DNA of 64,000 nucleotides from Kutzneria chonburiensis (lineage in GTDB: Bacteria; Actinomycetota; Actinomycetes; Mycobacteriales; Pseudonocardiaceae), in NCBI RefSeq assembly GCF_028622115.1, contig NZ_CP097263.1, positions 2,852,001 to 2,916,000 on the forward strand, in the 5' to 3' direction. The stretch's first letter is position 1, and every line of letters begins with the position of its first letter. The notes under the pieces were generated by a model. It made no database searches. It was not told the DNA's origin and was given only the letters and a program-made list of their open reading frames with translations. Shown here piece after piece: positions 1 through 64,000 of this stretch. The position numbers were made by a program, and so were the translations under genes.

Positions 1-1901
1 GTGTTCTCGTAGTTCTGCACCTGGGCCTGCTGCACGTACTGCGACAGGCTGTTCCACCGGCCGTAGCGGTTGGACATGGCCTGGTCGAAGGTGAACATCG
101 AGCCGAAGCTGTAGCCGCCGTGGCCCTGCTCGAAGTTCAGGTGGTACTGGTTGTAGGCCGGGTCCTGCCAGAGCTTGGCCTGCTCGTCGGCGCTGAGGAA
201 GCGGTTGATCGAGTCCAGCGTCGGCACCGTGTCGCCCGCACTCTGCTCGCTGTCGAAGCCCCAGGAGCCGCCCACGTTGGTGCGGGAGTCGTCGGTCGGG
301 TCGAAGTGGGTGGTGTCGTACCAGTAGTTCGGGGGCACGTAGTCGTACGGGCCCTCCTTCTCGCCGGCCTGGCCCAGCTGCGGGCTGGCCTTGTACTCCG
401 CCGAGGCGACGATCGGCTGGTGGAAGTCCGCGTCCTTGAAGCCCTGCAGCGACACCGCTTCCTGGCGGGGCGTGGGCTGGTTGTCGCTCCAGTTGAACGT
501 GATCACGCTCGGGTGGTCGCGCAGCCGCTCGCCGATCGTCTGGGCGCTGAGCTGGATGATCTTGAATTCCTCATCCGTGACGCCCTTCTCGTTGCCCGGC
601 AGCTCCCAGTGGTCGCAGCAGGAGAAGCCCGCGTTGATCATGATGCCGGCGCGGTCCAGCTGCTCGTAGAAGTCGTCCGGCAGGAAGTGGCCCTCGACCC
701 GGACCAGGTTCACGCCCATGTTCTTGAGCAGCTTCACCTGCTTGGCGATGTCTTTGGCGTCATAGTGCAGCAGCAGATCCTCGGCGAAGCCGGCGCCGCG
801 GACCACCAGCGGCTTGCCGTTGATCGCGTACTGCCGGACCCCGTCAGGGGCCGCCGGCGAGGGGCTGATCAGCTTCGTCGTGACCGTGCGGATGCCGAAC
901 TGCTCCGTCGTGCCGCTGCCCTGGGCCTCGGTGGTCAGCGTGTACAGCGGTTGGCTGCCGAGGTAGTACGGCCACCACAGCTGCGGGTGGTCGATCACGA
1001 TCGGCTTGAACGTCACCGTCTGGGTGCTGTGCGGTGGGACCGTCACCATCTGCTGCACCGTGCGCGGCCGGCCGTCCGGGTCCGTGACCGTCGCCTTGGC
1101 CATCGTCGTGATCGCGATGTCCGTGCTGTTCGTGAGGTCCGTCTTCGGCGTCAGCGTCGAGCGGTCGTTGGCGTTGTCCTGGAGGACGCGGGCGTTGCCG
1201 TTGGTCAGGACGCCCGCGACGCGCAGCTGGACCGGGAAGTGGATGCCGGTGTTGTTGTCCGGCGGGACCTGGTTCCAGTCGATGTCCGAGACCGTGAACA
1301 TCTTGCCCGGGTTGTTCGGGTAGACCTTGAGGGCCAGCGTGTTGCGGCCCTTCGTGACCAGCTTCGAGACGTCGAACGTGAACTTCGTGTAGGCGCCTTG
1401 GACCGTGCTGTTGCTCGCCACCTGTTGGCCGTTCAGCCACACGTCCGCGGTGCCGATCACGCCGTTCACGATCAGCTGGGCGGTGCTCTTCTGGGCCAGG
1501 TTCGGTGTGAAGTCCGTACGGAACCACCAGGGCACGTTGAAGGGCGCGATCGCCGGGCCGTGGTTGTTGTCCGTGTAGCCGAAGCACTTGCGCAGGTTGT
1601 CCGAGAAGTAGACGTCCGGGCACTTCCCGTTCTGGACGAGGGCCCCGATCTCCGTGCCCGGAGCTCCCCCGTCATCGGCTTTGACCTTCAGCCAGCCCTT
1701 CGTGTCGAACCCCGCCTTCGACACCTCACCGCCCGGCTGCGTCGCCTCCGCCGTGCTCTGCACCTGCCAGCCCTGTAACCCCAGCGTCTCCAGCCCCGTA
1801 GCCCCGCTCGCCGGCGCCGCTCCTCCCGGCACCGCTCCCGTGACTCCCAGCAGGCCCGCCAGCAGGGCTCCCGCCAGCCCCGCACCCAGCCCTCGTCGCA
1901 T
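1..1901 (-). CDS. Secreted glycoside hydrolase family 2, exo-beta-D-glucosaminidase-like (3' end outside window)
   Basis: The minus frame is open from an ATG at 1901 to the window edge (633 codons), so the C terminus is missing. Residues 1-30 form a signal peptide (MRRG, a hydrophobic Ala/Leu/Gly stretch, AAPAS). A jelly-roll sugar-binding domain, an Ig-like domain and the start of a TIM barrel follow, the usual GH2 order. NWSDN near residue 470 and FDSEQSAG near residue 552 sit where the acid/base Asp and nucleophile Glu lie in Amycolatopsis exo-beta-D-glucosaminidase (CsxA). The likely role is extracellular release of glucosamine from chitosan oligomers. The GH2 fold is certain; the substrate is inferred from these motifs. 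It lies outside the tRNA-anchored island and looks like core chromosome. Confidence 0.8.
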   Translation of the reverse strand, partial: MRRGLGAGLAGALLAGLLGVTGAVPGGAAPASGATGLETLGLQGWQVQSTAEATQPGGEVSKAGFDTKGWLKVKADDGGAPGTEIGALVQNGKCPDVYFSDNLRKCFGYTDNNHGPAIAPFNVPWWFRTDFTPNLAQKSTAQLIVNGVIGTADVWLNGQQVASNSTVQGAYTKFTFDVSKLVTKGRNTLALKVYPNNPGKMFTVSDIDWNQVPPDNNTGIHFPVQLRVAGVLTNGNARVLQDNANDRSTLTPKTDLTNSTDIAITTMAKATVTDPDGRPRTVQQMVTVPPHSTQTVTFKPIVIDHPQLWWPYYLGSQPLYTLTTEAQGSGTTEQFGIRTVTTKLISPSPAAPDGVRQYAINGKPLVVRGAGFAEDLLLHYDAKDIAKQVKLLKNMGVNLVRVEGHFLPDDFYEQLDRAGIMINAGFSCCDHWELPGNEKGVTDEEFKIIQLSAQTIGERLRDHPSVITFNWSDNQPTPRQEAVSLQGFKDADFHQPIVASAEYKASPQLGQAGEKEGPYDYVPPNYWYDTTHFDPTDDSRTNVGGSWGFDSEQSAGDTVPTLDSINRFLSADEQAKLWQDPAYNQYHLNFEQGHGGYSFGSMFTFDQAMSNRYGRWNSLSQYVQQAQVQNYEN

Positions 1902-2072
1902 CGCCCCAGCTCCCCACACGCCGAAATAGTTCAGAAGGTTTCCTAACACACATCCCCCACCGCCGGAAGCCCTCCATTCCCCCAGCTCAGCGCCCCACCA
2001 CCCCCCGATTTCGATCTTTCCCCCAGGTGCGCTAAGCTATGCCAGCACTCACCGCAACACCGAGTGCAAGAC

Positions 2073-2152
<80 letters not shown>

Positions 2153-2153
<1 letters not shown>

Positions 2154-2193
2154 GAGGGTCTTCGCAGCTCAGAGCATGCGAAGACCCTCTTTT
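2153..2193 (+). terminator. Rho-independent terminator of tRNA-Pro
   Basis: A 14-bp perfect inverted repeat (AGAGGGTCTTCGCA with its complement at 2177-2190) has a 10-base loop and is followed by TTT. It lies seven bases past the tRNA and would end its transcript. Confidence 0.8.
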
Positions 2194-2260
2194 ATGATCT
2201 TGTTCCGTTCGTCGAGCTCAAGCACGCCGCTCTTGGACCCCTTGACTCGACGAGGTCACG

Positions 2261-2692
2261 ATGCCGCTCTTGGACCTGGACAAGATCACGAACGACCTTC
2301 CCACACTGTGGGACAGCTACCTCCGCAGCTGGGACCGAACCCTCCGTTCGGCCAACCACCCGGAGACCACCCGCTACAACTACCTGCTCGCCGCACAACA
2401 GCTCGCGCTCTACCTCGCGGAGTACTCCCCCGACCCCGAGGCGAATGACGCAGCCGACGACCCGACCGAGGTCACCCGCGCCCACATCGAGCATTTCCAG
2501 GCCTGGATGATCGAGACCCGCTCAGCCGCCACCGCCATCAACAAGCACAAAGTGCTCCGGCAGTTCTTCAACTGGCTGCGCGACGACGAGAAGGACATCG
2601 ACCACCACCCGATGGAACGGGTGAAGCAGCCGAAGGCGCAGAAGAAGCTCGTCCCCATCATCATTCGCCGCGTTGCGGGACGAAGCAATCAT
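2261..2692 (+). pseudogene. Tyrosine integrase, N-terminal fragment cut by an IS
   Basis: The frame opens with ATG (MPLLDLDKI) 115 bp after the tRNA and reads away from it. Residues 10-125 look like the helical SAM-like core-binding domain of XerC/D-type integrases: RSANHPETTRYNYL, a helix with AHIEHFQAWM, and KVLRQFFNWLRDD before VKQPKAQKKLVP. The catalytic domain with its R-H-R-Y residues is absent because the IS beginning at 2693 interrupts the frame near codon 144. It was probably the integrase of the element inserted in tRNA-Pro. It cannot work as it stands unless the remainder survives elsewhere. Confidence 0.75.
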
Positions 2693-3881
2693 CCTGTGGG
2701 GTTCCAAAGTGGTGACCGCTGCTGACCAGCGGTTTTATGCGACCCGTTCGTACTCGTTAATCAGGCCTCCAAGCAACCGCTGTCGCCTGACCCGCTGGGA
2801 GCCGAGGTTCGCCACAGGGTATGTCGGCCGCGGTGGGCAAAGTTCGCGGGACCGGTGCGGCCGTCGACCGTTGTAGTGCTGGACGTACTCGGCGAGCACG
2901 GCGTGCAGATGCCGCTGGCTCAGGATCAGCATGCGGTCGGTGAGCTCGGATCTGACGGTGAGTACGAACCGTTCGGCGTAGCAGTTCGCCCGTGGGCAAC
3001 GCGGCGGGATCTTCACCGTCGTGATGCCGACGTCAGCCAGGACGGCGTCGAACGAGGCCGTGAACTGGCCTGCCCGGTCGCGGACGAGAAACCTGAACTC
3101 CTCGACTCGGTCACCGAGGTCTATCACGAGGTTGCGGACCTGCTGGGTGGTCCATCTGCCGTCCGGATTGGTCGTCGTGCCGAGGACATGGACGTAGCGG
3201 CTGCCGACTTCTAGCACAAAGAACACGTAAATCCGTTGGAGAGTGAGCGCGCAGTCGACGTGAAAGAAGTCGCACGCCAGCATCGTCGAGGCCTGCGTGC
3301 GCAGGAACTGCCGCCAGGTCGCGTCGGTATGCCTGTGCGGCGCGGGAGGTATGCGCGCCCGCTTCAGGATCCGTCGGATGGTGGAGGCACTGACCTGGTG
3401 TCCGAGCTTGAGCAGCTCGCCTTGAATTCGCTTGTAGCCCCAGTTGTGGTTCTCGGTTGCCATCTGTTCGATCAGTCCGGTGATCGCGTCGTCGACGGGC
3501 GGACGGCCGCCTCGGTGTGGGTAGGTCCACTTCGCGGCTACCAGGCGCCGATGCCAGCGCAAGATCGTGCCCGGGGTGACCAGCCGGTGCAGCCGCAGCC
3601 CCGTCGGGAGCCAGCGGGCTAACGCGGCGAACACAGCGCGGTCGGCCCAGTCCAGGCGCTGTTTCGGGTTGCCTCTGCGCAGCACGGCGACCTCATGGCG
3701 AAGCACCAGCAACTCGACGTCCTTCGACGCTGACGAGCGACCGAGCAACACCAGCAGGCCCACCAGTCGGAGGAAGATCAGGTAGAGCAGACGCAGCGCC
3801 ATGGCTGGCGATCATGCCGTCGGCGTGTCATGCCCGTTGCCGCAGGTTGGACCCGTGGACCGACTTCTGAAACCCCACAGG
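2693..3881 (-). mobile_element. Insertion sequence with rve-type transposase
   Basis: The element is bounded by imperfect terminal inverted repeats, CCTGTGGGGTTCC at 2693-2705 and GAAACCCCACAGG at 3869-3881. It is about 1.19 kb long and carries one transposase. The same left terminal sequence (CCTGTGGGATTCC) recurs at 60927 beside a decayed copy. No clear target duplication is visible. Insertion destroyed the tRNA-linked integrase. Confidence 0.75.
2735..3802 (-). CDS. Transposase, integrase-core (rve) DDE family
   Basis: This 355-residue protein has an N-terminal hydrophobic and helical segment (LVLRHEVAVLRR), a helix-turn-helix region (GTILRWHRR, NWGYKRIQGEL) and an rve catalytic core. The acidic triad is visible as ACDFFHVD near residue 175, FLVRDRAG near 242 and NCYAERF near 278, with a D-34-E spacing as in IS3/IS481 relatives. 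It is full length with no internal stop, so it may be active. A shorter, internally deleted relative lies at 60.9-61.4 kb. Confidence 0.85.
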   Translation of the reverse strand: MALRLLYLIFLRLVGLLVLLGRSSASKDVELLVLRHEVAVLRRGNPKQRLDWADRAVFAALARWLPTGLRLHRLVTPGTILRWHRRLVAAKWTYPHRGGRPPVDDAITGLIEQMATENHNWGYKRIQGELLKLGHQVSASTIRRILKRARIPPAPHRHTDATWRQFLRTQASTMLACDFFHVDCALTLQRIYVFFVLEVGSRYVHVLGTTTNPDGRWTTQQVRNLVIDLGDRVEEFRFLVRDRAGQFTASFDAVLADVGITTVKIPPRCPRANCYAERFVLTVRSELTDRMLILSQRHLHAVLAEYVQHYNGRRPHRSRELCPPRPTYPVANLGSQRVRRQRLLGGLINEYERVA

Positions 3882-3950
3882 GCGCTGGAAAGATCCTGCT
3901 CGACGTCAAAGCCGGCTGAGTATCCGATTCGGACGGAAAGCGGTACCGCG

Positions 3951-4673
3951 ATGTTGACGGTTATTGTCTGGGTGTTGGTTCTCATCGGCGCCATCGGCAT
4001 CAGAGTGTGGACCAGCGTGGCTCTCTACGGCGCGGCGATGTCCGCCGGACTGGGTCGCCGAACCGCGATGATCGTGGCGTTCGGCACCGCGACGGTGCTC
4101 TTCGCATGGGTGGCCCTCGCCGCCTTGCTGGCCTTCTACGGCGCATTCAGGACCGGGTTGTGGGGTTCGGTCTTCGCCGCCGGCACCGCGCTGGCGGCGT
4201 TGGCTGGTACGCGCATCCCGGCAGTAGCCCGGGTGCTTGACGCGCCCGGGTTGAGCGTCCGTCTCACCTGGCCACACAGCGTCCGGGTGGTTGGCATCGT
4301 GTTTCTCATCCTGCTGTGGGCGGGCAAGGCCACCCCGCAGGCAGCGTTGCCGGTCGGTGTCGGCGATCTCGCGGTGGGCCTGGCCGCGCCCTGGGTGGCG
4401 CGTTCGGTGATGCGTGGCGCCGGTCAGCGGCGGGTGTTCTGGTTCAACGTACTGGGTATCGTCGATGTCGCCATCACGTTCGGCAACCGCCTGGTGAGCG
4501 GCCTCGTTTTCGGTGTGCCGGCAGGCGCATCAGGTGTGTTGCCACTCGTGCTCCTCTCGACCACGGCGTTGCCGCTCGCATTCGTCATCCACGTCGTGGC
4601 ACTTCGCCGGATGGCGGGCACTGCCGGTGGCGATGATCGCCGAACTCACCGGTTCTTCAGCCCAGCATCATAA
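3951..4673 (+). CDS. Polytopic membrane protein of unknown function
   Basis: The 240-residue product is almost entirely hydrophobic helices, about seven segments (MLTVIVWVLVLIGAIG, IVAFGTATVLFAWVALA, VVGIVFLILLWAG, LVFGVPAG and others), and ends in a short polar tail. I chose the ATG at 3951 because it opens the first helix and GGAAAG lies upstream. An in-frame extension to 3801 runs back into the IS and lacks membrane character. No catalytic motif is visible and the family is not recognised. It lies 118 bp before the secreted MRJP-like gene on the same strand. Confidence 0.6.
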   Translation: MLTVIVWVLVLIGAIGIRVWTSVALYGAAMSAGLGRRTAMIVAFGTATVLFAWVALAALLAFYGAFRTGLWGSVFAAGTALAALAGTRIPAVARVLDAPGLSVRLTWPHSVRVVGIVFLILLWAGKATPQAALPVGVGDLAVGLAAPWVARSVMRGAGQRRVFWFNVLGIVDVAITFGNRLVSGLVFGVPAGASGVLPLVLLSTTALPLAFVIHVVALRRMAGTAGGDDRRTHRFFSPAS

Positions 4674-4790
4674 ACCAATCGGTTTCCACGGTGGGCTAAT
4701 CGCGTTGGGCTTCCCGCCACCCCACCCTCCCGAGATAGCGACTCAGTTCGCTGTGCCCACGAGCGAATCGATCCGACAGGAGAGACTGAC

Positions 4791-5960
4791 ATGGACAGAC
4801 GTTCCTTCCTCGGCACGGCCGCCGCGACACTGGCGGCGGTGCCGCTGGTTGGCCTGACCGGACCGGCCCTCGTCGCCGACGCCACCGGAACCACCCGTAC
4901 CACCGCGGCCACTCTCGCGGCGACCGACGTGCCGGCCGGGCAGTACACCGTCGTGCACCGCTTCTGGAACGCGATGCCGACGGGCATCACCGTCTCCCGG
5001 CACGGCCGCATCTTCGCCTGCTACCCCCGCCTTGGCGACAACGTCCCCTTCACCGTCGCCGAAATCCGCGACGGGCAAGAGATCGCCTACCCCGACGCGG
5101 ACGTGAACCGGCAGAACCCCGACGATCTGGCCGGGTACTTCCAGTCCGTACAGAGCGTCGTCGTGGACCCGGCCGACCGGCTGTGGATCCTGGACACCGG
5201 CAGCCCGCTGTTCGCCGGATCCTCCTACGGTGGCCCCAAACTGATCGCGGTCGACCTGCGCACCAACCGGATCGTGCGGAAGATCCTCTTTCCGTCCGAT
5301 GTCGTGCCCGCCGACAGCTACGTCAACGACGTGCGCTTCGACCTGCGGCGCGGCAAGGCGGGCATGGCGTTCATCACCGACGCGGGTGGCCCGCTGGGCA
5401 TCATCGTCGTCGACCTCGCCACTGGCCGGTCCTGGCGCCGGCTGGCCGGGGATCCCTCGGTGGTTCCGGACCCGAGCTTCGCTCCGGTTCTCGACGGCGT
5501 GGCCATTCCCAACGAGTTCGGCTCCGACGGCATCGCACTCGGCGCTGACGGCAGGCGCCTGTACTACTCTCCGCTGTCCAGCCGTCGCCTGGCCAGTGCG
5601 TCGCTGGACGCCCCGGCCAACCCGAATGCCACCGACGCCGAGGTGGCGGCGACGGTCAAAAACCTCGGGTTCAAGCCCATGGCGGACGGTTTGGAGGCCG
5701 ATGACAAGGGCAGGCTCTACGGTGGCGACGAGGAGCACAACACCATCTGGCGCCGCAACCCGGACGGCAGCTACCAGACCATCGCCCAGGGCCCGGATCT
5801 CGTCTGGATCGACACCCTCTCCGTCGCCCCCGACCGGCACCTCTACGCCATAGTCAACCAGTTCGACCGGCAGGCCCTGTTCCGTGGCACGGACCTCCGC
5901 CGCAAGCCCTACCTCCTAATCCGCCTCCCGATCGACGCCGGACCGGTCCGGCTTGGCTGA
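4791..5960 (+). CDS. Tat-exported MRJP/Yellow-family beta-propeller protein
   Basis: The 389-residue protein starts MDRRSFLGTAAATLAAVP, a twin-arginine signal. The body matches the Major Royal Jelly Protein/Yellow pattern: QSVVVDPADRLWILDTG, GPKLIAVDLRTNRIVRKI, VNDVRFDLR, ITDAGGPLGIIVVDL, GSDGIALGADGRRLYYSPLSS, MADGLEADDKGRLYGGDEEHNTIW. These are repeats of a six-bladed propeller. AGGAGAG seven bases before the ATG fixes the start. Bacterial members are secreted, with proposed ligand-binding or lactonase-like roles; no substrate can be inferred here. Confidence 0.85.
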   Translation: MDRRSFLGTAAATLAAVPLVGLTGPALVADATGTTRTTAATLAATDVPAGQYTVVHRFWNAMPTGITVSRHGRIFACYPRLGDNVPFTVAEIRDGQEIAYPDADVNRQNPDDLAGYFQSVQSVVVDPADRLWILDTGSPLFAGSSYGGPKLIAVDLRTNRIVRKILFPSDVVPADSYVNDVRFDLRRGKAGMAFITDAGGPLGIIVVDLATGRSWRRLAGDPSVVPDPSFAPVLDGVAIPNEFGSDGIALGADGRRLYYSPLSSRRLASASLDAPANPNATDAEVAATVKNLGFKPMADGLEADDKGRLYGGDEEHNTIWRRNPDGSYQTIAQGPDLVWIDTLSVAPDRHLYAIVNQFDRQALFRGTDLRRKPYLLIRLPIDAGPVRLG

Positions 5961-6122
5961 CGGCCCTGTCTCGCAGAGGGGTGTGTCGCGTTCCGGCCTT
6001 TAGACGCCCGCACGCGCCCGCCCTCGGTCGCGCTATTCGTCAGGCATGGTGATCACGGCAGTACACGAGGCATCGAGACAGCCGCACTGCACCACCCCCG
6101 GCTGCGTAATTGGGAAGCCGAG

Positions 6123-6491
6123 CTACTTGGCCGGTCTGGAGGACGACATCGCGGCCAACACCGGGATGGCGGCGATCTTCTCGGGCGTCAGGTGGTCCCA
6201 GATCAGGCCCACGGGCCGGCGGGACGGGCCGCAGGAGATGACCTCTGCGGGCGTGACGATCAGGTCGACGCTGAAATCGTGCTCGGTCTCCGGCAGGTCG
6301 TCATCGACGACCTGCCGGTCGTTCACGACAGTGACGATCGTGGTGTTCGACCTGATCAGCCCAGCCTCCTGACGCAGGGCGACCTCGAGGCCCGCCACGA
6401 CGGCGTGTCCGACACCGTCCGGTCCGATCTCGCACCTCCGATGCGGGAACACCATGGCAATCTCACGGAGTTCACCGTCGCCGCCGGCCAT
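6123..6491 (-). pseudogene. 5-formyltetrahydrofolate cyclo-ligase-like protein, 3' fragment
   Basis: Only the C-terminal third is present: GLEVALRQEAGLI, NTTIVTVVNDRQVVDDDLP, ETEHDFSVDLIVTPAEVI, RRPVGLIWDHLTPEKIAAIP. This is the conserved tail of an actinobacterial COG0212 (cyclo-ligase) paralogue. The first ~130 residues, including the ATP-binding part, are missing. The reading frame before about residue 35 has no family resemblance, so the apparent start is accidental. Confidence 0.6.
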
Positions 6492-6718
6492 TGGGCGTCG
6501 CTCGGACGCGCCAGCGAGGTCAGCGCGGTAATCGAACGCTGGCTGGCCGCGACCGGCCAGCGCTGGCCGGCATCTCGGTGGAGACCCTGCGCAAGATCGA
6601 GACCGATTGGGTGCTGACGCCCGCGTTCTTCACCGTGGCCGCCGTAGCCGAGGCGGTCGGGCTGTCGCTGGACGCGCTGCACGGTGAACTGGACGGCAGC
6701 AGACCGCTCAGCGCCTGA
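6491..6718 (+). pseudogene. XRE-family regulator, 3' remnant
   Basis: The recognisable part is ALAGISVETLRKIE, TPAFFTVAAVAEAVG and LSLDALHGEL, the second half of an XRE helix-turn-helix domain. The first helices are absent and the sequence before residue 25 is unrelated. It abuts the truncated folate gene on the opposite strand, so a rearrangement joined two broken genes here. It ends convergently against the immunity candidate at 6708. Confidence 0.45.
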
Positions 6719-7115
6719 CCACTGTCCAGCCGTCCGCATAGCCCAGTTCGAACCGGTCTGCGATGCCGAGGGCATCAAGGACGGCAAGCACCCCCGCGGC
6801 GCGAACGGCGGAGGCGGCGATGTCGGCCATGTTCAGTTCGGCCTCGACGATGGACACGGTCAGCCCGCCTGTGTCGATGCCTTCCGCGGCAGCAAGACGC
6901 AGCCCCTCGCAAATGCCGTCCTGCGCCGCGTCGACGAACTCCTGCTCCACGCCGGGCTGGACCGAGTAACGGTCGTCGGGGCGCACCGACCAGACCACTT
7001 CAGGCGGGTGCGAACCGTCCGACGTGATGACCTCGACCGCGACCTGGCCGAAGTTGCCCACCCCGTTCTTCTGCCGCTTCAGCCGGTACCGGCCGTGCGA
7101 GCTGGTTTTGCTCAC
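6708..7115 (-). CDS. Putative immunity protein for the RHS toxin
   Basis: This 135-residue soluble protein starts with GTG at 7115, and that codon overlaps the TGA of the RHS gene (GTGA), so translation is probably coupled. It begins with a basic tail (MSKTSSHGRYRLKRQKNG) and has a compact alpha/beta appearance with GICEGLRLAA, GGLTVSIVEAELNM and AVRAAGVLAVLDALG. No immunity family was identified with certainty. The call rests mainly on position: a small gene directly after a polymorphic toxin C terminus is normally its immunity partner. Confidence 0.55.
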   Translation of the reverse strand: MSKTSSHGRYRLKRQKNGVGNFGQVAVEVITSDGSHPPEVVWSVRPDDRYSVQPGVEQEFVDAAQDGICEGLRLAAAEGIDTGGLTVSIVEAELNMADIAASAVRAAGVLAVLDALGIADRFELGYADGWTVVRR

Positions 7116-10100
7116 GGTGCCCTCCGCGTGTGGAAATGGCCGTAGACACCGGCACGGAAGTAGTTCTCGACACCGTAGCGACCCGTCATGCGGCGCACGT
7201 GATCGTATCCGTGATTGCCGCCCGAGTTCCAGATGTCGGTGGCGGTGTCGTCGTCCATCTTGGTCAAATCGGCGGACTTGAGGCGGCCGTAGTCCTCCTC
7301 GGAGATGCGGTGTTCGAGGACGCTCACGTCGGCACCCTTGGCCTGCTGGCCCGCCAGGTACTTTTCGGCGTCCTCACGGGTTTCCCAGGTGTACAGGCCA
7401 GGCCCGAACTCAGCCCTTGCGGACCCGTGGCTGGTGCCGGTCGGCCACGGCTCGCCGCCGTTCTCGATGAGGCGACGCGCGTCGGCCTCGTCCTGCACGC
7501 TGTAGAACACCCGATAGGGCGCGAGCCCGACTGGATCCGACCACAGGAGTGGATTGCCCACATAGCTTCGTGGATTCGGCGCCGGTGCCAGGCCGAGCGG
7601 GTCGGCGCTGAGATAGCGACCGACCTCGGGGTCGTAGTGGCGGTAGAGGTTGTAGTGATGGCCCGTTTCCAGGTCGTGGTACTGGCCGGGGAACCGGATC
7701 GGACAGTAGGCGGCCTGTTGGAGTGGCGCGAGCACTGCACCCCACAGTGTGGTGTTCTGCCGCCACGCGAGATTGCCCGCCGCGTCGACCAACTCGGTCG
7801 GAGTGCCGACGATGTCGGTGACGATGGCGTAGAACCGCTCGTCGATCGAGTCCTGCTCGGCCTGGGTCACCGGCGTGGAACTGCCCGGACGGTGGTTCCA
7901 GGTCGTGCGGTGCCCGCTGGAATGGACCTGCTCGGCCAGCGTCGTGCCGTCCCATGTGAACAGCGTCTGCTCGGCCACCTGGTTGTCAGGGGTCAGGCGT
8001 AGCTTGGCGATACGGCGGCCGAGGGCGTCATAGACGTAGCGCCAGATGATCTGGTCGGGGGTGGTGACAGCGACAAGTCGATCTTCACAATTCCATAGAT
8101 AGCGCCAGCTTCGGGCCTGTCCGGACAGCGTGCGCGAGTGACGGGCGATCTGGCGGCCGTGGTCGTCGTGCTCGTACCGGGTGTCTCCAGCCGCCCGCAG
8201 CAGCGTTCCGGCGGCGGTGTGTGGACGCGCCGGCTCAGTAAGGTTGCCGCTGAGGTCGTATCCGTACCGCTCCTGGCGGTCAGCGGCGGCGACACCGGTG
8301 ACTCGTCCGAGAGGATCCAGCTCGAACTGCCGCACACCCGCCAACTGGTCGACGATGTTGGTGACCGCGCCGTCGTTCCGGTAGGTGTAGGCACGCCTCT
8401 GCACAAGGCGCTGCTGGTCGGCCGGGCCGGGCGCCACCAGAGCCTGGGTACGCAGGCGGTGGTTGTCGTCCCAGGTCTGGGACAGGGCTGCGACTCCGAA
8501 CCGCCATCCAGTCTGTCTGCCGGCCGGGTCATAGTCGAACGCCAGTTGCTGCGCGCCCGAGGTGAGGGCTGTCGGCCTGCCGGCTGCGTCGTAGCTCCAC
8601 AACGACCGCGCGCCGGCCGGAGTCACCCTGCTGACCCGGTGTCCCTGGGCGTCGAAGGTGCTGACGACGCTGCGTCCATCGGTGGCCTCCTGAACCACGC
8701 GTCCTAGTTGGTCGCGCGTGAACACGACATCCGCGTCAGCGTTGGTAGCCCGGATGAGCCTGCCGACCGCGTCGTAGGCGAACGTGGCCGTGCTGTCCTC
8801 GCTTCTGCGCGCAACGGTTCGGCCGAGGGCGTCCACTTCGAACGTGGTGGTCTGGCCGGCACCGTTGGTCTTGGCGATCAGCTGCCCTGCCGCGTCTCGG
8901 GCGTAGCCGATGGTCCGTCCGTCGAAATCGGTCTCGCTGATCAGGTTGCCGGCCGCGTCGTAGTCGTAGCGCCACACGAGACCGGCGGGGTTGGTCACGG
9001 AGACCAGCCTGAGCTCGGTGTCGTAGTTGAACACCGTGCGCGCACCAGTGGGGTCGATTTCGGCCACAGGCCGGTCGAAGCCGGCGAACTCGGTGCGCGT
9101 GACCGCGCCCGATGCGTCAACGTGCTCGACGAGGTTGCCCTCACCGTCGTACGACCAGCTTTCGACGGTGCCGTCAGGCGAGCTGCACCGGGCAAGTTTG
9201 CCGCTTGCGGTCCATTCCAGCCGCGAGACTCCGCCGACCGGATCACGCACAACGATCACCCGGCCGAACTCGTCACGCTCATAGTGGGCAACCGCGCCCA
9301 GCGGATCGGTGACGACAACCGGCAGACCCGCCTGGTTGCACTCGATGCGCGTGAGGCCGCCCAGAGGGTCGGTGACCGACGTCAGGTGGCGGGATTCGTC
9401 GTACTCATAGCGGGTGACCGCGCCTGCCGGGTCGGTCACCGCGATCACGTTGCCGACATCGTCGAAATCCCGCCGCCAGATGGCACCGTCCGGGTCGACC
9501 TGCGTCACCGGCAGGCGCAGGTGGTTGCGCTCGATGACCACCTGCGAGCCGTCGGGGCGGGTGACCCGCTGGAGGTCGCCGGCCTCGGTGTAGTCGAACC
9601 GTGTCGTCCTGCCCAACGGATCGGTGCGGGACAGCAGCCTGTCGTATCGGTCCCACTCGGAGGCGGTCCTGCCACTCGCCGGGTCGAAGACCGCCACAAC
9701 CTGCGACTTCTCGTTGAGGTGATAGCGGGTGACGTGGCCGAGCGAGTCGGTCGCGGTGGTGACCAACTGCTCCCGGTCGAACTCCATCGTGCAGTTGAGC
9801 TGGCCGCCCGCACCCTCGGCGAAAACACACCGGCCGCCGCTGTCGTAGTGGTAGCGGTACCACATGTCGTTGCGGTCGACCCATTCGGTGAGCCGGCCGT
9901 CAGCGTCGTAGCTGAACCGCAGCGAGTGGCCTGCGGCGTCGATCACCTCGGTGAGCTGACGGCTCTCGTAGGCGAATCGCACGAACGGTTGGCCGGCAAC
10001 CGACAACCCGGTGATCAGACCGTCCACGGTGTCGACGGCGACTCGGTAACCGCCTGAGTGTCGGATCTCGGTCAGGGTGCCACCGGTTGTGCGGTCGAAG

Positions 10101-10954
10101 TCGATGCGGTGCCCGGCTCGATCTGCGATCGCCACCAGAGCGCCGGACGAATCGAACAGCAGGCTCTGTCCTGCCTCGGGCTTGGTGATCGTGTAGCCGA
10201 TATCGGTGCGCCGCAAGGGCCAGCGCGCACCTTCCACCGGAAGCACGTCGTCAGCGGTCGGCGTCGGGTAGACCAGCAGCACGCCGTCCGCGGCGACTAA
10301 CACCGCACCGTCGGCGTCGATCTCGAGCCGCTGGTCCACCGTCGCAGCCCACGTCTGCCCGAACGAGCGGCCCACCCGGTACGACGACAAATGGGTACGC
10401 GAGAGTACGAGTGGCAAAGCGCCCGGCAGTTCAAGGTCTGTCTGTGGCAGCAGCACTTCGCCGGTCGCGAGGTCCACCGGGTCCTTGGACTTCGTCCGCT
10501 GGTTCTCACCGACCGCGTGGCCACGGGGGTCGTCGTCGACGTGCTGTCGTGCGCTGCGTCCGCCACCACCACCGCCACCGACCGGCCTCGCTCTGCTCGC
10601 GCCTCCCCCGTGCGGGTCGATGTCTCCCTTGACATCCGGGTGGTGCTTCTTGAGCAGGCTTGCGCCTTGGGCATCGGCCTCCTCATAGAGGTCCGCGCTC
10701 GTGTGGAGCCGCCTGCCAGCTTCACCGGCGACCCGGCCGCCCTCTTCGAACACCTTGCCGGTGACCTCGACGCCCTTGCCCATCGCCTTCGCGACGACGG
10801 CGCCAACGCCCGACCTGTCGCCGCTGGCGTGGGAAACCAACTGCTGGCCGGCGGATTCCAACTTCTGACCGCCTTCAGCGATCTTCCCGCCGAACTCGGA
10901 CAGCTTCCCGCCGGAGCGCCGCATGTGATCGGGATGCACATGGAGTCGGCTCAT
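7112..10954 (-). CDS. RHS/YD-repeat polymorphic toxin
   Basis: This 1280-residue protein has four parts. Residues 1-95 are WXG100-like helices (HMRRSGGKLSEFGGKI, SADLYEEADAQGASLL). A Gly-rich linker follows, then a DUF6531-like domain (DPVDLATGEVLLPQTDLELP). From about 290 to 1090 there are tandem YD/RHS repeats (RYEYDESRHLTSVTDPLG and many relatives), which form a hollow shell. The core closes with YRHYDPEVGRYLSADP and WSDPVGLAPYR near residue 1145. The last ~134 residues are the variable toxin domain: FYSVQDEADARRLI, EFGPGLYTWETREDAEKYL, HGYDHVRRMTGRYGVENYF. FGPGLYTW resembles ADP-ribosyltransferase-like toxins, a weak inference. The WXG-like start suggests type VII secretion; no signal peptide is seen. 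Confidence 0.85.
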   Translation of the reverse strand: MSRLHVHPDHMRRSGGKLSEFGGKIAEGGQKLESAGQQLVSHASGDRSGVGAVVAKAMGKGVEVTGKVFEEGGRVAGEAGRRLHTSADLYEEADAQGASLLKKHHPDVKGDIDPHGGGASRARPVGGGGGGGRSARQHVDDDPRGHAVGENQRTKSKDPVDLATGEVLLPQTDLELPGALPLVLSRTHLSSYRVGRSFGQTWAATVDQRLEIDADGAVLVAADGVLLVYPTPTADDVLPVEGARWPLRRTDIGYTITKPEAGQSLLFDSSGALVAIADRAGHRIDFDRTTGGTLTEIRHSGGYRVAVDTVDGLITGLSVAGQPFVRFAYESRQLTEVIDAAGHSLRFSYDADGRLTEWVDRNDMWYRYHYDSGGRCVFAEGAGGQLNCTMEFDREQLVTTATDSLGHVTRYHLNEKSQVVAVFDPASGRTASEWDRYDRLLSRTDPLGRTTRFDYTEAGDLQRVTRPDGSQVVIERNHLRLPVTQVDPDGAIWRRDFDDVGNVIAVTDPAGAVTRYEYDESRHLTSVTDPLGGLTRIECNQAGLPVVVTDPLGAVAHYERDEFGRVIVVRDPVGGVSRLEWTASGKLARCSSPDGTVESWSYDGEGNLVEHVDASGAVTRTEFAGFDRPVAEIDPTGARTVFNYDTELRLVSVTNPAGLVWRYDYDAAGNLISETDFDGRTIGYARDAAGQLIAKTNGAGQTTTFEVDALGRTVARRSEDSTATFAYDAVGRLIRATNADADVVFTRDQLGRVVQEATDGRSVVSTFDAQGHRVSRVTPAGARSLWSYDAAGRPTALTSGAQQLAFDYDPAGRQTGWRFGVAALSQTWDDNHRLRTQALVAPGPADQQRLVQRRAYTYRNDGAVTNIVDQLAGVRQFELDPLGRVTGVAAADRQERYGYDLSGNLTEPARPHTAAGTLLRAAGDTRYEHDDHGRQIARHSRTLSGQARSWRYLWNCEDRLVAVTTPDQIIWRYVYDALGRRIAKLRLTPDNQVAEQTLFTWDGTTLAEQVHSSGHRTTWNHRPGSSTPVTQAEQDSIDERFYAIVTDIVGTPTELVDAAGNLAWRQNTTLWGAVLAPLQQAAYCPIRFPGQYHDLETGHHYNLYRHYDPEVGRYLSADPLGLAPAPNPRSYVGNPLLWSDPVGLAPYRVFYSVQDEADARRLIENGGEPWPTGTSHGSARAEFGPGLYTWETREDAEKYLAGQQAKGADVSVLEHRISEEDYGRLKSADLTKMDDDTATDIWNSGGNHGYDHVRRMTGRYGVENYFRAGVYGHFHTRRAP

Positions 10955-10969
10955 GCCGCACCTACGCCG

Positions 10970-11340
10970 CTAGACGAGCTCGCGGATCCGACGGTCCAGC
11001 ATCTCCAGCGATTCCCCATTGGCCAAGGCTGCCGCGGACAGCTGCCGGAACGCCAGCCGGTAGCCGTCGACGTCGTCCGTCGCGTCCGAATAGGCCAATC
11101 CCGTATGCCTTTCGGTGTAGACGGTGGTGAACTCCGGGGCCGCCATTCGCAGCAGCGTGAACGGCGTGCCGATACCGGAGTGCTCGCCATTGTCCAGTGG
11201 AACACCTGGAAGGTGATGTTCGGTCGGGCCGCCATCTCACACAGGTGCTCCAACTCTCGCCTCAGGACGAGCCGGCCGCCCACCGGACGCACCAGCGCCG
11301 GCTCACCGACCACCATGTGCAGGTCGGGCGCACTCGGCAT
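10970..11340 (-). pseudogene. DUF5753 (XRE-associated) protein, frameshifted C-terminal fragment
   Basis: The frame from 11340 reads MPSAPDLHMVVGEPALVRP, GGRLVLRRELEHLCEMA, NITFQVF and then loses sense. A different frame continues VPLDNGEHSGIGTPFTLLRM, FTTVYTERHTGLAYSD, YRLAFRQLSAAALANGES and ends in TAG at 10970. Together these are the ligand-binding DUF5753 domain found at the C terminus of actinomycete XRE regulators, with one frameshift near 11205. The N-terminal DNA-binding domain is absent. It ends 16 bp upstream of the RHS start. Confidence 0.6.
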
Positions 11341-11540
11341 GATGAGGGTCGCTGCGCCTCGACCCGCTCCCTTGCCTCCCGGCTCACTTCGAACGGTGCC
11401 GTCTTGAGCGGGCCCCGGGTATCAGACTGGGCGGCGGCCGAGATCCGGCCACTGCGTCGCCAGGGCTGGGGCCCTTGGTTGCTAGCCCGTAACCCGCGCC
11501 AACCGCCCTCCCGAACAGCCCCGCCGGCCTACTATCTGTA

Positions 11541-11551
11541 ATGATTATCAT
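11541..11551. promoter_or_regulatory. Zur-box-like palindrome
   Basis: ATGATTATCAT is a perfect palindrome around a central base and lies seven bases before an ATG at 11558. With its flanks (AATGATTATCATGA) it resembles the AATGATNNTCATT core of actinobacterial Zur operators, which repress zinc-starvation genes. Regulation is inferred from sequence only. Confidence 0.45.
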
Positions 11552-11557
11552 GAGCGT

Positions 11558-11725
11558 ATGACCTCGCTCGCTCGCGTCCCTGTGACGGTGCTGTCCCACA
11601 CGTACCCGTACCGCTCGACTGTCGGGTACGTCGTCAAGGACGCGGTGGGCGGGATCCTGGTGGTCCGCGGAATCTCAACGCACGCGCCCGAAGGCGTTGG
11701 TGACGGCGATATAGGCCAGACATAA
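11558..11725 (+). pseudogene. Short ORF after the Zur box, possible truncated CobW-type GTPase
   Basis: The 55-residue frame starts MTSLARVPVTVLS. VPVTVLS is the usual beginning of CobW/COG0523 zinc chaperones, many of which are Zur-regulated, but the P-loop that should follow (GxxGxGKT) is missing and the rest is unlike the family. I read it as the first 13 codons of a lost gene joined to unrelated DNA. An unrelated small peptide is also possible. Confidence 0.3.
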
Positions 11726-11740
11726 CAGCACGAGTGATCA

Positions 11741-11967
11741 TCATGCCTTGAGACGGACGTCTGCCAGACCTGGGGAGCCGGCAAGCTGACGGACCTGCTC
11801 AGTGGTGACTGAGGGTTGCAGGCGGCGCGGATGAGGTTTTCGGCAGGCGCAAGGTCGGCCGGTAACTGCTCGCCGGCGCTGTAGCCGGAGTTGGGCAGCA
11901 CCCACATGTCGCGCCGACCGGCGAAGGCCTGAGCCAGCGCGCTCCGCGGATTGTGGACGGCGACCAC
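11741..11967 (-). pseudogene. Unrecognised gene fragment with a frameshift
   Basis: The minus strand reads protein-like in one frame (HNPRSALAQAFAGRRDMWV, LPADLAPAENLIRAACN) and then in another frame to the stop at 11741 (TEQVRQLAGSPGLADVRLKA). Composition and codon bias suit coding DNA, but there is no proper start and the family is not recognised. It appears to be a decayed 3' end. Confidence 0.3.
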
Positions 11968-12026
11968 CGCTCCCTACCTTGACGGCAGAGGGGTTCACCG
12001 ACGCCGACCCGGAAGAGGATGTAGCG

Positions 12027-12362
12027 GTGGCAAAGCACAGAATGCCTACACCCCAGCGAAAATCGTGGCGGCAGAACCGGCTCCTCACGGCCATCTCAAC
12101 ACTCGTGGTCGCGATGACCATCGCCCTGCTGGCACCGGTCCTCGCCCACGCCCCGCGGTCGCTCGGCGGCGGTGCGCAAACCTGGATGTACCCACCGCCG
12201 AGCGACGGCGGGGCCACGCACGCCTTCGCGCATCCCGCCACGCCCACTATGGGTCCGGCGACCCATTCTGACGAATGCTCAATATTAAGGTCGACACCGA
12301 ATCGCGGACTTGTGTTGGCCTGGGAGCATCCGCAGATCTGCTCGTGCCGGACGGAGCCGTAG
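12027..12362 (+). CDS. Possible small secreted or anchored protein
   Basis: A GTG at 12027 is preceded by GGAAGAGG nine bases away. It opens a 111-codon frame with a basic N terminus (KSWRQNRLLTAIS) and one hydrophobic segment (TLVVAMTIALLAPVLAHA) that looks like a signal peptide. The remainder is rich in Pro, Gly, His and Thr, with two Cys near the end, and resembles nothing I know. A 10-bp inverted repeat (CGCTCGGCGG and its complement, around 12160-12205) lies inside it. The surrounding decay makes it uncertain that this is a gene. Confidence 0.3.
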   Translation: MAKHRMPTPQRKSWRQNRLLTAISTLVVAMTIALLAPVLAHAPRSLGGGAQTWMYPPPSDGGATHAFAHPATPTMGPATHSDECSILRSTPNRGLVLAWEHPQICSCRTEP

Positions 12363-12376
12363 ACTTCCCTTTCAGG

Positions 12377-14566
12377 TCAAGGCTTTCCCAGCGCTCTTCG
12401 GTCTGACCGCAGCGCCCACACGACGAGTGCCAATGCCACCACCATGTGGCCCGACGTGATGATCCCGGGCTTCGAGCTCAACGGATACTGGAAGGTGATC
12501 GGCGGCACGGCCAGCAGCGTCACGACCACGACCACCAGGACTCCGGCGGATGCGGGCACCAAGCGATAGCCGGCGATCACGCCCAACCCACACGCCAGCA
12601 GGCAGGAGGCGGCAAGCATCAGCACTACGAGCTCGACGCCCGCGAGCACTTTGAGGTCGTGGTATAGCGGCACGTCGGCCGCCAGCCGGCTGGCCGCGCC
12701 GAACAGGACGAACGCGGCCAGCAGGAGACATACGCCGACGTATGGCCGCGGCCGCATGGAGCGCACGTCGACCTGGCTGACGGACACCTCCCGCATCGCC
12801 CGCACGGAGGCTCGCCTGGCCACCAGGGCGAAGAGAACGGCCCAGACGGACCATGCCGCGAACGCGGTCAGGACGCCCCACAACAGTGGAAGCCGGCCGA
12901 GGCCGACTTCGACGACGATCGCGACGAGGCTCACCGTCGCAACCACGCCGTTCAGTCGCCGACGCCGGTCGAATCGGGCCAGGTTCACTGCTCGGCTGCC
13001 CTCGGCACGGTCCACCCATCCGGACAGGGACTCCTCGTCGACCGCCCTCGACATGCCGAGCAGATCCAACGCCAGCAGTCGCGAGGTGATGCTCCGCGCG
13101 CCGAATCCCCGCACGTGGTCCCACAACGGAATGCCGACCTCGGGCACGGTGATCGGTTGCGAGTTCGGACTGGCGAACGAGCCGAGGCGGCCGACGCTGT
13201 CGCTGGGGCTGCTGTAGTTGCGCCAGACGAGCTTCCGGCCCACCAAGGGCAAGGGCGACAACGCGGCCAGCAGCTCGTCGCGCAGCAGATATCCGACAAT
13301 GAACATCAAGAACGCGCTGTTCAGCACCGATCCCCACCCCCCGAGGTCCGTCAGCTGGCCCCACATTGCCGACACCGTGGCGTTGGCGCCGTTCGCGACA
13401 GCGGTGGCATAGCCGTCGGCCGGCATGCCTTGCGGGTCACCGACCATGGCCAAGGGCGCGCCGGTGTTCCAGCCCAACACGGACGCGGCGCCGACCATGC
13501 CCAACACCATCTTGGTGAACAGCACGAGCAACGGCTCCAACCGGCCCACGACCCCCACAGCGACCAGCAGGACGATGAACGACGGGAGGATCAGCTTGCG
13601 GCTTCGCCCCGAGCTGGCCAGCACGTGCATCGGACGCAGTCCGGAGCCCACGGTGAGCAGCACCTGGACGTCTCGCAGCCGTCGACCGCGCTCGCTGTCG
13701 GCCAGCAGCCGGTACACGAGGTAGCCGCCCATCGAGTGCGCGATCACGCACACGCGTGGGCACCGCTTCTGCAGCCACTCCAGGTCGTCCGCGATCGCGT
13801 CGATCAGGGTGTCCCGGTGCTGGGCCGAGCCGGCGATGGCCGCGACCTGCGCCACCAGGTGACCTCCCGGCCGCAGCAACGTGACGGCGAAACCCGAAAT
13901 CGCCAGGAGCAGCAGGCCACCGGTGATTAGCGGCGAAGCGATCAGGAAGGCGAGCACCGTGGCCGTGAGGAGCACGGCGAGGCCCATCCGCCAGAGGATC
14001 CGCAAGAGCGGCCCGATCACCGTGCGCTTGCCTTGCCCCGCAAGCAAATACAACGCGCGCCGCGGCCAGGACAGCCCGACCGGCATCGGCGCCGCCATCT
14101 GCTGGAGCATGGGCCGGTCCCGCATGTCCGGGGCGATCATGATGGTCAGGATCACCACCAGCCTCGCCGCCAGCCACCCCAGCATCCGCAGCCACGGCAC
14201 GAGCCGCCAGTGCTCCCCCGCCTTCAGCCGGTAGAAGGCATCCCGCCACTCCGTCGGCCGGAACACGTACTCCGCACGCGCTGTGCCGGAGCCCACCGTC
14301 ACCCGGCGGACCGCATGCCCGCCGTCCTCCTCATCGAGCCGGTCCGCCACCGCCTCCGGGCCGAGGTGGCGCCGCCACTCGCCGACGATGCCGTCGGTCT
14401 TGGTCGCCACCACCGTCTTCAGTGAGCCCGCGTCCGGCCGGTACGCGCCAATCCCTGGCACCACCAGCACACCGACACGTCCGCGGGCGCGGCTCGACCT
14501 CAGCGTGGCCGAGTCCTGAGCGGCACCCGTGCCAGTCCCCTGGCGCGCCCCGCCGGCCCGCCGCAT
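12377..14566 (-). CDS. Large membrane protein with alpha/beta-hydrolase-type core
   Basis: Read from the ATG at 14566 the protein has 729 residues; the frame stays open to 14701, but that extension is low complexity. An N-terminal segment has VGVLVVPGIGAYRPD, as in the first strand of alpha/beta hydrolases. A helical hairpin follows, then VCVIAHSMGGYLVYRLL, a nucleophile elbow with Ser in A-H-S-M-G-G. At least eight further hydrophobic stretches run to the C terminus (LILPSFIVLLVAVGVVG, SVLNSAFLMFIVGYLL, VGVCLLLAAFVLFG, MVVALALVVWALRS). It may be a membrane-bound lipase or esterase; the substrate is unknown. No operon partner is evident. Confidence 0.6.
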   Translation of the reverse strand: MRRAGGARQGTGTGAAQDSATLRSSRARGRVGVLVVPGIGAYRPDAGSLKTVVATKTDGIVGEWRRHLGPEAVADRLDEEDGGHAVRRVTVGSGTARAEYVFRPTEWRDAFYRLKAGEHWRLVPWLRMLGWLAARLVVILTIMIAPDMRDRPMLQQMAAPMPVGLSWPRRALYLLAGQGKRTVIGPLLRILWRMGLAVLLTATVLAFLIASPLITGGLLLLAISGFAVTLLRPGGHLVAQVAAIAGSAQHRDTLIDAIADDLEWLQKRCPRVCVIAHSMGGYLVYRLLADSERGRRLRDVQVLLTVGSGLRPMHVLASSGRSRKLILPSFIVLLVAVGVVGRLEPLLVLFTKMVLGMVGAASVLGWNTGAPLAMVGDPQGMPADGYATAVANGANATVSAMWGQLTDLGGWGSVLNSAFLMFIVGYLLRDELLAALSPLPLVGRKLVWRNYSSPSDSVGRLGSFASPNSQPITVPEVGIPLWDHVRGFGARSITSRLLALDLLGMSRAVDEESLSGWVDRAEGSRAVNLARFDRRRRLNGVVATVSLVAIVVEVGLGRLPLLWGVLTAFAAWSVWAVLFALVARRASVRAMREVSVSQVDVRSMRPRPYVGVCLLLAAFVLFGAASRLAADVPLYHDLKVLAGVELVVLMLAASCLLACGLGVIAGYRLVPASAGVLVVVVVTLLAVPPITFQYPLSSKPGIITSGHMVVALALVVWALRSDRRALGKP

Positions 14567-14803
14567 CTTCCTTGCTGACAACGATGTCAATCCCCCTGCC
14601 TCGTGCCGCGATGAGGCCAGCCCCATCGGCCGAACCGGACGGTAACACCGTGCAGAACCAACGCGAGCCCACTGAGCGGGGACAAGACGGCCAGATACCA
14701 CCAGTTCGAGCGATTTCTCGCAGAGGAACTGGACGCTTCACCGGAAACGCGACACCACAAGGCAGCGGTGCCTGGCGGAGCTAGTGCCCGCAGCCGGCCA
14801 CGC

Positions 14804-15417
14804 TCACGCGACCCTGGCAATGACGGAGGCCGCGGTCCCCAGCACGTAGACCACCGTGGTGTAGGTGATCAACTGATACTCCCGCCACCGCTTGCGGACC
14901 GTCACGAAGAAGCCGAGTGCGATCACCGCGGCGATGATGCTGTACACGAGGCCGACCAGCACGATGTCGAACCCGCGTAGGCCAGCATCGTCAACGAGTA
15001 GATGACCGCGTTCACGCCGAGCACGGCCAACTCTCGGCCGGCGAAAGCGGTCCGCGGGCGGCCGCGCTCAATGAGCAGCAAGGTGACGGTCACCAGCAAC
15101 GCGCCGACGAAGAAGCCGATGTTGCCGGTGTAGTACGAGTTGAAGAACAAACCCCCGCAGAGGTTGCCGGAGGCGTTGTCGCAATAGGTGTTGTACGTGA
15201 ACGGGGCAACCTCGTGCACACCATTGCCGGTGGCATAGAAGTAGGCGCCGATCACGAACGCCACCAGCATCCACAGCCGGGGCGACCGAGCCGACACCTC
15301 CCACAGCTACAGGGCGGTGATCACCACGGTGAGCAGGATGAGCACGCTCATCTGCACGACCTCGTGCAGGCGCAGGAAGTCGTGCGGGGGTAGGAGCAGG
15401 CGGACGGTGAACGACAC
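14804..15417 (-). pseudogene. Small polytopic membrane protein, broken by a stop and a frameshift
   Basis: Reading from a GTG near 15417 gives LLLPPHDFLRLHEVVQMSV and ILLTVVITAL, then an in-frame TAG at 15307-15309. The frame continues PRLWMLVAFVIGAYFYATG, SYYTGNIGFFVGALLVTV and AVIYSLTMLAYAG. Near 14975 a missing base shifts to FDIVLVGLVYSIIAAVIA, ending in TGA at 14804. Four membrane helices are clear when the frames are joined. Two independent lesions indicate real decay. The family is unknown. Confidence 0.55.
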
Positions 15418-15774
15418 CCGTTCCAACGTGACAAGGACAACAGCAATTGAGGTGGTGGTAAACAGCCAATTTAGTCTGTTGATTCGCGATGTTCGCCGAC
15501 TCGATCAGCACCCGACTCGTTGTTACGCTCGTTCGAACGCAGTGATCGACACGAACGGCCGGCGCTTTCACCAACCCAGGACCCTGCTGGATTCAATGCG
15601 CCGGTTGTGGACGCTTCCGCTCGACAGGCACGGCCAGGAACGGGCTGGCGTGTCGGTTCCCCGGCACACCAGCCCGGCCACCGCGCTCACACCCGGGCCG
15701 TCGCTGAAGCACCGGCCACCACGTCCGAGCACCTACCCGGACGACCGTCGCCGCCCACGGAGCCTCCCATAGAC

Positions 15775-17040
15775 ATGCCGCACACTTCTCCCGCACAGCG
15801 GACCCCGCTCACCCCGGACCAGCGCAACGCCTTCCTGGCCGCGCTGCTCGGCTGGATGATGGACGCCTTCGACTACTTCATCGTGATCTTCGTGTACGCC
15901 GACATCGCGGCCGAGTTCCGCGTGTCGCTGACCCAGATGGCTTTCGTCACCGCGGCCACGCTGCTCATGCGCCCGGTGGGCGCGCTGCTGTTCGGTCTGT
16001 GGGCCGACCGCGTCGGACGGCGCGTCCCGGTTCTGGTGGACGTCGCCTTCTACTCGATCGTCGGCTTCCTGTGCGCGTTCGCGCCGAACTTCACCGTGCT
16101 GTTCATCCTGCGCCTGCTCTACGGCATCGGCATGGGCGGCGAGTGGGGCCTCGGCGCCGCCCTGGCCATGGAGAAGATTCCCGCCCAGCGCTGCGGATTC
16201 TTCTCCGGCATCCTCCAGCAGGGATACGCCCTCGGCTACCTGCTCGCCTCCGTGGCCACGCTGCTGGTCGTCAACCTCGGCGGCCTCGGCTGGCGCTGGC
16301 TGTTCGCGCTGAGCATCCTGCCGGCCTTCGTCAGCCTGCTGATCCGCAGCCGGCTCAGCGAGTCCGAGGTGTGGGCGGACACCCGTGAGCACATGCGCGC
16401 CACCAACACCTCGGTCAAGTCCGTGCTGATGAACAAGGCCGTGCTGCGCCGGTTCTCCTATCTAGTCGTGCTGATGACCGCCTTCTGCTGGCTCAGCCAC
16501 GGACCGCAGGACATCTACCCGACCTTCCTCAAGTCCACCGACCACGGCGGTACTGGACTCTCCGCGAGCACGACGACCACCATCGCGATCATCTTCAACT
16601 TCGGGGCCCTGATCGGCGGCTTCGTCTTCGGCAGCCTGTCCCCAACGCTACGGCCGCCGCTACACCGCCGCGTTCTGCGCGGCGCTGGGCCTGCCCGTGC
16701 TGCCGATCTTCGCCTACTCCACCACGGCCGGCATGGTCTGCCTCGGCGCGTTCCTCATGCAGATCGTCATCCAGGGCACCTGGTCGATCATCCCGGCCCA
16801 CCTGACCGAGATGTCCCCGCCGTCCATCCGCGGCCTCTACCCCGGCGTCACCTACCAGCTCGGTAACTGCCTGGCCGCCTTCAACCTGCCCATCCAGGAG
16901 ACGCCGTCCACCGCCTACGGCTACCCGTTCGCACTGGTTTCCACGATGGTGCCGGTGTTCATCTCGGTCATCGTCCTGCTGCTGATCAGCAAGGAAGCCA
17001 AGGACATCGACTTCGGCCACGCCGATCCAACTGCCGCGAC
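15775..17040 (+). pseudogene. MFS transporter (organic acid/sialate:H+ symporter type), frameshifted
   Basis: From ATG 15775 the first ~290 residues show MFS landmarks: GWMMDAFDYFIVIFVYADI, LFGLWADRVGRRVPVL (motif A), LLYGIGMGGEWGLGAALAME and LSESEVWADT. Near 16640 an extra C in a run shifts the frame; [17 protein letters not shown] and the last helices ([35 protein letters not shown]) continue in the next frame. The second frame has no stop where the protein should end ([12 protein letters not shown]) and runs on antisense to the E1 gene, so the 3' end was also altered. It resembles lactate or sialate transporters of the SHS family. Nonfunctional unless the lesions are sequence errors. Confidence 0.65.
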
Positions 17041-17059
17041 GGCGTCAATCTGCCCCTGC

Positions 17060-18502
17060 TCATGCGCCGGGCCGAGCCTGCTCGGCCCGGCGCCGCCAGA
17101 TCGCCAGCGCCGGGTTGGTCGGGGCGCATGCGGGGCAGCTCGGGTCTCGTCCGAGCGGCACGGCGCCGTTGGCCGAGGACGTCGGCTTGCGGAACTGGAA
17201 GGTGGCGTTGTTGACGCTCGCTCCGTCTGTCGTGAGGTCGCGCCCGAGCTCGGTCTTGATGGTCTCGGCCGCCAGCAGCACGCCGGCCATGACCGACGTG
17301 AAGCCGACCGCGAACTGCGTCGGCACGTTCGATTCCGCCGTCCTACGCAGACTCTGGATCAGCCGGTTGCCCACCTCGTCGCATTGGCCACGGCCCAGCC
17401 ATTGAACGACATCCCGCTCGGCGACACCGACATCGAGCGCATGCCGAGCGATCGCCTCGGGCCCGGCGTCACGGAGTCGGGTGCGCAGCTCGTCGTCGCC
17501 GACGAGTGCCTCGGGCGGGTTGTAGCAACGCAGGCAAGCACCGACTCCGGGCGGCCCGGCACGCAGCACTTCCGCACGCAGGTCGCGGGTGCTCCCGGAC
17601 AGGATGGTCGCGACGTAGAGGTTCTGCAGCGCCTCTCGGGCCCGATTGCGGTCGACCGCAGACACGAGGACGCGAGGACGGGTGCGGACTTGCAGGCACG
17701 CTTCGAGCCGGCCGTCGCAGGCCTGCCAGGCGATCGAGCTGTCCCCGGCGATGCGCGCGGCCTCGTCCGCCTTTCCCATGCCGACGCTGTCCCGCCCGAA
17801 CAGTGGGCAGCGGTTGAGGTTGGTGATGTCGACGCCCTTCTCGTCCGCGTCGGCGACGACGATGTCGCCGGCCAGGCCTGGCGTCGCCCACAAGGTGTGG
17901 ATCCAGGTGCTGCCGACCGCCCCCACACCGGCCAGGGCGACGCCCGACAGGTCGAGGTCGGCCACATTGGCCGGCGCGTCGGCTGACGGGTGGTCGGCAA
18001 GGCACTGCTGCCAGCAGTCCCAGCCACGGATACCTGTCGCGGCCGCCACGTGCTCCGGGAGCCGAGCGCGGAGGTACACCTCGCCGACGGCGAGGGCCGC
18101 CGCCACGTACGATCCGACAGGCAGGTCGCTCACGCGCTCGGGGAAGGTCATCGGCTGGTCCGCGACGCCGCCCCACCAGCCATGGCCCAGCACGTAGCGG
18201 CAGCCGGGGTGTTCCTCTGCGCCGACGACCAGGACTGTGACGCCGTCGGCGGGTACCGCGACGAGGTCGACCGGGGCCGCGCCGATCGCGTTCCCGCCGA
18301 TGATCAGGGCGTCCGCCAGGGGCACGGTGCGCGGAGCCAGCGGCACCACCCGACCGGCCAGGGGCACGTCGAGCGGGCAGACGACGTGCACGGCGGAGAC
18401 GATCCCGTCGGTGCGGGCCAGGAGGTCGACCAGCATCCACGCCGTGTGCTGGGCAGCGGCTAGTCGCGCGGTCGCCGGTGCCACGACCACGGCCACCTCC
18501 AC
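17060..18502 (-). CDS. E1-like ThiF-family activating enzyme
   Basis: From a GTG at 18502, overlapping the JAMM gene by 43 bp, the product has 480 residues. The N-terminal ~185 residues are a nonstandard alpha/beta region ([14 protein letters not shown]). The adenylation domain follows with [12 protein letters not shown] (GxGxxGS, ~192-198), [18 protein letters not shown] (ATP-ribose Asp and the N-L-N-R motif) and [12 protein letters not shown]. Two Cys pairs (CLRC near 355, CPAC near the C terminus) suggest a zinc knuckle. The reaction expected of the family is adenylation and thioester capture of the Ubl C terminus, encoded three genes upstream. A thiamine or molybdopterin role is unlikely beside an E2-like and a JAMM gene. 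The start codon is uncertain; the adenylation domain is not. Confidence 0.85.
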
Positions 18503-19062
18503 CGCGCGGGCGTCGGCGAACGGTCGGAGGCCGCCTCGGAGATCGCCTTCATGTCGGTCGGAGATGCGGTCCACAGCGGCCTCCTGAGATCGATCACCCC
18601 GGGGAGCACGCGCACGATCTCGTCGATGCGCGGCCCGGTGACGCGCCGCCAACCGGCCGGCTCGCGCAGGTGGATTCCGGACTGCCACAGCGTGGGCCGC
18701 CCGGCGGCATGCCACGGCAGGACGATCGACAGCGCGCCGGCGCGCTGGCTGTAGGCGCGACGGTCGTCGATGTGGGAGTGGTCGACGAAGTCGTTGCCGT
18801 GCGTGTGCACCTGGGCCAGACGCACGACTCCGAGGGCCTCGAAGTGCTCGCCGGCGCGTTCCATCGCGTCGACGGGAACGGTGAAGTTGCCCGGACTGGT
18901 GACGGCATCGGGAATGACCACGGTGGTGGCGAAGCCCTGGAGCGTGCCGTCGCGGTCGCGGTGGCGGATCCCATCGAGGTAGGCGACATGTTCGTGGCCG
19001 GCGGGCGCGGTGGCGAAGCGGTCGAGCAGGAGCTGCCACACCGGGTCAGGAATCGTCAGCAC
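18460..19062 (-). CDS. JAMM/MPN metalloprotease (deubiquitinase-like)
   Basis: This 200-residue protein starts with GTG at 19062, eight bases after ACGGAGG. The complete JAMM zinc signature is present: Glu24 in GHEHVAYL, then HTHGNDFVDHSHID at 86-99 (H-x-H-x7-S-x2-D). By family knowledge such enzymes cleave isopeptide or C-terminal peptide bonds of ubiquitin-like proteins. Here it could mature the Ubl tail, remove conjugates, or both. The gene overlaps the E2 gene by 17 bp and the E1 gene by 43 bp, so the products are probably made in fixed proportion. The C-terminal 30 residues are basic and Trp-rich, probably because that stretch doubles as the E1 coding sequence. Confidence 0.85.
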   Translation of the reverse strand: MLTIPDPVWQLLLDRFATAPAGHEHVAYLDGIRHRDRDGTLQGFATTVVIPDAVTSPGNFTVPVDAMERAGEHFEALGVVRLAQVHTHGNDFVDHSHIDDRRAYSQRAGALSIVLPWHAAGRPTLWQSGIHLREPAGWRRVTGPRIDEIVRVLPGVIDLRRPLWTASPTDMKAISEAASDRSPTPARWRWPWSWHRRPRD

Positions 19063-19624
19063 CGGAAGGTCCTCCGTAGTTCGCGCTGTCGAGGGCCTCC
19101 TGGATGCGGTCAAGGGTGGCGGCAAGCGTGTGACGGCCCTGCCGCCAGCGCTGGCTCTCGGTGGGGTTGTGCCCGGAGATGTAGTACTCGAACGTCGCCG
19201 AACAGCACACCAGCTGGCGTGGCGAGCTGTACGCGTCCTCGCTGGGGAACTGGAACTGGTAGGAGTCGTGCACGGCGAACCAGGACAGGCCCTCCGCCAA
19301 CGGGAACCACCGACCGCCTTTGCGCGCCTGCTTCCATTGGTCGAGGCTCGTTCCCTCGACGGCGCCGTTGGCCGGCGGGCACACGAAGGAGGTCGTCGGC
19401 GGGTAGCTGTCGTAGTACTCGGCGCCGAGCAGCACGTAGTACAGGTCCTTCTCGCCGGTCGCGCGGGTGGCCGCCACCGTGACGACGGCATGCAGCGGGT
19501 CGATCGGGGTGAAGACCCAGCCCTGCGCCCGGGCCTGCGCACTGGCGCTGACCCGGGCGATGTGGCTGGCGAACACCGCCGCGGCGACCTCCTCGTCCGC
19601 GGGGACGGGCAGCGGGGTCGTCAC
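19046..19624 (-). CDS. E2-like (UBC-fold) conjugating protein
   Basis: The 192-residue product starts with GTG at 19624, three bases after the Ubl stop. DSYPPTTSFVCPP at 73-84 resembles the YP..PP..F..P segment of E2 enzymes. SPRQLVCCSATFEYYISGH around 134-152 offers Cys140 or Cys141 as the thioester cysteine, in the style of bacterial E2-like proteins. The helix at the end (TLAATLDRIQEAL) fits the fold. It would receive the Ubl from the E1-like enzyme. The E2 call rests on these motifs together with the gene order Ubl-E2-JAMM-E1; either alone would be weaker. Confidence 0.7.
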   Translation of the reverse strand: MTTPLPVPADEEVAAAVFASHIARVSASAQARAQGWVFTPIDPLHAVVTVAATRATGEKDLYYVLLGAEYYDSYPPTTSFVCPPANGAVEGTSLDQWKQARKGGRWFPLAEGLSWFAVHDSYQFQFPSEDAYSSPRQLVCCSATFEYYISGHNPTESQRWRQGRHTLAATLDRIQEALDSANYGGPSGADDS

Positions 19625-19627
19625 CGG

Positions 19628-19957
19628 TCAGGCCCCGCCCGTGTCCCCGACGAACGACCAGTGCAGGCCCGGGCAGTGTCCCTGCTCGATGTAGCGCTCG
19701 AGCGTCTCGTCGGCGAACTGGAACACGTCCTGGCCGTTCTGCCGGCAGGTGAGCCGGTCGTCGGGCTGCCGGTCGACCCCGAACTCGGTGTACATGATGT
19801 CGATCACTACGGCCAGCCGCTTGTTGACCGGCACAAGCAGCCTGATCGTGTCGCCCGAGTCGCGGTTGTCGACCTTGACTACGCGGGTGTGCCTGGTCTC
19901 GTCCTCGACGACGACCTCGTCGTCGAGGACCTCGATGTTGTCCATGTGGAGGGACAT
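19628..19957 (-). CDS. Ubiquitin-like modifier (beta-grasp) ending in Gly-Gly-Ala
   Basis: The ATG at 19957 has AAGGAGG eight bases upstream; earlier GTG codons lie inside that ribosome-binding site. The 109-residue protein has an acidic leader (IEVLDDEVVVEDE) of about 35 residues and then a beta-grasp-like unit: TIRLLVPVNKRLAVVIDIMY, DDRLTCRQNGQDVFQF, ADETLERYIEQG, LHWSFVG. It ends DTGGA. A di-Gly one residue from the end is expected of a Ubl precursor trimmed by a protease before activation. It is the first gene of the operon. The beta-grasp call is by eye; context supports it strongly. Confidence 0.7.
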   Translation of the reverse strand: MSLHMDNIEVLDDEVVVEDETRHTRVVKVDNRDSGDTIRLLVPVNKRLAVVIDIMYTEFGVDRQPDDRLTCRQNGQDVFQFADETLERYIEQGHCPGLHWSFVGDTGGA

Positions 19958-20067
19958 GGTCACCACCTCCTTGTTCTCTGTTCCCGTGGAGCCGTTCTCT
20001 ATCAGGAACGATCCGAGGGTACCTGGTACCGTTCACAACCGAGAACTCGACACGCCCAAGAGGGAAC
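19958..20067. promoter_or_regulatory. Divergent promoter/operator between the Ubl operon and the peptidase-XRE pair
   Basis: This 110-bp region separates two outward-facing operons. It contains GTTCTC at 19973-19978 and again at 19994-19999, the inverse GAGAAC at 20041-20046, and GGTACCTGGTACC at 20018-20030. Repeats of this sort are plausible sites for the XRE protein encoded at 20933, which with the ImmA/IrrE peptidase would control both directions. Promoter boxes could not be fixed by eye. Confidence 0.5.
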
Positions 20068-20943
20068 ATGCGCTCGGCGCTCCTGTCCGACCTGGAACTA
20101 GCCCGGCTGAGCCGACCCGGGACACCCGATGCTCAGCTGGTGGTGGAGCTCGCCCAGCGGACGCTCGACGAGGTCACGATGGAGCTGCCGATCAACCACG
20201 AGATCGTCGCCTCGATGCGCGGCGTCGTCCGCATCGAGGAGGCGCCGATCCCGGTGTCCGGCTTCCTCAGCGTCACCGCCGACGGTCTGGTGATCACGCT
20301 TAGGATCACCGACAGCCGCGGCCGGCGGCGCTTCACCGTCTTCCACGAGGTGATGCACACGTTCCTGCCCGGCTTCGGAACTCAGGTGCAGTACCGGTGC
20401 ACCCCCGGCGACCAGCCGATGACGCGCGACACCGGCCTGGAGCAGCTCTGCGACCTCGGGGCAGCCGAACTGATGTTCCCGCGCCGGGCATTCACCGCAG
20501 ACCTCGCGGGGCGGCGCGCCGACCTCGACCTCGTCGAAGACCTGGCCGCCCGCTACGACGGCAGCGCCGAGGCCACCGCACGGCGCGTCGCCTCCCTCCA
20601 CGCCGACCGAACGATGCTGCTGGTGCTTGTACCCGGTCGCAAGCCGAGCGCACCAAGGGAACGACCACAACTCAGGGTGCGGTACGCCAAGACCGGCGGT
20701 TCCTGGCCGTTCGTGCCGCGTCACAAGTCGGTCCCGGAGGACGGGGTCTTCGGCCGCGCCCTCCGCGGCGAAATGATCGACGAGATAGTCTCGTCGCTCG
20801 GCGCGCTGACCAGTACCGCCATCACCGACGTGCACGTCAGCGCCCGCTCGTATCCGTACGTCGACGACCGAGGGGAACAGCAGATGCGCGTTCTCGCGCT
20901 GATCACGCCCGCCACGTCGCACCGCACCCGTCATGGCGACTGA
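20068..20943 (+). CDS. ImmA/IrrE-type (M78) metallopeptidase
   Basis: The 291-residue protein carries FTVFHEVMHTFLPG, with HEVMH at 93-97 as the zincin motif. GLEQLCDLGAAELMFPRRAF follows, in the position of the third zinc ligand in IrrE-like enzymes, and a C-terminal domain of about 100 residues. By family knowledge ImmA/IrrE peptidases cleave a partner XRE repressor after a stress signal. The next gene, overlapping by 11 bp, is an XRE protein, and the divergent operon is the Ubl system. The natural reading is that damage or infection activates this protease and derepresses the locus. The start at 20068 has AGAGGGA upstream. Confidence 0.85.
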   Translation: MRSALLSDLELARLSRPGTPDAQLVVELAQRTLDEVTMELPINHEIVASMRGVVRIEEAPIPVSGFLSVTADGLVITLRITDSRGRRRFTVFHEVMHTFLPGFGTQVQYRCTPGDQPMTRDTGLEQLCDLGAAELMFPRRAFTADLAGRRADLDLVEDLAARYDGSAEATARRVASLHADRTMLLVLVPGRKPSAPRERPQLRVRYAKTGGSWPFVPRHKSVPEDGVFGRALRGEMIDEIVSSLGALTSTAITDVHVSARSYPYVDDRGEQQMRVLALITPATSHRTRHGD

Positions 20944-21373
20944 ATCGCCCAGCACCGGCTCCTCCCGCCCTACAGAGGACGTCGGTGTCGGCGCGCGAAT
21001 CCGTCGCTACCGCGAGGAGCGGAAACTGAGCCTCAGTCAGCTGGCTGAGGACGCTGGCGTGAGCAAGGGCTACCTTTCCGCGCTGGAGAACGCCAGCGGT
21101 TCACACACCAAGCGCCCGTCTGCCGAAACCTTGTACGCCATCGCCAAGGTGCTTGGCGTGACCATGTCGGATCTGCTTGGTCGCAAGCTCCTCACCGCAG
21201 CCAGCGCGGAAATTCCGCGCAGCCTGCTCGATTTCGCCGCGCAGGACGGTGTCCCCGAGGCCGACGTGCAGATGCTCAGCACGATCCAGTTCCGCGGCGA
21301 CGCTCCCCGCACAGTTGACCGCTGGCGATACATCTACACCGCCATCCGCACCAGCGAGGCGATCGACGGCTGA
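20933..21373 (+). CDS. XRE-family transcriptional regulator
   Basis: This 146-residue protein has a standard helix-turn-helix at 17-85: IRRYREERKLSLSQLAEDAG, VSKGYLSALEN, TLYAIAKVLGVTMSDLLG. The C-terminal ~55 residues (FAAQDGVPEADVQML, APRTVDRWRYIYTAI) form a second small domain. It overlaps the peptidase gene by 11 bp. It probably binds the divergent operator at 19958-20067 and is the substrate of the upstream peptidase, as in ImmA-ImmR pairs. Both roles are inferred from gene order. Confidence 0.85.
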   Translation: MATESPSTGSSRPTEDVGVGARIRRYREERKLSLSQLAEDAGVSKGYLSALENASGSHTKRPSAETLYAIAKVLGVTMSDLLGRKLLTAASAEIPRSLLDFAAQDGVPEADVQMLSTIQFRGDAPRTVDRWRYIYTAIRTSEAIDG

Positions 21374-21445
21374 CACCCGACGAACGTGGGCGCGCCGTGG
21401 GACATGTCTCGGCGGTGCCGGGCGGTCCCGGCACCGCCGAATCGA

Positions 21446-22309
21446 CTACAGGACCGCCCTCTGGCCCCGCCCGGCGATGCTCTCCTCCAAGTCGTTGAGC
21501 ACAGCGTTCACCGGGACCCAGCACATGTTCACGGTGTCGGCATTGGGCGTGAAGTCGTGCTCCAGTTGCTGGCGGGGATGGATGTAGTTGCGGAAGTCGC
21601 GTACGGGGTGAATGAAGTTCCGCGCGTCCAGCTCAATGAGCCGCTTCTCGTGGGCGGTGTCGATTAGCAGCGCGAGTCCGGCCCGACTCGCCGGCACCTT
21701 GCGGCCGTCCTGGCCGCGGAATCCGGCGGTGACCAGCTCGGGGAACTGCTCCTTCAGCGCGGAGAACAGCAAACCCTCGATGAAACTGCCGATGCCGAAG
21801 ACCGCGAGCAGGTACGCCCCAGCGGCTTGGGCGGCTCGGCACTGCGCGATCCGGTCGATCAACAGGTCGATCACCTGCTGATCGGACAGCAGGGCGCGGA
21901 GCCGCTGCTCAACCTCGGGCGGGGCGCCGTACACCGGCTGCTCCGACCCGTCGGTGAGCTCGCCGAGCACGGGCCGGCCGCCGCTGTAGGTGATCACCAC
22001 ACGCTCGAACTCGAGGATGGAATTGAGCTCGTTCCGGAACGCCTCGGCCACTGGCATGCCACCGTCGTATTCGAGCGGATCGCAGACGCGGCAAAGGAAC
22101 CGCTCGATGTCTGGTCGATTGTCGGCCCGGTCCGCGAGGGCGTCGGTCAGCCACGGAATCCGGGGTGAGCCGTCGTATTCCGGCACATCACTCCAGCCCG
22201 CGCTGCGCAGCAGCCGTTCCAACTCGAACCCGCGGCGCTCCCCCGCACCGCCGATATCGACGACGCGCTGGGCGACCCGTTCCAACGTCTTGCCATCCAA
22301 CGGAAACAT
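21446..22309 (-). CDS. Helicase-associated protein of unknown function (RNYIHP motif)
   Basis: The ATG shares one base with the stop of the helicase gene (TGATG), so the pair is translationally coupled. The 287-residue product is mostly helical, with ERFLCRVCDPLEY, LSDQQVIDLLIDRIA, AYLLAVFGIGSFIEGLLFSA and LIDTAHEKRLIELDARNFI. It ends with HPVRDFRNYIHPRQQLEHD. The R-x6-H spacing in RDFRNYIH recalls HEPN-type nuclease motifs but is not proof. It may be the regulatory or effector partner of the helicase-nuclease. Confidence 0.55.
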   Translation of the reverse strand: MFPLDGKTLERVAQRVVDIGGAGERRGFELERLLRSAGWSDVPEYDGSPRIPWLTDALADRADNRPDIERFLCRVCDPLEYDGGMPVAEAFRNELNSILEFERVVITYSGGRPVLGELTDGSEQPVYGAPPEVEQRLRALLSDQQVIDLLIDRIAQCRAAQAAGAYLLAVFGIGSFIEGLLFSALKEQFPELVTAGFRGQDGRKVPASRAGLALLIDTAHEKRLIELDARNFIHPVRDFRNYIHPRQQLEHDFTPNADTVNMCWVPVNAVLNDLEESIAGRGQRAVL

Positions 22310-25300
22310 CAGTTCCCCTCCCCCGCTGCCGACTTCTCGACCTCGTCGAGCGCGATGGACACCCGCTCGACGATCCGCTTGCCCCGTCGCTGAAACCCGA
22401 GCGCCTCCCGGACCTGCTCGATGCGCGTCTCCCGATCGAGAGCCAGACCGTCGGACAGGACCCACCGAGCTATCGCAATGAGCTCGGCCGGCCCATACTC
22501 GTCGATCTTTGCCCGGCGCGGCACCCGCGGCCGGGGCCCGCGTTCCACCTTCGGCACGGGCACCTCGACGCGTTCAACCGTCGGTCGCACCGGATCTGGC
22601 TGCCGATCAGCGTCGGCGACAGCCTCGCGCCAGCGCTCGACGATCCGCGCGGTCTGTTGCTCTGGATCACTGAACCACTCGCTCGCCCACACCCGATGGA
22701 ACCGCCAGCCGAGCCGTTCGAGATGGTCCTGCCGCAGTCGGTCCCGATCGCGCGCGGACTCCGACAGGTGATAGCGCTCGCCGTCCGCCTCAACGGCCAG
22801 CACCATCAGCCCGGGGCGCTCGGGGTGGATCAGCGCGAAGTCGATGCGGTAGCCGGACACCCCCCACTGCGGCACGACCGGGACGTTCGCCGCCAGCAGC
22901 GCCTCGTGGATGCTGCGCTCGAACCCATTGAGCGGCTGCGTATCTGCACGACCAATGGCGGCCGGTCCACCACCGCCAGCCGCGAACTCCAAGAACTTCC
23001 TGAGCAGCCTCGGCCCCTCCTTGTGCCAGTTGGGAGCCATGTCGTGGTGAGTGAAGGCGCTGACCACGCACATCCGGCGGCGGGCCCGGGTCACAGCGAC
23101 GTTGAGCCGCCGCTCACCACCATCATTGTTGAGTGGCCCGAAACCCATCGGCAGCCGGCCGTCCGCCCCCTTGGAGAAGCCAATACTGAGGATGATCGCG
23201 TCCCGTTCGTCGCCCTGCACCCGCTCCAGGCTCTTGACGAACAACCGCTTCCCCGGCCCCTGCATCCGCGCGGTGAACTCGGCCAGCTCCGGATGGCGCT
23301 GGCCCGCCTGCCGCAACGCGCCTTCGATACGATCGGCGTTCTTCATGTTCATCGTGATCACGCCGAGCGTGTCCTCCGGGTGCTGTCGCACGTGCTGGAG
23401 CACCAGGTCGACGACACGGCTGATCTCCTCGTCGGCGGCGCCGCCAGCGCCGGGCGCGGCAATGCCGTCCACCACTTCATGCCGCAGTGGACTCTCCTCG
23501 TCGCGGCCAGGGAAGGTGACGAGTTGGTCACTGTAGATCTCATGGTTGGAGAACGCGATCAGTCGCTCGTCCGCGCTGCGGTAGTGCCATTTCAGCGTGT
23601 ACGTCCGTGGGATCAGCGCGGCCAGGCACTTCAGGATCGACTCGAAGTCGCCCACCTGCGGCGTCACTGCCTGCTGCTCGTCGTCCTCGTCGTCCTCGCC
23701 CGCCCCGCCGCGCAGAGTCTGCCGGAAGAACATGGTCGGCGGCAGCTGCTTGTCGTCGCCGGCGACCACGAGCTGCTCGCCACGCATGATGGCGGCCATC
23801 GCGTCGTACGGCTCGATCTGGCTGGCCTCGTCGAAGACGACCAGGTCGAACAGCCGCTGTGCCGGCAGCAGCCGGCTGACGACGATCGGGGACATTGCCC
23901 AACATGGCCTCGCCGCCAGTAGGACGTCCGGAGCCTTGGCGACCAGCTTGCGGATGGGCATGTGGCCGCGTTTGCGCTTGGCCTCACCGAGAACCAGCGC
24001 GCTCTGCTGCCGATTGCTATCGCGCGCCGCGGCCAGCCGCTCGGCAACGCCACGGCGGATTCGTTGGGCGTTCAACCGGAAGTGATCGGTGTCGGCCTGC
24101 CGGAACTCCGCAACGATGCGGTCGTGCTGTGTGCCGGTGAACTGGGCGAGGTAGGGCAGTCGCAGCTTGAATTCGTGCAACAGAGAGCTGTACCAGCAGG
24201 AGCGGAGCATGCGCAGCGCCTCGTCGGCGTCGGCGTCGCGCTCGACCAACTCGTCCAGCAGTTGACCCAACCCCAGAGCCTCCAACTGATCGGTGATCGT
24301 GTTGAGCCTGGGCATCCGGTACAGGGTGTTCACGTCGCCGGTCAGCTCGTCGAGGGTCGAGGAAATCTTCTCCTCCGGTAGCTGCTCGGGTTCCTCGATG
24401 CGAGCGCACATGGCGACGGCGGCCAGCTGGTCGCGGACCTCCGTGAACCGCCCGAGGACTTCACCCAGTCCGAGGACGGCCGCCGGCACGGCGCCTTCCA
24501 GCGCGAGCTGCCGCCAGCGGTTGAGCTGCCAAGACGCGGCCAGCAGTTCGTCGTGCATCCGGCCACGGTCGCACTTGCCGACCTTGCGCATCAGGCGGAT
24601 CTGCTTTCGCACGCCCCGGCGTGCCCACCACCCGAGTTGGCGCGGATGCCGGGCACGCCAGGCCCGATCTCCAGTGGCGAGGCAGAAATCCTCCAGCGGC
24701 GCGGAGAAGATCTCCTCGCCGTAGTACGAGACCGTCTTCTCCACGGCACCGAGAAGCCCCAAGATGTCCCGCCAGCCCGCCAGATCGGACGCTTTGCGCA
24801 GGCCGGCCCGCCCGACCAGCGCGCGCAGCTCGGACTGCGCGTTGCGCCACGACCGCGCGTGTAGCTCGGTGAGCTTCGCGTGGACCTCTTCGACGTCGCG
24901 CATGTTCCTGATCTCGCAACGCGACCAGGGCAAGTCTCCGCGCCGGACCGCGAGGCCGCCCATACTGACGAAATTGACCAGGTCGTTCTCCACGCGGTTC
25001 AGCGTGTCCCCGCTGAGCGCGTTGAGTTGAGAACCGCGCAGCACGTGGCCGATGCGGCTTGCGGCCGGCAGTTCGAGCATCGCGCTGTAGGCCTGGTACG
25101 CGCTGATCCCCCACGGCGCACGTGGGCTGTGCAACTCGTGGTCGTGCTGAATGACCTGCCGCCGCCGTTCGGCCAGGCGATCGTGCAGCCCGTTTACCTG
25201 CGGCGGCAACTCCTTGCTGGCTCGTTCCAAGGACTCGGCGACCTGCTCGGCCACGTGGCGCCGGCCGAGCGTCTGCTGATGCAGGTCCAGCACCAGGTGA

Positions 25301-26358
25301 TGCAAGTCGACCTGCTGCAGGCGCTCGGTAACAGCCTCGATCGCGGCTCGCTTCTCGGTGACGAACAGGATGCGCTTCCCGGCCGCCACTGCCGAGGCGA
25401 TGATGTTGGCAATCGTCTGGCTCTTGCCCGTGCCCGGCGGCCCCTGGATCACGACATGCTGACCAGACAGCACGGCGAACAGTGCTTGCTGCTGCGAGGA
25501 ATCGGCATCCAGGACCAGGAACTCGTCCTTGGGCTGCACGCTGTCCGGCGAGCCCGTACGGTGCGCCGCAGCCACCGCCTGCAATCCGTCGATCGCTGGC
25601 GCGAATCCAGCAGCCGCAGCGATCACGTCGTGGCTGGCCAACAGGTCGGTCGCGGCCTTGAGGTCCTTGACCATGGGCAGATTCTCGAAGCTGAAGATGC
25701 CGGCCAGCACCCGCTCCTCGAGCTCGGCGGTGAGGCTCTGCTCGCGCAGTAGGTCCTCGATCGCACCGAACAGGCGCCGCACTTGCTCGGCCGGGCCGTC
25801 GGCCTCGTCAAGCAGGCCGTTGAGACGCTCCTGCGTGCGGTCAAGATCGAGGTCCACGCCGTACTGCCGGTTCAGCGCGTACAGCAGCACCGGATTGACT
25901 TCGGCGTCGCCGACCAGGTCGATTGTGAAATCGTTCTCCGCGGCGGTCCTGCTGTCGATGGCGATCGCCTGCAACACCAGCGGTGCCCGCAACGGAGGAA
26001 CCGGCGACGTTCCCCTGGTGGCTGGCGGCGGCAGGCGGAGCAGCCCCCGGGCGATTCGCCCGACCTCGACGCCCTGTTCCTCTTCCAACTGGAGCATCTT
26101 GCGCCGGAGGTTACGTGCCCTGATGCAGGCTGCCGCGTGGGCATCCTTCGCCGGTAGCAGCGCCGACAACTTCGTCTTGCGGCCGCCGAGCAGTTGCCCG
26201 AGCGAGTCCGCCGACGCCGCGGTCAGATCAAGAGTGATCGTCTTAGTGTCCTGATAGTGCAATAGTGTGTTCTGATGCCCGAGGTCGATCAACTCGTCGG
26301 CCCACTGATCGGCTTTGACCCGCACCACGTCCAAGCGACTGGCAAAACTCGTGGTCAC
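22309..26358 (-). CDS. DUF4011-type superfamily 1 helicase with C-terminal DUF559/Vsr-like nuclease
   Basis: Taking the GTG at 26358 as start (ADELIDLGHQNTLLHYQD opens the DUF4011 region), the protein has 1349 residues. The N-terminal domain is followed by QGPPGTGKSQTIANI (Walker A, ~303) and RILFVTEKRAAIEAV. A long helical insert comes next, then LFDLVVFDEASQIEP (Walker B, ~836), VVAGDDKQLPPT, RSADERLIAFSN and NVAVTRARRRMCVV. Residues ~1150-1230 hold a PD-(D/E)XK-type unit (YRIDFALIHPERPGLMVLAVEADG). This architecture is common in phage-defence helicases. It lies just beyond the Ubl regulator and is coupled to 21446-22309. An in-frame extension to 26484 is unlikely to be translated. Confidence 0.8.
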   Translation of the reverse strand: MTTSFASRLDVVRVKADQWADELIDLGHQNTLLHYQDTKTITLDLTAASADSLGQLLGGRKTKLSALLPAKDAHAAACIRARNLRRKMLQLEEEQGVEVGRIARGLLRLPPPATRGTSPVPPLRAPLVLQAIAIDSRTAAENDFTIDLVGDAEVNPVLLYALNRQYGVDLDLDRTQERLNGLLDEADGPAEQVRRLFGAIEDLLREQSLTAELEERVLAGIFSFENLPMVKDLKAATDLLASHDVIAAAAGFAPAIDGLQAVAAAHRTGSPDSVQPKDEFLVLDADSSQQQALFAVLSGQHVVIQGPPGTGKSQTIANIIASAVAAGKRILFVTEKRAAIEAVTERLQQVDLHHLVLDLHQQTLGRRHVAEQVAESLERASKELPPQVNGLHDRLAERRRQVIQHDHELHSPRAPWGISAYQAYSAMLELPAASRIGHVLRGSQLNALSGDTLNRVENDLVNFVSMGGLAVRRGDLPWSRCEIRNMRDVEEVHAKLTELHARSWRNAQSELRALVGRAGLRKASDLAGWRDILGLLGAVEKTVSYYGEEIFSAPLEDFCLATGDRAWRARHPRQLGWWARRGVRKQIRLMRKVGKCDRGRMHDELLAASWQLNRWRQLALEGAVPAAVLGLGEVLGRFTEVRDQLAAVAMCARIEEPEQLPEEKISSTLDELTGDVNTLYRMPRLNTITDQLEALGLGQLLDELVERDADADEALRMLRSCWYSSLLHEFKLRLPYLAQFTGTQHDRIVAEFRQADTDHFRLNAQRIRRGVAERLAAARDSNRQQSALVLGEAKRKRGHMPIRKLVAKAPDVLLAARPCWAMSPIVVSRLLPAQRLFDLVVFDEASQIEPYDAMAAIMRGEQLVVAGDDKQLPPTMFFRQTLRGGAGEDDEDDEQQAVTPQVGDFESILKCLAALIPRTYTLKWHYRSADERLIAFSNHEIYSDQLVTFPGRDEESPLRHEVVDGIAAPGAGGAADEEISRVVDLVLQHVRQHPEDTLGVITMNMKNADRIEGALRQAGQRHPELAEFTARMQGPGKRLFVKSLERVQGDERDAIILSIGFSKGADGRLPMGFGPLNNDGGERRLNVAVTRARRRMCVVSAFTHHDMAPNWHKEGPRLLRKFLEFAAGGGGPAAIGRADTQPLNGFERSIHEALLAANVPVVPQWGVSGYRIDFALIHPERPGLMVLAVEADGERYHLSESARDRDRLRQDHLERLGWRFHRVWASEWFSDPEQQTARIVERWREAVADADRQPDPVRPTVERVEVPVPKVERGPRPRVPRRAKIDEYGPAELIAIARWVLSDGLALDRETRIEQVREALGFQRRGKRIVERVSIALDEVEKSAAGEGN

Positions 26359-26560
26359 GCCCGATGTCCCCTTCTCCAAGGTCCCACCACCCGGCCGGGA
26401 CAGTGCCCGACGCCCACCAGTCCGATGGCGAGCCAGACAGTCTCGCCGAAACCCAGGCGAACAGTCTGCTTCCATTCGGGGCATAACTGTCAGCCATTCG
26501 GGTAAGACCCGGCCTGCCGCCTAGCAAGCTCGCACGCCCACCCACCAGCAAGTACCGCAA

Positions 26561-27345
26561 ATACGGGATTCAGTACGACAACGGCGCCCACTTTCGACCG
26601 TGGGGTGGTCCATTTTTGACGCACCATCACGGTCGACTATGCGACAGCCACGTTCGGGACAGTCGGCGCACGAAAGCCCCGCTGGTTACCGACATGTGAC
26701 ACCTGAGTGCACTCGTCCTCGTCACCAGTCGACGGAGCCCATGTGTCACCACAGTTGCCAGGGAGGACGCAATGACGACCTAACGCACCCTCGGGGATTT
26801 TCCGCTTCACGACCCACACCCTGCTGATTCACAGCAGCACCACCGTCCAGGGCGAACTACTACCCCGTTGTCGCTATACGCTCGGCGACGTTAGACGCTC
26901 GACCAGTTCGTTACCAACAAGAAAGCCAATGGAGACCGTGGCGAACACAACCGAGTGAATTTGAGACGCACCGAGTAACCCTCAAGTAGACGAAAACTCG
27001 CCCCTGGCGGTTACCGACGCCCTGTAACCGGTCACGGTCCGAGCCGGCACCAGCGAAGGTCACAACGCTTCCCACACGCCCAAAAGCCCAACCGCCAGCA
27101 TGGTCACCGCGAAGCCGATGCCGAACCAACGCAGCAGAAGCCCTGGAAACGCCACCAGAACGCCACCTCGACAACTCGACACGAGGGCAACCTCTGCAAA
27201 CTCGGCGTCCACATACCGAGACCACCATCCCAGTCCCGGTTGACGCTCATGATCAACCCGAAAAATCGAGGACTCCTTTACTTTGGCAAGTAGACTTGGA
27301 AGCGAGCTTGGAGAACGGGCATGAGCACGCCGTTGACCCTGAATT
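26561..27345. other. Low-coding interval before the right attachment copy
   Basis: No gene can be supported. GC content is visibly lower than in neighbours, and stops are frequent in all frames. On the minus strand a hydrophobic stretch, VLVAFPGLLLRWFGIGFAVT then MLAVGLLGVWEAL with a stop near 27065, could be a small membrane peptide or its remnant, but I found no start with a ribosome-binding site. As the end of the integrated element, it may carry excision or regulatory sites that are not recognisable by eye. Confidence 0.4.
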
Positions 27346-27347
27346 CA

Positions 27348-27397
27348 ACTGGGGGTCAAGGGGTCGCAGGTTCAAATCCTGTCATCCCGACGGTCGA
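27348..27397 (+). repeat. Attachment-site copy 2 (partial tRNA-Pro)
   Basis: This is a copy of 2104-2153 with one mismatch (A for G in the acceptor stem). The preceding bases do not complete a tRNA, so only the 3' half is present. It marks a junction between integrated elements or between element and chromosome. The integrase fragment beside it on the right belongs to whatever was inserted beyond this point. Confidence 0.8.
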
Positions 27398-27409
27398 AGT
27401 AGCAGGTCA

Positions 27410-27446
27410 GAGGCCCTGCCACCATCACAGGTGGCAGGGCCTCTTG
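27410..27446 (+). terminator. Hairpin terminator after the partial tRNA
   Basis: GAGGCCCTGCCACC at 27410-27423 pairs perfectly with 27430-27443 over a six-base loop, followed by TTGCTGTT. It sits where the terminator of a former tRNA-Pro would be, and is analogous to 2153-2193. Confidence 0.6.
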
Positions 27447-27469
27447 CTGTTGAGTGACTAACTGAGTGA

Positions 27470-27639
27470 CTACGGTCTGCGCTTGGCCGGGAAGATCTCG
27501 TCCATCACGACCGCGCCCTCCTCCATCACCGGCTTGAGCTGATGCCGGTAGACCGTCTCGGTCACCGTCGTCCCGCTGTGGCCGACCAGTCGAGCGATGT
27601 CCTCCAGCCTGTGCGTGCCGAAAACCCCATCCGCGCAGG
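27470..27639 (-). pseudogene. Tyrosine integrase, C-terminal fragment
   Basis: The minus frame reads FGTHRLEDIARLVGHSG, TTVTETVYRHQLKPVM and MDEIFPAKRRP to a TAG at 27470. LVGHSGTTVTETVY is the box II end of tyrosine recombinases, with the catalytic His (GHSG) and the Tyr nucleophile (VYRH). Everything upstream was replaced by the IS at 27640. Its 3' end faces the partial tRNA 75 bp away, as in many tRNA-specific integrative elements. It points the opposite way from the fragment at 2261 and the two do not overlap, so whether they are one gene split by rearrangement or two integrases is unresolved. Confidence 0.75.
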
Positions 27640-28740
27640 TCAAGCTGCATATAGGTACTCGTGGATGAGGCCGCCGAGACGGTCCTGTCGGCGTAGGGCG
27701 AGGCGGTCGATCCGGTCGAGTTCGAGGGGGTGAGGCTGGGCTCGCTGCGGTGCCGCGGCGTCAAGCGATCGGTGAGTTCGATGCAGGTTGTAGTGCCGCT
27801 CGTACTCGCGCAGCGCGTGCCGGAGGTGGGTTTCGTTCCAGATCAGCGTGCGGTCCAGCAGTTCGACGCGGAGTGTCTTCACCCAGCGTTCGGTGATCGC
27901 GTTCATGCGAGGCATCCGGACACCGGTCAACACGGTGGTGATCCCGGCGCTACCTAGGATCTCGCCGATCAGCGCGGGGTACTTGGCGTCGCGGTCGCGG
28001 ATGAGAAACCTGATCCGCGCGAGGCTTCCGGCGTCCTCGAGGTCCATGAGCAGGTTGTGGACTGCTTGCCTCACCCAGGCATGTGTCGGGTGCGCGGTGG
28101 TGCCGAGAACGTGTGCCCGCCGGCGGGCGTGGTGGATCGCGGCGAGGATGTACTGCCGCGCTCCGGTCAGGGTGACGGTCTCGATGAAGTCGATCGCGAG
28201 GATTGCCTCGGCCTGGGAGCGTAGGAGGTCTGCCCACGTGACGGTCGCCCGGCACAGCGCCGGGTCAACACCCTCGGTCTTGAGTATCTCCCACATGATC
28301 GAAGGAGTAATCGTACCGCCGAGGAGGGCAAATTCACCGTGGATGCGCCGGTAGCCCCAGGAAGAATTCTCGGCTGCCATACGGAGTACAAAACGACGGA
28401 TCGAGGTTAGGGTACGCGGACGCCCAGACCTCCGGCGCAAACTCAGGCGGGCGTGGCGGTGCTTAACCAGGTCACGATGCCACCGCAGCACCGTATCCGG
28501 GCTGACCAGCAATCAGAACCGGCGCAGCGTCGCGCGGGCCAGCGGCACGAGCAACGCCGCCAACAACGCCCTGTCCTCGGGGCGCAATCGCGGACGCTGG
28601 TCGCCCAGTTGTCGTCGCAGGACGGTGAGCTGGTGGCGGAGGGCGAGGATCTCGATGTCCTTCTCGCGGTTGGTCATCGGCAGCAGCCGTCGCGCGGCAA
28701 AGGCGTGTGGGACGGCGAGGTAGGCGAAGCGAACGAGCAC
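27640..28740 (-). pseudogene. IS transposase (rve family, second type) with an in-frame stop
   Basis: From 28740 the frame reads MLVRFAYLAVPHAFAARRLL, NREKDIEILALRHQLTVLRR and LARATLRRF, hits TGA at codon 76, then continues in frame LLVSPDTVLRWHRDLVKHR. The related copy at 55876-56238 has an Arg codon at that position (RRIRLLVSPETVLRW), so a CGA-to-TGA change explains the stop. The catalytic core is otherwise intact: AILAIDFIETV, FLIRDRDAKYP, NAITERWVKTLR. The IS truncates the integrase on its left and ends near 28800. Confidence 0.75.
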
Positions 28741-28779
28741 GAGCCGCGATCATGCCGGAGGATGACCGCTCACGCGCCA

Positions 28780-29123
28780 ACGACTGCTGACCTGCACGGA
28801 TGTATTTCCCGGCACGTACACCTCCCCCACCTGCTGAGCGAGTCCGCGCGAGCCCTGACCATCCTCCCGCAATACGGCAAGACCGTCACCCAGGGCAGCG
28901 CGCTGGCCCTGAACCACCTCTCCCGTGGTTCGCCGTCCGCCTGACCACCGCCGCCACCCCGCTGATAGAGGGCCAGGGCAACCTCTGCCCCCGCGCAGAA
29001 GACGCAAGGTCGCGCAGATGTTCGCCGGCTTCGAGCTGGTTTGATCCCGGCCTGGTCTCGTTGCCGCACAATGGCGACACGTCGATGCTGGCCGGGCTCG
29101 CCCCCAACCCTGAACTACGCTAG
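28780..29123 (+). pseudogene. S-adenosyl methyltransferase (PF04672-type) 3' remnant
   Basis: The recognisable part is KVAQMFAGFELV followed, after a one-base shift, by DPGLVSLP. This is the usual ending of the large actinomycete SAM-dependent methyltransferase family (FxGFELVDPGLVxxPxW). A second shift follows before a TAG near 29123. Upstream, to the IS edge at about 28800, fragments such as SESARALTILPQYGKTV have coding character but no certain match. Confidence 0.4.
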
Positions 29124-29824
29124 GCCGCCATGACGTCGACCAGCACTGCTGTCGCGTTGTCCCCGTGTTCAGTTTCCACCGCGTCCCGGACCAGTCTGCC
29201 GACGACCTCCCCGCCTTCCGACGAAGACGTGGCTGCAACGAGAGCCTCTTTCCGCACCGCGTCGTGCACCCCGTCGCTGCAGAGCAGGTAACGATCGCCG
29301 GACCGGAGTGCCTGCAAACGTACCGCCGGGACAAAGGACGAATGCTCCCCGCCGCCGAGGCAGCGCGTGACGACGGACGATCCCGCGCGATGGTCCGTCG
29401 TCAGCTGGCCCGCGAACCCGTCCTGCAGTCGATACACCCGGACATCACCGACGTTGGCCAGCACGACGTTGCCGGTGGCGGACAACGACAGCATCGCCGC
29501 CGTGCATCCCATGCCGTTGCCCTCGGCACGCATCCGCTCGGAGATCGCACCGAACAAGGAGACCGGGTCACCGGTCTGGTCCGAAGACAGCAGCTCCGCA
29601 GCCAGCACGGCGGCGCGGTCGCCGTCTGCGTGCCCTCCCATGCCGTCCACGACGGCAATGTTGAGGGGGCGGTCGACCGGAACGATGAGATCGATGTGCA
29701 CAGGTATGCCGGAATTGCCTGTGCACACCAGGCCGTCCACTCCCACCGCATCCTCGTTGCGATCGCGTCTGCCGACCGCCGTCGCCAGGGACACCCGCAC
29801 GCGGATCAGCTCGTCACTCGCCAC
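29120..29824 (-). CDS. PP2C-family protein phosphatase
   Basis: Starting from GTG 29824, 18 bp inside the 3' end of the kinase gene, the 234-residue product carries the PP2C series. RRDRNEDAVG is at ~15-24, NIAVVDGMGGHADGDRAA near 57, TAAMLSLSATGNVVLANVGD near 110, RYLLCSDGVHDAV near 185 and HGDNATAVLV at the end. The metal-binding Asp residues (DGMGGH, SDGV, GDN) are all present. It would reverse phosphorylation by the adjacent Ser/Thr kinase and is the last gene of that operon. Confidence 0.9.
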   Translation of the reverse strand: MASDELIRVRVSLATAVGRRDRNEDAVGVDGLVCTGNSGIPVHIDLIVPVDRPLNIAVVDGMGGHADGDRAAVLAAELLSSDQTGDPVSLFGAISERMRAEGNGMGCTAAMLSLSATGNVVLANVGDVRVYRLQDGFAGQLTTDHRAGSSVVTRCLGGGEHSSFVPAVRLQALRSGDRYLLCSDGVHDAVRKEALVAATSSSEGGEVVGRLVRDAVETEHGDNATAVLVDVMAA

Positions 29825-32132
29825 CAGACGTCTCCTCGAGTTCGTCCTGTCACGGCACCGGAAACGGCTCCGGTGAACACGGTCAGCACCCACGAGCACC
29901 AGAACACGAGCACTCCCAGCTCTCGTCCGAGCACGAGGCCGACGACCACCGCCGCCACGACAGCGATGATCAGGCCCGCCACCAACGCCTTCGCCGCGCC
30001 CAGCAGTGCGCCGGACAACGGTGTCCGGGGCAGGAGGAGCCCGGCCAGAAGCGAAGCTGTGCCCGCCAGCAACACCGTTCCCACCAGCACACCGTCCAAG
30101 AGGGACGAACCCGAGGCCGCACCGATCCCCGCCACCACCGCGAAGGATCCACCCGCGATCGCCGTGCCCACCACCGCGCGCCCGAACCGGAGGTGGTCCC
30201 CGACCGTCACCGGGCGGTTCCGCACGGGCAACGCTGGCACGGCCACGATCCAGTCGCCGGTGGACGGAACTCCGCTCACCATCGCCTCGACCTCGGCACG
30301 CAGACCACGGGCCGCGGCGGCGAACTCGTCCTGCTCGGTCGGAGGTCGTCGTCTCGTCTCCTCCGCGAGCGCCGCCAGCAGCACGACCACGACGTCCAGC
30401 GCGGGCTGGTGCACACCGCGATCCTGGTCTGTGAGCGCGCGGAACCAGGCAGTCCTGCGGGCACGGCGCGTTGTCAGCTCGCGAGCCCTCCGGTTCAGGT
30501 TGCGACGGTACACCGGGTCGAGAACGGCCCTGAGCACCATGTCGCCCAGCCGTTGACGCTCCGGCAGCCGGCTGAGGTCGCCGAGCGCGTCCCTGGCGTA
30601 GTCCTCCGCCATCCGGTGCCAGCGCTCCCATTGGGCGGCGACCAGATCGAGTCCTCCCTGGCCGGAAAGCCTGGCGAGAGCGCGCAACGCACCGCTGTTC
30701 AGCAACGCGTCGAGAGCCGCCCGTGCCGCGGTCTCACCGGACTCGGACTCGGCGGCGAGCTGCGCCAGTCCTGGCCTGTCGACCACGAACCCGCGGAACC
30801 GCGGCTCAGCCGAGGCGTCGAGTCGCACCATCAGCTCGCAGACACACCGGTCGACCGGCGAACGCGGCTGGACGAAGTGCTCGTCGACGTCGTCCAGCGC
30901 CGAACGCATGTCGTCCGACACGGACGACGCCCATTCCAGCAGCGATGACCAGCCGTCGCCCAGCACGAGTTCGCCTGCGGCCTGCCAGTTGGCGGCCATC
31001 GCCGCGGCGAGCTGACGGGGCCGGGTGATCCGCGCACCCGCGAACACAAACTCCCCTCCCGCCTGTTCGTCCGGCCCGATATGCTCGTCGATCGCGGGCT
31101 CGGCGCCTTCCAGCCACTCCTGGACCTGGCGGGCTCCCCACCGGTTCTCCGGCCTCCAGGTCAGCAGCCCCGGAGCAGGGAGCGCCAGCGCACCGGAACG
31201 ACGTCGTCGATCGGGACCGGCGAGCTGTTCACCTGCTCGTTGATCTCGTCGTCGGACAGCATCAGACCATTGGGGCCGACCTGGAACGGGTGGTACCCCT
31301 GCAGCAGTTCGATCAGCGTGATGCCGAGCGCCCACCAGTCGATCGCGGGTGATCTCGCCTGCCGGAACAGCTCGGGGGCGGCGTAGGCGGGCGTCATCGC
31401 ACCAGTCGACCGTTCCCTGGTGAACGCGTGCACCGCGGACACACCGAAATCGCTGACGCACATCCTCAGCGGCTCCACCTCGCGCAGGAGGATGTTGGCC
31501 GGCTTGATGTCCCCGTGGACCAGCGCCCGCGCGCCGCTGTTGGCAGCGGCGGACACGCGGTCGTGCAGGTACCCCAGAGCCCCGGTCACCTGGACGAGCA
31601 CAACCTCGGCCTCATCGGTGGTCAGCGGGCGGCCGAGCCCGTGCACGTGGTCCAGCAGCGAGCCGTGGGGCAGGTGGGGCATCACCTCGTAGTCCCGCAG
31701 GCCGTCGGTCTCGGCGGCGAGCAACGAGATGACCCGGTCGTCGTGTTCGCCGGCGAACCGCCAGAGCTCCCACACGTCCTCGACGCCGTCCCGTGCCTGC
31801 CGGTAGATCTTCAGCACGACATCGTGTTCCTGATCCCAGCGACCTCGCAACAGCAGCGCCTGTCCTCCTCGCTCCGACATGGGCTGCCGGTCGGAGAACC
31901 TGGCCGCGATGCCGGGCGGGAGCTGGTCTCCCGGTTGCCGCGCCTCCTCTGGCCCGGGCAGGTCCGACGTCTCCCGGTTGGTGCCGAGGTGAGGCCTGTC
32001 CGCGGTCGGCCTGTCGGACCTGTCACCGTCCGGTCCGGGCAGGTCGGCCGTCAGCCGCGCCGACGAGGGTCCCGCTGGAAGATCCCTCGTCTCGCGGTCC
32101 GACGGCGGGCCTGCGGCTGTCACGACACCCAC
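29806..32132 (-). pseudogene. Ser/Thr protein kinase with helical and membrane tail, split by a frameshift
   Basis: The 5' part (32132 to TGA at 31161) has a Pro/Asp-rich leader of ~75 residues, then kinase motifs: DVVLKIYRQ with the Lys, LVHGDIKPANILL (catalytic loop, HGD for HRD), CVSDFGVSA, AYAAPELFRQ, AIDWWALGITLIELLQGYHP. It stops at RSLLRGC. The C-lobe resumes one base out of register as GLLTWRPENRWGARQVQEWL. It is followed by ~400 helical residues and four membrane segments near the end (FAVVAGIGAA, GTVLLAGTASLLAGLL, LVAGLIIAVVAAVVVGLVL, VLVFWCSWVLTVFTG). One inserted base near 31165-31175 restores a ~775-residue membrane-anchored kinase. Whether the gene is dead or the base is a read error cannot be told here. 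Confidence 0.75.
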
Positions 32133-32542
32133 TCCACGACGATCTCCGCATGATGGCCAGAAGGCCCGAGGAGGATCGTGACCGGAAGCCCGAAGTCCTT
32201 CCCTTCCGGCCCGACCGCGACGCCGCCGACCTTCGTGCCGTACTTGGAACCGGGGTCCCGGACGAACAGCCGGTCGCCGCGCAGGACGATCTCGGCGTGC
32301 TCCTTGCTCACGTAGTCGTACGGCCTCAGCGCTTCCTTGATCGCCTTGTGCGAGAACATCCGTCCCAAGTGGACTTCCGCGCCGTCGTCCAAGACGATCA
32401 GCTCATCCTGTCCGTGCCGGACGCGCGCGCGCTGGGGGACAGCCTCGGGAGCGCGCGGATCCACATTGACAAAGGCGCAGACCCTACACTTGCCCGGCGG
32501 CACCTCGTTACCGCAGCTGCCGCACTCGATCAACTCCGCCAC
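32120..32542 (-). CDS. FHA-domain protein with N-terminal zinc ribbon
   Basis: The 140-residue product begins MAELIECGSCGNEVPPGK and CRVC, a four-Cys ribbon. From about 48 it is an FHA domain: LIVLDDGAEVHLGRMFS, YDYVSKEHAEIVL, LFVRDPGSKYGTKVGG. The phosphothreonine-binding residues (GR, SKEH, N/G turn) are in place. It overlaps the kinase start by 13 bp, so it is the likely phospho-reader for that kinase. The zinc ribbon may dock onto another component of the cassette. Confidence 0.9.
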   Translation of the reverse strand: MAELIECGSCGNEVPPGKCRVCAFVNVDPRAPEAVPQRARVRHGQDELIVLDDGAEVHLGRMFSHKAIKEALRPYDYVSKEHAEIVLRGDRLFVRDPGSKYGTKVGGVAVGPEGKDFGLPVTILLGPSGHHAEIVVEWVS

Positions 32543-33180
32543 GACGTTCCTCTCATGCGGACGCCCCGTTCAGAGGCACCGGCCTGGACACCGGAGAGAT
32601 CACCGGGCAGTGGAATGCCGATCATCCACACCGACTGGCCGTCGACGTTGATCTGTACCCTCTGCCTCGGCATGCTCGAAAGGTCGCCGTAGCGCTGCTC
32701 ACCGAGATGGCTCATCGTGACCAGCACCTGGTTTTCGGAACCGCGCAGCGGCGTGTCACCCGCCAGATCCGCGCGGTACGGGCCGATGACCACGGCGTCG
32801 ACATACCCGTGCAGTGCTTGGGCCGCCTCGGTGTCCAGCCAGTCCGGCTCCCTGCCGGTGAAGAGCAGGACGTCGGCATCCGGCCGACGTGTGGTCCGCC
32901 AGCGGCGCAGACCATCCAGCAGCGAGGCCAGGGCTTCAAGCTGATCGGTCGGCTCGCCACCGCTGATGGTGACGCCGTCCACCTCGTCGGGAGACAGTCC
33001 GGCGATCCACGCCAACACGCCCTCGACATCGATCTCTGTCTCCGGTTCCACGCGCCAGGTGTCGATGCTCGCGCAACCGGGACAGCGGATCGAGCAGCCC
33101 TGGAACCAGATCCCGGCCCGCACACCGGGGCCGAGGACCGTGACCGGATGGTGCAGACGGCTGATCCCGACGTTGGTCAT
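32530..33180 (-). CDS. Radical SAM protein, activase-like (4Fe-4S single cluster)
   Basis: ATG 33180 overlaps the AAA+ stop (ATGA). The 216-residue protein has GIWFQGCSIRCPGCAS (C-x3-C-x2-C) near 26-40 and GVTISGGEPTDQLEAL near 75, the SAM-binding GGE motif. The layout is that of NrdG/PflA-type single-domain activases. No glycyl-radical enzyme is encoded nearby, so its substrate may be a protein or small molecule of this locus. It overlaps the FHA gene by 13 bp, and its place inside a kinase-FHA-AAA+ operon is unusual. Confidence 0.85.
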   Translation of the reverse strand: MTNVGISRLHHPVTVLGPGVRAGIWFQGCSIRCPGCASIDTWRVEPETEIDVEGVLAWIAGLSPDEVDGVTISGGEPTDQLEALASLLDGLRRWRTTRRPDADVLLFTGREPDWLDTEAAQALHGYVDAVVIGPYRADLAGDTPLRGSENQVLVTMSHLGEQRYGDLSSMPRQRVQINVDGQSVWMIGIPLPGDLSGVQAGASERGVRMRGTSWRS

Positions 33181-35042
33181 CGCATGCCCTCCTCGGCCTG
33201 CAGACCTGGGCCGTCCTCGTCCTCCCAGACCTCCGTCACCGTGCACCTGGCGTTGGGGGCCATCGTGATCAACTCACGGCCGAGCGGGTTGAGCACGCGG
33301 CTCTCCACCACCGTGTTCACGCTGCGTCCGCCGAAAACCAGCCGGTTGTCCTTGCCGACCTCGACGTCGAGCACTGCCCGCACGCCGTCGGTGACGTCCA
33401 CCTGATACCCGCTCTGCTTGCGCACCGTGGCCGTCAGGTGGTCGAGGTTGCGGCGCAGGAGATCGCGGGCAACCGTTGCCGTGATGTAGTTGAACACGAC
33501 CACGTTGTCACCGATGCGGTTCATCAGCTCTGGTCTGCCGATCTTCACGAACGCGTCGTGGATGGCCGTCCGCACGGCCGACTCGAGCACGGCGTAGCAC
33601 GTTCCGGGCTTCACGACGGGTTCGTACTCGTCCAGCTCCTTGCCCTCCGCGTCCTTGACGCGCCGCATCATCCCGGCGTTGGAGGTAAAGACGATCAGCG
33701 TTTCGGTGAAGTACACCGTGCTGCCCGAGGCGTCGGTCAGCCTGCCGTCCTCGAGGATCTGCAGGAACTTGTCCAAGATGCGGGGGTTGGCCTTGTCGAT
33801 CTCGTCGAAGAGCAGCAGCCGGAACGGGTTGCGGCGCACGGCGTTGGTCAGTTCGCCCCCCTCGCCGTGGCCGACGTAGCCGGGCGGTGCGCCGAGAAGC
33901 CTGGCCTCGTGGTGCTCGGCGGCGAACTCGCTCATGTCGAACCTGAGCATCGCCTCCTCACGACCGAAGACGATCTTCGCGATCTGCTTGGCCAGCTCGG
34001 TCTTGCCGACGCCCGTCGGTCCGGCGAAGAACATCACGCCCTTGGGCCTCGTCGGATGGCCGGAACTCTGCGCACCGGACAATCCCAGTGCCGCACGCGC
34101 CAGGACGTCGACGACGTGCCGCACCGCGCGGGGCTGCCCGAGCACGACCTCGTTCAGAGACCGGGCCGCATCCCGAATCCGGGCCAGGAGGTCGTCATCG
34201 CGCCACGGGCTCCGGTCCACGCCGGATCGCAGGAATCGGACCGCGTCTCCGACGTCATGAGCCGGGATGCCGCGGTCACGGGCAGCAGGAGTGACCGCCA
34301 TCATGTCGGCGAGCCGCATGCCCTCCGTCTGCTCGGCGAGGTCGACGGCCACCTGCGCGCGTTCTCGTTCCGGCAGTTCCTGGTAGCCCGGCAGGCCGCC
34401 GACCAGCACGTCGGCCGTACGCCTGCGAGCGGCGAGTCCTGGCTGGGGCAGGCTGACGACACTCACCCTGGTCGCGCCGACGAGCCAGGATGGCAGGGCG
34501 CTCTCCCGGTCGGCCAGCCAGATGACGGTGTTATAGACGCCAGGCCGTTCCTTCGGCCCCATGGACACTCGCGGTGCGTCCTGGCTGAGGAACTGGCCGG
34601 CGACGAACATCCGGTGCACATCGAGCGCGCGGGGATCGGGAGAGAGCCGGTGCGCGCCGTCGACCACCACTGCCACGCGGCATTGCCGAGCACGTACGAC
34701 CCGCTCCAGCAGGACGGTCAGGCCCGCGGCGGTCGGCTCCGCTCTGGTGCCCCACACCTCGTCCCCGACAATCTTCTGCGCGGTGCCCGGCACGGTCTCA
34801 GACAACACCGACAGCCCCGCGGCGACGTGCCAGTGCAGCACCACGCTGTAGGCGTTGGCCGTGAGCACGTCGTCGAGCACCTGGTGGGTCTGCCGCAACG
34901 AGAACATCGTTCCCGAAGGCGTGGCGACAGGGCAGAGGTGGAGGTCGTCGACGTTGCCGGCGAGCACGACCTGTGCTGCCACCGGCAACCTGGCGTCGAC
35001 CTCGTGCGCCCATTCGGGGTAGTCCCTGGAAAGCCTGCTCAC
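33177..35042 (-). CDS. AAA+ ATPase with ClpA/ClpB-type C-terminal module
   Basis: The 621-residue protein has two halves. The N-terminal ~280 residues look like a degenerate ATPase unit (VAVVVDGAHRLSPDP as a worn Walker B; no clear P-loop). The C-terminal half is a Clp/HSP100 D2-like module: VMFFAGPTGVGKTELAKQI (Walker A ~342), MLRFDMSEFAAEHHEARLLG, PPGYVGHGEGGELTNAV, RLLLFDEIDKANP (Walker B ~410) and LIVFTSNAG (sensor 1). It has no Clp N-domain and no visible ClpP-binding loop. It probably remodels or assembles a protein complex. Overlaps of four bases on both sides put it in one operon with 35039-36217 and the radical-SAM gene. Confidence 0.85.
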   Translation of the reverse strand: MSRLSRDYPEWAHEVDARLPVAAQVVLAGNVDDLHLCPVATPSGTMFSLRQTHQVLDDVLTANAYSVVLHWHVAAGLSVLSETVPGTAQKIVGDEVWGTRAEPTAAGLTVLLERVVRARQCRVAVVVDGAHRLSPDPRALDVHRMFVAGQFLSQDAPRVSMGPKERPGVYNTVIWLADRESALPSWLVGATRVSVVSLPQPGLAARRRTADVLVGGLPGYQELPERERAQVAVDLAEQTEGMRLADMMAVTPAARDRGIPAHDVGDAVRFLRSGVDRSPWRDDDLLARIRDAARSLNEVVLGQPRAVRHVVDVLARAALGLSGAQSSGHPTRPKGVMFFAGPTGVGKTELAKQIAKIVFGREEAMLRFDMSEFAAEHHEARLLGAPPGYVGHGEGGELTNAVRRNPFRLLLFDEIDKANPRILDKFLQILEDGRLTDASGSTVYFTETLIVFTSNAGMMRRVKDAEGKELDEYEPVVKPGTCYAVLESAVRTAIHDAFVKIGRPELMNRIGDNVVVFNYITATVARDLLRRNLDHLTATVRKQSGYQVDVTDGVRAVLDVEVGKDNRLVFGGRSVNTVVESRVLNPLGRELITMAPNARCTVTEVWEDEDGPGLQAEEGMR

Positions 35043-36217
35043 CGATTCATCTCCCTAGCGACCGGTTCGTCCACCTCGATGGTTGAGTCGACAGGGACGA
35101 CTTCCTCTGCGGCCAGCGGCACCACGCGCAACGAGAACACTCCTGCCCGACCCGGCTTCGCGCCCTGGACCGAGACCTGCTGGCCCGGCAGCACCTGCAG
35201 CGCCTTCGTCGTGTCCCGGCACAGTTCCTCATCAGCCGCGATGTCGGCGGCTTCCCGGTTCAAGACAGGCGGCGCGCCAGGCACCGCGAGCCGCACCGGC
35301 TCCAGACGGATGGAGCCCTCCTTCACCACGGCCACCATCCCGTGGGAGGGACCACTCCTGTGCCGGAAGAGCACGCCACCGCTGACCGTGAGCACCTCGG
35401 GTGACTCGAGCACCTCGTAGCCCAGAGCGCCGTAAGCCTTGGCCAGTGCGCTGTAGGCGTATTCCTGTTCGCGCAGCACGAGTTGACGTGCCTGTGCGGC
35501 GGCGACCGCTTGCTTGAGACCCGCCACGTCCACTTCGAGCCCGGCTTCAGGCGCTGCCGCGAAGGTCCGCACCTCGGCTGCCAACTCGGCGTCGGCGGAC
35601 TCCTCCGCCAGCAGTCTCGCCTCTTCCAGCAAGGCCACAGCGGACCGCGTCCGCTTCACCGACGCGTTGTGCTCTTCCACGCGGTCGCGCAAGCTGCCGA
35701 GCAACACCGGCTGGCGCGCCACGGGTGCCGCGACGACCTGCTGCGCCAATGCCTCGATCTCTGGCGACGGCTCGATCTCGCGGTTGAGGCGGCCGAGCAT
35801 CTTCTCGACGCGCTCGGCGACAGCCGGGCGGCCGCCGCCTGCCGCCTTCTTCCGCCGCACCACCGGTTGTGGCCGGCCACCCTCGATACCGGACGCGTTG
35901 CACTGCGTCGACCTGCTGATTCGCCTGTCGCGCACCTTCTTGAGCCCGTGCCACATCACCTGGCGGTCCGTCTCCGCGGCCTTCTGCGCCTTCTGGAAGT
36001 CTGTGTCACTCCACGACTCCGGCTTGGCGAGCGGCGCGGGGACCGTGATCTCGGCGTCCAGGTCGCCAGCGGACGACATCAGCGCTGCCCGCATGCGAGC
36101 GTGCTCGTCCTCCATCACTCTCCACTGCCGTTGCAGCCTTTCCCTTCTCTGCTGCTCGAGCAGTGCGGCCTGCGCCGCCGCGTCGAGGACGTAGCTCCCC
36201 GCTCTGGTTCCGCTCAA
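35039..36217 (-). CDS. Helical/coiled-coil protein, first gene of the kinase-AAA+ operon
   Basis: I take TTG 36217 as start (LSGTRAGSYVLDAAAQ), with GGAGGTG ten bases upstream. The open frame continues to 36790, but that stretch opposes the divergent gene and lacks sense. The 392-residue product is charged and helical to ~270 (AALLEQQRRERLQRQWRVM, ALLEEARLLAEESADAELA). A smaller beta-rich end follows (LTVSGGVLFRHRSGPSHGMV, VFSLRVVPLAAEEVV). No enzyme motif is visible. Its stop overlaps the AAA+ start (ATGA). It may be the scaffold or sensor that the ATPase acts on. Confidence 0.65.
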   Translation of the reverse strand: MSGTRAGSYVLDAAAQAALLEQQRRERLQRQWRVMEDEHARMRAALMSSAGDLDAEITVPAPLAKPESWSDTDFQKAQKAAETDRQVMWHGLKKVRDRRISRSTQCNASGIEGGRPQPVVRRKKAAGGGRPAVAERVEKMLGRLNREIEPSPEIEALAQQVVAAPVARQPVLLGSLRDRVEEHNASVKRTRSAVALLEEARLLAEESADAELAAEVRTFAAAPEAGLEVDVAGLKQAVAAAQARQLVLREQEYAYSALAKAYGALGYEVLESPEVLTVSGGVLFRHRSGPSHGMVAVVKEGSIRLEPVRLAVPGAPPVLNREAADIAADEELCRDTTKALQVLPGQQVSVQGAKPGRAGVFSLRVVPLAAEEVVPVDSTIEVDEPVAREMNR

Positions 36218-36316
36218 CCCGCATTCACCTCCACTACGACGTCGCACTCGTACTGACGGACGGTGCGGAGATCCGTCAGAACACCTGTGTCCGGAGTAGA
36301 AAGCGAGAAGGGCACG

Positions 36317-37054
36317 ATGGCGGAAGAAAAATCGGCACCGGGGCAGCGACACGCCGCGTCCGGGCTCCCCGGCGTGAACCGTCGCGGCCGGATCACGGTG
36401 CTGCGCCGGTTGTTCCTGCGGCGACAGGGGAAAACGGACGGACGGCTGCGCAAGCCCGACCCGCTCTTCGTCACGGAGCGGCAGGCGACACCCATGCGCA
36501 GAAGGCTCCTCGTCGAGCTGGACAAAGGGCTGTCCGTGGTCGCGGCAGACCACGCGCAACGCGTTCGCTCGCTGAACGAGCACAGCAGGAAGGTCACCTC
36601 GCGCACCATGGCCCTGACGGACGAGCTGTCCGCTGCGGCGAACGCCCTGACCTCGGTCGAGGCCTCCGCGCCTGACCCCACCGCGCCCCCAGAGTACCGG
36701 CCGGGCGACGAGCGGCATCCGGACGACCGGGTGCGCGCCCGGCGAATGCGGGAACACGAGCGGGCGGTGAACCGCGCGCGAGCACACCATCGGGGCGTGC
36801 AGGAAGCACTAACCGCCTCCCTCGCCACGCAGGCCGATCTGCGGGCCCGCATCGAGCAACTGCGGACCGAAGCCGCCTCCGAGGCTGCCGGCATGCGCGC
36901 GCTCGTCATGGCCCAGCAGGCGCTCTACGACACGGCGCTGCTGCGCCGGCACCCGGACGCTGAACTGCTGCGCAGACTGCTCGACGCAGGTGAACCCGAT
37001 CTCTCCACCTGGCTGGGCTCCCTGTCCTCCGACGACATCGAGGAGGCGTCGTGA
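36317..37054 (+). CDS. Coiled-coil protein
   Basis: ATG 36317 follows GAAGGG. The 245-residue product has a basic N terminus (RRGRITVLRRLFLRRQGK) and long charged helices (LLVELDKGLSVVAADHAQRV, RMREHERAVNRARAHHRGVQ, ATQADLRARIEQLRTEAASE). No catalytic motif or membrane segment is seen. It is the first gene of a three-gene operon divergent from 36217, so the 100-bp gap holds promoters for both directions. A structural role with the two following membrane proteins is inferred. Confidence 0.65.
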   Translation: MAEEKSAPGQRHAASGLPGVNRRGRITVLRRLFLRRQGKTDGRLRKPDPLFVTERQATPMRRRLLVELDKGLSVVAADHAQRVRSLNEHSRKVTSRTMALTDELSAAANALTSVEASAPDPTAPPEYRPGDERHPDDRVRARRMREHERAVNRARAHHRGVQEALTASLATQADLRARIEQLRTEAASEAAGMRALVMAQQALYDTALLRRHPDAELLRRLLDAGEPDLSTWLGSLSSDDIEEAS

Positions 37055-38457
37055 CGTCCCTGCCCGCCAACCGTCTTGCTGCCACGCTCGCTTGGCTGCA
37101 CGCGCTGCTCCCGGCCGCCTTGCGCGGCCGGGACCGCGCCGAGCCCGATCACTTGTTCTTGCAGATCAACAAGAACCCCCTCATCGAGGGGCTGGCCCCC
37201 GAGCCCAGGGCGGCGTCCGCGGAGGTTCGTGAGCGGATCAACGCGCTCATCCGCGAAAACGCCGTCGACGACGGGAGCAGGCACGTCCTCGACACGACCA
37301 TCGACAGCTGGGTCGACCAGTGGAACGTCGAGGTGGAAAGGGAACGGATCCAGCGGGAGTCCGTGCTGCACCAGCTCGAGTCCGATGCCAAGACGAGGGC
37401 GCAGAACCTCGACGAGCGTGCTGAGGCCATCCGTCAGGAAGCAGCGGAGTTCAAGAAGTACGAGGAGGAACTGCGCACGAGGCAGCGCCGTCGCGAACCG
37501 AGCCGACAAGCCGAACGAGGAGACAACAGCACTGTGAGCACACCGACAACCGCACAAACATCGCCCGACCCGCCCTCTGACGCCTCCGACATCACGCGGT
37601 GGCAGGACGACGATCCGCGTGGCCGGTTCGCCACCAGGTTCAGTCCGATGACGGAGCACGGCCTCGCATTCGTCCTCCTCGGCATTCTGGCCTTCGCCGA
37701 CGCGTTCGGGTTCTGGACGACCCTGGACAGACTGATCCAACAGGATTCACAGCTGGTGTTCGCCTTCGTGTCCGCCCTGGCGCTCGGGTCGGTGGCCGCC
37801 GCGCACCAGATCGGCAAACTCGCGAGGTCCCGGCGTGAGGGCTACGGGGGCAGCGTGGTCTGGATGGTCGTGCTCTCGGTGCTCTGGTTGGCGCTCGGCG
37901 CGACGATCTCCGGCATCCGCGCCACGGTAGGAGCCTCGACCATCCGCGGGACTGGATCCGGCCCGCTGGCCACCTCCGCGGGTTCGAAGGCCTCGGAAGG
38001 CGCGATCTGGGTCGCGGCGCTGATGCTCGGGGTCTACCTCATCACCGGCGCGTTGGCGATGACCCACGCCTACAGGTTCGGCGATCCGACAACGGCCGAC
38101 GAACGCGTCGCCCGCAAGCGCAGGCTCCGGTTGGAGGCCGAGGCCGCGGAGCTCGCCGCACAGGCGCGGGTCGAAGGCGCGAGGCAGGAGGTTGCTGCGG
38201 AGAACCGCAAGCGAGCGAGCAAGCTCCACGACCTCGAGCAGGAGCTCGACGAGGCACGGCGCTCCGGCCTCCGCGCGGAGCAGGCACAGCAGACGGCCGC
38301 CGCGATGGGGAACCCGTCCGCCACCGACAGCCTTCTCGACCCCGAAGGCGACACGGGCAACGGCCGTGGTGACGCCGCTACTCCTCCCCCGCCGCCGGCT
38401 TCCCCGAAATTTGCCGAGAACCCCAGATCGGTAGGAGACAGTGACCTCTACTGCTAA
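37051..38457 (+). CDS. Coiled-coil protein with four membrane helices
   Basis: GTG 37051 overlaps the preceding stop (GTGA). The 468-residue product has ~145 residues of charged helix (SVLHQLESDAKTRAQNLDER, EEELRTRQRRREPSR) and a low-complexity linker. Four hydrophobic segments follow: GLAFVLLGILAFADAFGFW, LVFAFVSALALGSVAAAH, VVWMVVLSVLWLALGATIS, AIWVAALMLGVYLITGALAM. A second coiled coil comes next (LRLEAEAAELAAQARVEGAR) and a Pro-rich tail ends it. Both coiled-coil ends would be cytoplasmic with an even number of helices. It could anchor the cytoplasmic machinery to the membrane. Confidence 0.7.
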   Translation: MTSLPANRLAATLAWLHALLPAALRGRDRAEPDHLFLQINKNPLIEGLAPEPRAASAEVRERINALIRENAVDDGSRHVLDTTIDSWVDQWNVEVERERIQRESVLHQLESDAKTRAQNLDERAEAIRQEAAEFKKYEEELRTRQRRREPSRQAERGDNSTVSTPTTAQTSPDPPSDASDITRWQDDDPRGRFATRFSPMTEHGLAFVLLGILAFADAFGFWTTLDRLIQQDSQLVFAFVSALALGSVAAAHQIGKLARSRREGYGGSVVWMVVLSVLWLALGATISGIRATVGASTIRGTGSGPLATSAGSKASEGAIWVAALMLGVYLITGALAMTHAYRFGDPTTADERVARKRRLRLEAEAAELAAQARVEGARQEVAAENRKRASKLHDLEQELDEARRSGLRAEQAQQTAAAMGNPSATDSLLDPEGDTGNGRGDAATPPPPPASPKFAENPRSVGDSDLYC

Positions 38458-39613
38458 GCAGCTCGTCGCCACGATCATCGCGATCGTGGTCTTCACAGGT
38501 TCGTTGACGTCGTGCGGCGAGTTCAAGCCGCCTCGGGACGCCGGCGAGATCGCCCTCGTGGTGGGCGGCCGTGCGAACATGCCGAGACCTCAGCTGGTTT
38601 CCAAGGCACGTGAGTACTTCAAGGAGTCGGTGCTCAGCCGCGATCACCTGGTGGTCGTCGGGGTGTCCGGCAAGCCGGAGGTCCAGCTGGACATGCAACT
38701 GGAGAGCAAGTGCAACTCCGACAGCGGTTGTGAGGGCACGGTCTCGGACTACGAGGACATGCTCAGCAACGACGTGTTCAACGCGCTCCGCGCCAAGACG
38801 CCGGAGGCGGACACGCTCGGGGCGATCCTGCTGGCCGCCGAAGTCCAGCACCAGTCGTCGAAGACGGGGCCGAAGCGCATCGTCGTGATCGACAACGCCC
38901 TGCAGACCTCCGGCGACCTCCGCCTGCAGGCACCGGGCGCTCTCGCGGCCGACGCCGGCAAGGTCATCGAGCAGCTCGGTGGCAACTCAGGCAAGCTGAA
39001 GCCGTTGGCCGGCACCGAAGTCCTGCTCACCGGGCTGGGGTCGGTCGCGGCTCCCCAGCCCGAGCTGTCCCTCGACGAGCAGAACCAGTTGAAGGGGCTG
39101 TGGACCAAGGTGCTGAGCGCGACCGGCGCCAAGGTCGTGCCCGACCTCACCACGTTCACGAACACCCCGCCGCTGGACAATCTGCCGACGGTGACGCCCG
39201 TGCTTCCCCCGAAACGGATCGACGACCCCAAGGGCGTCGGCTGCGCCAGGTTCCGGGAGGACCAGGTCGGATTCCTGCCGGACAAGTCGGTGTTCGCTGA
39301 CGCGAAACGAGTGCAGGACGTGCTCGCTCCGATCGCGGAGACGTTGCGGGAGAAGAAGATCGCGGTCACGGTTACCGGGACGACGGCACTTCCCGAAGAC
39401 GCGCCGTTCACGCTGTCGACCCAGCGCGCGCAGGCCGTGGTGAAGGAGCTGACGAACCAGGGTGTTCCCGGTTCGCTCCTCCAAGCCGGCGGCGTGGGCA
39501 CCAACTTCGCCGGTTACGTTCCGCCGTACGACGCGACGGGTCAGTTCATCGAGACGCTCGCCGTGCAGAACCGGCTCGTGATCATCGCACCGGTCGGGCA
39601 GCCCTGCCCCTGA
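38441..39613 (+). CDS. Lipoprotein with OmpA-like C-terminal domain
   Basis: GTG 38441 lies 17 bp inside the previous gene. The product (390 residues) begins with a lipobox signal peptide (LVATIIAIVVFTGSLTSC), so it is predicted to be lipid-anchored outside the membrane. A middle domain (~30-270) has strand/helix alternation with RIVVIDNALQTSGDL and TEVLLTGLGSVAAP. The last ~120 residues (FREDQVGFLPDKSVFADAKR, VTVTGTTALPEDAPFTLSTQ, AVVKELTNQGVPGSLLQAGG) are OmpA-like, a fold that binds peptidoglycan. It would tie the cassette to the cell wall. Confidence 0.75.
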   Translation: MTSTAKQLVATIIAIVVFTGSLTSCGEFKPPRDAGEIALVVGGRANMPRPQLVSKAREYFKESVLSRDHLVVVGVSGKPEVQLDMQLESKCNSDSGCEGTVSDYEDMLSNDVFNALRAKTPEADTLGAILLAAEVQHQSSKTGPKRIVVIDNALQTSGDLRLQAPGALAADAGKVIEQLGGNSGKLKPLAGTEVLLTGLGSVAAPQPELSLDEQNQLKGLWTKVLSATGAKVVPDLTTFTNTPPLDNLPTVTPVLPPKRIDDPKGVGCARFREDQVGFLPDKSVFADAKRVQDVLAPIAETLREKKIAVTVTGTTALPEDAPFTLSTQRAQAVVKELTNQGVPGSLLQAGGVGTNFAGYVPPYDATGQFIETLAVQNRLVIIAPVGQPCP

Positions 39614-39621
39614 CGAGGAGG

Positions 39622-39662
39622 GAGTGGTTGGGCCCGTTGAAGTCGAGCGGGCCCAACCACTC
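39622..39662. terminator. Bidirectional terminator between the lipoprotein and CHAT genes
   Basis: GAGTGGTTGGGCCCG at 39622-39636 and its exact complement at 39648-39662 form a 15-bp stem with an 11-base loop. It lies between two convergent stops (39613 and 39665). Confidence 0.85.
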
Positions 39663-39664
39663 GG

Positions 39665-41674
39665 TCAGACGCCCTGCTGGGTGAACCCCGCCCAGCACAC
39701 CGCGTCGGCGTGGTCGAAGCCTCGTGCGGGCGCCATGTCCCGCACCTTCCCGGGCATGCTGGCAGGGAACTCCCTGCCGGGATCCAGCATCCACAGCTGC
39801 GCCCGGCGCAACGCCGAGGACGATGCCACCCCCTCCACCCGCAGGTAGTGGTGGAACATGAACATCAGCTGCACCGTGGTGCGTCCTGCGGGCACCTTCC
39901 ACATCGATCCGACGACGGTACGTGCGCCCAGGGACAGGAACGACGTCGACAGGCTCAACGCCTCGTCGTAGTCCACACCGGACACGTTCGTCGTGCAGCC
40001 CGCGAGCACCACCAACCCGATCGGCAGCACCTCGGTCGGCCTGACGTCCATCAGCCGCTGTGTCGACAACGTACCTCCGGCAAGGCAGATCCGCGACTCC
40101 AACGGTTCCTTCATGTCCGCGACCGCGTGACAGGCGAGATGCAGCAGCGGCAACGGCTTGGCGAGTGCGGACACTACCTCGGCCGGCGTGCCGGCACCGT
40201 CGTCCGCGGGTTCTGACGACAGCGGGAACCAGCTCCACGACCCCATCACGAGTCCACCGGAGTAGAAGGCGTCCCGCACCGACCACGCCTCGACGACTCC
40301 GGAAGGCAGGTCCCGAGTGGGATTTCCTACCAGCAGTGGGTTTCCGCCCACGACAGGCCGCCGCTCGACCACGTCGCAGAAGACCTCGGCGGACGGCGCG
40401 TAGGAGATCTCCAGGTCCTGCACCAGGTACCGGTCCACCCCGTCGGCCACGCGTTTGGCCGCGTGCCACGGCACGAGTCCCAGCGACCCGACGGGCACCA
40501 GCACGACCCGCTCTCGCCCGTCAGCCGCCCGGCGCAGCTGTGCTCCCACGACGTCGTCGGCCCAGCGGCAGATGCGGTCCAGTTCGTCCTTCCACCGCTC
40601 GTACTCCTCACCGTCCTCCGTTCTGGCCTCGTACCAGGCGTCATAGGCAGACTGGTATCGCCCGACCGCGGAGTCCTGTGCTGTCAGCAGTTCCGGGCAC
40701 GTGCTGAACGACGGTTCGCCGTCCGCGGGCACCACGACGACCAGTCCTTCGTGGTGTTCATTGGACGGTACGAGGTAGACGAGGCAATGCGATCCGTGCG
40801 CGTGCAGCGCCCGTCGCACGCGATCCAGGAAGTGACGATCCTCGGACATGTCACCGTTCTCGGTGAGTACTCCGAGGACCTTGCGCCGCAGTCCGCCCCA
40901 ATCGCTGAGCTCGCCATCGGGTCCCCGCAGCCTGAGCCGGTCGCGCCCCTCGGCCTCGACCCATTCCTCGGCGAGGTCGTGCCGGCCGATCTCGCCGAGC
41001 CGGTGCGCGACGACGCGACCGATGTGCGCGGCTTTCAAGACCAGGCCGCGGCGGGCATCGAGCGCCCGCACGAGATCGTGCACCGCACCGTCCTCGATGC
41101 ACCACGAGACCAGTTCGTCCGCCGCCGCGACGCCGTTGCGCGCGATCTCGAGCCCGTGTTCGTTCTGCGACTGCATCGCGACCTTCCACCCGGCGCTCCA
41201 GGTGGCGTACCGCCCCATGTCCCGGCTCCTGGCACGGTCACCGGGGAGGTCCCGCCGCCTCAGCAGGCGTCCGAACTGCAGTGCGGACCTGTCGAGAAGC
41301 AGGTCCCTGCCTGCGCCGCGCTCGCTCCAATTCCGTTCCAGCACCGTGATTGCGGTCGCCTGCACCTCGGCGTCGTCTTGTTCCAGGTCCGCGAGAGTTG
41401 TTAGGACGTTTCCGTGCAGCTCCCGCGCGTACTTGAGCCAGTACTCGCTGCTCGCATTGCGCCGGACGAGATCGCCTACGGCCGTGGCGATCTCGCGCAG
41501 CACCTGCGTGTCCGATCTCTCCGCCGCGGCGGCGAACTCCTGCACCAGCCGCAACATCACCATCATCGGTCGCAGCCAAGCCGGTGCCGGGCGGTCGGGA
41601 AGCTGGGACGGCCGGGTGTGCGGATCGGACATGGCCCACCAAGCGAATTCGGCAAGCCCGACCATGGGCCCCAT
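39665..41674 (-). CDS. CHAT-domain protease (caspase-like, clan CD), C-terminal part of a TPR-CHAT protein
   Basis: The 669-residue frame has ~270 helical residues (VLREIATAVGDLVRR, HRLGEIGRHDLAEEWVEAEG). A CHAT domain follows with VYLVPSNEHHEGLVVVVP, LVPVGSLGLVPWHAAKR, ISYAPSAEVFCDVVERR, PLLHLACHAVAD (catalytic His ~511), GLVVLAGCTTN (catalytic Cys ~560) and GARTVVGSMWKVP. No ribosome-binding site precedes ATG 41674. The upstream gene's frame runs 112 bp into this one, and the paralogue at 51679-54444 is one continuous TPR-CHAT chain. So the two are probably one gene split by a single base near 41680. The role would be a dyad protease activated by a partner. Confidence 0.8.
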   Translation of the reverse strand: MGPMVGLAEFAWWAMSDPHTRPSQLPDRPAPAWLRPMMVMLRLVQEFAAAAERSDTQVLREIATAVGDLVRRNASSEYWLKYARELHGNVLTTLADLEQDDAEVQATAITVLERNWSERGAGRDLLLDRSALQFGRLLRRRDLPGDRARSRDMGRYATWSAGWKVAMQSQNEHGLEIARNGVAAADELVSWCIEDGAVHDLVRALDARRGLVLKAAHIGRVVAHRLGEIGRHDLAEEWVEAEGRDRLRLRGPDGELSDWGGLRRKVLGVLTENGDMSEDRHFLDRVRRALHAHGSHCLVYLVPSNEHHEGLVVVVPADGEPSFSTCPELLTAQDSAVGRYQSAYDAWYEARTEDGEEYERWKDELDRICRWADDVVGAQLRRAADGRERVVLVPVGSLGLVPWHAAKRVADGVDRYLVQDLEISYAPSAEVFCDVVERRPVVGGNPLLVGNPTRDLPSGVVEAWSVRDAFYSGGLVMGSWSWFPLSSEPADDGAGTPAEVVSALAKPLPLLHLACHAVADMKEPLESRICLAGGTLSTQRLMDVRPTEVLPIGLVVLAGCTTNVSGVDYDEALSLSTSFLSLGARTVVGSMWKVPAGRTTVQLMFMFHHYLRVEGVASSSALRRAQLWMLDPGREFPASMPGKVRDMAPARGFDHADAVCWAGFTQQGV

Positions 41675-43584
41675 CTCTTGCGGGAGGTCGTGGTGACCAT
41701 CAGGTCGTGCGCCGTGCTGATGGCTTTACGCAGCTGCTGCATGTCGCCGTTGGCGGTGCCGATCCGGAAGAACGCGAACAGGGCGTCCAAAGCCTCAATT
41801 TGATCAGATTCGACGCCGCTTGATGTTTGAGGCCCGGCCTGCTTGAGCAAGGACGTACCCGCGTCGAACGCGCCCAGCGAGTCCAGTCGGCTCGCCGCCG
41901 ACGCGAGCAGTCCCCCGGTCATGCCGGCCACGTCGTCGTGGAGCTGGCGCAGAGCAGCGTCGTTGAGCACCGCGCTCGCCACGCTGATGTCCAGGTCGGT
42001 CTGGCCCCGGAGCAGGTTCACCTGGTTCGTCAACAACTCCTGAACGACCCTGAGCGTCACGTCGGTGCGCTGCTCGTCAACGAGGTCGGAGTGATCGACC
42101 GCCAACCCCAGCATTCGCGCCGAGTCCTCGAGCGCGGACACCAGCTCGTTGATGTCAGCGACCACCGCGTCGGCCGCTCCGCTCAGCACAGTGATCCACA
42201 GCAGTGCGGCGCACAAGGCGACAGCGCTGTCCACGTCGGTCAACAGGCCGTTCTTGACCCGGCCGTCCACGACGCGTACCGATTCGCGCAGCCAGGCGGC
42301 CACCGGGTACTGGGCGGCCGAGGCTCCCAGATCGGGATAGTCCGACAGGTCCATCAGCGCGAATAGTCGCCAGGCGTGCAGGTCGCGAACGACCTCGGCG
42401 TCTAGGTCGAACGTGTCCAGCAACCGACTGACGTGCCCGACGACGTCATCGACGTGGCTGAGGTCACCGGTGATCTTCAGCAGACGGAAGTGGGCGCGGG
42501 CGATGTCCACTCCTGCCATCCAGCTCCACTCGGCGTCGGAGTCCACGCGGTCCACGCTGTGGCCCAGCCAGAGCAGGGCGTCTTCGATGTCGTCGACGTC
42601 GTCCGCCTCGCAGCCGCGGTCCAGCAATGCGTCGCCGTACATCCACCACACGAACTCGTCGTCCATCCCGGCCGCGACGGCGAGGCTGTCGACGATCTCG
42701 TTCTGGACGGCAGGGTTGTCAAAGTCCTCGCGCAACATCAGCAGCCGCGCCAGCAGCAGATGATGTTCCGGCAGCACCTCGCCCTCCACCAGGGTGAGGG
42801 TGATCAGCCGACGGCACGCGTTCACCGCGAGTGCGAGCGGCACGTGCTCGGGTGCGATCTGGTACCCCGACCTGCACAACTCGGCGAACAGCATCAGCTC
42901 GTCGGCGAGTCCCGGATAGCTGTCCGGAACCACCGGCAACGCCCAGGACTGCAGGCCCACCGCCTGGTGCAGCTCAGCGGCCTCGTCGGTGATGTCCCAC
43001 CGGTACGCGTGGGTCCGCGCCCTGATCAAGTCGATCACCGCGCGCACGCCGGGGTTCGACGTCGTGTCGCCGAGCTCGTCGAGCAGGCGCAGCAAAGTTC
43101 CGCAGGCGTCGAGGAAGTCCTGGTCGGACAAGTCACCCGACTGCCATGCATCCATCACTGCCCCCACACGACAGCAGTGGAGCTCCGCCACGTCGACGGT
43201 GATCTGGTCGCGTTCCTCGATCGAGAGATGCGGGAAGTCCAGGGCAGCGCCGGCCCAGTACGCGGAGGCGTCCCACGCGCCGGGAGCGGCCGACGTCAAC
43301 GCGGTCCGCGCCAGAACCCGTGCGAGCTCGATGCGCCACCAGCCACCGTGCACGGCGTCGGGCGCGCCAGCCACCGCGAACCGCAGAAGGCGTCCCACCA
43401 GGTCAAGTCGGTCGGCGAGGTCGGGTGCCTCCTCGTCCAGGTCGTCAACGCACTGAAAACCCACGTCACCCGCGTACTCGGGACTCACCGACAGCGGATC
43501 GGCGCGCAGCAACCGGCCGATGCGTTCGGCCTCCGCCCATCGAGCTCGTTCCTCCGGCGATTCAGACGCACTCGTGACGACCAC
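41563..43584 (-). CDS. TPR-like helical-repeat protein, probably the N-terminal half of the TPR-CHAT protein
   Basis: This 673-codon frame begins at GTG 43584 (TSASESPEERARWAEAERI) and is helical repeats throughout: WWRIELARVLARTALTSA, ACGTLLRLLDELGDTTS, NACRRLITLTLVEGEVL, HLLLARLLMLREDF, WMAGVDIARAHFRLLKI. After residue ~641 (HDLMVTTTS) it becomes low-sense (RKRWGPWSGLPNS). One base out of register the same DNA reads EMGPMVGLAEFAWWAM and enters the CHAT protein. One extra base in the AAGAG stretch near 41680 would join them into ~1300 residues. The repeats would be the sensing or partner-binding part. Confidence 0.65.
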   Translation of the reverse strand: MVVTSASESPEERARWAEAERIGRLLRADPLSVSPEYAGDVGFQCVDDLDEEAPDLADRLDLVGRLLRFAVAGAPDAVHGGWWRIELARVLARTALTSAAPGAWDASAYWAGAALDFPHLSIEERDQITVDVAELHCCRVGAVMDAWQSGDLSDQDFLDACGTLLRLLDELGDTTSNPGVRAVIDLIRARTHAYRWDITDEAAELHQAVGLQSWALPVVPDSYPGLADELMLFAELCRSGYQIAPEHVPLALAVNACRRLITLTLVEGEVLPEHHLLLARLLMLREDFDNPAVQNEIVDSLAVAAGMDDEFVWWMYGDALLDRGCEADDVDDIEDALLWLGHSVDRVDSDAEWSWMAGVDIARAHFRLLKITGDLSHVDDVVGHVSRLLDTFDLDAEVVRDLHAWRLFALMDLSDYPDLGASAAQYPVAAWLRESVRVVDGRVKNGLLTDVDSAVALCAALLWITVLSGAADAVVADINELVSALEDSARMLGLAVDHSDLVDEQRTDVTLRVVQELLTNQVNLLRGQTDLDISVASAVLNDAALRQLHDDVAGMTGGLLASAASRLDSLGAFDAGTSLLKQAGPQTSSGVESDQIEALDALFAFFRIGTANGDMQQLRKAISTAHDLMVTTTSRKRWGPWSGLPNSLGGPCPIRTPGRPSFPTARHRLGCDR

Positions 43585-43603
43585 GGACGTTCGCCTTCCC
43601 GTT

Positions 43604-44667
43604 TCAGGCGCAGCGACGGGAACGCCGGGCCGCGGGCTTGGTCGTCAGGTCGCGAATCCGTGCCAGCACGAGACCGCGTTGCCGGTCGTCCTCGAGCAAT
43701 TCGCGTCCGCGAGCATCGCTGAGCAGCCCGCTCTCCTGGAGGCGGTGGATCGCGGCGCGCAGGGCGAGATCCCGTCGGTGGGAGGGTTCGGGCCCGACCG
43801 CGCGCAGGAGCTCGTCGAGCACGAGGGCGTCCTGCACAGCCTGGTGGCCGCCCTGGTCAGGGAAGGCGCCGCGACGCACAGCCACCGGTCTTCGTCGATC
43901 ACGTGGTCGGCGGGGTCGGCACGTCTGCCGAGCGGCCGGTCGATGCGGGCATCCCACCAGGTCACCAGTTCCGGCTCGTCCGCGGTGCCGATGTTGACCC
44001 TGGGCCCCGTCCGGCAGATCGTCTCGATGACCGCGAGGACCTCCGGCAAGCGGTGCAGGTAGTCCGCGGGCTCGCCGTCGAACTTCCCCGCGCAGCGGTA
44101 CGCGAGGCGCTGCAGCAGTCCCTGCGCCCCGCGCAGTGGTCCGCTGCTGCCGGCTTCGTCGACGAGCATGACCAGCACAGCGCGGTGGAAGTCGTCCGGC
44201 AGCATTCGCCCGTAGCGGTTGGTCGCCACGACCTCCGGGCGCGCGGGTGCTCCCCGCTCGACTCTCGCGTGGCGGTCGAGATCGATCAGCCGGTACTTGA
44301 GATGCGTGCGCACCGCACCGGCCGGGTTGGCGAACTCGTCGCCGTGATCCGTCAGGTAGGCCAACGCCACCTCGAACGCGTCGGCGACGAGGTCCCGGCA
44401 CGGACAGTTGCCCACGAGGTGGTAACCGAGGACCTGGGGCGCGCCCACTCCGTCCGCGCCGAGCCGCAAGGAGCCGAGTCGGAACTCGGTGTCGCAGTAA
44501 CGGACCCGGTGACGCGAGTGCACGGCGGCTCGCTGGTCGAACAGCTCATACCAGATGGCTCTCGAGACGTCGTCGGGGATCTGGAGGTCGATCGGACGCT
44601 GGTCACCCTCCGGGTGCGAGCCAGAGATTGGTCGGCATGGGCGAACAGACACAGAGGCGGTCGGCAT
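43604..44667 (-). pseudogene. Possible sigma-factor-like regulator, frameshifted
   Basis: The ATG at 44667 opens MPTASVSVRP; the sensible sequence starts a little later (LQIPDDVSRAIWYELFDQ). RDLVADAFEVALAYLTDHG and AVRTHLKYRLIDLDRHARV resemble the helices of sigma region 2, though weakly. Near 43885 the frame changes: DRWLCVA is followed one base out by RRGAFPDQGGHQAVQDALVL, AIHRLQESGLLSDARGREL and a stop at 43604. If one base is restored the product has about 354 residues. It follows the TPR-CHAT start by 19 bp on the same strand and is likely first in that operon. A regulator of the locus is a guess. Confidence 0.4.
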
Positions 44668-44796
44668 GACATACTTTTATATGCGAATCCGGCCCTGGTC
44701 GATGGACGAGACCAAATCGTGAGGACACCTGGGGTTGACGATCACCTCCGACGCAGGTCGGTTTGTGGTGATCCCCCGAGACGATGGAGAGAGACG
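44668..44796. promoter_or_regulatory. Divergent promoter region with a spaced palindrome
   Basis: The 129-bp gap between outward-facing genes holds GATCACC at 44740-44746 and GGTGATC at 44767-44773, inverted arms separated by 20 bases. It also has an A/T-rich patch (ACTTTTATATG) near 44670, unusual in this GC-rich locus. The palindrome could be an operator for a dimeric regulator. Confidence 0.4.
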
Positions 44797-46839
44797 ATGT
44801 CGCTGCTGCCCGCTGTCGTGCCACTGGCGGCCGGCAAGCGTTCGGACCTCGTGCCGTCGCGCCTCGCGCAGAACGTCGCACCACTGTTCGGAGTGCCGTC
44901 ACCGAGCAGCCCGTTCGGCGCCATGACCTGGGTCAGCGAGTTCGACATGATCACCATCAGCGAGATCGCCAGGGGCGCGCACTCGCCCGGACGGTCGGAC
45001 GACCCGCCGCCGGCGGTACCGGAGGGACAGGACTGGGTGCTGCACGGCCGCACGGTCGTCGCCGCCCGCGGCCGCACGCTGCCGAACGAGATCATCAACG
45101 CGACGACCAACAGGTTCGGCCCGAACACGAAGTCCGCGGTGCTGCTGACCGCGGCGAACACGCTTCTCGGCCCGGTCACGAACGGCATGGCGGAGGCACT
45201 GCCGCTGCTGCGGGACCGCGACGGCGGCGAACTCCCGCTCAACCTCGGCATCGCGGCGTGGGCGACCGCCGCGATCGAGGCCTTCAGGTCGCAGCCGGCC
45301 TTGCTGATCGCCGCTTTCCAGGCCCGCACGATCCAGCGCACCTGCCTGGACGGACCAGCCATCCCGCGTGCCCCCCGCCTGCGCGACCGGAAGCAGGCGC
45401 GCAACGAGATCGGTGGCAGGCCGCCGGCCAAGCGCGATCCCATAACGCATCCACGCGAGCTCCACGTACTGGATCGCACCGTCCACCTCGCGGGGCTACC
45501 CGTCCACGACTCGGCGGGCAACGACGACGACGGGTTCCGCTCGCCTCCTCGCGGCATGGCGGACGAACTCGTCGACCACCTCGTCGAGCAACTCCTGGAC
45601 GCGAGCCAGCCAGAGGGCGCGGGCTACGTGTGGATCAGCGAGCGGGCGGCCCAGCAGGAGGCCATGGAGGCGATGCTGCCGTCGTCCGGCCTCGTGGACA
45701 ACCTGCTGACCTACTGGTTCTCCGTCCACTCCGATCTGGGCGCGGCCGACGATGTGACAAAGGTCCGGTTGCCCTCGCCCGAGCACGTTGCCGGGCTGTC
45801 CGAGCCCGGCAGGAGGGTGCTCGTTCTCGCCGGTGTCGGCCTGGCCCGCGTGCTGCGGCAGCAGGCGGGTTCGCCGGGCCTGCCCGTGCGGGAGTACCTC
45901 GGACTGCTGGAGGACCTCGGCGAAGTGACGGCCGGGTGCTTCGAGCACGCCGGTCCGGTCGCCGGGATGGTGCGCGTCCGGCTCGCGATTCTGCGGCTCG
46001 CCGTCCTGCGACACGACCGCACCAACCCCATCGCCGCGATCGTGCGGGACCTCATCGACGACGTGGACCTCTGCCGTGCCCTGCTCACCCGAGGCGCACT
46101 GGATCGCGGCGCCGTCGCGGACCTGCTCAGCGCCGCGTGCATCGAGTTGAACGCGGTTCGCACGACCAATGCGGAGGACCCGCGCGCTGACCTCCCCGCA
46201 CCGTCCGAATTGGACGAAGTGCTCCGCCAGTGGTGGTGGGCCTACGCGGACGCGCTGGAGATCGACCTGTCCGGCGCCGACCAGGAGCGCAACCAGGACA
46301 TCGGGTACCACCTGCACAACTACGCGGCCTTCCTGGGCAGCCACAACGCCCAGGAGGACCAGCGGGAGGCAGTCAGGTTCTTCCGGGACTTCGTGATCCC
46401 GAGCAGGCAGCGGAGGTACCGCAGGCTCGGAGACTTCGCTCCGCTCGGCCGCAGCTGCTACATCGCGACGGCGTCGACCTCCAGGCTCGGCGAGCAGGCC
46501 AGGGCCGACGATCTGCCGGACGAGGCGGCGCGCTGGGCGGAGCTCGGCTACAGGTGGATCGACCCCGTGCTCCGCAACGAGGACTTCGCCCGCCTGCTGG
46601 ACCGGTCCGACGAGCAGGCCGGTCTCTTTGTCCTGCGTGCCGCGCCCGCACTGCTGCTGGCATTGGAAACCGGCGTGCGCGAACTCGACGAGGCCGAGAG
46701 CGACCGCCTGCACCGTCTGCTGACAGCCGCGGAGAGGTGGCTGCACTCGAGCTCCCAGGGCAGGGCGGAGAACTACGTGCGGCACAACGAGGTCGAGTCG
46801 ATCCGCAAGCGAGTGGCCGAACTGACCGGAACCGGCTGA
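44797..46839 (+). CDS. Large helical protein of the CHAT/caspase locus, unknown function
   Basis: ATG 44797 is preceded by GGAGAGAG. The 680-residue product has two parts. Residues 1-250 have short strands and helices (SEFDMITISEIARGAHS, LLTAANTLLGPVTNGMAEAL, AIEAFRSQPALLIAAFQART). From about 260 it is a helical-repeat domain (VEQLLDASQPEGAG, VREYLGLLEDLGEVTAG, RRYRRLGDFAPLGRSCY, GLFVLRAAPALLLALETGV). No catalytic motif is visible and no family is recognised. Its size and place suggest an adaptor or sensor for the neighbouring proteases. It ends convergently at the hairpin 46841-46873. Confidence 0.6.
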   Translation: MSLLPAVVPLAAGKRSDLVPSRLAQNVAPLFGVPSPSSPFGAMTWVSEFDMITISEIARGAHSPGRSDDPPPAVPEGQDWVLHGRTVVAARGRTLPNEIINATTNRFGPNTKSAVLLTAANTLLGPVTNGMAEALPLLRDRDGGELPLNLGIAAWATAAIEAFRSQPALLIAAFQARTIQRTCLDGPAIPRAPRLRDRKQARNEIGGRPPAKRDPITHPRELHVLDRTVHLAGLPVHDSAGNDDDGFRSPPRGMADELVDHLVEQLLDASQPEGAGYVWISERAAQQEAMEAMLPSSGLVDNLLTYWFSVHSDLGAADDVTKVRLPSPEHVAGLSEPGRRVLVLAGVGLARVLRQQAGSPGLPVREYLGLLEDLGEVTAGCFEHAGPVAGMVRVRLAILRLAVLRHDRTNPIAAIVRDLIDDVDLCRALLTRGALDRGAVADLLSAACIELNAVRTTNAEDPRADLPAPSELDEVLRQWWWAYADALEIDLSGADQERNQDIGYHLHNYAAFLGSHNAQEDQREAVRFFRDFVIPSRQRRYRRLGDFAPLGRSCYIATASTSRLGEQARADDLPDEAARWAELGYRWIDPVLRNEDFARLLDRSDEQAGLFVLRAAPALLLALETGVRELDEAESDRLHRLLTAAERWLHSSSQGRAENYVRHNEVESIRKRVAELTGTG

Positions 46840-46840
46840 A

Positions 46841-46873
46841 CCGGCGGCCCGCCCCAGGTGGGCAGGCCGCCGG
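46841..46873. terminator. Bidirectional hairpin terminator
   Basis: CCGGCGGCC at 46841-46849 pairs with GGCCGCCGG at 46865-46873, and the inner CGCCC/GGGC extends the stem. It lies between convergent stops at 46839 and 46879. Confidence 0.7.
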
Positions 46874-46878
46874 GGTCA

Positions 46879-48555
46879 TCAGCTCACTTCCCTCGTCATG
46901 ACGTCCTCCACCCATTCCCGCCAGAACCCGTCGTACCGCGTCAGCGTCAGCCTGGTGGCGTCCACGCTGGTGGTCTCGCAGAACTCGGTGAGCGTCGTGT
47001 AGTTCTCGACACGCCCCCGTTCGTGCCACGGGCGGTGCGGGCAGGCGACCTCGTCGCGAACCTCCGTCCGGGCATGTCCGCGGCGTCCGCCACCGCAGGG
47101 GCAGACTCGAGGCCGGTCCGGCTCCGCACGGCGCTGCACGACTTGGGCAGGTCCGCGCACCACGACGGCGCTGACGAGAGCCGCCTTCGTCGGCGTGCTC
47201 AGGCCGCGTCCCAGTTCCACCCGCACCCGGCCCGCGACCAGCCGGACGGCGTGCGCCCGATCAGTCCACAAAGGAGGGAGGACTGCCTGTGCGAGCGTGA
47301 GTCCGCTCAGCCCCAGCACGATGGCGTCACGCACTCGTGACCGCACCACGCCGAATGCCGCCTCGGTCTCGGCGGTGCGCACGAATGACGGCGTCACCGC
47401 ACTCCCGCTGCGGACCAGCTGATCAACCCTGCGCACCCGGTCCACAAGGAACACCAGGTCGTCCTGGCTTCGGGAGGACCGTACGCCGCCGAGCCAGTTC
47501 GACAACACGACCCGCTGCCGGCGGTTGGTCCCGGCGAACAGCCCTTCCAGAACCACTTCCACGACGTCCTCGGCGAGGAGAAGACCTGAGTCCGCCGCGT
47601 CCGCCGTCCCGCAAGTCTCGTTCTCCTCCACGAGGAGCTCCTTCGCGTTCGGACGTGTCTCCTTGGCCGCGTCCGGGTGGAGCTCGACGAACACCCTCTC
47701 GGCACCCTTGCCGCCGTCCGGTGCCGCGCTCGCGAACATCCGGACCAGCCTGCGCAGTCCCGCCAGGGCTTCGGGTGCGACACCCCGGTCATGGGTCATG
47801 CCCTTCCTGAGGGCCTCCGCGCACGCCCGTGCGTGGCGGTTGACCACGTCGTCGACGTCACCGTCAGGTCCGGGTGCCAGCAGCTCCGCGATCGCGGTGC
47901 GGTACCCCGCGAGCTGGTACACGAGGTCGATGTTCCCCATCACCGGGAAAGTGCTGTGGTGGACCAGGTCGTCCCCCTCGGCCCGGCCACGCTGCCGGGC
48001 GGCGAGTTCCGCACCTCTCGCCAGCACCGCACGGACGACAGCTACCGGATCCTGGACATCGAGTCCGGCCGTGGCGAGCACAGCGGGCACGACCATGCCG
48101 ATCATCAGCGGTGGCACCGCCGACTCCTCGTCGCGCACAGGCGCCAGGACGCGGGACGCCTTGATCAGCAGTCCGACCAGTCCTTCGTCGACCAGCCGAC
48201 ACTGCGCCACCACGTCCAACGGCACGTCGCCGTGGGCCACGAGCCGGTCATACTCCTTCGCCACGTTCCCGTTCGAGGCCTGCACACCGGCTTTCCTGCC
48301 CTGCACCGAGAACACGGCAGCGGCGAGCAACGGGTACCGCGACTGAGGTACGTCTCGTCCCTCTTTGCGCAGCCGCTCGTACACGCGCGTGCCGCGGTTC
48401 ACCGCGATCTTGACGATCTCCGGTATCGAGCCGTGCAGGGCGATCAACCGCTCCGAGATGTCGTTCGGGAACTCGGCGAGCACCATCTCGACCGCGTGGC
48501 CCAGCAACGCCGGGTCGAACCGCTCGCCGGTCACCGGCGTCATCAGCTCAGCCAT
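46879..48555 (-). CDS. Unknown 558-residue protein with C-terminal Cys/His cluster
   Basis: The ATG at 48555 lies eight bases inside the preceding gene's end, so the two are coupled. The product is helical, with FDPALLGHAVEMVLAEFPND, IALHGSIPEIVKIAVNRGT, MVVPAVLATAGLDVQDPVAV and VEVVLEGLFAGTNRRQRVVL. Near residue 480 is CPCGGGRRGHARTEVRDEV then ACPH, a possible zinc site. The last part (LTEFCETTSVDATRLTLTRY, FWREWVEDVM) is conserved-looking. No family recognised; it could be an effector or adaptor of the protease locus. Confidence 0.55.
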   Translation of the reverse strand: MAELMTPVTGERFDPALLGHAVEMVLAEFPNDISERLIALHGSIPEIVKIAVNRGTRVYERLRKEGRDVPQSRYPLLAAAVFSVQGRKAGVQASNGNVAKEYDRLVAHGDVPLDVVAQCRLVDEGLVGLLIKASRVLAPVRDEESAVPPLMIGMVVPAVLATAGLDVQDPVAVVRAVLARGAELAARQRGRAEGDDLVHHSTFPVMGNIDLVYQLAGYRTAIAELLAPGPDGDVDDVVNRHARACAEALRKGMTHDRGVAPEALAGLRRLVRMFASAAPDGGKGAERVFVELHPDAAKETRPNAKELLVEENETCGTADAADSGLLLAEDVVEVVLEGLFAGTNRRQRVVLSNWLGGVRSSRSQDDLVFLVDRVRRVDQLVRSGSAVTPSFVRTAETEAAFGVVRSRVRDAIVLGLSGLTLAQAVLPPLWTDRAHAVRLVAGRVRVELGRGLSTPTKAALVSAVVVRGPAQVVQRRAEPDRPRVCPCGGGRRGHARTEVRDEVACPHRPWHERGRVENYTTLTEFCETTSVDATRLTLTRYDGFWREWVEDVMTREVS

Positions 48556-49344
48556 CGATCCTCCTGTTCGTGCGGAAGCGCAACGCGGGCTCGTCCTCGC
48601 CGACCCCCAGTGGAAGTACGGCGATCCAGCCGAAGCGCACCGAGTCGTCCGCGACGAACTCCGTCCACCCGGCGCCGTCGAAGCCCACGACGAGTTCCGG
48701 TGGCTCTTCCCCCGCTGTGTGCGCCAGCACCAGGACTCCTGCCTGTTCGACCCCGGTGTTCTCGTTGCGATACCGGTAGGTGCTCCAGCTCAGATCGGGA
48801 TGGACACCCGCGGCGTCCGCCAGGTCGGCGGGAAGCGCCAGATCGCTCCACTGCCCGTCGCCGGTCCTCCCCCGGAGCGGAACCCGGCCAGATGGCCCGG
48901 TGACTGGGCGACCAGCGCCGCGGCGAGACCGAGCCCGCTGAGCCGCGTCCACAACTCGCTGCCCCAAACCCCTGTCCTGGCCGGTGCGTCGTCTGTCGAC
49001 TCAGCGAGCACCGGCGCCCGGTACGGCGTCCACGTCTCGGCCAGCTCCGCGACCTCGTCGAGTGCCAGCCGTGCCGTGCGAGACCCGCTTCGCGCGGTCA
49101 TGAGCTCGCTCGCGACGGAAGCAAGCGCTCCCAGGAGCACCATCTCGTCGTCGGTCAGGCCGAACCCGATGTCCATGCCGACGAACGTCGGCGGACCCAC
49201 CGCGTCGTCCGCGGCGAACGCGCAGGCCAGTCCCGGCCTGACCTGCCGGTAGACCGTCGGCTCGACCGTCAGCAGCGTGACCTGGATCCGTCCTGGCTCC
49301 GGCAGGTAGTCCACCCGCGCATACCCGTCCCACGCCGTGAACAT
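48548..49344 (-). pseudogene. Unknown protein, split by a one-base shift in a G run
   Basis: From ATG 49344 the frame reads MFTAWDGYARVDYLPEPGR, VGMDIGFGLTDDEMVLLGAL and LGLAAALVAQSPGHLAGFRS, then loses sense. One base out of register it continues GRTGDGQWSDLALPADLAD, LSWSTYRYRNENTGVEQ and ELVVGFDGAGWTEFVADD to a stop at 48548. The shift lies in a run of five G near 48877; a sixth would restore a ~265-residue protein. The fold looks mixed alpha/beta. It is the first gene of a pair with 46879-48555. Confidence 0.5.
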
Positions 49345-49506
49345 CGCACCTCCTCAGCTGCCATCGCCTACGCGATGACGGACCGCTGGCCCTCCGGGCA
49401 CGGTCGTCGGGCCCCCGCGTACAGATCCACTTCCTCCCCCGACCGAGGTGCCTCGGGTGTCAGCGAAAGCCCGGGCCGCGGCCCGGCCGGTGGGAAGGAG
49501 AGCCCC

Positions 49507-49582
49507 GTGCGCGGTGGCGACGAGGACGACAGGAACGGCTGAGCCCGCTGGAGGTGGGGTGGTGCCCGCGCACCCCACCTCC
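49507..49582 (+). other. Micro-ORF followed by a strong hairpin, upstream of the caspase operon
   Basis: AAGGAG six bases before a GTG at about 49507 starts an 11-codon frame (MRGGDEDDRNG). Just after its stop, GGAGGTGGGGTG (49550-49561) pairs exactly with 49571-49582 over a nine-base loop. The layout resembles a leader peptide with an attenuator or a processing stem, but there is no T-tract and the peptide has no regulatory codon run. The rest of the gap 49345-49506 shows nothing I can name. Confidence 0.3.
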
Positions 49583-49611
49583 GGCTCCTCTGCACGACGA
49601 AGGAGCGAACG

Positions 49612-49746
49612 GTGTCCGAGACGAACGACGAGAAGGCGGCACCACGCGGTGCATCCGGCCGCAAGCCGTCGAGCGAGACGATCTCGCTGTTGATCAGGCT
49701 CCTGATGGTCGTCGTGACCATCATCAACCTGCTGCGCGACCGTTGA
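49612..49746 (+). CDS. 44-residue single-pass membrane peptide
   Basis: GTG 49612 has AAGGAG seven bases upstream. The frame encodes a polar, Lys/Glu/Ser-rich first half (SETNDEKAAPRGASGRKPSS) and one hydrophobic helix (ISLLIRLLMVVVTIINLL) ending in RDR. It lies 45 bp before the caspase-like gene on the same strand and is preceded by a hairpin. A lone helix with a positively charged end could be a membrane anchor or a small pore-former acting with the protease; that role is inference. It is too short to be found by length-filtered gene prediction. Confidence 0.55.
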   Translation: MSETNDEKAAPRGASGRKPSSETISLLIRLLMVVVTIINLLRDR

Positions 49747-49791
49747 GGGAGGTGGTTGGCGGACGGTCCGGCCGTCCGTCAACCACGTGCT

Positions 49792-51669
49792 ATGGGCGCT
49801 CTGTACGCATTGGTGGTCGGCATCAACAGCTACCGGAGAAGACTGCACGATCTCCACGGTGCGGTGGGCGACGCCGAGGACGTGGCCGCGCTCCTGGGAG
49901 AGCAGGCGAGCGCGGTGGTGCTCCTGGAGCACCAAGCGACGAAAGCGGCGATCGTCGCCGCGTTCAGACAGCACCTCGGGCGGGCAGGGCGCGGTGACAG
50001 CGCGCTGTTCTACTTCGCGGGTCACGGCTCAGAGATGCCGACACCCCCGTGCCTGCGCCACACCGAGTCCAGCGGGATGGTACAGACCCTTGTGTGTGCG
50101 GACAGCCGCACACCGGGCGTCACCGACCTGCTGGACAAGGAGCTCGCCGTGCTGCTCGCCGAGGTTGCCCGCGGCGGGGCGCACGTCGCGGCAGTGCTCG
50201 ACTGCTGCCACTCGGCGGGCAGCACTCGTGGGCGTGCCAAAGAAGGTGTGCGAGGCGTCGAACCGCTCACCAGTCCCGCGGCCCACGACGAACTGTTGCC
50301 GGAACTGACCGAGCCGACGAGGTCAGGCGCCGTCTTCTCCCATGCCCCGACTCACGTGCTGCTCGCCGCCTGCGACATCCACGAAAAGGCCGGGGAACGC
50401 CGGACCGCGCGCGGAATTCGTGGCGTCTTCAGCGAGGCTCTGCTCACCAAGCTCGGCACACTACCCACGGGCGTCACCTATCGGGAGCTGGCCGGCTCAG
50501 TCGCCTGCTCGGTGGAGAACTTCACTCGAAGCCAGCGCCCAGTGCTTCGTCCCGTCGAGAACCCCCTGGTGGACCAGCCTTTCCTCGGTGGCGCCTACCG
50601 AGGACCGCTGTCCGGAACGATCGCGCGCCATCTTCGCGGAGAATGGCGCATCGACGCCGGAGCCTGCCACGGCATCACCGCCGGAACCCCGCGCTCACCA
50701 GTCGAATTCGGCGTGGCTGGCGGTGAGCTCTCCGAACGGTTCCACGTCGTTGGTACCACAGCGACCGCGAGCACGGTCGTCCCGGTGGGGTGGGAACCTG
50801 ACGCGGAGACGCAGTACCCGGTGGTGCTCACCGCCGTCCCACTTCCCGAATGCGCTGTCGCTGTCGGGAATCCGGAACACGCAGCACTCGCCACCGCGGT
50901 GGCGACCGCGGCGACTGGGCGAACGCCGTCACCGCACGTGCGCCTCGTCGGAATCGACCACCCATTCCCCGGCATGCAGGTCGTGGGTCGACGGCCTGGC
51001 GTGGTCGACGTCGTGGGTGGGGACGGCGTCCCGTACGTCACCGGGCTGTCTTCGGACGACCCGGCGGAGGTGGTGAGAACTCTCGAGCACATCGCACGCT
51101 GGCAACGCGCTCGCTCGATCACGAACCCGGTGTCGGCGTTGACCGGCGCCGTACGACTGGAGATCGTCTTCGAGAACGGCGCACCAGTTCCGACGGACCA
51201 GTCCGGAGTCTTGCAGCTGGCCTATCGGGACGAGACCGCCCCGCGAGTGCTGGTCCGCCTGCGCAACACACATGACCGGAACCTGTACTGCGCGCTGCTC
51301 GACCTCACGGACGGGTTCGGGATCCACCCGGATCTGATGCCGGGGTCCTGGGTGCGCGCGCAGTACGTCGCGACGGCGGCGGACGGGTGGCCGATCGAAC
51401 TGGGACTTCCCGCCGGCCGGCCGGTCATTCCCGGCGCGAGCACGCGTGACTGGTTCCTGCTGCTCGTCTCCGAGCTGCCGTTCTCGACCGAACCGTTCAG
51501 GCTTCCCGAGCTCGGCGAACCCGAGCAGGAGAACTCCCGGTCGACGGCGATCACCGGCGTGATCGACCAGCTCGGCTTCGCCGCCCTGCACCGGCAGGCA
51601 CGTGTCGTCGGCCCCGCAGCCGATTGGACGACGTCGATCGTCGCGTTGAGAACCTTCGCACCTGGCTGA
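49792..51669 (+). CDS. Caspase-like protease (peptidase C14) with C-terminal accessory region
   Basis: From ATG 49792 (MGALYALVVGINSYRRRL) the protein has 625 residues. The caspase p20 unit is complete: a first strand YALVVGINSY, LFYFAGHGSE with the catalytic His near 79, and VAAVLDCCHSAGSTRG with the catalytic Cys near 137. GVFSEALLTKLGTLPTG belongs to the small-subunit part. Residues ~260-620 are beta-rich; LVRLRNTHDRNLYCALLDLT recalls DUF4384-like domains attached to bacterial caspases. A TTG at 49756 with GGGAGG three bases away is a weaker start. It converges with the CHAT gene at 51679, nine bases between stops. It is cytoplasmic by sequence. Confidence 0.9.
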   Translation: MGALYALVVGINSYRRRLHDLHGAVGDAEDVAALLGEQASAVVLLEHQATKAAIVAAFRQHLGRAGRGDSALFYFAGHGSEMPTPPCLRHTESSGMVQTLVCADSRTPGVTDLLDKELAVLLAEVARGGAHVAAVLDCCHSAGSTRGRAKEGVRGVEPLTSPAAHDELLPELTEPTRSGAVFSHAPTHVLLAACDIHEKAGERRTARGIRGVFSEALLTKLGTLPTGVTYRELAGSVACSVENFTRSQRPVLRPVENPLVDQPFLGGAYRGPLSGTIARHLRGEWRIDAGACHGITAGTPRSPVEFGVAGGELSERFHVVGTTATASTVVPVGWEPDAETQYPVVLTAVPLPECAVAVGNPEHAALATAVATAATGRTPSPHVRLVGIDHPFPGMQVVGRRPGVVDVVGGDGVPYVTGLSSDDPAEVVRTLEHIARWQRARSITNPVSALTGAVRLEIVFENGAPVPTDQSGVLQLAYRDETAPRVLVRLRNTHDRNLYCALLDLTDGFGIHPDLMPGSWVRAQYVATAADGWPIELGLPAGRPVIPGASTRDWFLLLVSELPFSTEPFRLPELGEPEQENSRSTAITGVIDQLGFAALHRQARVVGPAADWTTSIVALRTFAPG

Positions 51670-51678
51670 TCCGGATGC

Positions 51679-54444
51679 TCACTGTCCTGAGTGGACGAAG
51701 GCAGCCCAGGCGCTCACACCGTCGACCGCGTGCCGATCGAGCAGGTCCCGAAGCGACTGCGGCATCGACTCCGGGGGACGCCGGTCGCGCAAAGTCCAGA
51801 GCTGGGCGGAGCGCAACGCGTCCACCGGTGCGAGTCCGCATTCGCGCAAGTAGTGGTGGAACATGAACATCAGCACCGACGTCGGCGAGTCCGGCACGCT
51901 CCACTGCGCGCTGACCACCGTGCGAACACCTGCCGCCAGCAAGGCCGAGCCGATGCTGTACGCCTCGTCGTAGCTGCGAGACGACGTCGCCGTGCTGCAC
52001 GCAGCGAGCACCGCCAGTGCGATGTCACGCGACCCGGCCACGGCCAGATCCGCGGTCAGCTCTTCCGCGCCCAGCCGTTCTCCGCCTGCCAGCAGCAGGT
52101 ACGAGGTCATGTCGCCACCGGTGTGCACGACCCCGTGGCATGCCAGGTGCAGCAGGCCTCCAGCTCCCGGTTTGTCCAGCCACCCCTCGACATCGGCCTT
52201 CGAACCCAGGCCGTCCGGGGCGGTCGTGCCGTCGGGGAGCCTTCCGACGTAATGCATTTCGGGGTAGAGACCAGCGACCGCCGCCGCCTCGGCACGCGCG
52301 GCGACCAGTTCCCGCGCGGCCCCGGCGGTATCCGGGTCGCCGACCACCAGACCGGCACCGCTCAAGGCCATCCTGCTGCGCCACGCCACCTGGCACATCA
52401 ACCGCGCCGACGGGGTGTAGGAGAGGACCGCGCGCTCGATGGCGCGTTCACCCGTTGCCATATTGTGGGCGGCATGCCACGGCACTCGTGCCAGTTCCCG
52501 CACCGGCACCAGCACCAGGCGGGCCGGACGGCCAGGCGTTTTGAGCTTACGCAGCAGAGGTCCCATGGCCGCGTCCCACGCCCACAGACACACGTCGTCA
52601 AGAGGTTCGGTCGCGGTCTCGCCGGCGGGTTTGACTTTCTGCGCCACCCTCAGATCCCGGGCAGCACCGTCGAGATAGCTCTCGAACGAGCGGAGCTTGG
52701 TCGCGTCGAGCGCGGGCAGGGACATCCGGTAGGCGTCATCCCCCGCCGGCACCACGACGGCGACACCGGTCTTGCCCTCGCCTGGGAGGAGGTAGACCAG
52801 CGCATCCACCTCCAGGGTCGACAGTGCGGCCCTGATCTCGGCGAGCTCCGGAGGGTCCAGCAACGGAATCTTGCTCTCACCGCGTTGCCCGCCGCTGTCC
52901 GGCATGATCGGCACACCGGTCAGGGCACTCATCACCCGGCGTCGCAGATCTTCCGGCTCCACTTGGGAAGCTCCGCGCAGCGACGCCGCCCACTCCTGAG
53001 CGAGGCCCGGCTCTCCCACATCGATCAGCCGCTTCTCCAGGTCTCTCGTCTCGAGAGAGGAGAACAGCAGCAGTCCCCGTCCGAGCTCCAGCGCCGCGAC
53101 TGCGCGTTCGACATCGCTGTCCGCCAAGCACATCCGCGCCACGTCCAAAGCGGTGGAGGCCGCGGACCTCCCCGCGGTGATCACCGCGTCGGGACTCGTT
53201 TGCAGGAGCGCGCTCCAGGCCTGGGAGCGAAGGCCGCTGAGGGCCACCTGCCTGCCCAGCTCAGCACGACCAGAAGCGCGATACGCGTACGACAACGGGA
53301 TGGACAGGGTGCTCCAATGCGTGTTGGCGATCGTCTTAGCATGATCTCTGGCGTGTTCCAGCACCGAGATCGCCCATGTGAGGTCACCGCGTTCGTGCTC
53401 CTGGACGAACCTCTCCATCAGCGCCGAGCCCATCGTCGTCTCGTAGAAGACCCGTCGGACGTCGTGGGCAGGTGCCCGGTCCAACGCCAGGGCCAGTAGG
53501 TCGATCGCCCTGTCGAGCGAGGACTTTCCGCCGCGGGCGAGGTACCCGACGGCGCTCGTCACCGCTCGGCTCACCCACTGCTCCGTCGACTCGCCAGGAC
53601 GCGGAGCCATCCCTGGATCTTCAGGCGGCGGGCCGGCCGGATCGATGTCGAAGCCGATGTCGTTGTCCGGGGTCACCGTGGCGTCCGACATCCATGCGAC
53701 GAAGGGACGCATCGGCTCAACCGACTGTTTGAGAGACACCCGCAGAGACTCTTCGATCCGCGGGTCCTCGGAGAGCGCCACATACCGCGGCCAGAGTGCC
53801 TTCAACCGCATGAGATCCTGACGCACCAAGGCCGCCTGAAACTCGGCGAGCACCTCGTACCTGTCCCGGAGCGCATCGTCGAGCACGCTCGGCAGCCTGA
53901 TCTCCGGCATCCCGAACTGCGGCTGCTCAACGTTGATCAACCGGTGCAAGCCGTCGATCGCCATGTCGACCATCGTGCGGTACGGCTTCTCGTCTCCGAC
54001 CACCGCGACAAGCCTCTTCGCCTCTTCGAGCGCCGCGACGAAACCGAACCCTTCCTCGCCGTACTGCGCCGCGATCAGCAACCCCAGTGCGCGAACTGCC
54101 GCCGAGGCCATCGGCCAGTTCTGAAAGGGCACCGGATCCGCATCAGCCAACGCGGTCAGCCGCACCGCGGCACGGACTCGTTCCTTTCCTCGCATCGCGC
54201 CACGTCTGAGTACCGCCGTCACCGCGTACGCGGCCAGCTTCGGCCTGCCAGGAAAGGTCTCGGGCAACGCCAACACGTCAGCGAAGACCCGCTCGATGTC
54301 GCCATCGTCCCCGTTGAGGTGCTCGATCCGGACCGCGAGCATCCAGGCGCGCGCGAACGTCCAGCCCGCGTTGTCAGGCCGGCCAACCTGGTCACCCGCA
54401 GCCGACGTGTAGTCGATCACCGCCTGCAACGCGTCCTGGCTCAA
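51679..54444 (-). CDS. TPR-CHAT protease, intact
   Basis: This continuous 921-residue protein has about 600 residues of helical repeats (WTFARAWMLAVRIEHLNGDD, AAYAVTAVLRRGAMRGKERV, RAIDLLALALDRAPAHDVRR, AVAALELGRGLLLFSSLETR). The CHAT domain follows with DALVYLLPGEGKTGVAVVVP, LVPVRELARVPWHAAHN, LSYTPSARLMCQVAW, LLHLACHGVVHTG (His ~768), ALAVLAACSTATSSR (Cys ~815) and GVRTVVSAQWSVP. Its tail (LMFMFHHYLREC, ALRSAQLWTLRD) closely parallels the tail of the CHAT protein at 39665, so the two are paralogues. By analogy with known TPR-CHAT (Craspase-type) enzymes, the repeats would hold the protease inactive until a partner binds. Confidence 0.85.
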   Translation of the reverse strand: MSQDALQAVIDYTSAAGDQVGRPDNAGWTFARAWMLAVRIEHLNGDDGDIERVFADVLALPETFPGRPKLAAYAVTAVLRRGAMRGKERVRAAVRLTALADADPVPFQNWPMASAAVRALGLLIAAQYGEEGFGFVAALEEAKRLVAVVGDEKPYRTMVDMAIDGLHRLINVEQPQFGMPEIRLPSVLDDALRDRYEVLAEFQAALVRQDLMRLKALWPRYVALSEDPRIEESLRVSLKQSVEPMRPFVAWMSDATVTPDNDIGFDIDPAGPPPEDPGMAPRPGESTEQWVSRAVTSAVGYLARGGKSSLDRAIDLLALALDRAPAHDVRRVFYETTMGSALMERFVQEHERGDLTWAISVLEHARDHAKTIANTHWSTLSIPLSYAYRASGRAELGRQVALSGLRSQAWSALLQTSPDAVITAGRSAASTALDVARMCLADSDVERAVAALELGRGLLLFSSLETRDLEKRLIDVGEPGLAQEWAASLRGASQVEPEDLRRRVMSALTGVPIMPDSGGQRGESKIPLLDPPELAEIRAALSTLEVDALVYLLPGEGKTGVAVVVPAGDDAYRMSLPALDATKLRSFESYLDGAARDLRVAQKVKPAGETATEPLDDVCLWAWDAAMGPLLRKLKTPGRPARLVLVPVRELARVPWHAAHNMATGERAIERAVLSYTPSARLMCQVAWRSRMALSGAGLVVGDPDTAGAARELVAARAEAAAVAGLYPEMHYVGRLPDGTTAPDGLGSKADVEGWLDKPGAGGLLHLACHGVVHTGGDMTSYLLLAGGERLGAEELTADLAVAGSRDIALAVLAACSTATSSRSYDEAYSIGSALLAAGVRTVVSAQWSVPDSPTSVLMFMFHHYLRECGLAPVDALRSAQLWTLRDRRPPESMPQSLRDLLDRHAVDGVSAWAAFVHSGQ

Positions 54445-55139
54445 CGCAACTCCTCCGTCGACTCAAATCCTTCGAAGACCATCACCAACGCGCGATCAAC
54501 CGATTTCGCGCAGTTCTCGGGCAAATCCTGATCGCCAACCGGGTCTCGGCCATTACTACCGACACGTCGGCCTCGATCAAGAGAATCACGTTCTACCAGG
54601 TGAGAACCCCATCAGCCCGCCGAAATTCACCCGCATGGCGCAACTCCAGACCTAATCCAGGTGAGGACGAATTTGAAGTCCCGTACGTCGCGAGAAACAT
54701 CCACCGGAGTCGCGGCGATTGTTCCCGATGACTGTCACGCGTGAATACCAGGGCCAGCACGCACTCGACGACCGCGCGGAAGAGGAGTGAGGAGATGTGA
54801 ACCACTGTCGCGGTCTTGAACGGTCGCATCGATGATCGGGCTCATCACCGTCTCAGTCGTCATACCCGACAAGCTGACGGACGGCTGGCTCGCACCACTC
54901 GCGAACCCCTGCCACGAGTCACCCAACCATGATCACGCCGTCCGATGACGACCTTCCTTGGAGCGCAGGTGAATCCAGCCCCGATTCCCCAAATCCCCGT
55001 CTCCCGGAGCAAAGTTCCTTCGGAACCGCAGTGCCGATCGGCCTCAGATGAGCCGGCAGCACACTCCTCCCGCGCCCCACGACGCCAGCACCGCAGGGTG
55101 CACACCACTGACGAGGACGACCTGAACGGACGAGCAACA
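54445..55139. other. Intergenic stretch upstream of the intact TPR-CHAT gene
   Basis: No gene is supported. Short open frames on the minus strand (for example around 54593-54926) lack ribosome-binding sites and read as low-sense. GC content falls somewhat between 54470 and 54720, consistent with the promoter region of the CHAT gene and old junction DNA. No repeat or RNA fold stood out. Confidence 0.4.
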
Positions 55140-55873
55140 GCGTCAAACCGGCGACGCGCTAAACATCACCCTGCTCGGCGAGAAGAACACCACCGGCGGC
55201 TGGCAGGCGGTATTCCCTCGATCCGCCGCAGCCGCCGCGCAACCGTTCATGATGCCCGGGCCTTTTCCCGGTGACGTCAACGACTATCTCGGACACGAAC
55301 TCGACGCCGGCGCCTATATGCTCGGCGGCACACACCTCCAGATCGAGGTGGAGGGCCGGCGCAACGAGGAGATCATCCTGTACGACGTGCGTCCGCTCGT
55401 GCCCGCGATCAAATGCCCACCGGGCCGGTCACAGCGATCGGCAGCCAGGACGGTGAGGCCCTCCAGATGACGTTCAACCTGGACGCTCCGCGGCCGACCG
55501 CCACAATTGCCGACGGCTCGCCACAGGACGGCGACGCGTACTTCGACGACCGCCGCATCGGCTTCTCCGACAGCCACAAGGAGACCCTCTCGCTGTCATT
55601 GGACAGCCAACACGGGCGCGTACTCCTTCACCATCGCCTTCGACTACGAGATCAGCGGCGTCAAGTACACCCCAAATGCTGCACAGCGGCGCCGGACCGT
55701 TCCGCGTGGCGGCGCCGCTGTGCGTGAACCAATCCAGCAAGGCTAGATTACCGGCCGACGTGCAACGCACGTTCGCCGGCTTGAGCTATCAGTCCGCGGT
55801 CACGGTCAGGTTCACCGACAGCCCTTACCAGATCGTGCCGATCGATCCGAAGACTGTCTGCATCGGACACTGA
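55140..55873 (+). pseudogene. Decayed secreted-protein gene with several frameshifts
   Basis: Protein-like sequence continues only by changing frame. GDALNITLLGEKNTTGGWQA and LDAGAYMLGGTHLQIEVEGR lead to a shift near 55410. Then come PTGPVTAIGSQDGEALQMTF and RRIGFSDSHKETLSLSLD, another shift near 55610, and AYSFTIAFDYEISGVKYTP. A last shift leads to LPADVQRTFAGLSYQSAVTV and VPIDPKTVCIGH with a stop at 55873. At least three lesions and no start codon mark it as dead. The family resembles uncharacterised secreted or membrane-tethered actinomycete proteins; function unknown. Confidence 0.5.
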
Positions 55874-55875
55874 GG

Positions 55876-56238
55876 GGTTCTCGGTTGCCAAGCGCCGACG
55901 AGGCCGCGGATCGAGACGACCGTGCGCAGACGCCCAGGCCCACGACGCCCGCTCGCTTGGGCATGGCGGCGTTTCAACACACCCCGATGCCACCGCAGCA
56001 CCGTCTCCGGGCTGACCAGCAGTCGAATCCGGCGCACCATCACGCGGGCCAGGGGCACGAGCAACGCCCTGTCCTCGGGCCGCAGTCGCGGCCGCTGATC
56101 GCCGAGTTGTCTCTGTAAGACTGTAAGTTGATGGCGTAGGGCAAGGATCTCGATGTCTTTCTCGCGGTCCGTCATGTGCAACAGCCGTAGCGCGGCGAAG
56201 GCGTCGGAGACGGCGAGGTAGGCGAAACGGACCAGCAC
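55876..56238 (-). pseudogene. IS transposase (second type), 5' fragment
   Basis: From 56238 the frame matches the transposase at 27640-28740: MLVRFAYLAVSDAFAALRLL, DREKDIEILALRHQLTVLQR, IRLLVSPETVLRWHRGVLKR. It loses identity near 55880, before any catalytic residue. The DNA just upstream (CTGACCTGAACGGACGTA near 56290) also matches the corresponding end at 28790, so the outer end of the IS is present and the inner two thirds are gone. Confidence 0.65.
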
Positions 56239-56329
56239 GAGCCATGATCATGCCGGCTCGCGACCCGCCACACGGCGATGCCTGCTGACCTGAACGGACG
56301 TAGCTATCAGCACGGACAGCATGGCCTAC

Positions 56330-57205
56330 CTAGGCCGCCGGTGCGGGGCCGGGGTGTTTGCGGTGGCGGTGCACGGCGTCCCACGTCGCCACGACCAGTT
56401 TGAGGAAGGGGTCCCCGCTGGCCTGGGAGATCATGGCAACCGCGTGGGCTAGCTGGATGCCTGCGAAGGCCTCCGGCGAACCGATGACATTCAACTCGCG
56501 CAGGACATCCAAGTGCCCGCAAGGCAATCGCGGCGATCGAGCCATCAGGCTGCATTCCACCAAGGCGTCCAGTTCCGACCGTGGCGTCTTCCCCTGAGGC
56601 ACACGGTGGTTGCGCCAGCGGCCATCGAGCTGCCGTTTGTGATAGTTGATCTGCGACTCCGACAGCCAGATACCCAGATCGGCTGCGACTCGGACAACAG
56701 CAGAACGGACACTCTCCGCAAGACGCTCCTGCCACGCCTGGCGTTTGTCCTCGACCTGCTGCACGGCCATCGCCGCGTCGGCCAACTCGGCGATGGCCTC
56801 GGTCAGCTCAACGATCAACTGCTTCGCGCTGGTCGCCCAGTTTTCCGGGGTGCTAGGCAGTCGAGTGCCGCAGGCCTGGTGGTACCAATCGGCTTGAGCA
56901 CTCGAGTCCAACTCGGACGGCGAGTGCACAAGGACCGTCCGCGCCCGCTTCAGCTCACGCCCGAATCTCTGCGCCCGCTTGGTGTCCTGTCCCGGCACCC
57001 CGACAAGGAAACCCACATCCCGCCCCCACTCCTCTTGCCAGAGGACATACACATGGGACACGAGGTCTTTGAAGGTGGAGCGATTGTCGACCTCCGCCGG
57101 CAACTCCTGCCGGAGCAACGAGGGCAACGGCTCCCCTGTGCAGTTCCGCTTGTGCTGCGACAGCCGTCCGTGCTCCGCTTCGAACTGCGCGAACTCATCC
57201 CACAT
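56330..57205 (-). CDS. Partner protein of the SIR2-like NTPase, unknown function
   Basis: ATG 57205 lies 11 bp inside the end of the SIR2-like gene. The 291-residue product is helical, with MWDEFAQFEAEHGRLSQHKR, FKDLVSHVYVLWQEEWGRD, QLIVELTEAIAELADAAMAV and YHKRQLDGRWRNHRVPQG. RARTVLVHS near 90 has an R-x4-H arrangement seen in HEPN nucleases, but the flanking residues do not settle it. Tight coupling suggests a subunit or effector of the same defence system. It is the last gene of the pair. Confidence 0.55.
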   Translation of the reverse strand: MWDEFAQFEAEHGRLSQHKRNCTGEPLPSLLRQELPAEVDNRSTFKDLVSHVYVLWQEEWGRDVGFLVGVPGQDTKRAQRFGRELKRARTVLVHSPSELDSSAQADWYHQACGTRLPSTPENWATSAKQLIVELTEAIAELADAAMAVQQVEDKRQAWQERLAESVRSAVVRVAADLGIWLSESQINYHKRQLDGRWRNHRVPQGKTPRSELDALVECSLMARSPRLPCGHLDVLRELNVIGSPEAFAGIQLAHAVAMISQASGDPFLKLVVATWDAVHRHRKHPGPAPAA

Positions 57206-60200
57206 GGCGCTGCCCACCCTCCGGCCGGCGAGGTCCACGCGCCGGATCCGCGAGCGCGCCCCGCATGTTGAACGCGATATGGAAGTCCGGCAGCGTGTCC
57301 CCACGTTGGGGGAGTTCGGAGCCGGTGAAGCGCTTCGGGATGAACGCCATCTCGATGGCGAGATTGTCCAACCACACCTTGCCGCGCCGACCGTCCGGCG
57401 AGATCCACGTGACGCGTCCGCTGTGCAGCTGAGGCTCACCGGTTTCTGTGGAGGCGAGGTAGGTGGTCACCACCCTCGAGGAGAGCTCCACAGTGCGCTG
57501 GTCGAGATCCTTGAACACCGTCTCCGACCTCCGGTACTGGCCCAGGTGGAACAGCGCGAGGCCGTGTAGGAACTCCATGCGGTACCGGTCGAACGACACC
57601 GTGGAGGACATGGACTGCACCAACTGCACGCAGTCGCTCCAATCCTGCTGGGAGAAGGCCAACGCCTCTCGTTCACGTCGCAGGAACTTGTTGCCAGTCT
57701 TCAACTCCCAGAACAGATCGAGCAGCAAACGGCAGCACCGCCAGTCCTCCCGCACCTCCGGCGCCGCATCGCGGAGCCTGCGCACGGCCGCTTCTTTGCC
57801 CTCTCGGCCCTTGCCGGCGTCGAGCCGGGCCAGGAAGTAGAAGGCCGCGGGATCGTTGTTCGACTCCAGCGACTCCAAGTGCCGCTGCTCGACCACCGGA
57901 TCGTTGAGCAGTCGACCTACTTCCCTTCTGCGCGAGTCGTACAGGGCACGTTGGCCCGGTGACAGCCCTCCCTCGTCCACCGAGTCCAACGATGCCGCGA
58001 CGTTCGCCAGCAGGTCCACCCTGACCGTGTCCTCGAGTGCCACGTTCTCCAAGGCCTTCGAGGTTGACCAGGCCACGACGTCGACAGGATGGTAGTCCTC
58101 GGGGTCGAGCTGGCGCGCAGCCAACAGGGGACGGGTGACTTCCCTCATCAGCGCCGACAGATGGGCACTGCTGGCCGTCGACGCCTGCTCGTACACCTGT
58201 GCGCCGACCGTGCCACCGAGTTCCACCAACAGGTTTCGCTTCGCCTGCCCGGGCAGCTGACCGTTCTCTATGGTCTCCTCGAGCAGGTGTTGGGTGTCGA
58301 CCAGCAGCGCCAGCCGGGCAGCTTTGTCGTTCTGGGGGTCGTTCTGCCCCCGTTTCACGGATTCCCGCGTCAGGTTGGCTTCGGCCAGCACCAAGCGGTG
58401 TTGGGCCCGGCCGAGCTTCTCCCTGAGGTTCTTAAAGGCCACGGCCACCTCCAACCAGTGCCAGGAGTATCTGGGGACATCGAGGGAATTGTGGCCGATC
58501 TTGTCGACGAGGGCGACGATGAAGTCGACCTCCGCCCCGCCCCGGTTCGACTGGTCCGGACGCAGGCTCTCGATCATCTCGCAGATCACGCTGATCTCGG
58601 CCTCAGTGCTGAGATCTTCCCGGGCCAGCAGTTCCGCCTCGAGCTGGGTGCGCACTCCCAGCACCTGCTCGCCGTCGGGCTCCTCCTCCCACCGGAAGAG
58701 GTCGAAGTGCGCAACGATCTCGGCTAGGTGGACCCAGCCGTCCCGCCCGATCACTCGAAGAACCAGTTCGAGCGGCACGGTGAGTCCCCATTTGCCGGCC
58801 ACCAGCACGATCGCCGTCAGCTGTTCGGCCGTGCTCCGGTCCGAGAATGGCAGGTCGTGCAGGTCTTCGTTCGGCCGCTCGGAGGGCCGCAGCCGGTTGA
58901 TGTCGTACCCCGCGTCGGCCAGCGCCTGCGCCAAGGTGGTCAGCGGGATTCCCTCGGGTGTCGACTCTTTGGCCAACCGCTCGAACGCGGCCTCGTAGTG
59001 TCGAGCCTCCCTCGTGAGTCCTCGTTCAATGCTGAACTTCGAGTCCGGCACCAACCTGTACAGGAGGGCGAGGAAGGATGAGTCGACCCCGGTCCCGACG
59101 CCTTGGGGAAGTTCTAGTCCGAACCGCCCCAGCCATTTCCTGGCCTTGACAACCTCTGCCTTGGACAGATTGATGTCGACGAGCACGTACCGGTCGCGAT
59201 TTCCGAGGGCGCGGTAGTTGCTGCCCACGATCAACACGCGGCGTCCGCGGGCGCGCAGCCTCTTCTGCAGCGAGTAGTACTCGTCGTCGTCGACCATGCC
59301 ATCCCAGATGAGCAGTGTCGGCAGCCCGGCCGCCTCCTCGGCCCACACGGCGAACTGCTCGACCGCCGCCGCCGTGGGGCGGTCACCACGCCTGGCCTGG
59401 TGAAGGACCGCGGCTTGGCCGCTGCGCGCCACATCGAGGGCGAGGCCACACAGTCCGAGGCTCTTTCCCGCAGCGGTCTGCCCGGACACGATGATCGGGT
59501 TGAGCGTCGAGAAGTCGGCGAGGCGACGGGTGACGCGTTGGAGCATGGTGTCCTCGAAGTCCCGGCGCAGCTTGTAACCGCTGGCCACGGCCTTGAACGG
59601 CAGGACGCCGTCGCTGTAGCCGATCAGGTTGCGGAACCGCTCGTAGTCGATGGCCTCCGACGCCGCGGGGAACGGTTCGAGCAAGCTCGTGTCGATCGGT
59701 CGGGCAGCGCTGATGACCTGGTTCCACGTGCCGACATCTAGCTCGACGAATCCCTTGCCGGCCGGGATCAGCCGGCGGCCGCCGGCCCCGCGCCGGACCG
59801 CCGTCAGGTCCAACCGGCCGTCAGCCACGGCGTCGCGGAGGACCTGCGCGAAGCCGTCGACGTGGGTCCGGAGCAGACCACGCTGCACGGCAGCGCCGAT
59901 GAACCTGTCCTTCAGAAGCTCCGGAGTCACGGACAGCAGATGGGCCTGATCGACGTCGAGCCTACTCAGAAAAACGAACAGGTCCTTTGTGGTCAGCCAG
60001 TCGCCGATCGCGTAGCCGTCGATGACCACCACGCCACGCGGCGTTATCAGGCGCTCGGCGAGCAGGCCCAGGCTCTCGTTCGCTTGGGCGGTCGCCTCCA
60101 CCTCGGCCACCAGGTCGGACGGCGGACGCTCGTCCTCGGGCAGGAACGTGCCACCGAACAGGTGGCGGACCTGCAACTCGGTCGCGCTACGCGAGTTCCT

Positions 60201-60518
60201 CCCCAGCTGCGGCACACCGATCGACCTGACTCGGCGCCAGCTCGCGGTGAACGCCGGCTCCAGCGCGGGGTCGAAGCGCGAGGTGAGGACGCCGTTCCAC
60301 GGAAACTCGACGATGTCGGCAAGCAGCTCGGGCGTGTCTGCCGAGCTCACCGCATCCGCAACACGCTGGTATGCCCCAGGATCGCTGCCCAACGGGGGCA
60401 TCGCCGGGAGCGGCTCGGCCCCACAGTCGGCCCACCGCACGGACGCCTGCCCGAGCAGCAGGAACGTCGGCCCCACCGCAAGGCGAGGCAGAAGGGCTTG
60501 TAGAGCGTCTTCGTCCAT
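57195..60518 (-). CDS. SIR2-like domain fused to a P-loop (STAND-like) NTPase
   Basis: I take ATG 60518, with GAGG eight bases upstream, over the GTG at 60530. The 1107-residue protein opens with a SIR2-like unit: GPTFLLLGQASVRW, IVEFPWNGVLTSRFDPALE and GVVVIDGYAIGDWLT, the pattern of defence SIR2 domains that bind NAD. Next come IIVSGQTAAGKSLGLCGLAL (Walker A ~345) and LPTLLIWDGMVDDDEYYSL (Walker B-like ~405). A long helical region without catalytic motifs runs to the end. By analogy with SIR2-containing anti-phage proteins it would sense a phage product and deplete NAD; that is inference. The catalytic Asn/His pair was not identified with confidence. Confidence 0.75.
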   Translation of the reverse strand: MDEDALQALLPRLAVGPTFLLLGQASVRWADCGAEPLPAMPPLGSDPGAYQRVADAVSSADTPELLADIVEFPWNGVLTSRFDPALEPAFTASWRRVRSIGVPQLGRNSRSATELQVRHLFGGTFLPEDERPPSDLVAEVEATAQANESLGLLAERLITPRGVVVIDGYAIGDWLTTKDLFVFLSRLDVDQAHLLSVTPELLKDRFIGAAVQRGLLRTHVDGFAQVLRDAVADGRLDLTAVRRGAGGRRLIPAGKGFVELDVGTWNQVISAARPIDTSLLEPFPAASEAIDYERFRNLIGYSDGVLPFKAVASGYKLRRDFEDTMLQRVTRRLADFSTLNPIIVSGQTAAGKSLGLCGLALDVARSGQAAVLHQARRGDRPTAAAVEQFAVWAEEAAGLPTLLIWDGMVDDDEYYSLQKRLRARGRRVLIVGSNYRALGNRDRYVLVDINLSKAEVVKARKWLGRFGLELPQGVGTGVDSSFLALLYRLVPDSKFSIERGLTREARHYEAAFERLAKESTPEGIPLTTLAQALADAGYDINRLRPSERPNEDLHDLPFSDRSTAEQLTAIVLVAGKWGLTVPLELVLRVIGRDGWVHLAEIVAHFDLFRWEEEPDGEQVLGVRTQLEAELLAREDLSTEAEISVICEMIESLRPDQSNRGGAEVDFIVALVDKIGHNSLDVPRYSWHWLEVAVAFKNLREKLGRAQHRLVLAEANLTRESVKRGQNDPQNDKAARLALLVDTQHLLEETIENGQLPGQAKRNLLVELGGTVGAQVYEQASTASSAHLSALMREVTRPLLAARQLDPEDYHPVDVVAWSTSKALENVALEDTVRVDLLANVAASLDSVDEGGLSPGQRALYDSRRREVGRLLNDPVVEQRHLESLESNNDPAAFYFLARLDAGKGREGKEAAVRRLRDAAPEVREDWRCCRLLLDLFWELKTGNKFLRREREALAFSQQDWSDCVQLVQSMSSTVSFDRYRMEFLHGLALFHLGQYRRSETVFKDLDQRTVELSSRVVTTYLASTETGEPQLHSGRVTWISPDGRRGKVWLDNLAIEMAFIPKRFTGSELPQRGDTLPDFHIAFNMRGALADPARGPRRPEGGQRHVG

Positions 60519-60530
60519 GCCCGACCTCAC

Positions 60531-60926
60531 GCTTCAACTCATCGGGTCGGACAGCTACAGCACGGCCGAACCTGTCCGAAACACACCTACTCATCGACGG
60601 ATGGCGGAAAACGCTACGGGTACCCGCCGATTGGGTGACCGCTCGCCACAGGGGCTCAAATCTCCCGGAAGGTCAGGCCGAACGCGATGTGCGTCCGCTC
60701 TCCGCCGCCTGCATCGTCGGCAGGGTCGGTATCGACTGAGACCGACCCTGCCGAGATATTCTGGATCCCACAGTCCATGGCCTGAGCGGAGCGCGGAAAG
60801 GCTGGCATAGCGGGCCAGCACAGCACCGTGACACCCGCTGTCGTCACCGCCGTCAACCCGTTGGTCCAACCAAGCGTTATCTGCCGTGCGGCGGTGCCTT
60901 CATCCCGACCGAACACGGCGGCCTAA
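60531..60926. other. Gap between the SIR2-like gene and IS debris
   Basis: No gene is supported in these ~400 bases. Apparent frames have no sensible protein or ribosome-binding site. The side next to 60518 must contain the promoter of the SIR2-like operon. The other end meets the IS terminal repeat at 60927. Confidence 0.4.
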
Positions 60927-61400
60927 CCTGTGGGATTCCAAAAGCCAGTCATCGGCTTGACCAGCAGCTTTACGCGGCTGGTTCGTACTCGTTGATCAGG
61001 CCTCCGAGGAGCCGCTGTCGCGTGATCCGCTGGGAGTCGAGGTTTGCCACGGGGTGGGTCGGGCGGCGTGGTCGGAGCTCGCGGGACCGGTGCGGCCGTC
61101 GGCCGTCGTAGTGCTGGATGTATTCGGCAAGCACGGCGTGCAGATGCCGCTGGCTCAGGATCAGCATGCGGTCGGCGAGTTCGGTTCTGACGGTGCGCAC
61201 CGGGACGGCGTCGAACGAGGCCGCGAACTGGCCAACCCGATCACGGACAAGGAACCTGAACTCCTCGACCCGGTCACCGAGGTCCATCACGAGGGCGTGG
61301 ACCTACTGGGCAGTCCACGCACCGTCCGGATTGGTTGTCGTGCCGAGGAGGTGGACGTAGCGGCTGCCGACTTCCAGCACGAACTCGCCGGCGGACCGGC
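60927..61400 (-). mobile_element. Decayed copy of the 2.7-kb IS, internally deleted
   Basis: It begins with CCTGTGGGATTCC, matching the terminal repeat at 2693. The 60970-61290 frame matches the transposase C terminus (DLGDRVEEFRFLVRDRVGQF, ELADRMLILSQRHLHAVLAE, RLLGGLINEYEPAA). An internal deletion joins SFDAV directly to PVRTVRTEL, removing about 29 residues including the catalytic Glu. Sense continues in another frame to about 61390 (GSRYVHLLGTTTNPDG). The rest of the gene is missing. It cannot transpose by itself. Confidence 0.75.
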
Positions 61401-61508
61401 CGTGTGGCAGCGGATGGACGACCCGCTCCCAACGTGGGAGGACCTCGACACGCATCATCACGCCATGCCGCACTGAAGGGCCTCCCGTAAGACAGTGCGG
61501 CGACGGCG

Positions 61509-62921
61509 TCAGCAGGTCTGCTCCAGCGCCCGTAGTCGCTCGCCGAGGCTCGGCAACACTTCCTCATAGAGCGTCTCCTGCTCGCGGCCCTCGCCGGTGA
61601 CGGCGATGTGTTCGGCGAGGGAGCGGAGCGAAACGGGGCCTTCAGCGGCGAGGCGGCGAGCGAGGGTTCGGCCGCGGGCGAGCTGACTGGCGGTCTGCTT
61701 ACGGTAGGGGCCGGCCATCCAGTGGTCGACGTCCATGCCGATCGGGTGGATAGGGGTCTCGAGGCGGGCCGAGAGGTTGGTGATGATGCCGATGCCGTCG
61801 GCGTCGAGGTCGCACCAGGCGGCCAGGGGAAAGGCGGCGAGCTTGTCGAGCAGGGCGACCAGGGCGCGGCTGGCGTAGCCGCGGCCCCACACGCACAGCC
61901 ACCGGTCCACGATCTCGGGCCGCAGGCAGACCTGCTGGAAGGTGTCCTTGTTCTCCACAAGCAGCACGCCCCGCACGCCCGAGGTGTCGACGCTGCCAGC
62001 GAGCCGGAGTCCGGCCGACGGCAGCCCGACCCACGGCTGGACGGCCATGGCGTCGGCGACGACGCTGCCGATCGTCCACTGCAGCTGACCGCGCATCAGG
62101 ATCTCCACGTCGGCGTCGTCGACGGCGAGGTCGAACGCGGTGCCGACGAGGTTGGCGAAGGCGGTCTCGCGCTCGGAGGTCCAATCCTTGGAGTCCTCAA
62201 AAGCGTGCCCAGCGAGGGCTTTCGCGGTGTGCCGGACACCCATCGCCTCGTCCGGGATCCACCGGCACGCGGCACGAATGGCGGCGTCGTACACCGACCA
62301 CGCCGTGGTGTTGGTGCGCGAGCCGGCGGGGACCCGCAGCGGCGAGCCCTCGGCGACGGCGGTCAGCAGGTCGTGCTCGTCGGCGAGTTCCACGACCGGA
62401 CGCATCCTGGCCAGGAGCTTGGCCCTGGCCTCGTCCGGATCGGCCTGGCCGGTGAGCTCGGCCAGGTGGTCCTCGGCGATCTCCGCCCAGGCCTCGGTGA
62501 GTCGGAACGACGCCGGTTGGTAGTCGAAGCCGTCCACCGAGCACCGGACCACGCCGACGCCGGCCCGCACCAGCTCGATCGCGGTGTCCCAGGCCTGGTC
62601 GCCGAATCGCGAGGTCATGCCGGACCAGCGGCGCACGGACTCCGTCCGCAGGATCCAGATCAGGTCGCGCACCGGCAGCGAGGACGGCGGTGCGAGGAAC
62701 TCGTGTTGGGCCCGTGCGAGGAGGTCGACCTTGGTGACCTTCACCCGTCCCTTGCGGTCTCGGGGCACCCGGTCGAAGTCGAAGTAGTCCGGCTCGCCCG
62801 CCGGCACCGGCTTGGGGACGGTGAACGCCGCGAGGTCGGCGGGCAGCTCGGGCAGCATGACCTCGCGCCGGCCGGCGGCCTCGTCGACGAAGAATCCCTT
62901 GGCGGGCTTGGTGTCATGCAT
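61509..62921 (-). CDS. jetD: Wadjet protein JetD (Toprim nuclease)
   Basis: ATG 62921 lies inside the end of jetC (eight-base overlap). The 470-residue protein has an N-terminal DUF3322-like region (KVTKVDLLARAQHEFLAPP, VRDLIWILRTESVRRWSG, DHLAELTGQADPDEARAKLL). A C-terminal DUF2220/Toprim-like domain follows: GVRGVLLVENKDTFQQV with the acidic Glu, WGRGYASRALVALLDKLAAF, and AWCDLDADGIGIITNL, the D-x-D of the Toprim. In Wadjet systems JetD cleaves small circular DNA extruded by the JetABC SMC complex, which blocks plasmid uptake. Gene order jetC-jetD fits. Confidence 0.8.
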   Translation of the reverse strand: MHDTKPAKGFFVDEAAGRREVMLPELPADLAAFTVPKPVPAGEPDYFDFDRVPRDRKGRVKVTKVDLLARAQHEFLAPPSSLPVRDLIWILRTESVRRWSGMTSRFGDQAWDTAIELVRAGVGVVRCSVDGFDYQPASFRLTEAWAEIAEDHLAELTGQADPDEARAKLLARMRPVVELADEHDLLTAVAEGSPLRVPAGSRTNTTAWSVYDAAIRAACRWIPDEAMGVRHTAKALAGHAFEDSKDWTSERETAFANLVGTAFDLAVDDADVEILMRGQLQWTIGSVVADAMAVQPWVGLPSAGLRLAGSVDTSGVRGVLLVENKDTFQQVCLRPEIVDRWLCVWGRGYASRALVALLDKLAAFPLAAWCDLDADGIGIITNLSARLETPIHPIGMDVDHWMAGPYRKQTASQLARGRTLARRLAAEGPVSLRSLAEHIAVTGEGREQETLYEEVLPSLGERLRALEQTC

Positions 62922-64000
62922 CGCCACGCCCGCCAAGCAGCTGGTCGGCGGTCAGGTCGACGCGGGCGGCGTTGCTGTCGAATCCCCATACCCGGGTAGG
63001 GTGGTTGTAGGCGTTGGCGGTGCTGGTGTGGGAGAACCACATCAGCTCGCCGCACACGTCGGCCGCGTCGGCCAGCACACTGTCCTGACAGGTGCCCAAG
63101 ATCGTCACCTGCTGCTGCTCGGCGACGCGTTTGAGGGCGCCGAGCACGTCCTTGCGGTTGACCTCGCCGAGGCTGTTGCCCAGTTCATCGAGGACGAGCA
63201 CCCGGCCGTGGGTGTCGGCATCGGACAGCAGCGCCGCCAGCACGAGCTGCACGGCGTACACCTTGACCTGCGCGCCGTTGGCGACCTCGCGGTAGGGCAC
63301 GAAAGAGCCGCTACGTGACCGCTTCCAGCGGGGGACGACCTCCCACACCCACTCCCCCGCACCGTTCGGGCGACGGCTGACGAAGGCGATCTCGGCCCCG
63401 CAGCCACCACGGTCCTCGTCCAGGCGGTAGAAGGCGGCGCTGACCCGCTTGAGAATGCTCTCGATGCGTTGCTCGATCATGTCCTGCAGCGTCGTGACGC
63501 GGACCTTCCAGGCCTCCAGCTCGGTCTCCAATGCCTGGTGCACCTCGGCCCGGCTAGTTCGATCCGCCTCGATCTTGGATCTGGTCACGCGGTCAGTGGA
63601 GGCCAGCCCATCGAGCCGCGTCCGCAGCGGCAACACGATGGCGTCTAGGCCGACCGTCGGTGGCCGGCCGCTATTGTCGCTGGCCAGTGCACGCCGTTGG
63701 ACCACGGCTTCGCGCAGATCGCCGGACAGTGCGGTCAGGTCGCGTTCGTCGATGCCGTAGCGCGTGACGGCGTGGGACAGGTGTTCGATGGCCAGCACCC
63801 GGATGCTGGCCGGTGTCCCAGGTTCGCGATCGGCCAGCAGATCGACGGCTTCCTGCTCGCCGGCGCCCCAGAGCTGACGCCAGCGTTCGACCTGGAGCTC
63901 GTCGCGCTGTCGGCGCTGGTGCTTCAGCTGGTCGAGCCGCCTCTGTTCCGTCGCCTCCTTGCTTTTGCGTCGCTCGTCCAGCAGCGCGAGCTGGGACTCG
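62914..64000 (-). CDS. jetC: Wadjet SMC-like ATPase JetC, C-terminal part (5' end outside window)
   Basis: The frame is open from the window edge to TGA at 62914, giving at least 362 residues. It starts in coiled coil (LDERRKSKEATEQRRLDQLK, EAVDLLADREPGTP), continues through HQALETELEAWKVRVTTLQD and reaches an ATPase head. VPRWKRSRSGSFVPYREV, VKVYAVQLVLAALLSDAD (signature region), RVLVLDELGNSLGEVNRK (Walker B and D-loop) and VTILGTCQDSVLADAADV mark the head. The Walker A half and hinge lie beyond 64000. It is the motor of the Wadjet complex; jetA and jetB should lie further right. Confidence 0.75.
   Translation of the reverse strand, partial: ESQLALLDERRKSKEATEQRRLDQLKHQRRQRDELQVERWRQLWGAGEQEAVDLLADREPGTPASIRVLAIEHLSHAVTRYGIDERDLTALSGDLREAVVQRRALASDNSGRPPTVGLDAIVLPLRTRLDGLASTDRVTRSKIEADRTSRAEVHQALETELEAWKVRVTTLQDMIEQRIESILKRVSAAFYRLDEDRGGCGAEIAFVSRRPNGAGEWVWEVVPRWKRSRSGSFVPYREVANGAQVKVYAVQLVLAALLSDADTHGRVLVLDELGNSLGEVNRKDVLGALKRVAEQQQVTILGTCQDSVLADAADVCGELMWFSHTSTANAYNHPTRVWGFDSNAARVDLTADQLLGGRGDA

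Follow-up and report, generated by a model that had tools for sequence, protein, structure and literature searches.

The analysed stretch of Kutzneria chonburiensis DNA, 64,000 nucleotides long and referred to as the window, carries four genes that, judging from their predicted proteins, very probably encode the conjugation machinery of a divergent Bil-type ubiquitin-like operon. The locus is a deep branch of the known Bil kind, distinguished by a one-domain ubiquitin-like protein (Ubl), an E2 that the family libraries tried do not match and a divergent CapP/CapH-like gene pair.

Operon layout and surroundings

Gene models drawn from start codons and upstream sequence place the Ubl, E2-like, JAMM and E1 genes on the minus strand, spanning 19957-17060 in the A-B-C-D order of Bil-type operons. 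The features of the locus are:

19957-19628, minus strand: Ubl (BilA-like), ATG start, 109 aa, AAGGAGGTGG upstream
19624-19046, minus strand: E2-like protein (BilB-like), GTG start, 192 aa
19062-18460, minus strand: JAMM protease (BilC-like), GTG start, 200 aa, GGAGG upstream
18574-17060, minus strand: E1 (BilD-like), GTG start, 504 aa, AGGAGG upstream
19958-20067, no strand: 110-base divergent promoter/operator region, operator role putative
20068-20943, plus strand: divergent M78 (ImmA/IrrE) metallopeptidase, CapP-like, with HEVMH (Pfam Peptidase_M78, 2e-9; PADLOC capP, 1.1e-22)
20933-21373, plus strand: XRE/HTH_3 repressor, CapH-like (Pfam HTH_3, 2.9e-15; PADLOC capH, 2.6e-13)

The JAMM and E1 frames share 115 bases, and the CapP-like and CapH-like genes 11; no clear ribosome-binding sequence was found ahead of the GTG of the E2-like gene, and no E3 gene was recognised. 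The original prediction of a self-contained Ubl/E2/JAMM/E1 operon is borne out by the gene models, the motifs and the PADLOC and Pfam matches, and every motif that it named (the GGA end, YPP, LVCC, the JAMM signature, GxGxxGS and NLNR) was located in the sequence.

The M78 peptidase and HTH repressor genes lie side by side and adjoin this immune-type operon. Between the two divergent units, the operator search returned a single imperfect inverted repeat, GTTCTCTGTT/AACCGAGAAC, at 19973-19982 and 20037-20046, and a scan of the 110-base region for sigma-70-type promoters gave no match. Defence-like genes are present within the same window, in agreement with the setting first described, among such genes and beside a peptidase-XRE pair. 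What had been made of that pairing needs toning down: the pair is present here, and M78/ImmA genes also occur near at least 5 of the 18 other loci. A neighbouring MFS gene is apparently split between two frames, and the host genome has a Pup gene.

E1 and JAMM proteins match Bil models

The E1 is built of an N-terminal domain, whose DRH aligns with the starts of rhizobial E1s, and an adenylation domain with GVGAVGS (216-222) and NLNR (252-255). Four zinc-type cysteines stand at positions 347, 350, 480 and 483, and the candidate catalytic C398 aligned with the Bil cysteine. Pfam assigned the protein to ThiF (3.3e-14) and PADLOC to BilD (1.9e-15); it also matched E1(BilD) of PDB 8tyz (2e-5) and, by BLASTP, a rhizobial E1 (1e-27). 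In a six-frame scan with the BilD model, in which 4 of the 9 candidates received a score, the window's own genome did not attain 1e-8. The JAMM protein has E24 and H86-x-H88-x7-S96-x2-D99, and matched PADLOC BilC (2.6e-8) and, by BLASTP, a rhizobial JAMM protein (2e-8), although nothing in the rhizobial JAMMs corresponds to its last ~25 residues. With an E1 homologous to BilD and a JAMM protein homologous to BilC, the operon is of Bil type.

Membership of the ThiF family, together with weak NCBIfam matches to ThiF and MoeB, would also suit a sulfur-transfer or cofactor pathway in which a ThiS/MoaD-like carrier has its GG tail activated by the E1. We consider this very improbable. The two matches, at 22.3 and 20.8 bits, are far below their cut-offs of 275 and 449, the E1 has its N-terminal domain and the C398 aligned with the Bil cysteine, and the E2 and JAMM partners recur. 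Constant company of E1 homologues with thiamine or molybdopterin genes had been named as evidence that would speak against a conjugation operon; among the loci with annotation, the neighbour tables contained no thiamine or molybdopterin synthesis genes. A sulfur-carrier or cofactor E1 was rejected on scores far under the cut-offs and on the partner genes.

The operon shares its E1, E2 and JAMM functions with type II CBASS, in which E1/E2/JAB chemistry serves to tag a CD-NTase, and the names CapH and CapP come from CBASS. The probability that it is part of such a system is nonetheless vanishingly small, since its E1 and E2 come from two genes instead of an E1-E2 fusion, it has a dedicated Ubl, and the PADLOC E1-E2 model scored the E1 at only 0.0065, against 1.9e-15 for BilD. 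Type II CBASS was rejected on the absence of any SMODS (CD-NTase) match from the whole genome, which also upholds the earlier description of an operon without a CD-NTase.

The E2-like protein is a divergent homologue of BilB

The E2-like protein carries YPP (74-76), LVCC with C140 and C141, and E146, Y148 and H152, and gave no match above cut-off in Pfam, PADLOC or NCBIfam. On a profile of four rhizobial E2s it scored 30.8 bits, compared with 5.5 for the best shuffle (687 of 1000 shuffles scored), and a profile built from eight CEHH E2s gave it 22.8 bits, with a best shuffle of 10.1; of the other non-CEHH E2s, L013 (9.6 bits) and L023 (4.9) remained under that best shuffle on the CEHH profile. 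In hhalign, its profile matched the CEHH/BilB family at 88.3% and 89.4%, with a negative control at 0.5%, and the profile alignment places C140 on the BilB catalytic cysteine. These comparisons support homology to BilB and a UBC-like nature, and with them the E2-like identity originally assigned.

The protein is not a member of Pfam PF14455 (Metal_CEHH), which is defined by a C-x5-E-x-H-x4-H motif and a score over the gathering cut-off: it reached 12.3 bits against a cut-off of 25, and its residues C140, E146, Y148 and H152 show the first His of CEHH replaced by Tyr. AlphaFold2 on a three-row alignment yielded no usable fold (pLDDT 34). The E2 profile recovered zero chains from PDB sequences even at E 10, and the rhizobial E2 alone and the rhizobial E1 alone likewise found no matches there.

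A one-domain Ubl ending in TGGA

The Ubl comprises one beta-grasp domain after an acidic N-terminal tail of ~22 residues. Its structure model (strand-strand-helix-strand-strand-helix-strand, mean pLDDT 73) had Foldseek matches in the PDB that were mostly to the ubiquitin family and other beta-grasp domains; the earlier assignment, which would have fallen had the small protein not been beta-grasp, thus stands. By predicted fold it is a beta-grasp Ubl with a C-terminal GG, here followed by A, and this TGGA end would suit exposure of GG by a BilC-like protease.

At the sequence level, the Ubl aligns with the C-terminal Ubl of the rhizobial tandem Ubls, with TGGA invariant, and scored 12.0 bits against that C-terminal Ubl, with 7.3 for the best shuffle (1802 of 2000 shuffles scored); BLASTP against a rhizobial Ubl gave only 0.016. 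No family match above cut-off was obtained in Pfam, PADLOC or NCBIfam, and Pfam PF14452 (Multi_ubiq) did not match, whereas the Ubls of L003 and L004 do match it. Kinship with the single-Ubl DUF2604 Ubls was unsupported (0.8% in a profile comparison).

Relatives and distribution

The synteny search that had been proposed found the order Ubl-E2-JAMM-E1 at 16 of the 18 other loci examined. Because of this recurrence and the matches to the BilD and BilC models, the earlier view of a system apart from Bil does not hold.

The nearest relatives are rhizobial multiubiquitin (tandem-Ubl) operons of Sinorhizobium fredii GR64 pSfreGR64b, Rhizobium sp. WYJ-E13, R. esperanzae and R. phaseoli (L003, L004, L012, L013), whose E1s are 27-30% identical to that of the window. 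The E1 tree groups the window with them (support 98/95), the window branch being long and flagged as unsure, and rejects three alternative groupings (p-AU 0.0015, 0.0023 and 0.016). Gene order, the TGGA tail and the E2 motif CC-S-A-x-F-[EQ]-Y-Y are common to both. The rhizobial Ubls, however, are of ~240-250 aa with two domains (Multi_ubiq in L003 and L004, the two scanned). L003 has divergent HTH and ImmA genes, with the HTH gene adjoining the operon and not, as at the window, the peptidase gene; an M78 protein at L013 matched HTH weakly.

CEHH-type Bil operons (NGR234-type: DUF2604, putative metal-binding, Mov34 and ThiF proteins), the family of the solved E1/E2 8tyz, share with the window the four-gene order, E1/BilD and JAMM/BilC homology and, by profile, E2 homology, and two of them (L009 and L010) likewise have M78 regulators nearby. 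Their E2s carry the CEHH motif and PF14455, whereas in the window E2 Tyr takes the place of the first His and the score falls below the PF14455 cut-off; their Ubls have no profile-level match to that of the window, and a grouping of the window with these operons is rejected in the E1 tree.

Bil-like E1/E2/JAB/Ubl gene clusters were predicted in 2006 as operon types 6a-6e (Iyer, Burroughs and Aravind, PMC1779556). According to the available part of that paper, type 6c is based on the NGR234 megaplasmid and has an E2-like domain on the E1, and type 6e, with 1-3 Ubl repeats in certain actinobacteria, mostly has a JAB fused to E1 and an E2-like domain without the cysteine; the window shares the cluster composition, and no individual account of its lineage is given there. 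Bacterial ubiquitination-like (Bub) operons lie beside CapW or CapH+CapP in 219 of 544 cases, in the available text of PMC13373217. BilA is given two Ubl domains in the available portion of a 2024 review (PMC11354881), and a strict, ISG15-like Bil with a two-domain BilA is rejected for the window, whose 109-aa Ubl has one. One-domain Ubls (97-101 aa) also occur at L018-L020 and L027, where the E2s are of CEHH/BilB type, and the window was therefore filed as Bil-type and not as strict ISG15-like Bil. The titles and abstract openings found, a coverage outside which the primary Bil and Bub papers fall, do not name the window lineage.

The operon is rare and patchy in sampled genomes, being found in its own genome only: 1 of 150 relatives, 1 of 396 genomes in the phylum and 1 of 249 in the order. 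No close relatives were found in genome contigs searched with the single E1, none in viral contigs searched with E1 or E2 alignments, and a plasmid search with the E2 gave no match. Absence from the other sampled relatives, the seemingly split adjoining MFS gene and a JAMM frame that extends ~25 residues beyond the rhizobial end might mean that the Bil-type operon is a remnant, decaying or inactive. We judge this highly unlikely, since all four frames are open, three of them preceded by a clear RBS-like sequence, and with identity to the nearest relatives at 22-30% the aligned active-site residues are still in place, which implies selection.

Proposed mechanism and purpose

In the divergent Bil-type operon favoured here, the BilC-like JAMM protein would remove the terminal alanine from TGGA, leaving a bare GG. 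The BilD-like E1 would then activate the Ubl by adenylation and carry it as a thioester at C398, from which the BilB-like E2 would take it on C140 for attachment to a protein lysine, a bond that the JAMM protein could also undo. The divergent CapH-like repressor may keep the operon off until it is cut by the CapP-like peptidase, itself perhaps activated by single-stranded DNA in infection or DNA damage.

Other Bil systems are reported to defend against phage by tagging phage proteins. By analogy, we favour with some confidence anti-phage defence as the most likely purpose, with phage proteins probably tagged after damage-released expression. The same machinery might instead serve a general DNA-damage or stress response, its conjugates perhaps handed to a Pup-type proteasome. 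This possible but rather doubtful reading overlaps the preferred one in its machinery, and CapP/CapH-like control, which suggests a damage trigger, and the Pup gene speak for it. Against it stand the defence-like genes in the same window, a rare and patchy occurrence unlike that of a housekeeping stress system, and the lack of a link between the window Ubl and the proteasome. It is unlikely that the window belongs, with its rhizobial relatives, to a separate conjugation class not recognised so far, with a rearranged E2 site (C-E/Q-Y-H, not C-E-H-H) and, here, a one-domain tag beside Pup; such a cell would hold two unrelated tagging systems, one of them DNA-damage-induced and marking phage or damaged proteins.

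Implications

As a divergent Bil-type operon, the window lineage enlarges the range of sequences ascribed to bacterial ubiquitin-like conjugation. Since its E2 and Ubl have no above-cut-off match in Pfam, PADLOC or NCBIfam, a defence scan with those models would see two of the four proteins. In this compact four-protein system with its neighbouring regulator, it can be asked how an E2 functions when the first CEHH histidine is missing, and in the window's genome whether Pup has a second tagging system beside it.

Organization of the operon

The original prediction of a tightly spaced four-gene operon for a ubiquitin-like modifier (Ubl), an E2-like protein, a JAMM protein and an E1-like enzyme was borne out, with the genes, the GGA end and the YPP and LVCC motifs all present. 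The genes run head to tail on the minus strand from 19957 to 17060, and two regulator genes diverge from them:

19957-19628 (-): first gene, Ubl-type protein, 109 residues, ends TGGA
19624-19046 (-): second gene, E2-like protein, 192 residues, YPP and LVCC
19062-18460 (-): third gene, JAMM protein, 200 residues
18574-17060 (-): fourth gene, ThiF-type E1, 504 residues
20068-20943 (+): peptidase gene
20933-21373 (+): XRE gene

Three bases separate the stop of gene 1 from the start of gene 2, the E2 gene overlaps the JAMM gene by 17 bases, and the JAMM frame in turn runs 115 bases into that of the E1 (window 18460-18574). At the E1 start, 18574, an AGGAGG is present and the N-terminal DRH aligns with rhizobial E1s. 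From roughly residue 175 onward the JAMM protein has an Arg-, Pro- and Trp-rich tail with no counterpart in rhizobial JAMM proteins. Convergent with the operon lies an MFS transporter gene (15520-17040) that appears to be split: one frame, 15520-16866, matches Pfam MFS_1 at 9e-27, and a second carries on from about 16697.

Family matches of the four proteins

The E1 matched ThiF in Pfam (3.3e-14), BilD in PADLOC (1.9e-15, translated protein) and the solved BilD 8tyz in the PDB (2e-5). Its NCBIfam scores for ThiF (22.3 bits, cut-off 275) and MoeB (20.8 bits, cut-off 449) are so far under the cut-offs that membership of either family is ruled out, and the E1 is therefore not an ordinary sulfur-carrier enzyme. 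The PADLOC BilD model, scanned over the own genome in six frames, did not reach 1e-8 (4 of 9 candidates scored). The JAMM protein matched PADLOC BilC (2.6e-8); a Pfam search at E 1 gave no match for it.

In Pfam, PADLOC and NCBIfam alike, neither the E2 nor the Ubl scored above any cut-off. The best library match of the E2, Metal_CEHH (PF14455, the BilB E2 family), reached 12.3 bits against a cut-off of 25, and membership was rejected on that score. Because the E2 structure model failed (pLDDT 34), the assignment rests on profiles. Aligning the window E2 plus four rhizobial E2s against two CEHH/BilB-family rows gave a probability of 88.3% (pairwise E 2.8e-6), and against eight CEHH rows 89.4%; the JAMM-versus-E2 negative control gave 0.5%. 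One of the CEHH rows, from locus L009, matched the solved BilB chain 8tyz_C at 1.6e-52, and the window E2 profile matched none of the PDB chains at E 10. In the profile alignment C140 matches the catalytic cysteine of CEHH and E146 its Glu, Tyr148 occupies the position of the first His, and H152 lies near the second. In the shuffle control the E2 scored 30.8 bits on a profile of the four rhizobial E2s against a shuffle maximum of 5.5; on the CEHH profile it scored 22.8 against 10.1, a maximum not passed by the rhizobial L013 (9.6) and Mesorhizobium L023 (4.9) E2s.

For the Ubl, the best library match below cut-off was NifU_N (17.5 versus 22), and Multi_ubiq membership was rejected, with nothing above cut-off in Pfam. 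A structure model built on a three-row alignment had a mean pLDDT of 73 (ten-residue blocks 75-86 across residues 21-100), a low-confidence N-terminal tail and the topology strand-strand-helix-strand-strand-helix-strand. Foldseek returned 15 PDB matches at E ≤ 0.001; the best 50 rows overall were mostly ubiquitin, ubiquitin variants, SUMO, NEDD8 and other beta-grasp domains (for example FERM, SHANK), in agreement with the fold originally proposed. The protein aligns with the C-terminal part of rhizobial Ubls and has its TGGA end in common with all four of them. It scored 12.0 bits against a shuffle maximum of 7.3, and without the TGGA tail 11.6 bits, reached by 0 of 1873 scored shuffles.

Relatives and distribution

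Searching 72,556 plasmid records with the window E1 recovered two operons, in Sinorhizobium fredii GR64 and Rhizobium sp. WYJ-E13, and an E1 alignment search of genome contigs added two, in R. esperanzae and R. phaseoli. The GR64 locus, annotated ImmA, HTH (divergent), multiubiquitin, hypothetical, Mov34 and ThiF, has the same arrangement as the window locus, but with the two regulator genes in swapped order; BLASTP between them gave 1e-27 (E1), 2e-8 (JAMM), 5e-8 (E2) and 0.016 (Ubl). Both rhizobial Ubls scanned carry Multi_ubiq twice (2e-21 and 1.7e-12).

The synteny search found the order Ubl, E2, JAMM, E1 in 16 of 18 distinct comparison loci (L003, L004, L006, L009-L013, L018-L027), which are not independent because all were found through the E1 and several are close kin (L018/L019/L027; L004/L012). 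Plasmid records matched by the E1s of L009 and L006 numbered 17 (7 examined) and 4 (3 examined), respectively. The exceptions are L011 (5485-7594), which reads Ubl-JAMM-E1 with no E2 among the listed frames and an E1 gap at the cysteine stretch, and L021, whose JAMM frame is apparently cut by transposase sequence. Related operons of the order Ubl-E2-JAMM-E1 occur at L006, L023, L024 and L025, two of these loci being on haloarchaeal plasmids; in them the E1 is gapped at the catalytic-cysteine stretch and the E2 cysteine is kept. Their Ubl and E2 were assigned via position, size and alignment, the L006 Ubl having below-cut-off matches only. On Rhizobium etli p42a, genes for TIR-domain and caspase-family proteins come after the CEHH-type operon (L020, 7265-8623).

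In a tree of 19 E1s (558 columns), operons of CEHH type fell into a single-Ubl (DUF2604) and a tandem-Ubl group (the latter including L021, though its other genes are not whole); besides these there were a group containing haloarchaeal plasmids, L011 standing alone, and a rhizobial tandem-Ubl group. The window E1 joins the last (support 98/95) on a branch of length 1.63 that was flagged unsure. Placement with the CEHH single-Ubl, CEHH tandem-Ubl or haloarchaeal-plasmid group was rejected (p-AU 0.0015, 0.0023 and 0.016), these alternatives having been picked after the tree was seen. The own genome was the only one found by the E2 search (1/150 relatives), the E1 search (1/396 genomes of the phylum) and a five-row E1 profile (1/249 genomes of the order). 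The BilD model gave 4/396 genomes in the phylum search, PF14455 occurs in 2/396 sampled genomes of the phylum, and viral contigs gave no match.

Judging from sequence, the operon is of Bil type, by gene order and by homology to BilB, BilC and BilD; such clusters were already described in 2006, according to PMC1779556. What marks it as a variant is a Ubl of one domain where the rest of the lineage has tandem Ubls, a C-E-Y-H motif in its E2 where BilB-family E2s have CEHH, and how deeply it has diverged. With one Ubl domain, it does not qualify as a strict ISG15-like (two-Ubl) Bil. CBASS membership was likewise rejected: SMODS has no match in the genome, in keeping with the claimed absence of a CD-NTase. 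The genome also holds a Pup gene.

Surroundings and probable function

Other features of the window are:

2073-2725: tRNA-Pro, then an N-terminal phage-integrase fragment, possibly the edge of a genomic island
21446-22465: 339-aa protein without family matches, adjoining the PDC-S37-like helicase
22309-26484: helicase-nuclease, 1391 aa, MTES_1575 nuclease domain (PADLOC PDC-S37, 3e-269)
31161-35042: single cluster of kinase-like (mad6/PD-T4-6 matches), FHA, radical-SAM and AAA genes
39665-41674, 49756-51669, 51679-54444: a pair of CHAT-domain proteins plus one with a caspase domain, all lying inside 15 kb
61509-62936: JetD-like protein, beside 1111-aa and 294-aa proteins without PADLOC matches (57195-63798); possibly a divergent Wadjet-type system

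The divergent peptidase and XRE genes matched PADLOC capP (1.1e-22) and capH (2.6e-13). With neighbours scanned at part of the loci, M78/ImmA genes (Pfam or annotation) lie near at least 5 of the 18 (L003, L009, L010, L013, L023); L004 and L012 have an HExxH protein with no Pfam match next to an HTH frame, and L026 a WYL gene. CapP is described as an ssDNA-activated protease that cleaves CapH, and 219 of 544 Bub operons as adjoining CapW or CapH with CapP (EMBO J 2026, PMC13373217).

According to a 2024 review (PMC11354881), BilC trims BilA to the reactive glycine, BilD adenylates BilA and then carries it on a cysteine, and BilB bears the CEHH catalytic cysteine. The operon is predicted to hold parts for each of these steps, from trimming through adenylation and thioester formation to conjugation. 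Bil reportedly tags phage tail proteins (Hor et al. 2024). The main rival account of the operon's purpose is a general damage response; the likeliest is anti-phage tagging under damage-released control.
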